From Branchiostoma lanceolatum (lineage: Eukaryota; Chordata; Leptocardii; Amphioxiformes; Branchiostomatidae), in NCBI RefSeq assembly GCF_035083965.1, contig NC_089723.1, positions 30,817,193 to 30,881,192 on the forward strand: 64,000 nt of DNA, given 5' to 3'. A program made the position numbers and the translations under genes. Shown here one piece after another: positions 1 to 64,000 of the stretch; the first letter of the stretch is position 1; each line of letters begins with the position of its first letter. The notes under the pieces were generated by a model. The model was not told where the DNA came from and searched no databases. It was given only the letters and a program-made list of their open reading frames with translations.

Positions 1-1020
1 ACTGTGTGGAAAAAGAAACAAAATTCGATCGGGGAGTGGTCCGCTACTTTGGTCATCCATGGGTTCAACAGATCGAACAAGCATGTCGGTTGTCTGAGAG
101 GTCAGATATAAAAGACCGAGCCCAAAGCCCTGCCCACCGGCGTCAAAACGTAGAAATGTAAAATACATAAACATACAAATGTTTGACGTAGCAGTACCTC
201 ATTGGTCGAACCGCTAATTGCCATGCTATCATCGGTTGAACTGATACTTGTGGACAGTCAGGATCGGTCTACATTCAGACATTGGGAGCATGTCGCTCAG
301 AGGCAGTCAGTACACATCTTTGCTCGTCTTGATTTGTTTCAGTATCGTCACATGTTTTACAAATGATGTTTAATGTTAGTGAGGTGGTCTAGGATGGTAT
401 AACAACTAGTCACAGTGCCCCAACGACCCACAAAGAGATCAAGAGATAGGTGAGGTGTAGGTGATGTAGCTTGTGTTACTTTACACAAGCTCTCTGGCGG
501 TTACCGCCTCCCCAAGAGGGAGGGTGATTTAGTCAGGCTATAGGTGATGTACGTGGCTTTCCTTGATTTATTATAGTTCCAAAATGAGGGACAGAAAAAA
601 ATTGTAATCTCAGTGGTTGTTCCCATCCATGGAAATCTTTAGTAAGAGGCGAAAGATTTTTAAGTTTTGAAAGGAAACACACCTTGCGGCACCACACAAC
701 GCATAATTAGTGATTGCAAACGAAGCCGTAATTTATGGTAGTGTATTCACTGCTATGCAATTAGGAATAAATGTGCTTTACGTTACATCATCAAACATAT
801 TGAAAAATTGTTGGCTGTACGGTGAAAAACTTTCTACGCGAATTCGTTAACGTTGCTTGTTACCTTATGCTACAACGTCATAATCAGCGCATCAAGGTGG
901 GCTGTGCATAGCTGCCCTCTAGCGTTTTCTGTAGGAAACGTACTTTGTATTTCGTACAACGCATGTATTTCGTGGCGCCTTGTCCGTATTTTTTGTGAGG
1001 TTATACGAGGACTGTACAGA
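1..1020. other. No gene recognised
   Basis: AT-rich sequence with no convincing exon, RNA gene or mobile element end on either strand. Confidence 0.5.
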
Positions 1021-1059
1021 TAATTGACATATGATTATGACGATCCGTCAGCCCCTTCT

Positions 1060-1400
1060 TGCGTTATTCTCTTTCAAAGTCTGAGACAAAATCAGCTCCT
1101 GCAGTTCCACAAAAGGCCCTCAAAGGGGTCCAAATCTACAGAATCTACCCTCCACACTACTAAGGAAAAGAGTAGGGGTCCTTCTCGGTGTGAGTGGACG
1201 AAACCTTACAGTTTTGAACAATGTACAGGCTACAGAATCTTCAGCAAGTTGAAATTCGTAGCCTTAAAAACAAAGAAGAGAAGAACAACAACAACATGCG
1301 TAAGACACGGAACAGAACCTTACATCTGCTTGGAGATTAATCAAAGGACGCCCATTGGTTCCTTGGCCTACAAAAGGCTTGTCTGATTGGTCAGCGCTAC
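1060..1400 (+). repeat. Interspersed-repeat sequence
   Basis: TTCTCTTTCAAAGTCTGAGA-CAAAA..CTCCTGCAGTTCC is repeated at about 10531-10590, and CATCTGCTTGGAGATTA is a MITE end. The 120-codon open stretch over this area is therefore not a gene. Confidence 0.45.
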
Positions 1401-2106
1401 AAACTTTAGGTGGGGAGGGGGGCAGGACGTGGCAGTGAGTCCTCCAGTCGATCGCCTAGCCTGAAGTTTGAACACAAGACAGACATCTTTTGAGAAACAA
1501 CAAGAGGTAGGCAGCGTTGAATAGACACAGCGTCAGACACTAGGACTTAGTGACAGTTAACGTTCCGTTTGCACAAGTTTGTAACGATCTGTTGGGTACC
1601 TGCCTGTGGCACTGGCTGCAAATACACCTGATATAAGTTTAACGTTACCAATTTTGTTGTGCAAGTTCAAGATGGCAGTTGTCAGTCCGTCCATCCAAAA
1701 CACTAGTCACAGTTCATATACAGTGTTTACATTTTGTTCAAAGTCTCAATGAAATACTAGTACAGCTGTATCTCAGGAAAAAAATATCATTGATACTGTA
1801 GATACGGTCTAATGATGTAGGAATTGTAGGGTAAAATTGTAAATACGGTAAGGATAATTATCCTATGTGTCGTAGAGTCCTTGCATGTACGAGGTCACCA
1901 GCAAATGCAAAGCTTGGCCTTTGGCATAGTTTTATCCACGACTTCTTATTGGTCCTTATTGCACCAAACCATGCAATTGATGTTAACCGGTCAAGGAAAT
2001 TGACAGGGGGGGGGGGGGGGCGGTAGTGGGTAAGAGGTAAAATTCGACATGGGGTCCAGGGGTCAAAGCTAGCCCCTGGACCGGACATGGGGGAGGGGTT
2101 ATCCTT

Positions 2107-2690
2107 AATGAATGAATGAAGACCTTTATTGTACACACATACCCACTGGGTTTAGTACAGGTCACAACAGAAAACATAACAGTTTGAAAGTACGTATATA
2201 TATATATATATACATTACAATGATAAGCTAACTCTAATGGTTACGTTAATTTGGCCTCTTCTCGCTTCTTGGTAATATTGTAAATATACGTACAGGTGTG
2301 TTTTATAATAGAGGGTTTACCTAAAGTCATTAGAAATATGAATTGTTCCTCTTTGCAAAGATGTATAAAATGGGGAAAGCTACATTGAATAAGTTTATAA
2401 AGCGCAGCTCTCTCTTCGTTGTATAAACTACATTCTACTAAAAAGTGCTGCTCGTCTTCTATCCTATTTAAATTGCAATGTCTACATATACGTTGTTCTA
2501 GGGGAGTGCGGTTATGACGTCCGGTTTCAATGTGAAGTCTGTGACAGCTGATACGGAGTTTTGTGACTGCGGTCCTATGCCGTATATTTTCGAGGCTTAA
2601 TACACACCAGAGGGGGTGTGGTGAAGGTTGAGGGCCCGCGTACATCATTATCGGTGCTTTCTGCACATAGCAAAAAGAGGCACCTGCATC
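2107..2690 (-). mobile_element. LINE 3' end with reverse-transcriptase C-terminal fragment
   Basis: The minus-strand ORF 2241-2666 has the typical post-RT tail of CR1/L2-like LINEs: LRISCHRLHIETGR, then RICRHCN with EDEQHFLVECSLYNEER. It is followed by a 3' tail (CAATAAAGGTCTTCATTC) ending in CATT repeats. It is 5' truncated, as is usual for these elements. Confidence 0.75.
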
Positions 2691-2771
2691 GAAGCCAACC
2701 TGAATTTAGCATATAGCTAGCATTATACCGTTAATGCTTTTATGATTTAATTAGAAATTGTAATCCATTAA

Positions 2772-3329
2772 AGGGGCATATTGTGACATGAACTTAAAAC
2801 AAAATTCTTTGTTTTTGTTTATTTTTCTACATCATTAGTTGAATTTACCTTATTACACTGCACAGCAATATTCATCACGTACGGATGCGACTTTGTAGTG
2901 TCGTGCGAATGTCTTGAAAAAAGGTATATACGCAATCTCCACCGCCGCTTGAATTGGCCGCCATCTTGTCCAACATTCCGACGAACCACCGAACACACGA
3001 TCGAACGCCCGACGTTCTGAAGTTTGTTCACTTGTGGTGATTTTCCTGTGACGCTCGAACTCCGACCATAACGGTCGATTCGGATTTTTCGTAGCGTTCT
3101 ACGCTGGCTTATTTGCATATTAACTTGCGGGACGCAAGTTAATTCCTAAATGAACCAGATTTTAAACGTTTTGCGTTTTTCGTCGTTTATCAATGGTGGA
3201 AATGTGACAAAATGACGGGAACATGTTGGAAATAAGTAACAAATAAGTTACAAATGTGAATCTTAGTGTAGATCTTTCAAATTCTTACTATTTGTAGTTT
3301 TTGCCCACCAGATTCTACAATATGCCCCT
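2772..3329. mobile_element. 558-bp TTAA-flanked MITE (piggyBac/Kolobok type)
   Basis: Ends AGGGGCATATTGT ... ACAATATGCCCCT with TTAA on both sides (2768-2771 and 3330-3333). TTAA duplications are typical of piggyBac and Kolobok elements. No transposase; one unassigned 99-codon minus-strand stretch (2819-3118). Confidence 0.75.
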
Positions 3330-3508
3330 TTAACATTACTCCCCCTCAATGATGAAGTTCTCAGCATTTTATTGTGAATGAAAATAAACATCCATAGAAT
3401 AGCTGATCAGCCAGCAACTATGAAAAATGATACTAGTAATCAGAAAAGCTCCCATACAAAATGACAAGAATCTTGATATATGTTTTTGTTCCCCCAGACA
3501 GGTATACA

Positions 3509-6500
3509 ATGGAGGGCCCCATCCCTGTAGTGGACTTCCTCCCCTACAGCCTGGTGAACCACTGTGCGGACGATGACCAACTGGCCGCCCTGGCCGGTCA
3601 GCTCATCCATGCCTTCAGCACCACAGGGTTTGTGTACCTGTGGCATCACGGCATTCCTCCCGCTCAGGTAGGGGTGTCTTCTGTAGGAAATTCCCATTGC
3701 CATGCCTGCCCCATGCACCCAAGACGATGGAGAGATAGAGAAAGGGCCGTTGTAGTGATGTGTACTTAAAGGTTCAGGTCCAGTGATTCAGGTTCAGGCC
3801 TGAACCCATGGCATATTTGTGCTAGAAATATTTTTTCGGTTACATGTGAAATTGCATGTTGACCTAAATGTTACACGCAAGTTAGAAAAATATACATGCA
3901 AAATTATATACCGTGAGTAGTTAACACAAAAGCTTAGCAATGAACACAGAAACAGTGCAAATTTCATGACCCTATGGAAGGTTTTAGATGGTCTAGAACA
4001 TAAAGGAGAGCATAAGCGAGAGATTGCTTTATGCAAGTCCGGAACTGGTTTCCAACGTTTACATTTTTTTAATTGAACCTTAACGTTTTCACAAGTCCAG
4101 TTTAGGTCTACTAGTACTCTCCAAGCAGAGGAGTGGGTCCGGCAGGTTTTTGACGTGTTTTTAGGCGTTTTTGTTGGGCTTTCTACTTTGTCATGTTTTT
4201 TTTGTCCAGCCAAACCACACCTCTGCAGGCACTGACCTCGGGGCGGGGCAAACCTATTTACTTCCATTGAAAAAAGGTGGCAGTGCTCCTCCCCGAGAAC
4301 CATTAGATTATCATTAGTGGTAACAATTTTACTGCGCCGGATTATCACACATCCGGCAAGTGTAGAGAAGCATTCACCAGACCGCGCCGGTCCCCCGCTG
4401 ACTGCCCTATTCATGCAACAGGCTGGTGTCCACGATCCCACACCGGCATGATCATTGATAGCATCATAACGTACATTTCCATTGGATATCTCACAAGAAA
4501 AATACAATGATGCATGAACAAGACATATGAAATACATTTGTAGATGTGTATTACATATCAACTTGAACTGCATTACAGGTAATTATCCTAATCATTATCT
4601 CAGGCATCGTTAAATGGATTACGAACGGGAACTCGTACCTTGTTTACGTTACATGCTGTTACCGCTGCCGCCGCTCGCTGTGTTCATATTTAGACGGGAA
4701 CTTTTCAACAACAGTGACAGCGAAATTGACGTTGGAGTTCTACCAACAGAGACTTAAAAATTTCCAAATGACACCAGAGGATTGTACAAATTTTTGTGTG
4801 ATTCGTTCTTTGATGTTTTTTGGATGGTGTAAATGAAGTGCGGTCACGATAGGCAAGTCATTTGCTGACGGACATCGCAGCGACTTTCCAACATGGCGTC
4901 CTGATTGTTTTGTATGTATTTGTGGGTAGTAGTTTAGAGACTTTTTGAGATTATACGATATCCTCACACAACAGCATTGCATTTCCGCAGTGGGGAGTAA
5001 AAATGAGAGAATCTATGGCTATTTCGGGCTGTACTTTGTCTTCTGGTACGACGGCCCAAATGGTCTGGATCGTAGTTGAGTATCGCGGGGACTTTGTAAA
5101 CCCCAGATGTCTTTGGCTGCACATTGAGCTGTTATTTTCATACGAATAGTAATTGCAGTTAGCAAAAGGGTAGGGGAAGCGTAAGAACATGGCATGAAAA
5201 TTAATGCCACGACCGATAGACCGAGGATTATGTCCTTGGTTAGACTGGGCCGGAAGTTCTGAGGCGCGTGGGGAGGGAATCCCGTGCCTGGTCGGGCACG
5301 CTTCGCACTTACTTGTGAAACGCTTGTAATGTGTTGAAGTGATTAGGTTTATTAGGCATTGAAGCTTCCGTCTGCCGGCAGAGGTGTGGGTTAAAGATAG
5401 AAAGAAACCATGACAAAGTAGAAAGCCCGACAAAAACGCCTAAAAACACGTCAAAAACCTGCCAGACCCACTCCTCTGCTTGGAGAGTATACTAGTACTA
5501 GAAAGGAGTGTGGAAAAACTTTTACTAGCGCATATAGTGAATAGGTGTGTAACTGTAAGCATGCAAATGGTGTAGTAGTCAGCACCCCACTTCTGCATTA
5601 CAGGGCATACCGGCATAGCTAACAGTGTTCTGATTTACTTGCATCTGTAAGGGGTTACAAACCTTTGGATGGGATGATCCGATGCAAATTCTTTTGATAT
5701 GGATAGGTAAATGTTGATAGTTTGTACTATATGTATAGGTCCCAGAAATTTTGAGACCCAGTCATTCGGATTGAACAGACTTCATCTTTGATTTTCTTTT
5801 TAAGTAAGCTAACAGAAAATGTTGTCTAGTTTAGAGCTTCATGCCTTATAGAAAGCATTCCTGAGATGTAATTCTTTGTTTCTTTACACAGATCGACCGA
5901 GTCTTTCAAATGTCAGAGAAGTTCTTTGCTCTTCCCAAGGACGTCAAAGAGAAGTACGCACGACCAGCGGACAACAACCACGGATGGGTGACCCTAGAAC
6001 GAGAGAGCCTCAACCCGTCGCGCCCGGGTGACCTGAAAGAAGCCTTCAACGTGACGTGGGTGGAAAAACCGCCGGCATGGCCAACAGCGGAGCTTCCTGA
6101 GTTCCGAGACGTCGTACTGGACTTCTATGATAAATGCAAAAAGCTCAGCCTGCACATTCTGGAGCTGATTGCCAGGGGCCTACACGTGAAGGATGTTAAG
6201 GGGTTTGTTAAATCCCACGAGTTGATGGGTTTGGGGGCTAATGCCACAGCACTACGCCTACTCCACTACCCGCCGGTTCCTGCTGAGACCAAGCCAGACC
6301 AGGTGCGCTGCGGCGAGCACTCCGACTACGGTTCCATCACGCTCCTTTTCCAGGATAAGGTCCCCGGGCTGGAGGTTCTGAACAGGGATGGGGTGTATGT
6401 CCAGGCGCCTATCATCGAGAACGCCGTGCTGGTCAACATTGGGGACCTGATGCAGAGGTGGACGTCGGACCGTCTGGTGTCTACCAAGCACCGCGTCCTG

Positions 6501-6653
6501 CTGCCGTCCGACGGGGGACAGATGCGTCAGTCGCTGGCGTTCTTTGTCCACCCCGACGATGACGTCATGATCTCCTGTCTCGACGGGTCCGATAAGTACG
6601 AACCAATCACAGGCAAGGGATATCTTGATCAGAGGTTTGAAGCTACTTATTAG
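3509..6653 (+). CDS. 2-oxoglutarate/Fe(II)-dependent dioxygenase (isopenicillin N synthase-like, UPF0676/HxnY type), two exons
   Basis: Exons are 3509-3667 and 5892-6653 (stop included), joined in phase 0 (CAG|gtaggg ... acacag|ATC), giving 306 residues, normal for the family. The N-terminus has the family's substrate-side strand (PVVDFLPYS) and a GFVYLWHHGIP segment near residues 37-50, matching the GF..v.nHGi motif of DIOX_N. The C-terminal double-stranded beta-helix has the iron ligands H196 and D198 (GEHSDYG) and H253 (STKHRV), plus the 2-oxoglutarate-binding R265-x-S267 (MRQS). All catalytic residues are present, so a soluble active oxygenase is expected; its substrate cannot be read from sequence. 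An AG preceded by a pyrimidine tract at 3496-3497, 11 bases before the ATG, suggests a 5' UTR intron. The coding exons are much more GC-rich than their surroundings. An ATTAAA at 6666-6671 is a weak polyadenylation candidate. Confidence 0.86.
4115..5489. mobile_element. Long-TIR element, copy A (CTCCAAGCAGAGG family) in the dioxygenase intron
   Basis: Ends are TACTCTCCAAGCAGAGG ... CCTCTGCTTGGAGAGTA. The inverted repeats extend about 115-120 bp (4115-4227 and 5368-5489) with few mismatches. The hexamer TACTAG directly flanks both sides (4109-4114; 5490-5495). The interior has minus-strand open stretches (4951-5433 and 4740-4982). One of them has a G.TKSPRYS..IQTIW-like segment that faintly resembles the start of a CUB domain; this is weak. 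The element lies wholly inside the only coding intron of the dioxygenase gene. Confidence 0.75.
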
Positions 6654-6682
6654 GCTAGGAGGTCTATTAAACAATGCAAATC

Positions 6683-7053
6683 CAGGGCTCGAAATACTAT
6701 TGAGCAATTTGCAAGTCATATGAACTTGCAATTTTGCAAGTTGAAAATACCAGTGGATCGTTTAAGCACATATATACCCAGTTGTGCCTTAGCTTGCAAA
6801 ATAGTGACAAAGTGACTGTTGCTAGAGGAGAAATTAGTCTCTGACTTCTAAACAAGAAAGGCTACATAAGTAAATCTGTCTTTAGATGTTTAGTCTTCTA
6901 ATAATGCTATAAAAGTTGCTATGCTATGTCAGGTTGAGTACGTACATACTGACTGTAATATTGCAGATTAATTTTTCAAATTGCAGGTAACATTTTTGCC
7001 AACTTGCAATTTTGCAAGTACATGTAACCCCCAAAAAAGTATTTCGAGCCCTG
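6683..7053. mobile_element. 371-bp MITE with CAGGG ends in the 3' flank of the dioxygenase
   Basis: CAGGGCTCGAAATACT (6683-6698) mirrors AGTATTTCGAGCCCTG (ending 7053), and both flanks read AAATC. CAGGG ends are common in hAT elements, though only five of the expected eight duplicated bases match. Inside, copies of AACTTGCAATTTTGCAAGT occur near each end (6722-6740 and 6999-7019). It begins 30 bases after the stop codon, so it probably forms part of the 3' UTR. Confidence 0.65.
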
Positions 7054-8590
7054 AAATCACAATCATGAGATGTTAAAAAGTTAACCTTCCCCCTGCTGCA
7101 GCGACCTTTGGGGTTAACCCAATCAGTCCTGTAGCTACAAAATCAGGCAGCAGCAAGAATAGAATTAAGGGAAAGAAGGTTTGAAACTCTAGTATCACTA
7201 GACAAAGAATTGGAATTAATACTACATGTCACATGATGTGGTAACAAGAAAAGTACTAGGTTGATCATGTAGTCTTTATAAGACACCCTGTGTTACTGAT
7301 TGATATCTGTAGAATTTAATTAGACTTTGATAGCCACTAGTACTGGTGCATTTCATTAAGGGTCCAAAATTGATATTTCCATATTAGATGTAGGTGTGGA
7401 ATGTAGTATACCTGTAGGACAATAAGATATCTAGCTGAAAGCCGGTGTAATGTAAACATTCTTGTAATGCAACAGTATATTGTAAAGCATGTAATCACCT
7501 AAAATCCAACAGATGTTCAACATTAACTTGCGCACTTTCATTTTTCTGCTGTTTCTTGTTTCAATGATACAGCCGTAAATGCCTCTTGGTGATTTTGCGG
7601 TAAGAAGAAGATGGAGTGCTTGTGGTGGTTTTAAGTCCACATTGGCACTATAGCCACATACTAGTACTGTACAGTAATGGAAACGCCATCGGTTTGAGTT
7701 TGGGGTAAAACACCCATCATGAAAAGCGCAAACAAACATAAAACCACAGCAAGAATGTAAAGGATTACAGTACCATGCTAACCTAAATCGAGGTGATCAA
7801 TTTTATGTGTTCTTTTAAGATATTATGTATAACCGTATATTGTATGTGAAAGATGAAAATACTGCAGTTTAAATCACTGAAAATTGTTTGATTCAAGACT
7901 GAAAGTCTATGTTGAAGTTTCATTTTTTTGTGGGTGAATCATGAATTATCATTGTAATGTAGGGAAATTTCTTGCCAAAAAAGTAATGTAGTAAGTTGAA
8001 TTGCTTAAAATCTGGAGTGTATATGGCCAATGGCACATTTTCAGGATTCCTACTGACTATATTTGGTAGTGCCATACAACTGAATTTTCTACTGACTTTC
8101 CAACCCAACTGAAACCTCTATCTTGCCAGCCTCTTTGTTTTCCCAGTACACAGCATGTTTATACTAGAGTCAGTTTAGTTTTTATGTCTTGAGTGTATTC
8201 TTGACAAATATGAAATCAAAGTTTGAAGATCGTGTCTTTGTTCAACTGTGCCTTGTTAGTGTATTCACCATAACAGGTGCCTCATGATACTGTACAAGGT
8301 ACATTACGTACTTAGACAAGGTGGTAGATGGTCAAAAGTTTTTGTGGTGTTTTTAAGTTCGCGGCAAAGAGCTCACGGCAAAATCAGCAAACATAAAACC
8401 ACCATTAACATTTCTCACATTTACAGCATTACCGGTAGGTTGATGATGACTCGCCTTGGACTCCGAGTTGGAGGTAAGAATTTGGAGGTAAGGATTTTAG
8501 AAACCTTCCAGTACAACTAATATTAAGGTACAATAAAATTTCTTATCTAGTCTTCAAGGAAATGGCATACTGATTTGCATTATATCTCTC

Positions 8591-9589
8591 TACTCTCCAA
8601 GCAGAAGATGGGTTCCGGTAGGTTTTTGACGTGTGTTTAGGCGTTTTTGTCGGGATTTCTACTTTGTCCTTTTTTAGCGAAGCCTTAGGGGCAAGCTTAA
8701 TAGTATACTTTACGCCCGATTTGCAAGAATTCCACAGGAATGTCAGGAATCCGTCCGGCAAACTCTGTGGATGCCCTACTGTCACTTGATACCTCATTAT
8801 CACGTCTGGCATCCAGGCACTCAGCTGTCGATGACAGATGACCTACTTTTACGTGGTGTCCGATTTCGTACTGTCCGGAGTGTGTCAGGGAGTTCACCGA
8901 ATCTAGTATTCTAGCTTTGAAAAGGGTTTGCACATCCCAGTTGATCTATTATCACAATAACGTGCTGAACATCATGCCTCCCACCAAAAAACCTCTGTGA
9001 AAACCAAAACTTGAGGAGATCCAAGCATATAAAGAAAGTTTTAAACGGAACGATAAATAACTTGGGTTACCGCTTAGGCAGTCTACAGAGTGAACGCCTT
9101 ACGGAGAGGCGTGCGGTGTCGAAAAAACAACAGTAGCTCCTCGAAAACACATCCTATAGAGCTAGAATAACAACCAAAACGATCATAGGAGCCCCAGCAA
9201 AACGATTTTCTAAACTTCCGGCCTAGTTTCTCACTCCACCTATCCAACAATGCCAGACAAAAAAGACACTACAACGGGCCTTTCCACATATGCTAGGAAC
9301 TCCTCGAGTTACATGATGCCTTTCTATATCTGCTTGGCAGATGCCTTTCTGATTTCTAAGTGCGTTTTGCACAATATCATGGCAGAACTAAGATCTAGAG
9401 TGCTACGTTGGTACTTTCCTTACAGTGAAGTAAGATCAATCCAGACACCTTCGCTATGGCAATAATTTTTAATTGCCACACTTATTGTTGTTGATAGAGA
9501 CAAAAAGAAATGAAAAAGGAGAAAGCCCGACAAAAATGCCTAAAAACACGTAAAAAACCTGCCGGAACCCGTCCTCTGCTTGGAGAGTA
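8591..9589. mobile_element. Long-TIR element, copy B (CTCCAAGCAGAGG family)
   Basis: Same termini and subterminal sequence as the copy at 4115-5489; the TIRs are about 80 bp (8591-8672 and 9508-9589). A perfect 9-bp direct repeat ATATCTCTC flanks it at 8582-8590 and 9590-9598. The interior differs completely from the other copy and includes a 78-codon minus-strand open stretch (8697-8933) of coding-like composition that I cannot assign. Nine-base target duplications with long TIRs are typical of Mutator-like elements. Confidence 0.78.
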
Positions 9590-9690
9590 ATATCTCTCAA
9601 CAAATACCACAAGTATGAAATTGCTGTCCTTTACCCATGTTACAAGTATAGAACTTAAGTGTTTTCTCATTAATTATGCAGATTATGTCT

Positions 9691-10064
9691 GCATGTCCCC
9701 GTGGCACAAGCGGTAACGCAACCCCGCTGCTTCGCCATCTGGATCAAATTCCGTGGATCCGAAGGGCCCACATTTGAACCTCAGTAGTCGACTCGAGCTC
9801 GGACATGTTGTAAGGGATTGCATTCATCATTTCGGATGGTGACGTAAAGCTGGCGGCCCCGTGTATGAGGGAGCTTTGGGCGTAAGCCTCAAGCGTCAAA
9901 CCTTTGCACTTAAAAGAACCCAACACACTTATCGAGAAGAGTAGGAGTGACCCGGTGTGCTTGGCCAAAAACGCGAGCCGTGGCAAAGCCGCATTGCACT
10001 ACCACTAGCTACTTGAAAAAGCATCATGCTTCACCTCAATTGAGGATGCCTGCTTTACCTTACC
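9691..10064 (+). mobile_element. tRNA-derived SINE (copy 1)
   Basis: A tRNA-like head (GTGGCACAAGCGGTAACGC resembles box A; TTTGAACCTC is in the box B position) is followed by a ~250-bp body (GAAAAAGCATCATGCTTCAC) and a (TTACC)n-like tail. An 8-bp direct repeat TTATGTCT flanks it (9683-9690 and 10065-10072). Confidence 0.75.
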
Positions 10065-10099
10065 TTATGTCTTGATTTGCACATATTTTATTTCTCAAC

Positions 10100-10480
10100 A
10101 TTCCTCTCTTCCTCATTTACATATCACATATTGAAATAGTCCTAGAATGGAACACATTGGCTCAGTATGAAATCCCCTCATCAATTATGCAAATTAGATT
10201 CTGTTTTGCATAATGAAGATATAAAGCCAAGCATCACTTAATTAAGCTATACACAAAAAAGCATGATCATTCGTCAACCCAGTCTTGAGTTGTATCATTT
10301 TCTCATAGATTATGCAAATAAGGTCCTCATTTGCATGATTGATATCTATTACTATTTCTCTCTTTCTCAGTTACATATGTTAAATATTTGAGAGTCCTGT
10401 CATGAAATGCAGAGGACGTAGTAACTTTCCTAATTAATTATGCAAATTAAACACTAGTATTGGTATCTAATTATGTAATG
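10100..10480 (+). repeat. Diverged periodic relic related to the 127-bp satellite
   Basis: ATGCAAAT occurs at 10187, 10312 and 10440, i.e. 125 and 128 bases apart, each within a partial ATTATGCAAAT...TTTGCATxAT palindrome. The rest of the monomer is not recognisable. Confidence 0.5.
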
Positions 10481-10499
10481 CAATACTCAAGCTATCTCC

Positions 10500-13330
10500 A
10501 TATCAAATATCATGTCAACCCCTTGAGCTATTCTCTTTCAAAGTCTGAAACAAAAATAAACCTGCTCCTGCAGTTCCGCTAGGGAGCCAAAATCTACACC
10601 ACTTACTCTCTGCCCCAAGAGCTATCTAAAGTCAGGACCATGGCATGTCCAGAACACGAGATATCAAAGAACATTCCGCTGCGCAGGACCGCTAGAAGCT
10701 GCCAGGGGGACCAAGATATATTCGTTTTCAGGTCTCATCAAGACCCACCCGCATACCAAATATCAATAAATGTCATCTACACACATACAAAAAAGTTAAA
10801 GTGACACACATACAGACGCCACCGAAACATGACTTTCTTGGCGAAAATGATGATGAATCCGACCTATAATTCTTAGATGATTTTTCAAAGTAGATCATAT
10901 TGTAATTCATGGGGGTCCAAAGACTAACCACCTCTATCTTTTATTAGAATTCATAAAAAAAGATGACTTTAAATGTTCAATCGTCCTGTTCTCAAATAGA
11001 CAAACACGGAACAACATAAACGTTGCCTTCTCGGCGCAGGTATTTCATTTCCTACGTCTCCTTTTGCAATTTTCTCAATACTCATTTTGCCTTAATGACA
11101 CGTAGCGTTGCAATGACGAAATTTGTTGAAATTCACACTTTCGTATAGAAGCAATTCTTGCGCATAAGTTATATCTGTTTGTCTCTCTTGGAAAGAAATG
11201 ACATTGTTGACAAGAAAATAGAAATACACAAACAAATGTTTACTCCTCGGCAATATTTCAACGATAGGCAGCAGACAGATGAAATCAAGGAAATACCTTA
11301 CTTTCATTGACGTAAGCCTTTCTTTGAAATGCCCTCTCCATGCATGGCAACGGTGCGATTTTGTCATTTTTTAGAGATATTAGATATAGATATTGGAGAA
11401 AAATAAATATTGGCTAGGGACGTCCCTCAGCCTAAATCAGGTACAACTCAGCGTTTAAGGCCTGTGACACCTGGGGGTTGGCAAGGGTAGCAGTTATATG
11501 CACGTAACTTTCGATGTTTTTATCCGTTTTCGACAAAATTTGGCCAGGTCATGTTAATAACCAATATTTAAAATATCACAAGAAGAAAATTGTCAATCTC
11601 TTATATTTGGGGTGAAAAATTCACTTTTTGGTGAAAAAATTGTATATGTTATCAAAAGGGCTTGTGCCCACTATGAAACGAGTGATTTTTCTGTAGCAAT
11701 AGATAGCATACATGTATCTGTGATGTCTTAAATGATCGGGCTTCTTGACTATATACCACAATAAGGCTTAAATTTGGGGCAAAAAGACTCGTCCGACAAT
11801 TTTGAGCATTTCTTGTACAATAATCAATATAGCAGACGAAATCAAGGAAATTGTAAAAAGGCCCGTTTGTAGTCCGAAGGACTAAGGCTAAATAAAGTTG
11901 AATCTGCACAAATTTCGCGACAAAACTGGTATCCTGAAGTGGGCAGCAGCGGACGAAACACCACTTAAGCAAACTGCGGTCATTTAAGGCCCGTGACATG
12001 CAATTGATGGTAAGACATGTTACGTTACATGTTTGTAACTGTTAAATGTGTGGTCGTATCAATACACAACTTCGCAGACAGTTGGTATTATACGGTACAT
12101 ATGAAATACATCTGCAATCTCACTTGCTGTACAATGATTTGGGGTAAGAAATAACCTGCTAGGCTTAGGTCCCAATTGCAAAAAAAGGGGCCCCACCGTG
12201 TAGTTCTTTTTCCCTTCAGATGTGACTCCTACGTGTCCCCGTGGAACACCCTGCGGCTAACAGGCTATTTTGGGGCCCGGCCGAGACCCCGAATCATTTT
12301 AACCCGGCATTGAAATCAACGCGGGACACTGTAACAAATAGACGCCGTGAAGTAATTGTGCGAGCACCGGTGGTACCCCCTCCGGTACCCGGCAGTCCAC
12401 CGGGACAAATTTGTGTCTTCGAGGGCCCGGTCGGGACTACATCCCCTGCGATAACATGGACTTTCAACTCATGACCTGCCAATGCACCGTGGTGTTAGCG
12501 TACATTGACGCTGTTGCTAATCATCTGTTTATGCTGACGTGAAGTTTGTATACCCCGGGTAGGGCAGGGTGACGTGAAGTTTGTATACCTCGGGTAGGGC
12601 AGGGTTACACGAGTTGAATGACCTCACACTCGGTATAAATGATTGACTTAAGGAAAGTCATGCGGTCGCGAAGTAGAAAACATTGCGAGGGCCGGGATCG
12701 TCGTCTATTCTCATCCAAAATATGACACGTCAACTGAGAGATTGAATAACGGATCGCATGTAATTCAATAATTTATCAGAGAAATACAGAGAAAGAATAT
12801 GAAAAAAGGCATGAAGTTGGTCTGCGGATTGGTTTCTGAAATGCTGAGTGGTGTAACGCCTCCTGACGTCACAGTCATGTGCTCCGGCCAGCGCACCTCG
12901 ATGTTTTAACAACTGTACAGACCACTTGTCGTCCGAAGACCAGCACTCAGAGAAGCAGCAACCACTAACCACAAGTTTTTATACTGTAGGTACGTGTGAT
13001 ATTATCGTACTACGTATGAGCCAACTCTGACGTTAACCGGATCCTATCACTCTCGAATTTCAAACGTGCATCTTATTCATTCTCTATAGCACCGATGTAT
13101 TCTCAGTTTCCGCTAAAATATTCGAACCAATTGTCCAACGACAGTTCCGCCTTCCGAAGTTCCGTTGTATGTATGTATGCGGTACGGTAGCACATTTGGT
13201 GGTTTCCTTGATGTTTATTTGGGTATATCCAAAGAGAGTATGAACGTGAGGCTGTTTGTTCATGGCTATTCATTCCATCGTAACAACTGAGGCATTCACT
13301 ATGAAGGACCAAGCGATATGTATGATTCGT
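10500..13330. other. No gene recognised
   Basis: Unique-looking intergenic sequence. Open stretches are short and of non-coding composition. It holds only a copy of the 1.06-kb dispersed repeat near 10531 and the small tandem duplication at 12.54 kb. Confidence 0.5.
12536..12606 (+). repeat. 35-bp tandem duplication
   Basis: TGACGTGAAGTTTGTATACC followed by CGGGTAGGGCAGGGT occurs twice in a row with one or two differences. Confidence 0.85.
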
Positions 13331-13337
13331 GAATGAC

Positions 13338-13672
13338 TGAATGGCAAAGTTCTTCAAAGTTCTTTTTTCACAACCACGTATCCAACAATTCAAGAGTCGA
13401 CGTTTCGACGACCGTCTGTCATCTTCATCAGGGTAGTTCTGATCGGTTCACTGTGCACCAAAGCTAGTAGTCACCGGTTCACGGTGCACTCACTGAAGCT
13501 AGATGATACTGCTAACAATGCGGTTCCAAACGTAAAGTATTGTTATAGATTGTGAACAGCGTACAGTGAACCAGTCAGAATTACCCTAGCTGATGAAGGT
13601 GACAGACGGTCATCGTTGAACACGTGGTTGTGAATAAAGAGCTTTGCTATCCATTCGATATGTATCATTGTT
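13338..13672. mobile_element. ~335-bp foldback repeat with CACAACCACG and GACCGTCTGTCA blocks
   Basis: Left arm GAATGGCAAAGTTCTT..CACAACCACG..GACCGTCTGTCATCTTCATCAGG mirrors the right arm CTGATGAAGGTGACAGACGGTC..CGTGGTTGTGAATAAAGAGCTTTGC. The centre holds two copies of a GGTTCACxGTGCAC palindrome-like word. Confidence 0.55.
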
Positions 13673-13780
13673 AGGCTAACCAAAGGCATTATGTACTTGC
13701 ATAATGTCCTTGGAGTTACAAAGTTTCGACATCATGTATTCTGACCTGCCCACGTAATTTTCCGGAAACGTCATGACGTC

Positions 13781-13810
13781 AGAAGTGGGTCAGGTCAGGT
13801 CAGGTCAGGG
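13781..13810 (+). repeat. (AGGTC)n short tandem repeat
   Basis: Four to five AGGTC units. The word equals a nuclear-receptor half site, but this may be chance. Confidence 0.8.
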
Positions 13811-13936
13811 TTCGACATCCAGTACGTCTATACCGCCCGCCGTCCTAGAGAAGAGAAAAAAATACAAAATATCGATACACATGTAAAATAGACGAATGTA
13901 TATCTTTTATCATTGATTATCAAGGCACTGCCTCAC

Positions 13937-14659
13937 TAGAGTCGATTCCACATTACCGAGAGGGTGTTTGTTGCCTTTTGTTCTAACATTTGTAAAACCT
14001 TTGTAACAATCTAAGGGAGATAAGTGACTGTTTAGAACAATTTCCAACATTCATGTGATGTTCTAAATAGTTTCTGCTGTGTTCCAACATGTTAGACAAA
14101 TTTCTAACATTGCACATGTTATTTGTATTATTTTCGAAACTGTTGGAAAATAGGTTGATCATTTGTTCCTACATGTTCCAACATCATAACAACATGGTAT
14201 AACTGGGTCAGTGGGATGGGAACAGGGCAATTCACACATCCCTTCAAAGTATAGGGGATTAGGCCTGGGTGCCATGCATAGACACCTGAAGACAAAAGTC
14301 CAGACGTGAAATCTAAAAATAAACAGAGGCAGACAATAGAGTGTGATTAGCACCTACTTTTATGGGGGCAATAACCCAAATCTACCATTTGAAAAATGAT
14401 TCAAATTGTTCCAACATGTTCGAACAGTGAAACAATCACATAGATGTTTGAAAATTGTTCTAAATAAAGAGATATTTGTGCAATTACTTTCCAAATAGTT
14501 CCAACATATATAAGTAAGTTCAAACATGTTCAAACTTTCATTCTTGATTGTTTGAACAATTTAGAACTATTTTGACTTGAATAGTCTTTTATCTAAAATT
14601 GTTTGAACTCACTAGCAATATTACCTGAAAACCCTCTCGGTGACATGGAATTGACTCTA
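13937..14659. mobile_element. 723-bp MITE with many subterminal GTTCCAACATGTT-type repeats
   Basis: Ends TAGAGTCGATTCCACATTAC... and ...GGAATTGACTCTA mirror each other over about 28 bases including CCGAGAGGG. The body contains at least ten variants of the partly palindromic word GTTCCAACATGTT (e.g. near 14072, 14163, 14408, 14497, 14518), resembling transposase-binding subterminal repeats. It ends 200 bases before the ATG of the upstream tetraspan gene. Confidence 0.65.
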
Positions 14660-14859
14660 TAACGATATGTGATATGATATGATATGATTGTAAAATATCA
14701 TTCTCATCCAATATTACACACTCTTGTACATGTATTAAGTAGATTAGCCTTATGGAACAGTAGTAAAGTACTAGTAGATGCCATACTTTGTTACTTGTAC
14801 AATTGTTGTGCAATTAAGTTATTATTTGATTTTAGCGCTCAGGCACAAGTTGAGTCAAG

Positions 14860-17800
14860 ATGTACGCAGTGAACCTGAACCGCCGTCAGCCGGCCCGAAC
14901 TCAGGCACATCGCAAGTACGTCATTGGAGGAGCCAAGGGTCTGGGTGCTTCTCACATCGTGTTTGGCTGCCTGCTCATCACCATGGGCAGCATCGGAGCC
15001 GCCCTGAACACCGCAGACTTCTATATAGGCACTCACATCTGGACTGGACTAATGGTAAGCCCCCTATTGGTGTTTCCAAGCCCCCTACAATACTTTCCTG
15101 TATTCTCGTGAAACTTCATCTGTGTTCTCGCGTTTTTTTGTTGTAGGAAACGATTAAACTTTCTTTCAACACTAAGACTGTGCTCACAAAATTTTCGAAC
15201 AGTTTTCTGGTCTTCCTCAGTAACTGAGGACCCGGACTTTCCGGAAGTGAGGCGTGACCACCGGGTCAAAGGTGATTGGAAGTTTGTACCGACCCCCTGT
15301 TTAGTGACGGTTGATATACCAAGGTTAGGTGAACGTAGATTCCTGAGCAGAGACGGGAACCAATCACAGACTTCCAATCACCTTTGACCCAGTACTCACG
15401 TCGCATTCAATGAGTCCGACTTTATGGGGTTTTTATGTTATCATTTTCTGTAACGTTTTCCTATCATTGTCTATCATCAGTTACATTAGAAACCAAAATC
15501 TAGATACTGTATAACGGTTCAGTGGAGTAACATTGATTTATTGATTGTTACCTGTATTATTATTTTTCCATACCCAGTACCTGGTGACAGGTATACTTGG
15601 AGTCGTGTCCAGTCACAGGAACAACAAGTGCACGGTAAAGCCATGGCATCTTAGAAAACAGAATTTAGACAATATGGGCGCATGTACGGCCCTCGTGGCT
15701 TACATCTATTGGCCACTATAGAGGATCCGATAAAGTAACATTGTACCAAAATACATGTACAGTGTAATTTTCCACTGTCCAATAGCGGTCTTTCCCAGAA
15801 GTCACGTGACCAATCACATAGGTCACGTGACCTTTTGGACACGTGACGCTATCATTTGAAAAGGTTCCAAGTGCCAGGAAGTCTATACCGTCCGCCATCC
15901 CTAACGAATTTCTTTCTTTCTTTTTGTTCGTCGTGCACACAGGCGGTAGGCTTTCTGGCGCTGTCTTGCATGTGTGTCCTGATGGTCATTGCCGGCATGA
16001 CGTCAGCGTCGTTGGCCCTGTCATGGGAACACTGGAGCGTATTCAGCGGACCTGTGGGATGCTGGTATGACTACCAGACGGATGAAAACCACTGCAAAGG
16101 AATAGATGTAAGTTCGAGCTTCATTCTTCCAGAGACAATCATAAAGCAGATGCGCAGTGTGATACTTTTGTTGTTAGGACAGCCGAGATATAGCCGAGAA
16201 AAAGTCAGCAGAGTACGTGTTTTTTCATACTGCTAGAAAAACACAGTGTCAGTGAGCGATAATTATAAATTATTTCCTGTTACCTTTCCTCTATCAATCC
16301 TGGTATTAAAGGGCACTCGTTTGGGTCTGCACCCGTCTTTCGGAAGGGACGTAAAATGGGCATCCTGTGTTCGAGCACGTTGAATTGGAAGGGCTGGCAA
16401 CCTCTCCCTGTAAGAAATGTACCCTGCTACACTTTGAAAAAGCAAGGAAGCTTTCTGTCCTAGCTACGTGCCACCTCGAGATGTGAATGTTCTGTCCCAG
16501 GATTGAACCGAGGTCTCCCACTTTCTTATGTGCTGTTCTATATTTTACGAAAGACCTCTGACACGACGATGTTATCTTTGATCCCCGTAGACTGCCCGGT
16601 CTGCAGTCGACGCGGCAAACTTGCTGGGCGCCTTGGTGGAGATGGGCCTGTGTATCGCCTCTATTGTCGTCTGCTCGCACGCCATTTCCAAAGTGCGCCG
16701 TGAGGGGGGTTGGGGTGGGGAGGGGTGCGGCAGCGGCTGCTCTTGTTGTGAGAGCGGGCGGAGAGGACAACCTGCTTACCAGGTAGGGAGAGCCTGGTTA
16801 TTTTACTCTCCAAGCAGAGGTTGGTGGATAAGATTATTGTGATCTTTTTCTAATATGTCCCGTTTTTGTCGGTACTCTCCACTCTAAGTCCTCTGCTTGG
16901 AGAGTAGGTTATTTTCCGGGTAACCCTATACAGAAATTTGACGGGTATACGCAGCAATTTTACGGGTATACTTAGCAATCAGTTTACAGCTATACCTCGC
17001 AATTTTATGGGTATGCATAGCACTTTTAAGGGTTTACTCGCAATTTTACGGCTAAATACTTAGGAATTTTACGGGTAAAGAATTTTACGGTACAATCAGC
17101 AATCTTCCGTACGAGTATACTAAGCAAGTGTACGGGTATACTTAGCAAGTGTACGGGTATACTTAGCAATCATGATGCTTAGCAATTTTATGAGTATCCT
17201 AAGTATCTTTACGAGTATACTTAGCAATTTTACGGGCATACTTAGAGATTCTATGGGTATCCTATATACATACGGCGCACCAATTTTTCGGGTGTACGCA
17301 GCAATTTTACGGCCGTACGTAAAACGGTTACCGGAAACTTGCGAAGTATACGGATGGAATATGATAGCGGAAAATTTACAATGGTTTCGATAACATTGCT
17401 ACGTATACTGATAGAATTGCATTATATTAGGCTATATTGCTTAGTATACCTAGGTAACCCTGCTTAGTATTACTAGCTGATTGTCATATACTTCCATATG
17501 GTTTTCTGGGCTACATCCAGCGCAATAGATGTATCTTTTAGATATGTATACGTCAATTGAATATATAGCATTGGTACCATCATGGTTAAGAATTTAATAC
17601 AATGTATCTCATTATATCTACAGACCCTGCACGAAGTTGGGCCGGACGGTCGGCTACATGTGGCTCCAGTGCAAAACTTCAGCCAGCTGCAGTTCCACAA
17701 TCGACCCCAGGTGGCGCTCGCGCCCGGCCAATCCTACGTCATTTCGACCCAGGTGCCAGCATCCCAGAGTGGCCTTGAACAAGGTTGATAGACCGATCTT

Positions 17801-18647
17801 AACTGTCCATCACAATTAGCTGTTCAACCAATGATAGCATGACGATTAGCGGTTCGACCAATGAGAGAATGGCTGCAAGTCGGTCAAATAACTTACATTT
17901 TTTGCATGTGTTTATTTTGAATTTCTACATTTTGACGGTGGCGGGCGGGGATATCGGATCGGTTGACTGAATGGTAGACTGTGAAACATATATGAAATAT
18001 TAATATGACAACTTTTTAAACATAATTCGATCACATTCAAAGTGTTTTTCTACGGCGGCCAAAAGACGACCACTGTATATTTCGTGTTGAACTAGTCCGG
18101 TACGCCGGACCAAAACAAAGCCTAGCGAACTACTGATCTGTTTATTCTTACTCAAAACGCATTCATATACATATATATATATATATATGGTGACCCCCCC
18201 CCCCCCAGCAATTGCTACATTATGTAACCGAACACCACTGCTACTTTACCAGTAACCATGGTGACAGCCGTCTGGTGCACGCCCTTGACTTTATTTGTTG
18301 GAATAGACATAGAAGAAGAGGAAGAAAAGTAGCAAAAACCACACATGTATGTTTTAAGAAAAGACCCAAAGCATTGACTTTTTCATTGTTCACATCCTGA
18401 AACAGTACCTTATAAACTGTTTCTGAAAGTTGTCATTTCTTCATTTTTACCATGGCTATGACTGTACCGTTATACAGGCGCAACAGGTGGGACCCAGACG
18501 GTAGAACTGGCGCATGCGCAACAGCAGCAGACAATGCAGTACCACCAGCCGCCGCAACATCAGCAGCAGACACCAGCAGCCATGGCGCATGTGCAGCAAG
18601 GCTGTACCAGCCCTCCTCCTGCATACAATAATCACTCTGAATGTTAG
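14860..18647 (+). CDS. Four-transmembrane CD20/MS4A-like protein with PPxY tail (upstream paralogue)
   Basis: Six coding exons: 14860-15054, 15578-15634, 15943-16107, 16591-16782, 17624-17783, 18478-18647; phases 0,0,0,0,1; 312 residues. Hydrophobic segments lie near residues 27-49, 59-77, 85-110 and 147-172. A loop between TM3 and TM4 holds two cysteines (C124, C135; GCWYDYQ), likely extracellular. After TM4 comes a Gly/Cys-rich stretch (C185, C189, C191, C192) that could be palmitoylated, then a Pro/Gln-rich tail ending in PPPAY (residues 302-306), a PPxY motif that usually recruits WW-domain proteins such as NEDD4 ligases. The short loop between TM1 and TM2 and the IWTGLMYLVTGILGVVS segment resemble CD20/MS4A/TMEM176 proteins; the assignment is by topology and style, not by search. 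An acceptor AG at 14834-14835 implies a 5' UTR intron. Without the last splice, exon 5 would end one residue later at a stop (SGLEQG), giving a form that lacks the PPxY tail. A candidate poly(A) signal AATAAA is at 18913-18918. Confidence 0.8.
15176..15420. repeat. Inverted repeat in intron 1 of the upstream tetraspan gene
   Basis: ACCGGGTCAAAGGTGATTGG-AAGT at 15260-15283 mirrors ACTTCCAATCACC-TTTGACCCAGT at about 15370-15393. Probably a small foldback element. Confidence 0.55.
16804..16906. mobile_element. 103-bp MITE of the CTCCAAGCAGAGG family
   Basis: Seventeen-base perfect TIRs (TACTCTCCAAGCAGAGG) and an 8-bp target duplication GGTTATTT at 16796-16803 and 16907-16914. It is inserted only 21 bases past the donor of exon 4 of the upstream tetraspan gene. 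Confidence 0.85.
16930..17330 (+). repeat. ~21-bp minisatellite in intron 4 of the upstream tetraspan gene
   Basis: Repeats of TTTACGGGTATACTTAGCAA with many substitutions, about 18 or more units. It starts right after the MITE at 16804-16906. Related TATAC words trail to about 17460. Confidence 0.8.
17805..17960 (+). repeat. Dispersed CCAAT-bearing repeat (copy 1)
   Basis: ATCACAATTAGCTGTTCAAC-CAATGATAGC and TTCGACCAATGAGAGA, followed by ATTTTGACGGTGGCGGGCG. The same order occurs at 44038-44176. It lies directly after exon 5 of the upstream tetraspan gene. Confidence 0.5.
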
Positions 18648-18952
18648 ATAGCATTAATCTCCAAGCAGATGCTACGGTGCCGGGACAATATTCACGGGCC
18701 GAAACAATATCCATTTGTCACCGGGTAAGATGACGTGGTTTTAAGTTTGGCGGGGTGTTACGAAGTCTAACGTATCATTTTACTTCAAATCTTCCAAACC
18801 AACAATACTAACGTTTTAAACTAGAACTTGGGAGACATTCAATCTTCGTATCATAAAATGATACTAGTATATATTGTAGTTATATCATGATAATGTTTAA
18901 TGCAAATTCAAGAATAAAATTAAAGGTAACCAAATTTTTGAATAGGGACCAT

Positions 18953-19022
18953 GGGTGTAATCTCAGGCTTAACGTCACCATCCGAAATGACGAATGCAAT
19001 CCCTTACAACATGTCCGTACGT
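18953..19022 (-). mobile_element. SINE fragment
   Basis: The reverse complement reads GGACATGTTGTAAGGGATTG followed by CATTCGTCATTTCGGATGGT, matching the mid-body of the tRNA-derived SINE copies at 9.7 and 25.7 kb. Confidence 0.6.
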
Positions 19023-19231
19023 GCTGTGACCGCCGCCTGTGAACAAAGTGTCTAATCAATACCAATCATTGTTGTTGGTTTGACTTTTCCTTTTGTTGTC
19101 AGCGGAAAATAAAATATCCCACATCATACGTAATAAGCTGATTTTAGTAGAAATATTGTCTTTGAGGGGTTTTGACAGGTGAAAAGCTAGAGGAAATTGT
19201 AGCAACTGCTTGACATAATTTGATATATGGG

Positions 19232-19749
19232 TAGCCTCCTTCGCAGACTTTCTGAAGATGAAAGTCACTTTATCATGAATTGTTCAAGATATGAGGATAA
19301 ACGCTCAAAGCTATTCACCTTTATATCCGCTTGTACAAATAAATTCAATGCGCTCCCTTCTGTCGATAGATTCAATTACATACTAGGAGGTGATAATCCC
19401 TACTGTGTACAGATAGGTATATGAATCAAAGAATGTTTGCACATTAGAACAAGCAATGTATAAGTATATGACATGTGTTATTTTGATATGTTGCTCTATC
19501 CCATATGATTGTGTGTAATCAAACTCATTTGTATGCACTAATTCGTTTGTATGTATGTATGTATGTATGTAGTAAACCTTACGAAAGTCGCTGTGCTTTT
19601 GTTGTGTCAATAAAGATCTTCTTATAACGGCGGCGTATATGGGGGGGGGGGGGGTTCAAGGTTCTCTAATGCCGGCAAGGGAGTTGTGTAGCCAAGAGAG
19701 TTGTGTAGCCGAGGGACGACCACCGTTTATATGTCTGCGAAGGAGGATA
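19232..19749. mobile_element. 518-bp element with TAGCCTCCTTCGCAGAC ends and 9-bp target duplication
   Basis: TIRs are TAGCCTCCTTCGCAGAC (19232-19248) and GTCTGCGAAGGAGGATA (19733-19749). The flanking 9-mer ATATATGGG is repeated exactly (19223-19231; 19750-19758). Immediately inside the left TIR begins a LINE-derived coding fragment, so the element seems to carry retrotransposon sequence. The same ends occur at about 34970-35180. Confidence 0.75.
19249..19627 (+). mobile_element. LINE 3' end fragment
   Basis: The frame encodes DESHFIMNCSRYEDKRSKLF followed by FNYILGGDNP, the same C-terminal LINE block as at 2.2-2.7 kb. It ends in a 3' tail GTCAATAAAGATCTTCTTATA. It begins directly after the TIR of the 19.2-kb element. 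Confidence 0.65.
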
Positions 19750-21102
19750 ATATATGGGGACATTTAGCAAATAAGAGGAATTTCCTTTTCCATCGCATTC
19801 ATTGGACAATATTTACGAACTGTACCAAATAGAAAATACCTAATTCTTTTGTAAATGGTCATTGTCTATGGCTTGTGTTGTCTTTTTCATGAAATATTTA
19901 GTTTGAGTTGACAAAAAATCAACGGAGAATCAGTTTCAAAATGAATCCAGTTTTTCATATGTGATGTTAAGTAATGGACCTTACAAGGTGTCAGATTTTA
20001 GGTGACTTCTTTTAGTGGACGTTTTCAACACACATAGTTCATAGTTATCCATAGCTAGATATCCAGTGTTCTTAGCATTCTACTTTCTCAGTTTAAAGTT
20101 AAGAGATGCTTTGTCGAAGTTTAATACTGTAAATGTTGAAATGTTCGCGGTGGTTTTATCAAGTTATGTTCACGGCTTTTGCTGTGATCTCTTCTGCTAA
20201 CTTAAAACCACCACAAAGATGCTTCTTGTGTCTTCTGTCTGCCGACCTCTTTGTGTCAACCGCGAATTTGAAACCATTGCTAACACTCCGTTTTCTCCCT
20301 ACCTCGAAATTCAAAACCCTTCAAACTTCTGCACCCCCGTTAAAATTTACAGTGGTTGCTGCATAGTTGTCCTCACCAAAGCACAAACGGAAGTGCGTAA
20401 GCTGAACAGTTGATCAAAGTGAGTGCAGCAGCCCGCCTGCCTTAACGCCGTGCCACGCCGCGTGGGTTGTGATTTGACAAACAACGACTGAAGAAAGTCC
20501 TCGTTTCACTAGTTTCTTCAGCTAGGATTTTTCAACATCTCACCTCTCGGTAAGTACGTGTTTACCTGCCCTGGCTGCATCCTGGAATAGATTGATAAAG
20601 GATAATAAAGAGCAACAATGCCTCTACGTGCGAGGAGGGCGTATTATTTTGTAAACCTAGTTGATATAACATAAAGAAGAGCAGAGTAAATCCTTTCAGC
20701 CAGGTAGGAAGGTCTCTTGTAGTTGAGGCTGCCCTTCCAATTACCGTGAACTGTCATTCCAGGCGTGTGTGGACAATAGTTGTATACTACTGGGTGGTAT
20801 TGCGATTCCCAAGCTGACGCAGCAAAAAGCTGAGGAAATATGGTTGGATTTTTGACTAGGTCGAACCCCGAACGACAGAAAGAAATGTCGAATGTTTACG
20901 AGGTAGCTAACGTTAGTGTCAGTGGCATAATTTAGGTCAAGTACAATTAGTCAACACTACTTGTGATTCACGCGAAAACGCCTGACATTGAGATTGAACT
21001 TGAAGAAAAACCCTGCGCGGCCTCTCGCTCAGACGGCTGAATGCCAAGAAGTCGGCCGCTATCGGATTTCAACCGGCTGCCAAAACCCGCAGCGAATCGG
21101 TT

Positions 21103-21268
21103 ATCTCCAAGTAGATGTAAGGACCGGGCTCAGTCTCCGTGTTCAAGAAATTAACCTTCTCGACTCTTTCTGAAGGCAGTCGAAAACATGCACTGGTAGA
21201 AAAATATACTAAAATGTTCCCAAAACACGCGTATAACACTGAGACTGATCCTACATCTGCTTGGAGAT
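21103..21268. mobile_element. 166-bp MITE with ATCTCCAAGyAGATGTA ends
   Basis: Ends ATCTCCAAGTAGATGTAAGGA-like (21103-21123) and its near reverse complement (21249-21268). It belongs to a sister family of the CTCCAAGCAGAGG elements and lies upstream of the second tetraspan gene. Confidence 0.6.
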
Positions 21269-22180
21269 TTAGTGAATGTTATACCTATTTGACATTCACA
21301 GCAGGGCTGTACCATTTACAGTTTTGAGGGGAGGGGGGACTTTCAACACTGTTGTTGTTGCAAATTAAACGGAGCAGAACACAAAAGCCGCACAACAACA
21401 CATTATCTAAAATTTCACTCATGGAATTTTCTTCTGTTGCTACTCTTTTGATTTCTTTGAAAAAGGAAGCGTAAGAGACAGTTCTGTTCAGTAGAAATGG
21501 GGAGGGCGCACTGAGGTGTTGCCTTTGAATGAAATAAAGGGATAAGGTATTCACAACCAGTTAGTGGCAACTTCAATCAGTTGAAGGAATAATTTTATTT
21601 GACAAGGTTGCATATAAGAATTCGAAGGCTAAAGACCTATAAGGTTAAAACTAGCTGTTTTGACAAAAGTGCCAATATGTAAATATTTTCTACATTTTTA
21701 ATTTGTTAATTCAATTTGTAAAAGACAAACCTCAGCATGATCTTTATTAGCTTTCTGTATGAAAATGACTTGTTGATTTGATTGGAAATCAGAGAATGTT
21801 CCTTTAGAACATCTGATTCAAGAGAAAATTGGATTCATCCCTGATGATACTATCATACTATCTGATAACAAACATTTCCAAAATATTACAAATCACAGTA
21901 TCAAATCATTTTTATCCAGATCGATAAACAATGTTTACCAATGAGAACTATTTTTTGAACTGCACTTAAATCTAAAATCTACAAACGTAAATTTTGACAG
22001 TTTTGCAGGACATGTACTTTCAAGTTTGCGGCCTTTGGTTATGTTATGGTAGTGTTTCAGCTCCAAACTGAAAGATACTCTTACTTTTTACAGTGCCTCA
22101 ATCTCTTACATTAATTAGTGCCGCAAATTTGAATAAATTGACAGTATAGTTTTTTTTACTTCCTACAGCTACACAACATA

Positions 22181-25100
22181 ATGTATTCAGTGAATCAGTC
22201 GACTCCTGTCCGCTTAACGCGGTCTAAGTACGTGGTTGCCGGTGCCAGAGGACTCGGAGCATGTCATATCGTCTTCGGAAGTCTTCTCTTAACATTCGGC
22301 ATTGCAGGGAGTGTGATCAACACAGCGGCATACTTCGCAGAAACGCCGATATGGACTGGTCTCATGGTATGAAACAGATTTGAATAAAATTATTTGCAAG
22401 ATCTAGTTCCAGGGCTATCTTTAGAATAATGCAACATCTAACCTCCATTGACATTAATCTGCTGGGTTACATAAATCCACCACTTTGAAAAACGTTGGGT
22501 TTGAGATATCGCTAGTGCAGCACCCCCCCAGGCATGCACAGTTTAGATATACACGAGTGCATTATTCTTGCGTTGTAGGATCTTGGAGATCTGTTTGGAC
22601 GCATCTTTTCGGGGGGGGGGGGGGCACAGTTATGTACACTGGTGGAATTATGTTAGCAGATGTTCACAGTATTTGGAAAAAAGCATAGAAAGAAAATGTA
22701 TAGCATAAGTGAAAAAGGTAATCTATAATATCAGTACGGGAAATATTCTTTTTCCCGATTGGTCACAGTCAATTGGCCCTTAACGAAAAATGCAATGAAT
22801 GAAGGTTAACTAGTGTTACCAGACAGTTCAGGTTAACAATGGTGACAATTGGAACATTTAGGGACAACATAAGGAACTGCTACAAAATGCAATCCAAGCT
22901 TTTTGGGTTTGACTTCATTTTTTGAAGTAGTGGAAGAGTCAAGTGTTGACCACTTTTGTTGTTGTAATGAGTGGCTAAATTGTGAAGTAATTTTTTCAGT
23001 AAATGTGTCTGTCAAAAAGAGCTTTAACTGTTGCTCACAGTCCACAGACAAAATAAACATGAAAACAATACGTAACTAAGAATCAACTCGATCTATGAGT
23101 TTTGATACTCAACCGGTATTTATTGATACCAATATGTGATGAGTAATGTCAATGTCAGGAATAACCAAGTGCCACTCACTGTTCCAGTACTTGGTGACAG
23201 GAATATTGGGAGTTGTGTCCAGCCACAAGCACACCAAGTGCACCGTAAGTTTTCCACATTTTCTATAAAAGGGATTGAAGTTGGACTTCAAGATATTTGG
23301 CTGCTCTTTGATTTAAGCAATAAAAACAGTAATCATGCAATTTTAACAAGACAGTTGTTTTTTTTCTGTACCGTTTTAGAGAATATGACAAATTTGTTGT
23401 AAATCTTGAAACATTTGTGGGGGTTTTATGTTTGATTTTTCGGCGATTTTATCGTCACACTGCAAACCATACAGATTTTCTGTCAGTGTAAATGCACTCC
23501 GTGTGGCCATCGTGATTACTTTAACATATGGACTTTCCCCTGTGACACAAAATTAAGTACGGGCCTTATTTGTGAGTAATTTCATTAGGAAATAACTGTA
23601 AGTTCTTCAACCAAAATGTTTCAACCATTACCAAATGAATGTTTCAGGGCCGTATCTAAATTTGTAACAGTTTAACAGCGACACCTAGCTGCGGTGTGAA
23701 GTACTGTACCAGTCATTATTGTCCATGACAGGCAGTTGGCTTGCTACATTCTGGTAATGTGAAAAAATAACTTTGATATACATCAAATCCCCATCTAAAT
23801 CATGTAAATGACTTTACAGTATCATTTTACAGACTTTTTTGGCATGGCGGCCTTGAAAAGGTGACCTTTGCTAAGGAACGTCAGAATTCTGTTCCCCCAT
23901 ACCTTGTAGAAGCATGATAAATAAATAAGATAAAATTTAGACTATTTCCTGTAATTCTGCTCCTCATCCAGGTGGTCGGGTTTTTGGTGATGTCGTGCAT
24001 CTGTCTCCTGATGGTTCTGTCCGGTATCATATCAGCCAGCGCCGCCATCAGTACCGAGCCTTGGAACGTAAATCCAGGACCTATAGGCTGTTGGTACGAT
24101 TGGGACGTAGAACTGAACGTCTGCAAGCATCTTAATGTAAGTATATCTGATAGTAACAGTTTAACAATAGCCAAAGCTGCAGGGTTGATGTGAATTAGGA
24201 TTTTACCATGGTCAATATTGACTGAAAGCGGAAAGACCTGTACCCGTATAGGTATGGTACGATACATAAGAAGGCCATCATTAGACATGCAAATTATCGT
24301 TAATTTTCATGATCAGCGCTTAGGTATCTGTCAAGACAGTGGTATGTAAATTATCCTCTTTCTTTTCTGCTTTAAAGCAAAGTGGTTTTCCTAAAACATG
24401 AGATGAACTTTGATTTGAATATGGAAAGTGTTATATTTTTTGGCAATGCCACAGGGGTGGAGCCTACTTTACAGAATTGGGCTGGAATTGAAAGTTTTTC
24501 TGTGTATATTTTTTCTGCCTCTAGCTGGCCAGATCCCTGGTGGACGCCGTAGTTCTCCTGTGTACCCTGGTGGAGCTAGGTCTGTGCATCGCTTCTGTAA
24601 CTGTAACTTCCTATACACTGACCAATGGGTGTTGCGCTTGCTGTGTGAAAGGGAACACCCAACAACCCTACCAGGTGTGTAGATTGTTTGATTTTACCAA
24701 TAAATGATTTGATTGGTTTATTGACTCACATGCACTGTGCATTGTAATAGGAAGTTAAAGCTTGTAGCTGTGGTTTACTCCTGTATTGATATTAAGTTCT
24801 ACTTTACTTAGATTTTTTACCATTTAGAGTTTAACAAAGTACAGAACTTCCAATTAATTCAGCTTTAACAGGCTGCATGTAAGTTCTTTTCAAATAAACC
24901 AGAATAAACAAACAATGGCCCTGTCTGTTGCAACTTTAACATGCAGTTCCAATTAGTTTGGACATTTTGAGGGTTGAAATTGTAGAGGGTCAGTGCATGG
25001 CTGTCATTTTCTAACTTTCACCAAAGGGAATAAAAGAAATTGTTTGAAATTGTGGCTTCTAATAATTGTTGATAAGCATCAAATGTCAAAAACAAATTCA

Positions 25101-26445
25101 AGTATATGTATCTGTTATCCAAGTTTATAGATAGATAGATAGATAACTTTATTGTGCGACGATTGTACAAGGTACAAAGTATGACAATTAAAGGGCTACT
25201 CTACCCTACAAGAGTATGGGTTTAGAATGGGTTCTTACAATCACTGGAGGAATTTTTATCGTCTAGACATTCTTTAATGTATAATCCTATGTATACCATG
25301 CAGGGGTTGTCACATGTCAATATGTTTGCTATTGAAGTCCATTGAAATAAATCCTGGAATATAAGATGATAGCCTTGTGTACATATGTAATGCTCTAAAG
25401 AGTTACGATTGTTTACAGTCACTTCGTCAATTTATCCAGGTTCTCAGTGATATTGGACCACGTGGCCACTTGCAGCCCCCTCCCCAGAACGTTGTCCAGT
25501 TTGACAGCAGGACAGCCCAGGTGGTCTCCCCCCCTGGACAGCAATTTTACGGGCCGCAAGGAGGTACCGAACAAGGTGATTACCAGTAGTTCTCATCTAG
25601 AGGGAAGGGGCATTGCGGAATGCTTGACCATCGCTTTTCATATAGTTTTATGTCCCCGTGGCGCAAGCGGTTAAACGCAGCCCCGCTGCTTCGCCATCTG
25701 GATCAAATTAAATTCTATGGATCCTGGGGCCCGAGTTCAATCCTAGGCTGGACTCCAGCTCGGACATGTTTGAAGGGATTGCATTTGTCATTTTGGATGG
25801 TGACATAAAGGCATAAGCCTTATCTGTGGATCTGAGATGTCCCCTGCTAAAATAGATAAAATTGAATTGAATTGAATTATGCGTCAAACCTCTGCACGTA
25901 AAAGAACCCAATACACTTATCGAGAAGAGTCGGGGTGATTGGTCAAAAACGCTAGCTGTAGCGAAGCTGTATTGCACTACCACTAGCTACTTGAAAAAGC
26001 ATCATGCTTCACCCCAATTTAGGATGACTGCTCTACCTTTACCCTTTCACAAGTATCGCAATCAGCAATAATTCTCACCCTTGAAGAGAAAAATTTGTGA
26101 GACGTGTGGTAACAGGACAGGAGCAGGAGTTTAGAAGTTTAATCCCAATTACGCTGGTCCTAAGTGCTATTAAAAGCCCAAAATAATAAATGATATAAGA
26201 GATATCTTAATGGGGATGGGTGCCAGACTATTTGACAGGAAAAAGCACACCAAAGCTAAGATACCAGGCTACAGACACTCCATGACAGAAGATAACAACG
26301 GTTTTTGTTGTGTGCAGCAGGTGCAGGTGGGCACGTCGTCCTGGCAGGTGCTCAGCCACCACAGAGGATGGAGCTGCAGCCGCAGAGTGAAGCTCCAGGT
26401 TCAAGTGCACCAAGCCCCCCTCCCACATACAGCACTGGCCAATAA
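22181..26445 (+). CDS. Four-transmembrane CD20/MS4A-like protein with PPxY tail (downstream paralogue)
   Basis: Six coding exons: 22181-22366, 23188-23244, 23972-24136, 24525-24674, 25440-25575, 26318-26445; phases 0,0,0,0,1; 273 residues. Exons 2 and 3 have exactly the lengths seen in the upstream gene (57 and 165 nt) and the proteins align throughout (KYV..GA+GLGA.HIVFG; YLVTGILGVVSSH; GCWYD), so this is a tandem duplicate. TM segments are near residues 24-46, 56-74, 82-107 and 144-168, with loop cysteines C121 and C132. A CCACC cluster (172-176) follows TM4. The tail ends in PPPTY (265-269), keeping the PPxY motif although the rest of the tail has diverged. The upstream copy has a longer exon 4, with a Gly/Cys insertion. 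A 5' UTR acceptor AG is at 22167-22168. The stop codon lies inside an AATAAA hexamer (26441-26446). Reading through exon 5 instead would end in GGTEQGDYQ. Confidence 0.8.
25125..25375 (-). mobile_element. LINE 3' terminus in intron 4 of the downstream tetraspan gene
   Basis: On the minus strand the frame reads ILTCDNPCMVYIGLYIKECLD, matching the last block of LINE ORF2-like proteins (compare ILGGDNPYCVQIG at 19.4 kb). It is followed by a 3' tail ending in (CTAT)n at 25127-25147. Confidence 0.55.
25651..26046 (+). mobile_element. tRNA-derived SINE (copy 2) in the last intron of the downstream tetraspan gene
   Basis: Starts TGTCCCCGTGGCGCAAGCGG. Box A (TGGCGCAAGCGG) and box B (GAGTTCAATCC) are well kept. 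The body matches the copy at 9691, with an extra (TTGAA)n-like insertion near 25857-25878 and a tail of ACCTTTACCC. It lies between exon 5 and exon 6. Confidence 0.78.
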
Positions 26446-26446
26446 A

Positions 26447-28084
26447 GTCAATCTCATATGTTGTCAATTTATGTTGTCAATGATTAGGCCACATAGACGT
26501 AATTTTAGGGATAACTATCATCAAATTTTGATAGTCAGCCTTTTGTATACCATGTTGGTGCTTCAGGCTATAGCCTCGGGCATGAAATGAATGAGAAATA
26601 CTGTGAAATTCACAAATGGTAATGTTATTTGCTCATGAAAATTATTCTAAAAACAGACCTGGCCATTCTAGTACATTGTGTATCAGATTTTGGATGTTGG
26701 CTTGTTTATTGTAAGTGTTGCAAACTTGACCTTATGTATTCAATGTAACGTTATCTTTAAAAAAAGGACCAAAAGTTGTAAGAAAATGTGTAAGGACAAT
26801 TTTACTTTTATGCGTATGGGATGCAGTAGAATCTAGAATATATTAAAACTAGGAACGTTTGATTATCTAGGATGCTTCACTTTTATAATCTTTATCACTT
26901 CAATTTATGTTATATAACGTTACAGGTAAATGGGGTATCACTATACTATAGGACTTCTTTGGCATTGCACTCCTTTGTTATAATTGCATTTTTAGACTAT
27001 TATACACTGTAGTGAGTTGCAAAATTTATCGATAAAGCATATCTTTAGTATAACCTAAATATAGAATGTTCCTGCTACTGAAACAGCAAGGAAACTTGCT
27101 TGCCTATGTGCCATTAGGCACTACAAGGGTCTGAACCAGCAAATGTTGTATTTTTTGTCAAATGTTATCGAGATACATGTATATTGTTTATCAATGTAAT
27201 TTTTTGCACTCAATTGTTTATATGTAAACTGCATATCATCAATAATGTATAAATTAAGATTTCACATTTTGCACTTTCCAATGGTTTCAGATTCTGTAAT
27301 AACGCTACAGATTATGTTCAAGTTTCCAGTTTGTGTCTATGTATATGGACATTTTTATTTTGTCCTTCAAAACCAGTTTAAGATGAAGTTTAGATTTGAA
27401 TCAAATGTTACTCCAATAGAAGTCACAATCTTTGAAAGTTATGTTGGAAAGGTATGAAATGATGATTGTTTAATGTTGGAAAATTTGTATTCTCCAATCA
27501 GAGGTTTCGGTCAAGTAGGGTAGGGGTGTCCGGGATTTTCAATATCTCTCTTCCTTGATGAAATAGAAAATTTGTATTTATAAGTTCATTCATGATTTCT
27601 TGAGATGAGACAGTATTATAATATACTGACCTCTCTCAGTCTGTTTTTGCTTTGTTAACTTTTTAGATTGATCATTATATAATGTGACAATCTTACAAAA
27701 ATTGTCACGGTATGCATCAAACTTCATCATGTCCCCATTCCTATTACAAACGAGTGACAGACGGGTTCCGTCCATAGAAATGGATTACTAGTACACTCTG
27801 CTTTAAATATTTGGGACAGTAAAATGTAATCTCACCAAAACCGCTAGATAGTGCCTCATCTCGACACACTGTTCAATGGGCATGGGGGTGTAGACTGTAG
27901 AGCTTCCTTCGGTTTGTTTTGATCGATGAGCGTACGCGCGTATAGACCAGAAAGAAGTCCTGATCATGAATCCCACATAGAAATACCGCTTTTGACAAAT
28001 ATATTCACAATATAAACATTCACAATATTCATTTCATCTCATTTTATTCATCTCCTTCGGTACTTGTAGGAGAATGCAGAGGGT
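26447..28084. other. Intergenic, AT-rich, nothing recognised
   Basis: 3' flank of the downstream tetraspan gene. It contains only a segment near 27070-27150 resembling an intronic repeat at 16420-16510 (CTGCTAC...AGCAAGGAA...GTGCCA). Confidence 0.5.
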
Positions 28085-29790
28085 AACTAGAAAGGCAACA
28101 TTTTCAGGAAAATGCAGGATATTCCCCTTCCATTACCTACACCTGAAATATGACATCCTTAGCATTGACTGTAATGGTATTATGAAGTTTCTGCATATAT
28201 TATGCGAACGAGGTCTGCAATAGCATAATTTATGGTCAGTTGTATTCACCTTTCCTAAGGGTACCTACATCTCAAATATGACATCCGTAGCTTTTATAGC
28301 AAGGAATATGCATAAATTATGCATAAGACCCTCATTATCATAATTTATGGCCAGGGTTTCTGACCTGTCCTAAATGTACCTACATCTCAAATATGACATC
28401 CGTAGCCTTGACAGTAAAGACAAGTACATGCCTAAATTATGCAAATAAGGTCAGCATTAGCATGATTTATGGGCAGGTGTGTTCACTTTTTCTAAAGGTA
28501 CCTACATCTCAAATATGACATCCGTAGCTTCAATGGTGAGGAAAGTACACGTTTATGCATACATTATGCAAATGGAGCCCTTATTAGCATAATTAATGGT
28601 CAGGTGTATACACCTTTCCTAATGGTACCTACATCTGAAATATTACATCCGTAGCCTTTACGGTAAGGGAAATACAAGTTAATGCCTAAGATATGCAAAT
28701 GAGGTCCGCATTAGCATAATTTATTGACAGGTGGGCTCACCTTTCCTAAAGGTACCTACATCTGGAATACGACATCTGTAGCCTTCGCGGTAAGGGATAT
28801 GTATAAATTATGCAAATGAGGCCCTCATTAGCATAATTTATTGTCAGGTGTTTTCGCCTTTCCTAAAGGTACCTACATGTCAAATATGACATCCGTAGCT
28901 TTCATGGTATGGGGAATACAAATTTATGCGTAAATTATGCAAATGAGGTCCTCATTAGCATAATTTATGGCCAGATGTATTCACCTTCCTTAAAGGTACC
29001 TACAACTCAAATATGACATCCGTAGCTTTTACGGTAAGGAAAATACAAGTTTCTGCATAAATTATGCAAATGATGTCCTCATTAGCATAATTCATGGCCA
29101 GGTGTGTTGACCTCGCTTAAAGGTACCTACATCTCAAATCTGACATCCGTAGCTTTCATGGTAAGGGAAATACAAGTTTATGCCAAAATTATGCAAATGA
29201 GGTCCGCATTAGCATAATTTATGGCCAGGTGTGCTCGCCTTTCCTACAGGTACCCGCAACTCAAATGTGACATCCGTAGCTTTTACGGTAAGAAAAAAAC
29301 AAGTTTCTGCATAAATTATGCACATGAGGTCCTCATTAGCATAATTTATGGCCAGGTGTGTTCACCTTTCCTAAAGGTACCCACAACTCACATGTGACAT
29401 CCGTAGCTTTTACGGCAAGGGAGATACAAGTTTATGCATAAATTATGCAAATTAGGTCCTCATAAGCATAATTTATGGCCAGGTGTGTTCACCTTTCCTA
29501 AAGGTACCTATATCTCAAATATGACATCCGTAGCTTTTACGGCAAGGGAAATACAAGTTTATGCATGAATTATGCAAATGAGGTCCTCATTAGCATAAGT
29601 TATGTCCAGGTGTATTCACCTTTCCTAAAGGTACCTACATCTCAAAGATGACATCCGCAGCTTTTACGGTAAGGGAAATAGAAGTTTATGCATAGATTAT
29701 GCAAATTAGGTCCTCATTAGCATAATTTATTGTCAGGTGTATTCACCTTTCCTCTAGGTACCTACATCTCAAATATAACATCCGTACCAT
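28085..29790 (+). repeat. ~127-bp satellite array, about 13 monomers
   Basis: GTACC(T/C)ACATCTCAAA occurs at 28261, 28376, 28499, 28625, 28752, 28870, 28996, 29123, 29250, 29377, 29504, 29631 and 29759. The spacing settles at 127 bp toward the right end; earlier units vary from 115 to 127. Each monomer has a near-palindrome of about 35 bp built from ATTATGCAAATGAGG and its mirror, plus a CAGGTGTxTTCACCT word and GACATCCGTAGC. A downstream GAA run marks the end. Confidence 0.9.
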
Positions 29791-29865
29791 GTCACATATA
29801 GTACATATAACTTTCTGCAACATCATTAGTAGAGCTACCACCGCACATCTACTTGGTTTTTGGCA

Positions 29866-29924
29866 GAAGAAGAAGAAGAAGAAGAAGAAGAAGAAGAAGA
29901 AGAAAGAAGAAGAAGAAGAAGAAC
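29866..29924 (+). repeat. (AGA)n microsatellite
   Basis: About 18 GAA triplets, just beyond the last satellite monomer. Confidence 0.9.
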
Positions 29925-30040
29925 AGGCAAGCAAAAACAGTATATCCCCCTTCCCACTGGAAGGGGAATATAAAAAAAGGCGCACAACTAAAAAGACGTA
30001 CTAAAATGCAGAAAATGTAAAACACCGAGGCGTAGCCGGA

Positions 30041-30215
30041 TCCTTACATCTGCTTGGAGATTATCATTGACTAATCTTCAAGCAGACGTTAGAGGGAAAG
30101 ATCATCACATTGTTCTGACCTCGTTTTTCTGACGTATCATTCGTCCTGAAAAAAGGGAAAATCAGACAGAAAACGTCAAAATCTCCCTTCCAGCATCTGC
30201 TTGAACTGTTGGGGA
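30041..30215. mobile_element. Composite of ATCTCCAAGCAGATG-family ends
   Basis: TCCTTACATCTGCTTGGAGAT at 30041-30061 is followed by a mirrored pair, AATCTTCAAGCAGACG near 30073 and CATCTGCTTGAACTG near 30193. It looks like two overlapping or nested MITE ends. Solo ends of the same family occur at 1324-1340 and 18653-18668. Confidence 0.4.
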
Positions 30216-31184
30216 TTATCACTGGCTGGAGCTGAGCGAATTGTGCAGACCTGTGTACACGTCACGGTAGACCATGCGTCCCTAAGTACTTGTGTCATCA
30301 CACTATTGGCTGATCGCCGATTAATCCATTTGTGATAAACCAATAAGATGCGAGATAAGCCCTAATGGGCAGGATGATTGATTGATCGACTCGTCGTATC
30401 TGTCTCATGAATAGATAAAAGCTTGATATACAAAATGCCATTCAGTAGATAAAGTATACTTGAAGAAACAATGAATAGATAAACAGAATTATGAAAAGAT
30501 GAAGACATCCATAAAAGAACATAGAACATCTGAAGAAAATTAGGAGTAAAATACAAATACAGCAAAAGTTCGGATGTAACAGTTACAGATAATGTTAGAT
30601 GCATGTAACGTTAACGTTACTTAGGGGAAATGTCAAGAGGATTTTTTTTCAACAACAAAACGATAATTTAACATATTTCGGATGGGTGTAGATAATATCG
30701 GGACATTCCTATATCATGTCAGTCTTTATCCATTGTCTAGTATTATATACTGACTGAATTTACCAGTGTCCCTAAACGACCTCGGGACACAGATTAGGAT
30801 ACAGAGTTCGCTGACCGACGTTGAGCTTACTGTAGAGTGACACACCTATAAGCCTTTTATCAATATGTATCTATTATTTAAATCCAATAGTGAATGATTG
30901 ATGAAACACAGTGTGCATGATTCGTGCAGTGGAAGGATTTTGGTACACGCCACTGTCAATGTGTCTCTTCAAATTAGGCATCTGTTGTTTTGTGTTCGTC
31001 CTTTCTAGAATTCTGTAATTTGTTTTTCATGGTCTACATTCTATGTTTCTGTATGTTTCACGCAGTTTAAATGTTGGTGTCTTTGATATATATTACCGAG
31101 GTCATTGTGTCTCTTAAAATTAGACATTACTTTGGCATCGAATCACGAGAATAAGCATTACGTGTGTTCGCCCTTTTTGCAGTT

Positions 31185-31400
31185 TGTTACCTCCATGTAA
31201 AATGGAGGTATTGTTTTGGTCTGTGTGTCTGTCTATGTGTTTGTGTTTCAGGATATTTGTGGTCAGCATTACTTAGGAACCTATGGATGGATTGTGATGA
31301 TATTTGGTTTGTGGGTAGGTCTTGGAAAGACGAAGGTCATGGTCAATTATAGGCATCCATGCGACTTTTCTTGGTACTGCAGCAGAACCTCCGGTTTTGA
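31185..31400 (+). repeat. Dispersed repeat with CCTCCATxxAAAATGGAGG hairpin (copy 1)
   Basis: Holds the hairpin ACCTCCATGTAAAATGGAGG and then GGATGGATTGTGATGATATT. The segment matches the minus strand of 50870-51130. Confidence 0.55.
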
Positions 31401-31916
31401 TATCTTGTGTTCTGGACAATCTATGCTCACCGTTTTGTTGTGGTAGATAACTCTTGTGCTGTTTTTTCAAGGTTGGCTTCCTTGATTTTTTATTCTATTT
31501 TCTTCTTTCTCACTGTTCTCATTGATTGTGTTTAGACATCTGCCTTGTAGCGCTGTCAAAACCACCTATCTCTTCAGATTAGGCATTGCGTGCGTTGGGT
31601 TCGACCAGTTTCACGTTTTTTCAAGGTTAAGCTCCTTGATTTTTCTTTGGTTCTATTCTGGACCCTTTCTATTGTGGCCCTGTCAAATGCACATGTCACA
31701 TCTCTTCAAATTAGACGTGGCGTGTTTAGGATTCCAGCGGATCTGTCTGCAGTTAATTTTTCAAGGCTATTCTCAATTGATTCGTTGACTTCGTTCATAT
31801 AGAGCTAGAGTCTTTGTCACTACGGCGCTATCAAAGGTTCTTACACATATTGTTTTGCAACGATTCACATTTGGAAACCAGGAGGAATTGATTAAGATCC
31901 GTGTATAAAGAACATA

Positions 31917-33185
31917 AACTACGCACAAAAAGTTCGGAAACTTAACTTTGGTCGATCATATCTCCGTTGTTTCTTGATCAATTTCAATGATTTAGATATC
32001 ATTGAAAAGCGTTTGTGATTTTCTTTCCCATGATACTTAACTTATTATTGTTGTAAATTAATACAACGAGCACCAGACCTGCTTATGCGAGTGAGTCTCA
32101 TAAAAAAAGTGCCCAAATTACCCTACTAATGTAAAACGCTCAATTCAGTATTTTGTCTTCTGCTGGTAGCACGTGGCGTTTGTACTAGGGTGATGTGAAA
32201 CTTGAACCAACAAAACACATTAATATGAAAGCCAAGGGTAGTCTTCATCCAAAAAAAATGCGTAAAGGAGCCTCAGTTATGATGAGGGTGGCTTAATACT
32301 GACTACACAGCCCGACACATCCTCCTCATGCTTGTCACCAGTTTTGGTACGCGGCCCCTGGCTATTCTTCCACAAGGAGTCGTCGCAGGTCGACCAGTGT
32401 TGTTCTGTTGATCACAACTGCATGCACAGCTCGCCCAAGCTGATCAGTGATCACAGAGTCTGAGACTGTGTTCAATTGTTGTTGAGATCTGGGCTGCAGG
32501 AGGGCCATTCTATCCTCTGTATTCCTGCATAGGTACTGGAGGTGGTCTGAAATGACTCTCACAGACTCATTCTGTATGGACGTGCACTATCATCTTGCAG
32601 AATGGCACCCAGTCTCATAATCATATTGCAGAGATAAGGATCTTGGAAATGTGACTGGATGGAGAAAGGTGTCTCTATATCGACACATCGAAGTTGCTTA
32701 GGATGATTAGCCTGTTTTTTTTCCGATGGCAGTTAGCGTTGTACTGCCTCACACTATAACACTGACCCCAACAAACAGTCAGTCTATCTGTGTAACAGTC
32801 AGCATAGGGTTCTCCTAGCCGCCCCAACACTTTAATTTACCCATCCAACAGTCGAAATAAACCTTCTCTTCTCTGTAGCTGTGAACATAACATTCCACCA
32901 CACACTGCTCCATTCACAATTTGGACGACACCACCACTAATGGGTTTGGCGCTGCGCTATAGGTGTTTGACACTATTATGGAAATTTGGGCACTTTTTTT
33001 CTACAACCCACTGGCGTAAGCAGGCCTGGTGCTCGCTCCATTAGATTGCAATTATAATGAGTAGGGTATCATAGGAAAGGAAATTACACAGGCTTTCCAA
33101 CGATATATAATACATTGAAATTGATAAAAAAACAATGGAAATATGATCAATCAAAGTAAAGTTTCCAAACTTTTTGTGCGTAGTT
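31917..33185 (-). mobile_element. Degenerate Tc1/mariner-like transposon
   Basis: The 1,269-bp element begins AACTACGCACAAAAAGTTCGG and ends with the reverse complement; TA dinucleotides flank it (31915-31916, 33186-33187). TIRs are about 204 bp (31917-32120; 32980-33185) with scattered mismatches. Reading the interior on the minus strand gives Tc1 transposase landmarks broken by stops and frameshifts: QDDSARP, R.EWPS.SPDLN, LGRAV, TTLVDLRRLLVEE and SMRR (about 32300-32600). The catalytic frame is destroyed, so the copy is inactive. Confidence 0.75.
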
Positions 33186-33769
33186 TATTTGAGGACTATG
33201 GCTGAACTTTGCCGCTAAAACCGAATAGGAAACACATCAAACATAGAATATGATAAAATATGGGAAAAGGTGGATAATGATTTCCAACACAACGATATCG
33301 ACATCATGATGTTGTCGCATTCTGTCACAGAAGGTAGCCATCTATCAGTAGTAAGGATCTGTATGGTCTTCGGTAGGAGGGTACATGTGCTAGCTAGCGG
33401 GCTTCTTTTGTACTGCAGCGGTACGTTTGGTGTTTGTCAAAATCTCTCGATGGTTAGGTGATAAACGGCTTTTGGGCTCGTAAAGAAGGAGTAGGTTGAA
33501 ACCTTAATTTTGTGATTGATAAAAATCATACAAATATTGTTGTCGGAAAATATAATATCCTATCTCAAGCGGACTAGCCTGTAACCATACCATCGGGGGA
33601 GCTCCCTGGTATATTTACGGTGCTTGGAGTGATGCCCGCCCGCCCGGGCAGATAAGCGCCTACGGGGAGTGGTTTTACGGGCTTGACTTTATATGCCAAC
33701 TAAACAGACACAGGCCAGTGCTTATCAGGCTGGGCCCGGTAGAATAATCTCCAACAGTGGCAAAATACG

Positions 33770-34545
33770 TTGGGGGGGGCGTCGCCCCCCCCCCCCCCGA
33801 AAATCAAGCTGAAACCCTTCTGTTTCTTTTCTCTAATAGAGGTTTTCTTCACTTAGCTTACTCTACCCGCACAATTTGCCTCTCGAAATGCAGGAAATAG
33901 CGTTTCAGCGGGTCAAGATTTCAAAATTTTCTCCGACGTTAGCATACTCAGGGAACGCCCTAGGATTGTCGCGCCGCCGGCGTTTATGTCGGGACGGCGT
34001 CGCCCCCAAAGCTCAAGCTGAAACTCTTCAATCTATAAGCAACATTTGCCCCTCAAAATTCAGAAAAAAGCGTTTCAGGGGGTCAATATTTCAAAATTTT
34101 CCCGTAGGAGAATGTTGCTACCGGCGAAAAATATGTCGGGAGGGCTCGAGGGCGTCGCACCCCAAAAACTCAAAGCTGAAACCCGTCTGTATTTTTTCAC
34201 ATATGGAGATGTCATTAAACTTAGCTTACTTTATAAGCAGAAATTGCTCCTCAAATTAAGGAAACAAATTTCGATGGGTCAAAAAGTTTTAAATTTTCTA
34301 TGTGCCGCTCCGGCGGAAAAATTATATGTCGGACGGGGGGGCGTCGTTCCCCAAAACTCAAGCTGAAATCCTTCTGTATTTTTTTTGGCACATAAAGAGA
34401 TGTCATTAAACTAAGACTTCTTTAGCAGCAAAATTTGCCACTCAGACTTCAGGAAATAGCGTTTCAATGGGTCAAGAATTTTAAATTTTCCTGCGGGAGC
34501 ATGTCGTGCCTTGGGCGAAAAAATATGTCGGGAGGGCACCGTTTA
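33770..34545 (+). repeat. Degenerate ~150-200 bp tandem repeat, about 4 units
   Basis: The order CAAGCTGAAACyC ... TTTGCCxCTCA ... GCGTTTCAGxGGGTCAA ... TTTTAAATTTTC ... ATATGTCGGGAGGG recurs from 33.8 to 34.5 kb with units of about 150-200 bases. Two overlapping open stretches (33876-34259, 34046-34366) are products of this repeat, not genes. Confidence 0.7.
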
Positions 34546-34968
34546 CGGTAGCCACTAGTGTCCAGTTAACGAGCGGACGTGCGTCACTGCCCTGCGAGAC
34601 TACCGATAAACACATGAAATTGGGTCAGAGGGTTACTATGGTTCATCCTTCCAAAGATTTTCCACATGCGACATTAAAGAAAACCACGTCTCATCAAAAA
34701 CGCACAAAAACTACGTAAGTATCTGACAATTAATTTTCAACTAAGGTTTATGGTTTAAATCTCCCTAGGACAACTTTACGAAGTTTCCTGCGAGTTATAT
34801 AAAAAGAACACCACGAAGAAAAAGTGTCTAAGCGAGCCATCTTCACATAACTTGAAATGCAAACAAAGATGGGCCGATCATATGTAGGTCAGGCACGTGA
34901 CAGCAGTTAAACTGGGGCAAGGGAGACCCTGGGGGCAAGGCCGCCGGCGCAAGGGCTACTTGTAGCTA

Positions 34969-35177
34969 TAGCCTCCTTCGCAGACCTTTAACCTACTGAG
35001 GATGGTACCCATGCAGGCTAATAATACGGTCCAAGTGCTGCACCGAGAATGTGGACAATGTTCTAGTTCTAGTTCTATTCTATAGTCTGTAAACCCCCTA
35101 GTAGGGGTATCGCACAGAATACGCGAACAATTAAACAATCGCGAAAAAACACTCGCTACGATGTCTGCGAAGGAGGT
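34969..35177. mobile_element. ~210-bp relic with TAGCCTCCTTCGCAGAC ends
   Basis: TATAGCCTCCTTCGCAGACC near 34968 and GTCTGCGAAGGAGGTTA near 35162 form a mirrored pair matching the TIRs of the 19.2-kb element. No clear target duplication is visible. Confidence 0.5.
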
Positions 35178-35182
35178 TACAA

Positions 35183-36444
35183 GAAGTCGAGCACTAGACA
35201 CCCGACACCGTCACTCAAGCATGTAGGACCCCCGGGCAAACCGGGTGAAAACGGACAACTTTTTTTGTTCGCGGAGTGATACAAAACCTATTGACGTGTG
35301 ATTGCCAGTATCAACGTAACACGTCTGACCTCGGGTATAGTTGTTTGACCAATGGGGGTTGCTTATTGACTGCTGTACCGGGGCCTGGGGCCAAGAACGC
35401 TGACCCGCAGCGAGAAAGACAATATGGTTGTGTTTAGACCCTGGATCAGCTGGGCGTGCACCGGGTCATCCAGTTGCGCAGGCGGCTCGCGTCAGCTTGG
35501 TAAGTTTTCCGTCCTGTTGTATTAATCATTTTCCGTCATATTACGTTTAGATATATCTTGTCCCTGTCTTGACGGTTACTTTTCTAGTTTGTTGTACTAG
35601 TAAGTAGACGTTTGTGGATTTTAAAGGCGATTTGTCTCGTGGAACGAGGCCGGGGGTATTTGCCGAGTAAACACAGATCTGGCCGGGCTCCAGGCCTCCA
35701 GGCGTCCCGGTCCCGGGCGTCAGTCTGAAGAGACACCGCCGCATACATGATCATACATCTGGTAAAAAAGGGTTGTCGCGCCGTTAGCCTTGCCCCAGAA
35801 TTGATTACAAGGTTGAGTTGTAAACTTTAGCATAAGTTTTGTTGACCCAAAGAAAGTTTCCTACCGTACTTTAAGACAACGCCCCGCACCGGGGCACTGT
35901 TGTTGATGTTGGTCCCGGGCATTCATACGCTTAAACACCCTTGGGTCCTAGCGTAGCTAGTGGTGTTCTGTTTACATAACAAACAATAGCAGCACAGAAA
36001 GAGCTGATTCATGTAATATTAAACCGCATATTACTAACAGCTCTCGAGGACGTAGAGGCTGTAAAACCAAAGGATAGTCGTCGCTACGTAGCGGCGCAAA
36101 AACGCTGTCAAACTTCTATTTTCTGCGGTACATTTGATAAACGGTTGTCGTGTGACTGTGCAGCGCTCGTCTCACGGCCAGGGAAAAACCAGGCCAACCT
36201 GCAACCCGCGACCCGCACAGCTCAACTCCGCTAGCCGTAGTACATATATGATGTATGATAGATTTGGAAATCGTCCTTGCCTGCTCTGAGGAGGCCATTT
36301 TGCATTGGCGTAAATCATAGTGACCTTATCCTGCCAATTCAGCATCAAATGTCTATATTGGAACAAGACAAGAAGTGTACACACAGCAAAACGTGACGTT
36401 GCATCATTCGGCAGTCTTAGGTACGGTTGTATCATTGGGCGCCC
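35183..36444. other. Intergenic, no gene recognised
   Basis: A short ATG-led stretch at 35424 runs into a good donor (TTG|GTAAGT at 35500), but nothing downstream continues it. Otherwise featureless. Confidence 0.4.
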
Positions 36445-36449
36445 TTAAT

Positions 36450-39400
36450 CACGGGGTATAACGTACGTCACGGGATGGCCAGACACATTCGGTGGTCGCA
36501 GAGATCTATCAGCCGCAACGCGCAGACACATTTGACGCGCCGCGGAAAAATCAGCCTTCCGCGCGGACCTATCAGCCGCAACGCGCAGACAAATTCGACG
36601 CCGCGCGGACCTATCAGCCCTTCGCGAGGAAAACTCAGCCGTGGGACAGCGCTATCAGGTGTCTCACTACTGCCTTCAGAGAGCGATGGAAAAGCCGCGC
36701 CAAGGTAGGTCCTCCACAATTTCCTTCTCTAGCGTCATATAGAGACATCGACTGGTAATCTAAATAAGCCTATCAGGTGCCAGACTATCTTAGGGTCATC
36801 CGGAGCCAGAAATAATCGGCAGGTCTTCATATTAAGTCGAGATATAGGGAGAACAGTTCTCAGTCGGTGACACACCACATCGAAGTTGTCAACGGTAAAC
36901 AGAGGCTAATGCCGTATTTTGGGCCATTAGAAGCAAAGACATCGGTGGTTTTGACGTCTTTTAGTGTGATTGTGTGTCCAGAACAACGTAACATACTCTG
37001 GAATTGATATAATATGCCCACAGAGCGAAAATATGTGGTAGAAGTGATACCGCTATATAACGCCCCCCTCCCCCATCCTTCAGTACGAGCCACCATGTGT
37101 AGAAGTACTAGAACGATGTTAGCTCTTATAGCAGTATTAAAGCCATAAGAAGCGATACTGTTGTGGTCATTTCAATGAAGATGCATAGTCATCAATGTTT
37201 ATCCAGACAAAGGCATTCATTTTTGGAATTTGCATTTCAGCCATGGAGTTTGTTGAGTAGGACAGGTTTGTGCATGTGACCACAGATGTAAAACCACCTG
37301 TTCCACCCTACAAGTCCAGCCTTCAGGAGGGAGATGAAGAACCACCTGACAAGCCATGCCTTGGGGAGGGACAGGATACTTGGTATTCAAGTAAGAGCAC
37401 CAGTGGATCCCGTTCAAACACCAGCACCAGTGGATCCAGTGAGGGTTCAGTGTCTTTGGAAGAGTCCAACGAGTCCGATGACCTACCTGGTGTGGTTTTG
37501 CCAGCTGAAGATGTAGAAACGGATTCTCCTCCCCCACACGCAGGACTACAGTACAGTCTGTGTACACATGGCAAGTGCTAAGCGAACAGCGGTTCAGTAG
37601 CTGAACACAAGCGTCGCTGCCATGGGGCTGATAAAGGACCAGCAATTTAGTGTGGGTTGTGCAATAAATACTTTATTTATGCTAGAGACTTTCAGGATCA
37701 CTTAGTTGAATCATCCAAGGAGTGCCCAGTTTGTCAGAAAGAGTTCAAGTGAAGAAGCACATTATAGTGCACTCAGATTGGGATTTTTGTGACAAACGTG
37801 GAAAGTCCTTTAACCTAAGTCATAGTATAAGAAGTCCTGAAACATCATCACAGAACCCATGACAATCCCAGAGTAAAGACGTTTGTCAGTGTTACAAGTG
37901 TGAACACAGGTTTCATAAAAAGGAAGAACTTGTGTGTAATCATGCAGTAATTCTGGTTCATATAATTATATTTGTTGTTTACAAGAAGGTATACCTTGTG
38001 TATAGTGCACCTGTACAGTGACATATTTTCATCTGTAGTGTTGGGAAAATGACGGCGCCGAGACTTGGTATTTGATTGGTTTTGACTTTGTTCTTCTTTT
38101 TTTTTAAGAGTCAATATTTATAAACGATCAGAATACTTTAATTTGTAATCTATAGCAATAGATTAAGCTACAGTGCAATATGATTACAACATAGTCATTT
38201 GCCAAGTGATGTATAACAAGATCAAGAACATGGTATTGCAATTCAGCAAATATATATTTTGTAAACAACCAGAATAAATCTAGTTATATATAACTATATT
38301 TTGTGTGTCATTTTTGGATTAACATTTCAGGAAATACGGATGGTCAGTACAATTATGCAACGCTGAGATGGTCCATTACTTACATCTGTAAATATAACAA
38401 CCTGACAAAGTATAGTCTTCATCCAATATCATGCGCTATTTCAAACTTACTGCATAGTACCAAAATTGATGAATAATCTACTAAATACATATCTCTATGA
38501 ATATAGATTTCTACGGCAAATATGGAGTTATTTGAATATTCCAGTTGTACATTGTATGATTTCCGTTGCTTATAGTGTCTTTCGTATAAAGGGAGAGAAG
38601 CCTACAGTCCAGAAAAAGTGTCGTTGACGCTAGCTCAAGTAGGAGTTGACCAAGAGAGTTGTGTCTCTTTCTGCCTGGGACTTGCTGCAGTGCCGTCATC
38701 AATGCCAATGTTATCTTCTGTTACCCATACATCGTCAACTTCGCGTGTTTGCTTTCCAGGTGCCCGTTGTTTTGTTTCTACACCTTTTCCGCGGATGTAG
38801 TGTCAACCTGAGTCGACGAATCATTTCTGAAAATGTCAGGGTTGATTACTTGCAGTGACACATTATACCTGGGTAATAGTTGTAACAATATAGTAAACAA
38901 TCTTGCGAGAAACGTATGAGATGTTCGTTGAATCATCTAGATGAGGATAATCCCTTAAAGTGACAGAAGGTATTCCCCGCATATCGCCAAAATCAATCGA
39001 GGCGACAAAAACACTATTGCCTGTTAATGCTTACTATACTACTACATGTATAAGATATTGGCCGTAACTTTACTAGAAAATGGGGAGGGGGGCGATATAT
39101 AGCGGTATCACTTCTACCACATATTTTCGCTCTGTGGGCATATTATATCAATTCCAGAGTATGTTACGTTGTTCTGGACACACAATCACACTAAAAGACG
39201 TCAAAACCGCCGATGTCTTTGCTTCTAATGGCCCAAAATACGGCATTAGCCTCTGTTTACCTTGACAACTTCGATGTGGTGTGTCACCGATTGAGAACTG
39301 TTCTCCCTATATCTCGACTTAATTTGAAGACCTGCCGATTATTTCTGGCTCCGGATGACCCTAAGACAGTCTGGCACCTGATAGGCTTATTTAGATTACC

Positions 39401-39704
39401 AGTCGATGTCTCTATATGACGCTAGAGAAGGAAATTGTGGAGGACCTACCTTGGCGCGGCCTTTCCATCGCTCTCTGAAGGCAGTAGTGAGACACCTGAT
39501 AGCGCTGTCCCACGGCTGAGTTTTCCTCGCGAAGGGCTGATAGGTCCGCGCGGCGTCGAATTTGTCTGCGCGTTGCGGCTGATAGGTCCGCGCGGAAGGC
39601 TGATTTTTCCGCGGCGCGTCGAATGTGTCTGCGCGTTGCGGCTGATAGATCTCTGCGACCACCGAATGTGTCTGGCCATCCCGTGACGTACGTTATACCC
39701 CGTG
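36450..39704. mobile_element. 3.26-kb foldback DNA transposon with 626-bp terminal inverted repeats
   Basis: The left arm 36450-37075 and right arm 39079-39704 are nearly identical reverse complements, starting with CACGGGGTATAACGTACGTC. The same pentamer TTAAT flanks both ends (36445-36449 and 39705-39709), which fits a target duplication, possibly TTAA plus a chance T as in piggyBac or Kolobok elements. Each arm holds several degenerate ~33-bp subrepeats around ATCAGCCGCAACGCGCAGACA-like units (36500-36650 and the mirror region). The 2.0-kb interior carries the zinc-finger relic. Superfamily not determined. Confidence 0.8.
37260..37970 (+). pseudogene. Decayed C2H2 zinc-finger-like ORF inside the long-TIR element
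   Basis: An open stretch at 37270-37581 encodes an acidic, Ser/Pro-rich 103-residue segment. Downstream, broken by stops, sit pieces with zinc-finger spacing: CGLCNKYF...HLVESSKEC near 37650-37720, CPVCQKEF near 37725-37750, a CDKRGKSFNLSH-like block near 37785-37830, and CYKCEHRFHKKEELVCNH near 37890-37945. In-frame stops separate the blocks, so this is a relic. Whether it was the element's own DNA-binding protein or a captured host gene is open. No DDE transposase was recognised in the 2-kb interior. Confidence 0.5.
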
Positions 39705-39914
39705 TTAATGGGTCATTTTCTTGTATATTTTCAAGGTGAATATTCAAGGTGAATATATATCTTAGTTTTATGAACATATGAATATCGTTGACTTGTGTTG
39801 CAGTGCATTTCTAACGAAAATGATGGAGCAGTGAACACGATTTCACATATTTCTCGTGCTTGTCCTTTTCGTGGCGGAATTGTGTCTCCAAGTAAAAGTT
39901 GGACATGTTGTAAT

Positions 39915-40146
39915 AGTAGTAGTAGAGGTGGTAGTGGTAGCAGTAGTAGAGCAGTAGTAGTAGTAGAACTGTACTGTACCATGCCGTTTGCGCAGTCATA
40001 GTCTTGGTGACAGAAAGTAGTAGTAATAGTACATGTAGTAGTAGAAGTAGTTGTAGTAGTTCTAGTATTAGTAGTAGTATAATAGTAGTAGTAAAAGTAG
40101 TAGCAGTGGTAGTAAAAGTAGTAGCAGTAGCAGCAGCAGCAGTAGG
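39915..40146 (+). repeat. Interrupted (TAG)n trinucleotide region
   Basis: GTAGTAG-type triplets in two blocks (39915-39966 and 40016-40146) around a short unique spacer. Long low-complexity frames on both strands here are artefacts of the repeat. Confidence 0.85.
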
Positions 40147-41299
40147 CATCCCAGGAAAGCTATTAGTACAACTTAAGTTACATAGCCTCCGTTTAAACCT
40201 CACCGGAGAGTTTTTTTCCCAACTACCTGCAGCGTTCTGACAGGCACCGAGTTCTGATTGATTGCCAAAATCTGCGGAAGGTTTCAAACCTTTGTGCCAA
40301 TTTCTAAAGGCGACCTTGGCAAGGTATAAACGCTCTCTTCCGCTAACTTTCCGAGTAGTCACAGTCTCGGGGTATAAAATCTCCTTGGCAGGTTTACGGT
40401 TCGGGCCAACTTTTGTGGATTTGTTTCGGATAATTATGTGCTGTTTTCGATTTTACGTCAGTTCTAATTGTCTCCGGCTTCTAATAGCCCATGGACATTC
40501 ACAACTGGTATGCAGTCAAAACCCCCCAAAAAGCTAACGAAGCCAGTGCATGTGCACTCGTGAGAGAGAGGACCAGACGACAATGGTGGCTCAAAGTCCA
40601 GCATTGCGAGACACTGTTGTCTGATTCTTAACGGTCCGTACAGATAACCCTGTGGTCTAGTGTCCACACAGCCGGGAGCAATCTAAGTGATAAAGCAAAT
40701 AACGCTAAGTACTGTCCTAACCGCACAGGTAGATGTGTTAGCTTCGGCGTCAGACAAGGAACAAAAGGTTTCCCGTCTTTTCTTTTCTTTTGAATTTTGT
40801 TTTGTTTTGATACAACAATGTTGTTTTTCAGTGTCGACAGGGAGAAAACGCATGCATAGTCAGCTATCACTCGCTAATGCATTTGAACAATTGCCGTTTG
40901 TTGTACCAGTTTGGCAGGTACAGGTGTTTGTTGAGGGAAGCCGTGCGTTGCGAAATACCTGGGTTTAAATGCTTGGCTTGGCTTGTACCATTTTACTGGG
41001 TAGATCGTAGCTGTCTTTGAGAACGCTTCCTTGAGAATTTCTGCGACAAAATGATCGCTTATACAATGTAGTTTTCTATATGAGTTAGTGTTTTTGCAAA
41101 GTTAATGAGTGCTTTGCTGTGTTATGCTTTGTGTGAGTTTTTTTTACGTTTGCAAAAGGTTTAGGAGGGCCCTATAGACGCTAAAATGGAATCGTCCACG
41201 TAATGTGATCGTCGCGCTTGGGGAGGTCGAGGTCAGAGGTTAGCGTCCTTGAGGCCGGGGAGACCTCGGAATTTTGTTGGCGATGGACGCTGTGCTTAT

Positions 41300-41620
41300 C
41301 AATACCTTACCTTACCTTACCTTACCTTACCTTACCTTACCTTACCTTACCTTACCTTACCTTACCTTACCTTACCTTACCTTACCTTACCTTACCTTAC
41401 CTTATACCTTACCTTACCTTACCTTTCCTCACCTCACCTCACCATACTTACTTACTTACTTACCGACTTACTTACTTAATTACTTACTTACTTACTTTCT
41501 CACTCACTTAATTTACTTTACTTTACTTTACTTTACTTTACTTTACTTTACTTTACTTTACTTTACTTTACTTTACTTTACTTTACTTTACTTTACTTTA
41601 CTTTACTTTACTTTACTTAA
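41300..41620 (+). repeat. Compound microsatellite (CCTTA)n-(CTTA)n-(CTTTA)n
   Basis: About 25 units of the pentamer TTACC (41304-41425), then a tetramer ACTT block (41445-41510), then about 20 units of the pentamer TTTAC (41511-41618). The three blocks differ from each other by one base per unit. Confidence 0.95.
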
Positions 41621-42154
41621 GTGGCCCCAAGAAATACAGCCAGTTGTAATTACTTACAACATTTCATGGCATTCTTGATTGATACAACACATGCAGTCAA
41701 AATGGCAAATGCCATCCTATCATACCCACGCTACGTGGACGTCAATGGCATTTTTGACAGGACCTTACACCACGGGGGTTGTTTGTCATTCGCCGTTGAG
41801 GCATGGACGGCATGTCGCCTCTGCCGAGTAGAGACATATATAGTACGCCGAAGCCGTGCATAATCTTGGCAAAGAACACTGAATAAAATATTTAAAACCC
41901 GGCCGACCTCAACGGAAAAATCCACCCTTAAATGTACAAAACTATAGCCCCACATAGAGTAATATATCACTTTGCCTTCGCCCAACATGCTGTCAAGTCG
42001 ATGGTAACACTTCCTTTCTTTTCTGCGTTGGTACAAAGTGCATGTCGTTCTATCATGTGTTGCTATATGAATATCCACCTTATCAGTTCAGTGGAAGGAG
42101 TATAAATATACTATACTTATTGATCAAACCAATCAAATTGCTCATAAGATCCTA

Positions 42155-42271
42155 ATCTCCAATCAGATGGAGTGTTTTGCGCGTGTTTTTTGGCTTTGTG
42201 TGCTTCTTTCTAGAGGCCCACGTTTTTGTCCCTTCCCACCATCTAGTCGGACCTTACATCTGCTCGGAGAT
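42155..42271. mobile_element. 117-bp MITE with ATCTCCAA ends
   Basis: ATCTCCAATCAGATGG at 42155 and TACATCTGCTCGGAGAT ending at 42271 form imperfect TIRs of the same sister family. A partial extra end (CTCCAAGCAGACGTAAG) follows directly at about 42279. Confidence 0.5.
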
Positions 42272-42834
42272 TGAGAAGCTCCAAGCAGACGTAAGTCTCT
42301 TTGAGGAAAACATGGAAGAAAATCTTTCGATAACTCAGACTCTACTGCCTGAATGTTTATTATGCAGGGAAACCTACCATTCATAGGGGCGTAAATTAAA
42401 TTTTCTTTTGTTTACTGAAGTGAAATGAAATTATTTAGTTAGTAACTCAACACCGTCTGAATTAAGCATGTAAGCCAGTCTGTATGCGTCCTTGGCGAGT
42501 TGTAAATAGAATATTGGTAGTCCTTCGAAGTCGAAGATGACTGTCGGTGTTGCTCATTCATGCTTTGGCCCCATTTCCAATCCGGGGCTCGGCCGTGCAG
42601 TTTGTTGGAACAAAAAGTATGATATAAAAGACAACAAAAGACACAAAACGTTTAAGAAAATTTCTTCTAACCATATTATAATGTGCATTTTCTTGATACG
42701 CATTTTTTGATTTTTTGTTTTCGTTAACAGCCCGGCCGGGCCCCGAATTGGAAATGAGACCGAAGCATAACGGGGGATGTGACCTAAATAGATAGAATAA
42801 CAATTGGCGGGGAATACTGTGAATGCGTTTAAGT

Positions 42835-43025
42835 TCGCGTGGTTTTTATTTGTGCTAAGTCGAAAATGGAGTGTTCGCGGTGGTTTTGATTTCGCGGCAG
42901 TGCTTTAGTCACATACTGATACAATATTGGACAAAAAATGTTTGCGGTGGTTTTAAGTTCGCGGTGAAATGGTTGCCGCGAAAACTGCGAACTTAAAACC
43001 ACCGCGAACATTTCTGCATTTAAAG
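42835..43025. mobile_element. Palindromic MITE with TTCGCGGTGGTTTTAAGTTCGCGG ends
   Basis: AATG..TTCGCGGTGGTTTT near 42870 and 42950 mirrors AACTTAAAACCACCGCGAAC near 42989-43008, ending in ATTTCTGCATTTAAAG. Weaker relatives lie at about 7570-7690, 8300-8415, 20130-20290 and 54490-54640, so it is a dispersed family. Confidence 0.6.
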
Positions 43026-43029
43026 TAAT

Positions 43030-46000
43030 TCATCGCCATGAAAACTGTACCGGTTGCGGTCCTTGGGTAGACATAACCAGTCTGTCTGGCGGTATTTGTA
43101 AAGCTGATCCATAATTCATGAAGTTTTGACGGTAAACATCTTCAGTTTGCCTGGGGGTTTGCTGCAGCGCGTTCTGTGGCGACCCGCATTCCTCTGGTAA
43201 TGTTAGTCACTGCGTTGTCCTACATAACTTGAAATCGGCTAGCCATACCCGCAAGATGCGCTATACATCTGGTCTAAAACACCAGCCAAATCCATAGCCT
43301 CCGATGCAGACTCCTCCCGGCTGTTTTCTTTTTCAAGTTACAGTTTTTATACTACATGTATTACATTTTTTTTTCTTATTGCTGGCCGGGAAGGACCAGC
43401 TGTGGGGGCTAATAACCTTGTGGTTTCAGTTGTTAATTAAGATGTAAAAGGTTTTGGGTTCAAATCCCTCGCATGTCTCAATGTTGTATCCTTGGGGAAG
43501 GCACTTAAAGCCGGTTTCCTTACTCTACCCAGATGAAAATGAGTACCTAGCTTCGGTTAGGAACGTCCCTCTGACACGTTATAAAGACCCCACCACATTT
43601 ATCAATAAGAGAAGGGGTCCTTCCCGATTTGAGTTAGTAGAATCGGTCTTTGGTACGCAGCTTGTATCTAACCTACAAAACCTAACTGGTGCGTTACGCC
43701 CTGACTAATGCGAACACTCAGAACACCCTAGCGGTCGTTGACCGAGAAAAAGGACCCAAAGCGTCAAGCCTCCAGCATTTGAATACAAACTCGCGATATA
43801 CGTAAAACAAGTAATGTTGAACTGGCTTGCTATTTCAACATAATTTCCAAGCAAATGTTGAAAGGAAAGGTTGTAATCGCATTTCCAGACTTCCCCGTTT
43901 TTCTGACTTTCCTGTCTGACTTATGACCTAGAAAAACAGAGCAGCCCACGCTTGATTAGATTAAAGCTGATGCTCTATACAGCTGGTCGGGCTGCGCAAC
44001 AGGTCTGGCATGTTTCTCGGGCCGATCCCTGCCTGTCTATCACAATTAGCAGTTCAACCAATGACAGCGTGGTAATTAGCAGTCAAACCAATTAGAGAGG
44101 GCTGCATGTCCGCCACATATTTGAATCTGTATGTTTCTATTTTATATGTCTGCATTTCGACGGAGGTGGGCGTTGCTATGGAATCGGGAGTCCCGGCTGA
44201 TACGGTTGCTATGCAAGCGACCCCTCATAGCAACGGTTATAAAAGAAACATCATAAATCTAAACATCAGCCCACATCTGCCTCAAGATCAAAATAGACAA
44301 TAGCAGAAACAAAAACAACTTGTATTAGAAAACAGTCATGGTCTCTAACTAAAACACAGTAGTCTTTTACGTCTAAGTCTTAGACGTAACTCTAAGTTCA
44401 CCGATAATTAATGCTATTGGCCTTGAAACAGCGTAGAATATATTTGACCCAGCCACATCGTCTTTTTCCAAACGACACAAAATATATTTAGTTCATGTCT
44501 TTTATCATATCATCATGGCATTTGAGAATTCTGAAAACAGCTTACACGTACACGTAGGGACGACCGACCATTGAGGTCTACGACTAGTTCCCGTACTCTG
44601 TGGCATTCTGCCATCAGTGGAAACTCTCCTCTCCCTCGATGCTTTCCAAGAATCACCAACTTGTAGCTCTGAAGCCAAGTTTTACCGGACAAACAAGTAG
44701 ATGCGATGTCATTTGATACACACCATCCCGGGATCCCGCTGTCTTCATACCCTATGTAAGTAGTACATGTACATTCAGACCCCTGTCCAAGAACGGGAAC
44801 CCATAAATACTCCGTAACCTTTGGCACTACTTCTGTACCAGATAGGCCATTTGTAGGCGGTGGTGGAATATATATACGGGCGCCCGGGGCACTCAGGTCG
44901 AGGGTAAATCAAACATCTCACTGACACTCACGTCCCCATTCGCGGGGAGATATTTGGAGAGCAGACACCGTGGAAAATTCCTTGCGTCATATGTGCCGGC
45001 TAGAGAAATGCGTCCCACGGTCCTATGCTAGTCCAAAACTCTCCCTCTCTCTCTCTCATCCTAGACAGCGTGCAGTTCATCAAAATGGTACCGCTTCTAC
45101 TGTCTTTCATTTGTAAATTGTATAGCTCCGAATTTTGATCTTTGTTTGTGGACAGCGTTGTCTGTGATGTTCGGACTTGTTCAGGAACTTTGTTCCCATC
45201 GCATTTTATTTTCTTCATACTTAACAGCGTTCACAAATCTACGAACTTCTATATGCTAACGGTATGATTGATCCTGAAAGTCTTTGATAGTGGTCCGAGT
45301 TTTCATCGCCATATACACGTCCAGGCTTATGCACATGTATAGATCTATCCGTATATAACTCGAGTACTACATGGGCAAAGGGTACCGTGCAATGGTTCGT
45401 CCTTAACATTCCCGCGAGTTTTTGTACAATGACAGTCAACTGGTCGACCTGTCTTTCTGATGGTACAGTTGTCAGTGTCACTGTTGCCCCAGGAATTTGA
45501 ACAGACTACAAAATGAATTTTACCGTGCTTGTGAAGCCCCTACTATATGAAGAGATCCTCCCTAATCAATGTACGACTCCATCTTGGCAGATAGCCCTGA
45601 CTCGTGCTACGATCATTGGCGCCGCACCTAGAATAAACGAAAGTCGTGCGACTTTACGGACTCTTGAGTTAGATATGTCCAAATTCTTGTGATAGCCCGG
45701 TATCCATCCGTTTTTCAGCCGGTGTTCGCTTCCTACCGATTACCCGGCAGTCGAAAATTGATGGATGCTATGCTAGCTTTTAGTTTTAGATCAAATTTCG
45801 TGAAGAATATACTGGTAGTGCACTGTCAGAGTAGCGCCAAAATTCTTTCTCTTGAAATGTGGACTCCAGATATGTAACTGTGGCAAAGGCAAAAGCGTAC
45901 AGCAAAAGAAGAGATCGGAGACGGAAAAATAAATGTTGACCACGTGATGTCACTACACATACAATGGCGTTCTTTATGGCTTTAAGTTCTAATCACCCTT

Positions 46001-46135
46001 ACTTGTACTTTTGACCCATGCCGGTTGAGTTGACCTGTACCGAGCCCACAGATAAGCTGACCTCACGTCATGACCTCACGTCAATCAAAAACCAACGCAT
46101 GCGCAGGTTATGCCACAGAGCAAGTTCGTTCCAAC
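43030..46135. other. Intergenic; repeats and an unassigned minus-strand open stretch
   Basis: A SINE-like block (CTTGGGGAAGGCACTTAAAG) lies at 43490-43510. The minus-strand open stretch 44513-44827 (104 codons) is of mixed composition and has a D..IPGW..N run faintly like the end of a START domain; it has no partner exons that I could join. Confidence 0.35.
44038..44176 (+). repeat. Dispersed CCAAT-bearing repeat (copy 2)
   Basis: ATCACAATTAGCAGTTCAAC and CAATGACAGC, then AAACCAATTAGAGAG and TTTCGACGGAGGTGGGCG; paralogous to 17805-17960. Confidence 0.5.
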
Positions 46136-46137
46136 TC

Positions 46138-46202
46138 GTTATGTTTCGCTATGTTTCGCCAACGAAACATATTGTTATGTTTCGCCAACGAAACATATTG
46201 TT
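46138..46202. repeat. Twin hairpins abutting the large tandem duplication
   Basis: ATGTTTCGCCAACGAAACAT occurs twice (about 46152-46171 and 46177-46196), each an 8-bp stem around CCAA, preceded by a half copy at 46141. The block ends a few bases before the 1,495-bp duplication begins. Confidence 0.7.
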
Positions 46203-46734
46203 TTTGTAAGGTTTCTTCTCCTTCTTCTCCTTCTCCTTCTTCTTCTTCTCCTGTCAAACCTTCAAACAGCTTCTTCTCGGTCGTCCGTCGACCAAATTAG
46301 CTGAAATTTGGTATGCAGGTAGAGTACGTGTATACCCCTAGACCCTTTTAAAATTTTTTTGATATAAGTTTTTAAAATGATTTTATGGAGGTTTTTTGGT
46401 CATTTTCAGACAAAAGTCGCACATGATGGCCTCCAGTGCCGTGGTGTTGAAACCTGAGGACCTGAAATTTGGTTTAGTTGTGCATTGGATATTTACCCAA
46501 AGGACCCCATTATTTTTTTTGGCATACACTACTTCAAAATGATTTATTTTGCAATTTTTTGATGCAATTTTTGGTTATTTTCTGTCGGGGCCAGCAAGAA
46601 CTAGGTCATACTGTAACATAAGCCCTCCTACACTGAACCCATGTCTGGGACTTAAAACCAAGCAGATGTCAGGGGGTACCTCTACTAATGGTATTACAGA
46701 AAGTTATATGTACCTTATGTTACATGGTACGGAT

Positions 46735-47590
46735 GTTATATTTGAGATGTAGGTACCTATAGGAAAGGTGACTACACCTGACAATTACTTATGCTAATGA
46801 GGACCTAATTCGCATAATGTATGCATAAAGTTGTATGTCCCTTACCGTAAATGCTGCGGATGTCATCTTTGAGATGTAGGTACCTTTAGGAAAGGCGAAC
46901 ACACCTGGCCATAAATTATGCTAATGAGGACCCAATTTGCATAATCGATGCATGAAGTTGTATGTCCCTTACCGTAAAAGCTGCGGATGTCATCTTTGAC
47001 ATGTAGGTACCTTTAGGAAAGGCGAACACACCTGGCCATAAATTATGCTAATGAGGACCTCATTTGCATGATTTATGCTTAAACTTGTAATTCCCTTACC
47101 GGAAAAGCTGCAGATGTCAGATTTGACATGTACGTACCGTTAGCAAAGGTGATCACACCTGGCCATGAATTATGCTAATGAGGACCTCATTTGCATAATT
47201 CATGCATAAACTTGTATTTCCCTTACCGTGGTAGCTGCGGATGTCATCTTTAAGATGTAGGTACCATTAGGAAAGGTGAATGCACCTGGCCAAAAATTAT
47301 GCTAATGAGGACCTCACTTGCATAATTTATGCTGAAACTTGTATTTCCCTTACCATACAAGCTGCAGATGTCATATTTGAGATGTAGGTAGCTTTAGGAA
47401 AGGTGCACACGCCTGGCCATGACATATGCTAATGGGGACCTCACTTGCATAATTTATGCATGATGTTGTATTCCCCTTACTGTAAAAGCTGTGGATGTCA
47501 TCTTGTACATGTAGGTACATGTAGGAAAGGTGAAAGCACCTGGACATAACTTATGCTCATGAGGACCTCATTTGCATAAATTATGCAGAA
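46735..47590 (-). repeat. 127-bp satellite, inverted array 1 (about 7 monomers)
   Basis: Same monomer as at 28.1-29.8 kb, but reversed: GATGTAGGTACC(T)TTAGGAAAGG recurs about every 125-127 bases, with the TTATGCTAATGAGGACCTCA palindrome. It lies inside the first unit of the 1,495-bp duplication. Confidence 0.88.
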
Positions 47591-48229
47591 ACTTGGATTT
47601 GCCCAGGAGTTATTTTGGGACAGCCCACTTCTTGCATGAGGAGTATGGGCGAAACATCCTGAATTTGCTCTTAAAGCAAATGACGGCCAGTCTAGTTTTT
47701 GTAAGGTTTCTTCTCCTTCTTCTCCTTCTCCTTCTTCTTCTTCTCCTGTCAAACCTTCAAATCGCTTCTTCTCGGTCGTCCGTCGACCAAATTAGCTGAA
47801 ATTTGGTATGCAGGTAGAGTACGTGTATACCCCTAGACCCTTTTAAAATTTTTTTGATATAAGTTTTTAAAATGATTTTATGGAGGTTTTTTGGTCATTT
47901 TCAGACAAAAGTCGCACATGATGGCCTCCAGTGCCGTGGTGTTGAAACCTGAGGACCTGAAATTTGGTTTAGTTGTGCATTGGATATTTACCCAAAGGAC
48001 CCCATTATTTTTTTTGGCATACACTACTTCAAAATGATTTATTTTGCAATTTTTTGATGCAATTTTTGGTTATTTTCTGTCGGGGCCAGCAAGAACTAGG
48101 TCATACTGTAACATAAGCCCTCCTACACTGAACCCATGTCTGGGACTTAAAACCAAGCAGATGTCAGGGGGTACCTCTACTAATGGTATTACAGAAAGTT
48201 ATATGTACCTTATGTTACATGGTACGGAT

Positions 48230-49085
48230 GTTATATTTGAGATGTAGGTACCTATAGGAAAGGTGACTACACCTGACAATTACTTATGCTAATGAGGACC
48301 TAATTCGCATAATGTATGCATAAAGTTGTATGTCCCTTACCGTAAATGCTGCGGATGTCATCTTTGAGATGTAGGTACCTTTAGGAAAGGCGAACACACC
48401 TGGCCATAAATTATGCTAATGAGGACCCAATTTGCATAATCGATGCATGAAGTTGTATGTCCCTTACCGTAAAAGCTGCGGATGTCATCTTTGACATGTA
48501 GGTACCTTTAGGAAAGGCGAACACACCTGGCCATAAATTATGCTAATGAGGACCTCATTTGCATGATTTATGCTTAAACTTGTAATTCCCTTACCGGAAA
48601 AGCTGCAGATGTCAGATTTGACATGTACGTACCGTTAGCAAAGGTGATCACACCTGGCCATGAATTATGCTAATGAGGACCTCATTTGCATAATTCATGC
48701 ATAAACTTGTATTTCCCTTACCGTGGCAGCTGCGGATGTCATCTTTAAGATGTAGGTACCATTAGGAAAGGTGAATGCACCTGGCCAAAAATTATGCTAA
48801 TGAGGACCTCACTTGCATAATTTATGCTGAAACTTGTATTTCCCTTACCATACAAGCTGCAGATGTCATATTTGAGATGTAGGTAGCTTTAGGAAAGGTG
48901 CACACGCCTGGCCATGACATATGCTAATGGGGACCTCACTTGCATAATTTATGCATGATGTTGTATTCCCCTTACTGTAAAAGCTGTGGATGTCATCTTG
49001 TACATGTAGGTACATGTAGGAAAGGTGAAAGCACCTGGACATAACTTATGCTCATGAGGACCTCATTTGCATAAATTATGCAGAA
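48230..49085 (-). repeat. 127-bp satellite, inverted array 2 (about 7 monomers)
   Basis: Copy of the preceding array, offset by 1,495 bases and almost base-for-base identical. It lies inside the second unit of the tandem duplication. Confidence 0.88.
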
Positions 49086-49190
49086 ACTTGGATTTGCCCA
49101 GGAGTTATTTTGGGACAGCCCACTTCTTGCATGAGGAGTATGGGCGAAACATCCTGAATTTGCTCTTAAAGCAAATGACGGCCAGTCTAG

Positions 49191-50150
49191 TTGATTCTAA
49201 ATCGGTACATCCAAGATGATGAAATAACCGGTGATACTCTTTGGATACGACCCAGTATTCGGTCCATTTTGCTTGTAATTATTTGTTTTCTTTAGCCTTA
49301 GACCTTGGTATGGATATTTCCATACATATGGGGAACCTAATACATGTACCGGAGACATCATTCTTCAGATGTTTTGCGCTATTGTGGCTACATCGCGTCT
49401 TTGGGTAAATATCCCAACATCCACCCGGTCAATGGTTAAACCAGTTGCTATTCCACTCCAGGCCTGGGCTTAAAGCTGTCAGTGAGTTGCTATTGATGCT
49501 ATGTTCAGCAGAAGTTAGTCAGGTCAAGTGTATTGGCGGCCTTTAACAAGAGAGGCTCACTCCAAAACGAAATCATAAAAAAAACCCAGCAAACCATGAC
49601 TTCCCTTGAATAAGTTAGTATTCCTTTTGGTTCGTCTGTTTGCCCCTTTGTCTTTCTGCCTGTCTTTCTGTCTGTCTATCTGTCCGTCCGTCTGCATGTG
49701 TCTGTGTTATGTATCTCCTAACGCTACACCCTATAGGCACGTCGCATGATCAGATCAAAGGTCACGGGACATATATCGATGTGATACTAACATACCGCCC
49801 AGCAGCCACAGGGTTTCTCACGGGCCACGTAGGGGACACGCCCGAAAGTGAAGAAAAAAAAGAAAAGAAACAGCCCCGGAGCCTGTAAGCTACCCGGCGG
49901 GGCCCATTTTTCCAATTGGGACCGATGCATTACCGGGGCTTCCATTCTCCCCCCTTTACCGTAAACTAGTTAGGATGCCTCAGACCTGTATGAAATATGG
50001 ATAGCGTTTGTAGCTTTATCGTTTGATCTTTTCTCATTGAGTATGCAAATAACGCTATTTTACGGATGGTCTTCTCTACCATAATTACACATATTGTATG
50101 TGTAAATGTCCTTCAGCAGAATTCCATGTTTACTTTTCATAACCAGTTCC
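49191..50150. other. Intergenic, nothing recognised
   Basis: Contains a (CTGT)n-rich patch near 49640-49700 and an inverted-looking CCCGGCGGGGCC stretch near 49892; no gene. Confidence 0.45.
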
Positions 50151-50154
50151 ATGT

Positions 50155-50705
50155 ACTAAGGCTACAGCAAGTAGATTTTATGGATGACATCCTCCACAGA
50201 CTCCAAAACTAATGCATATGAGATAGGGCGAAAAAAAACAAGGCAGGTAAAAAAAAAACAAGATTCTTATATTTTCAAATTTTGAGATCATAAATCTTGT
50301 TAAACAAGAATCGAGGCGACAAAAATATGATAACCCGACCAACAGGTCTGTATTCAACCAATGAGGTTTCATATATAATATAAAGCCCCCTTGATTCAAC
50401 AGTAAACATGGCCTTGTAGATGTGCATACATCTCAATAGACTAACTACAACAAATGCAGAAAAGAGCTTGTTGTACCATCATCTGAAGCAACTACACTGG
50501 CTATTCATATGCAATGGAACACCTTGTGTATACATCTCAATTAACTACAACCAAGGACATTATATAATGCAAGGCATATTTGCCAATTTTTGGCATGTTG
50601 ACCACCGTCGGAGGGCAATGAAATTTCTTGTTTTTTTTTAGAAATCAGGCAAAAATTAATGAGCGCGCTGATGTCATCCATAAAAATTACTTTCTGTGGC
50701 CTAAA
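50155..50705. mobile_element. ~550-bp MITE with GGCyACAGCAAGTA...TATGGATGACAT ends
   Basis: The left end GGCTACAGCAAGTAGATTTT then ATGGATGACATCC mirrors the right end GATGTCATCCATAAAAATTAC then TTTCTGTGGCC. The family recurs at 57191-57535. Confidence 0.6.
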
Positions 50706-50864
50706 GTCCTATTATGAAAAATAATGGAATTATAGACTTTCCTCATTAATTATGCAAACTGAGTCCTTGTTTGCATAGTTTGCAGCTCATTGTGTAAAAC
50801 TCTGCCTAAGCTATTGTGGAAATTCGTCGTTCATTTGGTCAGTTATACCTTGAAAGATTTCTAC

Positions 50865-51135
50865 ACAAATACCCCCCCCCCCCTGTAGTTCCATAGCAGT
50901 CCTGCTTCAGTACCAAGGTCGACCACCAGGAGAGTCATGGAGACCCAAAATCGACCTTTGACGACGGAATCACAACACCTACCTAAGAACCAAATATACC
51001 AAATATCATCGCAATCAATCCAGAGGTCCTTAAGATATTCCGCCGGACACGCACGCAAGCATACACACACACAAGCAAACAAACATAGTAAAAATTACAC
51101 CTCCATTTTTCATGGAGGCAAACTAAGATGACACC
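50865..51135 (-). repeat. Dispersed repeat with CCTCCAT hairpin (copy 2)
   Basis: The minus strand reads TGCCTCCATGAAAAATGGAGG then GGATTGATTGCGATGATATT, paralogous to 31185-31400. It includes a (CA)n-rich stretch and an adjoining run of 12 C. Confidence 0.55.
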
Positions 51136-51509
51136 CATGCAGGCTAGTATACCGAGACGGATGTCAGAGCTCTTAGTTTTGTGGTAGCGAATGACCCATG
51201 AAGGGGTGAAATCTGCCACTTCTAGGAAGGCTTGTCTCCCGGACCACCCTGCGGCTTAGTCTGTATAATGCAAACTCCAGCTGTCCGGGGATTTCTCTCC
51301 CCTCCCCGCGAGGTGGTTACAGGGCGGCGAGCGGTCACATGAGGCTTGATTGAATTCAGGCTACCTGCGGCTCGGCCCCTTCATCCTGTTACTTATTAGT
51401 ACTCATAACTTTGTCCGTTTCCAATGTATATCTTTCGTTATAGTCGAGGTACTTTGCGAACTTGTTTGTTTCAATGACAACTTTTCCTACAGATCGATCG
51501 TTGGAGGTG

Positions 51510-51600
51510 CCCACTCACTCACTCACTCACTCTCACTCACTCACTCACTCACTCACTCACTCACTCACTCACTCACTCACTCACTCACTCACTCACTCTC
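51510..51600 (+). repeat. (CACT)n microsatellite
   Basis: About 20 CACT units with two TCT interruptions, spanning 51512-51599. Confidence 0.95.
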
Positions 51601-52671
51601 GATCTTCTCCCCTACGGCGCCCAAGGCACCTCATATACGTATATGCAAACAGAAGTCTTTGAATATTAGAGGACGATCCCGGATGTGGTCCGTCTTGTAT
51701 CAATAGAACAACGCACTACAATGTACAACGCCGCAGGGCTGCATGTACGTTACTAGTACTGGTACTAGTGACTGAAGGTAGTTTCCCCAAGTGACCACTT
51801 CTGAAAAGAAGCACACGACGAATTTCCGAAACTTGTCTAATTCCAATTATCTTAATTGTCGGAAGATAATTATTAAAGGGTCCTTTAGTTTGTCCCTTAT
51901 TAGGGTTTCCGTCAAATCATGTTTGCTTGGAAAACCATATTGTCTTAGAAAATGCCCTAGATTTTACCCTGAATATATGAGAAAACATGATTTTTAAAAA
52001 CAGTATTTATAAATTATGATTTTTTTTCATTATTCTGTCCACCATTGTTTCGCCCTCAGTCTGTTTTTAATGTTTTGATTTCCAAATTCGTGCTGTTACT
52101 GACCCTTCTATTGTATTGATTATAACATATCACCACACCTGAACATCAAATTCGTGCTGTTATGTAATCTTTTTATAACATGTTACAACATCTGAACATC
52201 AATTTCATGTTCACTGTTTCAGGTTCTACTGTGATGCCGTCGTCGGAATAGAGCGACAGTCGTACCAAAATTCTACATCAATTCTCAGTGCAAAACAAAA
52301 ACTGTTACTGCAGACGACAGTCGTGCAAGAGAACGGATTTTGCACCAGCCTCCATTACAAGAACACTGTTGCGTTGACAATGTTGTGCGGTTGGTCGGAA
52401 TTTCTCATCACGTGGCCTTCCCTCCAAGGGTTTGATGCATCTTTTGCTCAACGACCTCCATTATCATAGTGGTTGTACCAGTGTTGTCACGCAACAGCTA
52501 GTTCAATCCAGTTTTGGCCAACGCCTGAGAAAGCTGGTGTAAAGGTATAACTTTAGGTTTGGGAAGTGTGTTTTGACAAGTTTATTGTGTATACACTTGT
52601 CCGGGGGTGTTGCATAAGGTGTTGTATGGTTTCGTGAACGACAGGGGACGTACACTGAGAGGACCGGGGCG

Positions 52672-55600
52672 ATGTGTTTCAAGGCGCCGTCGCTCGAGGC
52701 AGTGCGACGTCGTCGACATTTGCTGCTGTGTTCCTCCATTCTTCAGATCGTGCTGTTCTCAGGTATCCTCCTGGGCTGGGCGAATCTCCTACCTGTGCTG
52801 AGACAGGAAGGTATCTTCTCTCACATGTGTGACGAACATGGCGCCCAACCCACCAAAGACCGTCACGCCAAGCCAAGTTATCAGGCATACAAGACACCGG
52901 CAAACAAGAACTCACATAAAACAGTCCCTCCCAGTACGGAAACTAAATTCATGCGAAACCGTCAGCAAATTTCACCCGCCAGAACTGAAGAAAAACTGAG
53001 CGAGGAAACATTCCTAACCGCGACCGAGTCGGCTGCCGGACAGCTGACAGATAAAAAAGCCATAGTACCCGACGAATTTCTGGCCGGGAACTCTGAAATT
53101 TTGCAGGACAAGGGGTCTGAGAAATGGACATGGCGGGGGGTTAGATTTAGGCCGAGGCAGGAATCGTCGACGAGAGAATCAGAGATCCAGACGGTAAGAG
53201 ATGGACGGTCTACCGACCACAACAGAACGCAAGGGGCGGTTACCACCTGTTCTGCGCAAGAGGGACAACTCAGCCTAGCCTACACACTGGGATCCTTCCT
53301 TCTGTCCGGTGCTACCTTGCCAGGTGGCATCATCTTGGACAGGTTTGGAGCACGGAAGACGCAGATCTTCTGCAGGTGAGAAAGGAAACGATACCATCTT
53401 GTCACAAAACTAGGACAACCGCCTCAAGCCAAGGTCACACCTTTTGCAGTGTTTTGTTACAATGTACCATGGCATGCAAAATCGTTGTCATTCCTGGACA
53501 TCGTCTCAATTTTTTTCGTAGCCGTCTCAAAACCTTCGTACTCGCATATTGCGAATCAAAAATAATTCTTGCTGATGTCGCACTGTTGTCGTACTGTATA
53601 GTACAGGGGTATTCTAGGTGTTCCGCCCACGAAAAATGTCTGAACATTTTGTAAGACTAACAGACCGAAACATGTTTTCGAAGCGGTACGACTCTCACTT
53701 GTTTACTTGCCTCAGTAGATTGCATCAAAGAATCGCAAAAGTGTGACCCGGCCTTTATGGTCTCTCTGTTGTTGGGCACATAGAGTGTTGTTGGCGCTAA
53801 GGAAGGTTCAAAACCCAATAAGATGATGATCAAAAGTATTTCAAAACATATTTTGTCTAAACTTCAAGAGTTTTTTGGGGCTCCTTTTATATGTTTTTTT
53901 TTACCACTCGCCTCACTCGACCAGTGATCACCTGGTGATAAACCGGTGCGGTGCCACTTAAAACAAGAGTCCCTGGGAAAAACCCTCATTGAAGTAATTA
54001 TGGTGTTTGTTATGTGCGCTTAGGTGTTTGGTACCTACTTTACCAGGAATGTTTATTTCTATAAAACCTTTTATGTCGAGGTAGGTGTTTATTTGAACAC
54101 TAGGCAGTGACCAAAACAGTTGCCAAACCTCTGCTTTGAGAGTAGCTAAGTAGTTCCGGGCAGCGAGAGCTTGTGTTGTACAGGCTGCCATAAGGGGACA
54201 AACAGGTGTTTTAATGGACTGTACTACACTACATTTAAAATGGGGGTGTCGTTCTGTAATCCTACGATTATACCTGAGAATACTGCTACGGTGCCAAAAA
54301 TGACCATGTTTCATCGGGACCTCAATAACTATCGACATGCAAAATTTCAAACAAATCCATCAAAAGGATCTCGAGTTATAGCTGCGAACACACAAACACG
54401 GAACAAAATCCTCAACCGTTGCCTTGTCTAACTTTTCTGTTCTATTCTAAATTAACCTTAGCTGTGAGCGCGGGAGTTAAAAAACGAATACTGTAAGTTT
54501 CGCGGTAACGGGAAAAGGGGCCTTGTTTAATTCAAAGTTCGCAGTGGGCAGATAGTGCATGCCCGACTGATAATTCGTACTGTTCACGGTACGACGATTT
54601 CGTGGTGGAATCCCCAAAAAACTGCGAATATTTCAAGATTAACAGTAACCAGAAAGAATTAAAGTGGCTACCTTTGCATAATTTGCCACGTAAATCTACT
54701 AAATGTCTAGACAGTTTAGTGACCCACCCAGTCCCTCCTATGTTTGGATGGTGTAGGTTAATGTGTATGGACGTGGGAAGTCAACTGTGATGTTTAATGG
54801 GGTAATGGGGATGTCTCGGTTTCCAGGTCAGTAACATTTTCTGAATCCTGACGAAAAAGTGCCCTCGATTCTTCGAAAAAAGGTATAACTGTTTATGTAG
54901 GTACAGTTCTTGTCAGAAGCAAAAAAGACACTGCATGGGGGGGGGGGGCATACTTCAGTTTATGTTTATGACAGAAATGAGAGAACAGAGACCATTTTTG
55001 AATGGGCGTGCTCAGCAGACGACAAACATAGTTTTAAGCTGATGTCAGCACTGTATTGAGGTCACCCTTTAGCCTCGGGAGTTATTCTAAAGAAAGGAGC
55101 CTCGTCTGGCGTATAATGATTAGTGGTGTTTTGGTCCAGAACCCAGAGGCCATGGGGTTTGAACCACTGACAGGCCCAGATACCGTGTTCCTGGGAAAGA
55201 AAGACACTTTGTACAAAATTCCCCGCTAAAATGTTCTCCAACAACGTTCGTAACCCCTGCTACTCTTTCTGGGTCAGATAGTCCTCGCTATCAGCTGGTC
55301 GAACTGGTCTCAATTATGATGTCCTTCTGACTTATGGAGAAGAGATGCACTTTTAGGCGTACTAGTTGCCATGTAACCCGTAACCTTGAAGTGTTCACAA
55401 AAGATGGACACTACTGTAGCTCACTGTCTGTAGCTAGCTCTGAGACTCATCCCCTTGCCGTATTGCCTTGGGTAATTTTCATGCTCCTCCCTCATACACC
55501 GATCCCGGTTGCCAATCAAAAGTAAAGTGATTTGTCCAATAAGGGAGACGGGTTCGGTCACGTGACATTCAGTTGGTATGTCCGTCAACCAAAGGGTACG

Positions 55601-58600
55601 CGTGGCTTCGAGATCGGTCTAACAGGAGGATTTTTTTTTCAACAGGCCCTTTTTGTATCTTTTGATTATTTTTTGAATCAGGTATGAACAGACGACTATG
55701 ATATCAGATCTCAAGAATAATGTTTTAACCATTCTCTCTACCTAGGTCGAATGAGTCGCCCAACACACATCGACTAGTACAAGCAAAGCAACATATTTAT
55801 ACATAACACGCGCTATTTCATTGTTGAAAGAACCTTGTTATGTGTTGATCACAGACTGTTACTGTTTTGCTTTGTTGTCTCCTTTAATATTATCTGTATA
55901 TGGTTTTCAGTATAAGCTATAACAGTGATCTACTTTTGTTTTAACTGCCTTTAATGTGACATCCTTGGTTGAATATACAACGCATGCCAAAAAGCACTGA
56001 TTGTGAGCAAATTTGAACTGAATTGTAAGTTCAACGAATTGTTGGCTGTGTTTACTGTGGTCGTGAAATCTACAAGTTGTCGGAAGCTGCCATGACACCA
56101 AATTGAAGTAGCAAGTTCGCAGTTCGACATATTTGGCGTTCACATTTTTCGTTTGTGTCAAAATGCAAAAAAATTAAGTTCTTTTCATAAAAATCAAAAA
56201 ATTATGAATGTACACAAATAACCATTTTCGTCTTTTGTTAACAGGTACACGAACAAGATCGCACACACCAACATTCTCACAGATTTGCCATCGCCATACC
56301 ACCTACCCATTCTGAAAAAAAAAAGATCCCACACAAATTCTAACGTTTTTTCGCCTTGTGTTCCTGTTTTGAACTAGTATCCTGTACGGGCTGTCGACTC
56401 TATGTTTTGCCTTTACGACGCAGGGTAAGTTCGGCGTGGCCATGTCGTTGGATTCATAAGGTAACGTGCAGTGCAATCGTTGTTGAAATCATGTTTGGAC
56501 TCATGAGACACTCAAAGCAACACTAACCGATGGACAAAGCCGTAGCTCTCGGTGCCCTCGGCGTGCGGTTCTGTCGTTTTATCTATGCTTTCCCTTTAAT
56601 TATAGGAGAGAGAAGGAGGGAATTAACTATGCTGATTGGCTGAATTGCATAAAACCACAAAGGAAAGGTTGTGTTGTCGCTGGAAATTAATACAGGCACC
56701 TGTAATCTTTTTGGCTACGACTCAGAAGCGGGGCCTTCTTTAAAGTACCAGGCTTGAGAGTATCCGAAAAATTCCGCCTACACAAGATTCCACGAATGCA
56801 TTCCCTATGGCATTTTGGGCTTTAATTGGGATGGAAGGTATGCACCTGCAATTTAATGGCGACGCCTCAGAAGTGGGGCGCTCTTTATAGTGCTGGGCCC
56901 AGGCTGGGAATATCATTATTTCATTTAAAACTTCGCTCCTGGAAGATTCCATGATTCCCCTGAAATTCATTCTTTAGGGATTTTTTCAGAATTTGGTTTG
57001 ACTTGCCAGAAAAAATGAAAAAAGAAAATGGTCTTTTTAGAAATAGAATCAGCGGCAGCACAACTTTTCCCCTGGGGTTTGTTATGATAGGTGCCGACAG
57101 GACAAGCGCCTCTTGGCCGGGAAAGACAACGGGTTAATGCCTCGTTTCAGAAACACCTCCGTCGCACCCAAATTCTTCTTTTCAATATCATTAGGCCACA
57201 ACAAGTAAAGTCTATGGATGACATAGTCTAAACACATCAAGTATAGTGCGATAGCACAAGTAAAAAAAACACACTTTACTGTCTATAGAAAATCAAAACA
57301 TGCATTGGAAATGGAAAAAAGGTGTATATAATAGATATCTATTTCGATCAACTTTTCTTTGACTAGCTGCATTCGTAGATTAAACATTAGGTGTCATACA
57401 AAATACCCATGGAAAGGGAGTACAAGTTAACGTCTGAAAGATGGGACTTCTTTCTTTGCTTTTAGGGAAAAGAAAGAGATCAACATGAAATGTGGGCGCG
57501 AGTGTCATCCATAAGATAAACTTGCTATGGCTTAACCGCAGAACATTCTGATTATTTCAGGACATACAACGGAGAATACTCGTGTAGTGACATGTGCTGT
57601 ACTTATGTGGCATTCTGAATATCTTTCATATCATTCATCATTACATGCGAGCTTTGCTGAAGAACGCATCAAAGCGCAAGGCAACAGAATAATGTTGGCC
57701 GAAACAAACGTGCTAAATTATATAGAGTCCATTGTAACACTAGGAACGATGATCCTCCGTTTGGGATGTGAGGGCTTATGATTATAGAGCGAGGTGGAGT
57801 CAACATTGAGAAAAGGTTTGCCGAGGAGGAAGTTTGATTAACCTCCTTATCGAGATATTGGCCTTCTTACAGTGTTCTTTCTCTCTAAAAAAAAGAATGA
57901 AACACCTTCATGGCACTATCATGGGTGCCATTCTTGTTAGTTGACACTCTCTCTGATAGTCGCTGCCATAGCGGTAGCGACTATTGAAGCAGTTGTAAAA
58001 TAGCCCTCGTTGAAACTAACAACAATGTTCAACTCGGACAAATCTAACAATGTTGATATCGCTATCTCTCTACGCCATTGGTCCTCGCAGTCCCTTGTAT
58101 GCCCCCCTCCCCTTCATCTTCTCATCCCTGTCCTGACAAGGTGAAGTTTGAGCGCGTTTCTACAGCCAATATTTACATGTCACGTCGGGTGGGATACGTC
58201 TGATCTCTGCATGATTGCAACAGCTTAATCCTTAAAACAAAGTCTTATCGAGAAAAAAAATCATTGCATTGTCGTAATTGTCTATCTACCGAGTACCGTG
58301 TCTTCTATTGATTGACACTAAATTGAGCTTATCTAATTGAATTGTGAATTTGTAGAGATTGGTAGAAAAATGCAGGGATGGGACCTAGGCCTGACCAACC
58401 CGAATTCATGATACATACAATTTACACGCGGTGGGCCAAACTCTCAGGTCGTGGGACGTGTATACTTGGTCCTAAATGTTTCAGTTTTGCATTTTGCCTC
58501 TCTCTAATCCATTCTCTTTTTTCGTCTCGCGTTCGCAGAAACGCCGCACTTTTTGTTTCTCGCTACGTCACTCAGCGGCGCTGTCGCCCTGACCATCCTT

Positions 58601-61600
58601 GTGGCACAGTTACAGGTGAGATTTCAACGTGTTTTGTTTTTCTTTAGATTTAATGGAAATTTACAGATCTTGAAAGCTCTGTTGTTTTTACAGTTGAGGA
58701 TATCTATTAACGTACTCCATGGTAAAGTTAACTGTTAGAATTGTTCCTTTTTTATTCTATGAGAGGAAAGCTTTATGGCATCTTTGAAGCCATATTGAGG
58801 TGAATCATGATGCTTGTATTCCTAAGGAAGTCACAGTGAAAATGTTTGTACATGGTGACTTTGAAAAAAAATTGACCACTTTTCTCTTCCTGCCCCCCTC
58901 CCCCTTCAGATAGCTAACCTGTACAGTCAGAACAGAGCGCTGGTCCTCGGGACGTTCAGTGGCCTTTTTGCCAGTTCTTGTACCGTGTTTTTCATCTTTT
59001 CGGTGAGTTGCTTACCTCTAATAATGTGCCGTCTTGTGTATTCTGTGGCTTAAGAAAGTATTATGACGTCTAGACACTAGCTTAACAGTTCAAAGAAAGG
59101 TGCTATTTAGAAATGAGAGGCATATTGATACCTAAAAAAACAACAAAGTCCGGGGGTTGAACTGTTCAAGCAGATTATAGGGCAATTACCTTGAACTGTC
59201 AAAATCTGACTTCCATCCGCTGTGACATTGTCCAGACAACCATTGTTGTCGTTTGGGGCGAACCAAAAAAAGGTGTGCGTCGGGGTGGTTCTCAGACTAG
59301 AAGTGCCCAAAAAAATATGTACACAAGACAATTGACAGAAAATGCAGCACAACAGAAGAAAATAAACAGTACATGGACTATGTACCAATACATACGAAGG
59401 GGGCTACACAAATTAATCCCCAATTCGATTTACCGGTGACATGACAGTGGGCAAAAAAAAAAAAAAAGAATCCAAAAAGCGAGGAGGGGCACCATGACCA
59501 TTGTGGAATTAAAATACTCCTCCCCGTTTGAGTGACGGCAGATTTTCCGTGGCTTTTGGGATCTATTTTGGCCACTGTCATGCCACCGGTAAATCTGCTT
59601 GAAAATTATCACAAATCTCATAATGGAGCCGTCCCTCGGCCTCGTCTTTCGTCGCCATGGCAACAGCCTTGCTTTTGAATGGACGTTAATCTCACTTCAT
59701 CGGAGCTTTTGTTAACATTCCTCCGCCGTAGAGACAGATAATATCATGATAATTATCAAGATGAGATAATGATGCAGTATGCTTTGATATTATCATCTGG
59801 CTTTGTAAATTGTCAACATATCTATAATTCATTTAGGCATGGACTGTGATAAGGTTACTATGTTATTACATTATCATGATTAATCATGCTAAACATTAAT
59901 TTGCCATCTGGCCAAGTTCTCATGTTTTCATACCTAGCACACTGAAGTAGCTATATAGCCGTTTGGCACCCGATTCTCTATTGGTTACAGAGTTAGGCAG
60001 CAGAAAGAAGTCTAATAATACATATCTTTTTGGTTTAAAAATAATTTCAAACTTCATCGGGGATAATACACACTGTATTGTCAAACCCTTCAATTTGATT
60101 TATTAAAAGGCACATGGTATCCACAACAAGGAGATAGCAACCAAAGTTATTCCTGGCAGCTATCTAAAATACAGGGGATGAAAATATTGAAATGGTTTCG
60201 TCACATAAAGTTACGTATGGAAGTCACTGATCTCTAACTTTTATACAACTTGTTATGTTTTAAATTTGCATTTTCACGGATGCCATTGCCTACCGGGAGA
60301 CGTGGAGCACTATGGGTAGCGCAGGGGAAAACAACGTCATGATCATGATTATAACATAGAAACAAGAGCTTTTAAAAAAAGCTGGCGTTTCGGCTACGTT
60401 TATGAGTGTGAATTGTCTTTTCCCTTTACTTGAAGTAAAATCTGCCAGAGGAAGTCACTCAAGGGCTGTTCAGTCTATAAGAAAAATTGTCATTTTGGGA
60501 AATGAGTACTGTTTTAATAGAGAAAGGCAGATTGGGGAAAGCAATTTTGAAGTTACGTCACTTAACTTAAGTGCTTTTGAAAAAGCTGGTCTTGGCCTAC
60601 AACTTGTACTTATTTGTAAAATGTATAATAGGCTCATTATAAAAGCTATCAATGTAATTATGTACATGGCACGCAATAAAACATAAAATTTGAAAAAGCA
60701 CCATTGAATCATCAGCACTATGGTAATTAAGTGAAATAGAAGTTCATAACAGCTAAGGTTCTATCTAAAATGACTACCAAATGTCAAACAAATCAACAGC
60801 TACCTCATCCGTATTATTCTGGTTTCCGCATTTACAACATTTCTTCCTTATTTTCCTGGGTAATTTTGCTAAAATTCATGAAAATTCCCATAGTTTTGTG
60901 CCGAGGGGCGCCACTTTCCACGTCCGTGTTGTCTGAATGAAGTCGATACTGAACAATGGAGCATTTGCTACTGTAACAAAGAATCGCTGTTTTGCAAACA
61001 ACATCAAGAGCCTCTGTTTACATCGGGGATAGAAGTTTTGTGGCGAGTGTTTTGCAAGAATCATCTTACCGCGCATAGGAGCCGCTGCACGGTATTTTCC
61101 ATTACAATGAACAGAAAAATTCGAATGCCGGGTTTGGAATCTATGAAGTCCTGTTCATAAGACAAAGGCCTTGTATATATTAAATGAATATTTGAAAATA
61201 ACAAATATAAAATATTTCTTTATTTATTAATGAAAAAAAATGATATTCATAAATATGATATTGATAGATTAATATAATATCAATATATATTTTTGATATT
61301 CAATATCTAAAAAGAAAAAAAAATCCATGCACGGACACGAACCCGTATCTTCTGGGTCCGAAGTGCTTCGCGTTGCCAGATCGGCCAAGCTGCGGTACGT
61401 AACTGGTCACCCTGGACGTAATGCTATAACCTCACTATATGGTATCATTTATGCCGATTTTTGGTCGTTTTCTTGACGAAATCATTTTTTTTCTTCTGCA
61501 ATCTTGTGGAATAGATGTAATATGGTCATTTTTCAGGATATCAAAGTCCGAAACCACAATGCAATGATATTTCCGAACAGTTGTAGCAGTTACATGCGGT

Positions 61601-64000
61601 CGCCCTCCTGTGTCACATGCAAATCTAGCCTGCCTGCCTTTTCGTGCTCTCTTGCCATATAAGGCAACGGCTATACAAGGATTTGGGAACGTATTGCCAT
61701 ATAAGGTCTTATTGTGTGCGACACAGTGTTGAACCAAGGAACCTCCTTGGTTGAACCAAGCTTCCTTCCTTGAAGGTAAAAGCCAGGACAATGCGTTCCG
61801 GCGCGCATGCGCCGAAACGCAAAAATCAAAAAGAGGGAAAAAAAGGGAAAGTGATCTTGATCCAGTTTAGCTCACTGAAAAGCTATTCTGCCACTGGTCG
61901 TGACAGAGGAGACAGACGCAATGTACAGTATTTACAGGTTCATTGTACCTGGGTAATACCCCCCCCCCCCCCAGTTCTTTTCGACAAGCACAGTGAGCAG
62001 TGGCTTAACGTCCCGTCCTAAGGACTGCGACCCTTTCCGGTAGCGTGCATTTCGGGTGAGCGACACAGCCGGAAGACAGGGCACAGTACGCATGCGCGGC
62101 ACACGCGGTTTCATGTTGTTTGTCCCCTGCTCTATATCTACCATGATGCTTCGCATCTCCCAGCATGAATTGCCATTGGGATTCGTGAAAATGTCTCTAT
62201 GGTCTGTAACTAGCCCGTGTCACGCAAATCTCTCCCTGCCAGGGGCTAATCCCCCCCCCCCCCCCTACTCTCCAAGCAGAGGTTGGTGGAAAACATTGTG
62301 ACCTTTTCATCATATGCCCCCTTTTCTGCCGACGATCTTTTCCACCAACCTCTGCTTGGAGAGTACCCACCTCCCTCTAGTTTGGAGTCGGTCAGTCGGG
62401 CTAGTCTGTAACCAATCGACTTCATTGTTTCAGAAACTGTACGAGCGTGGGTTTGACATCCATGTCATGTTCTACCTGTGGACGGGCGGAGCCGTGATAC
62501 AGTTCCTCAGTGCCATCTTCCTGACGCCGGACGAACCCATTCTCCCACCGGCGCGGGGGTCGGAGGACACGTCGTTGGGAGACTCGTACTCCAGCGGGTC
62601 GTCGGAAAAGTCCTCGTCGAACTCTGTATTCAGAAAGGGCTCCAAAGACCAATGGTAAAGATGACTATGAGTTCAAACCTTTTTTGTAAACAAACGATCC
62701 TTATTTGGTAAAGACCTACCCGGTGACAAAAATGAGAGAAACTTGTAATCAACCTTGAACAGTTTGATCAGGTTTGTAAGTCACGGGATAATAAAGTTCT
62801 TTGTACACAACTAATTGTTTTGTTCAAGAGACCGCATCTGTTAGCAGCGACACCTTGCTGCAGTGCGTAACAGAATTGCATTCAGGAAGGTAACAGACGG
62901 ACGAAACAGTTGAATAAAACAGCTCATTGTTTACGAAGAATTTTGTTATCCATTGCAATCATCCTGTTTACAAACAAACAAGAAACAAACAAAACGATAA
63001 AAACAAAACAAATGGCACCAAAACATAACAAAATTCATAAGTGTTAATTCTTTTCGACCCGTCCCAGGTTGACCACAGAAGTGCAGACCGAGCCCAGTGC
63101 CAGGTCCTTGTACCTGTCTCCAGACTACCTGTGGCTGCTCGTCTGGCTCTCCGTCTTACAGCTCAAGTTCTTCTTCATGGTCGCCATCTTGAACCAACAA
63201 CTCAACGTCCTGTCGCTAGACGACGGTTCATCAGGTGCGTGGTACGATTCACGAGTTAAACATGAAAGACATGATAGCTTGCAATTTGAAAGTTAACCTG
63301 TGTTGGTAGAATTCATTATGAAGGTATTTTTTCCGGCAATTTCTGACACAAAGCTTTGAATGTCATCCTCAATCCTCTATTTCTTTCCAGTGAACTGGTA
63401 CCTGAGCTGCTTCGCCATCATCCAAGGCGCAGGGCTCCCCTTCTCGCCCCTGGCCGGTTGGGTCATGGACAGGGGCTGCAAGAAACCAATAGCGGCGCCT
63501 AGCTTCTTGATGATGTACTACAGGATACAGAACATTGGCCATCGGTTGGCCCTGCACCAAGACAGCAACAGTAACTACAACTTCAACTTGGTCTACAGCC
63601 TGAAACACGACAGGAGAGGTAAGTTACGTTGAAGGATCGAATCTGTGAAGCTCAGGGGTTACTATGTTGCCTTTTATGGTACATGTATAAGTTTCACAAG
63701 GCTGCCTGCGAAGAAACTAATAGACTAAAAGGGTGAACATGATGAGTTGTTTGCATTTTCCAATACCAAAGCCTAAAGCAACTGTCTCCCAATCTTCTAC
63801 TTCTATCGCTTTGCTTAGCCTGATGAAAATGAGATTACCAGCAGTTTGCGCATACATGTACATAGTTACAATTAGTTACAGTTAGTTTTGAGAAGTGCTT
63901 TATTCTGTAAGCTACTGTAAAAATTATCTAAATCTACCACTACAGCCCTGGAGCTTCAGTTGCCAGACGAGCACGTGGACCAGAAGGACCAGTCCAGAAG
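52672..64000 (+). CDS. SLC43-like major facilitator transporter, 5' eight exons (3' end outside window)
   Basis: Exons: 52672-53375, 56378-56424, 58539-58615, 58910-59002, 62434-62654, 63068-63234, 63391-63618, and 63946 to beyond 64000. Phases 2,1,0,0,2,1,1 keep one frame for about 530 residues. SLC43 proteins are facilitative large neutral amino-acid transporters of the plasma membrane, with some members carrying nucleobases. TM1 is about residues 17-43; TM2 (200-221, LAYTLGSFLLSG) runs into the MFS motif A, DRFGARK (223-229). Exons 2-4 encode TM3-TM5, and the ANLYSQNRA stretch matches the TM4-5 region of SLC43A3-type proteins. Exon 5 has LYERG, TM6 and a Ser-rich loop; exons 6-7 hold TM7-TM8. 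The first extracellular loop (44-199) is unusually long, polar and likely disordered, with C53, C193 and an NRT sequon at N184. The start is the first ATG of the open frame. TM9-TM12 are missing because the window ends. Confidence 0.86.
56690..56995 (+). repeat. Two-unit direct repeat of ~150 bp in SLC43-like intron 2
   Basis: CACCTGTAATCTTTTTGGCxACG..CTCAGAAGCGGGGC..AGATTCCACGA..ATTC is followed by CACCTGCAATTTAATGGCGACG..CTCAGAAGTGGGGC..AGATTCCATGA..ATTC in the same order. Confidence 0.65.
57191..57535. mobile_element. ~345-bp MITE, same family as 50155-50705
   Basis: TTAGGCCACAACAAGTAAAG then TCTATGGATGACAT at the left mirrors GTGTCATCCATAAGATAAAC then TTGCTATGGCTTAA at the right. It lies in intron 2 of the SLC43-like gene. 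Confidence 0.6.
61328..61402 (-). pseudogene. tRNA-like sequence (decayed tRNA or SINE head, Arg-like anticodon arm)
   Basis: The minus strand reads a D-arm-like TGGCCGATCTGGCAACGCG, an anticodon-loop-like CTTCGGA, AGAAGAT, and a T-arm-like GGGTTCGTGTCC. The word order matches tRNA-Arg of the CTTCGGA-loop type, but the anticodon and T stems pair poorly, so a functional tRNA is unlikely. It lies in intron 4 of the SLC43-like gene. Confidence 0.45.
62266..62365. mobile_element. 100-bp MITE of the CTCCAAGCAGAGG family
   Basis: About 28 bp of perfect TIR (TACTCTCCAAGCAGAGGTTG and onward). It sits in intron 4 of the SLC43-like gene, 68 bases before exon 5, and next to a run of 15 C, so any target duplication is unreadable. 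Confidence 0.8.

Follow-up and report, generated by a model that had tools for sequence, protein, structure and literature searches.

The 64,000-nucleotide stretch of the Branchiostoma lanceolatum genome analysed here (the window) carries two segments, E1 and E2, with common ends and different interiors, and the question raised by this locus is what kind of mobile element they represent and how the DNA between their ends was acquired. A preliminary description had read them as Pack-MULEs, i.e., elements of the Mutator superfamily (MULEs) whose interiors are captured host gene fragments. Our data revealed that E1 and E2 are real non-autonomous TIR DNA transposons, with matching ends and unrelated interiors (Table 1), and the evidence on the origin of these interiors and on the superfamily is weighed below.

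Both elements start and stop where the preliminary description had placed them, with inverted terminal repeats at these exact boundaries, as in non-autonomous TIR DNA transposons. The two arms of E1 are 96.5% identical over their first 85 nt (89% over 117 nt) and those of E2 87.1% over 85 nt, while the four pairings of an E1 arm with an E2 arm yielded 87.1-88.2% over 85 nt, in agreement with the shared terminal sequence described earlier. Split into segments, identity between the E1 arms is 17/17 (positions 1-17), 65/68 (18-85), and 22/32 (86-117), and that between the E2 arms 16/17, 58/68, and 6/32, respectively; hence, the TIR common to the four arms stops near position 85. The interiors are indeed unrelated, as had been proposed: no similarity was detected between them (local score p=0.22 against 200 shuffles; best blastn E=0.12), and no further copy of either was found within the window. 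Between E1 and E2 lies the last exon of a 2OG-Fe(II) oxygenase gene (5892-6655, plus strand; Pfam 1.7e-23), and a U5 spliceosomal RNA was identified at 574-685 on the minus strand (full-length Rfam match, 63.1 bits).

Table 1. Transposable elements and candidate elements located in the window, with their component parts.
Feature	Positions	Strand	Observation
E1, non-autonomous TIR element, 1375 bp	4115..5489	.	Inverted arms 117 nt, 89%; flanks TACTAG/TACTAG
E1 left arm	4115..4231	+	Outer 85 bp common with E2; inner end has the tip as inverted near-copy (11/12, p=0.005)
E1 right arm	5373..5489	-	Inner end has the tip as inverted near-copy (13/14, p=0.0005)
E1 interior, 1141 bp	4232..5372	.	Six-frame Pfam 0 families; codon signal absent; no match in window
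E2, non-autonomous TIR element, 999 bp	8591..9589	.	Inverted arms 85 nt, 87%; 9-bp duplication ATATCTCTC, 9/9
E2 target duplication, left copy	8582..8590	.	
E2 target duplication, right copy	9590..9598	.	
E2 interior, 829 bp	8676..9504	.	
M3, 103-bp MITE	16804..16906	.	Same 17-bp ends; 8-bp duplication GGTTATTT, 8/8
M4, 100-bp MITE	62266..62365	.	Same 17-bp ends; no clear duplication, poly-C left
121-bp MITE, related ends	42153..42273	.	Core like E1 arms (p=0.001 and 0/1000); duplication 7/9
195-bp MITE, one related end	59414..59608	.	Duplication 7/8
147-bp candidate element, one related end	30072..30218	.	Duplication 6/8
170-bp candidate element, two related ends	21101..21270	.	No clear duplication
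450-bp candidate element, one end related, the other weak (4 mismatches)	43841..44290	.	No clear duplication

Target-site duplications were examined with element boundaries fixed at the TA...TA tips. The perfect 9-bp duplication previously described at E2 was recovered (9/9), and M3 is flanked by a perfect 8-bp duplication (8/8). Duplications of 8-9 bp hold for these two elements, but not for E1, where TACTAG matches at 6/6 and just 5/9 positions match at length 9, nor for M4, whose left flank is poly-C and where none is clear; 21101-21270 and 43841-44290 also lack a clear duplication. Among random position pairs in the window (n=200,000), exact matches of 8-10 bp occurred at a rate of 0.0002 and those of 6-7 bp at 0.0007, and an exact 8-9 bp duplication was present in only 2/9 two-ended candidates (E2 and M3). 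A TA duplication, as in a Tc1/mariner reading with the TA outside the element, was rejected, since the repeats of 9 and 8 bp at E2 and M3 sit outside the TA.

Minus-strand open stretches of coding-like composition had been proposed for both interiors, one of them faintly CUB-like. The longest open stretch of E1 has 162 codons, a length reached by 3% of 500 dinucleotide shuffles, and that of E2 has 84 codons, reached by 52%. A single host exon (about 254 codons) served to train the codon score, a small set for which the exon's own first rank is circular. On this score the E1 stretch falls on the median of the background, being equalled or exceeded by 53% of 155 background open stretches (which include the E1 and E2 stretches of at least 75 codons and exclude those overlapping 5850-6700), an overlapping 107-codon E1 stretch by 34%, and the E2 minus-strand stretch by 17%, so that the coding-like composition was not sustained. 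A second presumed exon (62434-62600) scored above all 155 background stretches, and Pfam named no family in its region. Furthermore, the 12 six-frame translations of E1 and E2 returned 0 Pfam families at E<=10, and hence no transposase, as in non-autonomous TIR DNA transposons. When isolated, plus-strand stretches of E1 and E2 gave sub-threshold matches to uteroglobin (E=0.03) and PAP_NTPase (E=0.12), both below the curated cut-offs and neither of them CUB, with the neighbouring exon matching 2OG-FeII_Oxy at 1.7e-23 as positive control; HMMER filters lose weak matches. The faint CUB likeness found no support, as the fragment matched nothing in Pfam or PDB, and the three pieces searched against PDB (two E1 fragments and one E2 frame) had no match. 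From the shuffles, the codon score, and six-frame Pfam, the open stretches were rejected as genes. A 262-codon minus-strand open stretch at 3794-4582 was likewise rejected as a captured gene, because it extends beyond E1 into the flank. In brief, no host-derived cargo was found in E1 or E2 by six-frame Pfam, PDB with three pieces, codon score, or copies in the window.

The ends of E1 and E2 carry a motif, TAMTCTCCAAGCAGAKG, which has 21 matches at <=3 mismatches in the window, against a mean of 0.48 expected from 100 dinucleotide shuffles (largest count 2; 0/100 reaching 21), so that both elements are long members of a wider MITE-like group with such tips. Eight of these ends come from E1, E2, M3, and M4 and show a total of 1 mismatch over the 17-bp tip, seven come from five further candidates, and six are unpaired (1323, 18655, 27488, 30047, 42275, and 54128). 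The partner of end 59592 was located via the duplication search, so the duplication of the 59414-59608 element is not independent; a duplication-blind inverted-repeat search recovered the same partner with a score of 50, against 27 for the best of 60 shuffles. The far end of the 30072 element was chosen by eye, and a single element spanning 27488-30063 was rejected, having no duplication. At 30063/30072 and 42273/42275, two ends of the motif group point away from each other within 8 bp or 1 bp, as though copies inserted into one another's tips or next to them. The exact 17-mer was also detected in 33 stretches of viral contigs, of which 32 have one common flank unrelated to the TIR; the remaining one (L005) is different as well. 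A blastn comparison of the window with those 33 stretches at E<=0.001 gave nothing, longer patterns were present in 0 stretches of viral contigs and 0 of prokaryote genomes, and among the papers listed by a literature search with the tip sequence as letters, no title concerned these elements.

Other repeats were observed in the window. Positions 46200-47697 and 47695-49192 form a head-to-tail 1.5-kb duplication with 99.8% identity, either very recent or an assembly artefact. A tandem repeat of ~127 bp occurs in two arrays of opposite orientation (28134-29860 and 46697-47603), up to 86% alike, and an inverted pair of 632-bp at 36442-37073 and 39082-39711 (98.4% identity) possibly represents the arms of a young mobile element.

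M3 and M4 had been regarded as ~100-bp deletion derivatives of the longer elements. They have the 17-bp ends in common with E1 and E2, but the sequence that follows differs: in 3/4 of their ends the tip is continued by TTGGTGGA, unlike the sequence after the tip in E1 or E2. Beyond the tip, M4 shares no match with the TIR (p 0.41 to 0.84), and M3 has a single further 12-bp match (p=0.006 for 2/4 arms and 0.08 for the others), while M3 and M4 align with each other end to end at 77% over 106 columns. Judged by these alignments, they are sister MITEs with common tips rather than trimmed forms of E1 or E2; save for the 12-bp match in M3, a derivation by deletion was not borne out.

In this context, we consider with good confidence that E1 and E2 belong to the non-autonomous cut-and-paste DNA transposons, that they are mobilised in trans and have passive filler interiors, and that they are long members of the MITE-like group. 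Their ends (the 17-bp tip plus the ~85-bp arm) would be bound by a transposase from another part of the genome, which would excise the segment and reinsert it with a staggered cut, generating the 8-9 bp duplication. The interiors would be passive filler between constant ends, varying through deletion and template-switching gap repair that copies other DNA, and it is proposed that they differ between copies because they were acquired in this way. As neither a transposase nor an autonomous copy was seen, we infer mobilisation in trans, which together with this origin of the interiors is the most likely course of events. Near-invariance of the tip (a single mismatch among 8 ends) in arms that otherwise drift is as expected of a recognition site. 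Exact boundaries, inverted arms, the perfect duplications of E2 and M3, unrelated interiors, and the 21-match motif all favor this explanation; the E1 duplication of just 6 bp, the small share of two-ended candidates with an exact 8-9 bp duplication (2/9, with none clear at M4, 21101-21270, and 43841-44290), and the 6/21 motif ends without a partner count against it.

The structure of the E1 arms raises another reading. In each arm, the sequence around position 117 repeats the arm's own tip region in inverted, nearly identical form (11/12, p=0.005; 13/14, p=0.0005). The core of the 42153-42273 element resembles the E1 arms (p=0.001 and 0/1000), more weakly the E2 arms (0.033 and 0.01), and M3 (0.002), with no likeness to M4 (0.76), these p values being the 6 forward comparisons among 12 made. 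From the inner tip copy and this resemblance, an E1 arm looks like a MITE without its last ~10 inner bases, and E1 could be a composite of two ~120-bp MITE-like units, inverted with respect to each other, that move the intervening DNA via their outer tips. However, the inner ~10 bp of a full MITE end (TTGGAGAGTA) are absent from both arms, the E2 arms have no inner tip copy (p=0.49 and 0.72), and an inverted motif within the TIR might just as well serve as a second site for the transposase. A composite origin of E1 is, in our view, unlikely.

It is also doubtful that E1 and E2 arose by internal deletion from different parts of a single long autonomous element belonging to another superfamily. 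Retention of different segments would give a shared TIR with unrelated interiors, but no transposase domain is present in any frame of E1 or E2, and their interiors are without mutual similarity.

Regarding the superfamily of these trans-mobilised elements, duplications of about 8-9 bp are also generated by hAT, P, Merlin, and Zisupton transposons, and membership of E1 and E2 in one of these is possible. Our leading guess is that they are Mutator-like. Mutator duplications measure 8-11 bp, compared with 9 in E2, 8 in M3, and 6 in E1, and the long TIRs of the superfamily are present (85-117 nt), a feature that is not specific to it; likewise, the MULE description in the available part of one survey fits E1 and E2 in duplication length and TIR length (PMC6446971). 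Since no transposase lies in either element, it is duplication and TIR length by themselves that point to Mutator. Most ends begin with TAC or TAA, whereas G/C in the first three TIR bases is reported, in the excerpted text, for most arthropod MULEs (PMC13359780), which is a tendency and not a defining rule.

The Pack-MULE reading was correct as to TIR transposons with common ends and different interiors, but its host-derived cargo was not found in the searches described above and its Mutator component stands on the two lengths just given. Long TIRs, 8 and 9 bp duplications, and unrelated interiors agree with it, as does the precedent of Aedes, where Muta1 derivatives are described, in the portion of the paper at hand, as sharing TIRs only, with 8 or 9 bp duplications and host gene sequence in about 20% (PMC5225508). 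Against it are the empty Pfam result across all 12 translations, the lack of a codon signal, the lack of copies of either interior elsewhere in the window, and the TAC/TAA termini. Moreover, the excerpted text of a 2019 survey reports limited evidence for MULEs in chordates and did not reproduce an earlier Branchiostoma MULE (PMC6446971), and that of a 2021 survey of 100 animal reference genomes reports no Pack-MULE (PMC8277862). Capture of host gene fragments by Mutator elements is therefore improbable here. Quite improbable, finally, is a chordate MULE family that repeatedly gains unrelated host DNA between constant arms (true Pack-MULEs), with E1 arising from two MITE-like units that mobilise the intervening segment.

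E1 and E2 now constitute a well-defined query for repeat searches, in the form of the 17-bp tip and the 85-bp arm, whose boundaries are exact. If the interiors were host DNA and the partner a MULE, these elements would bear on MULE persistence in chordates, a matter raised in the available text of PMC6446971, and on animal Pack-MULEs beyond mosquitoes, as far as the excerpts of PMC8277862 and PMC5225508 go. Compared with MITEs, to which M3, M4, and 42153-42273 correspond in their 100-121 bp, inverted ends, and absence of coding capacity, E1 and E2 are ten times longer and each has its own interior. Animal Pack-TIRs, mostly hAT and Tc/mariner in the excerpted account, resemble them as TIR elements with non-TE interiors, explained there by gap filling with template switching, but a matched parental host sequence is part of their definition, whereas E1 and E2 are known here from the window alone (PMC8277862). 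Muta1 of Aedes aegypti, a member of the Mutator superfamily, has features of its own according to the portion of its description used here, none of which was found in E1 or E2: its TIRs measure 145 bp and contain a 12-bp subterminal tandem repeat in 9 copies, its transposase is known, and about 20% of its derivatives include host fragments (PMC5225508). According to the same text, mixed-interior derivatives with host fragments are already known for this animal MULE, and Muta1 and its non-autonomous derivatives share with the elements described here the occurrence of 8 or 9 bp duplications in a single family, long TIRs, an imperfectly palindromic tip, and variable interiors between TIRs that are all the derivatives have in common (PMC5225508).
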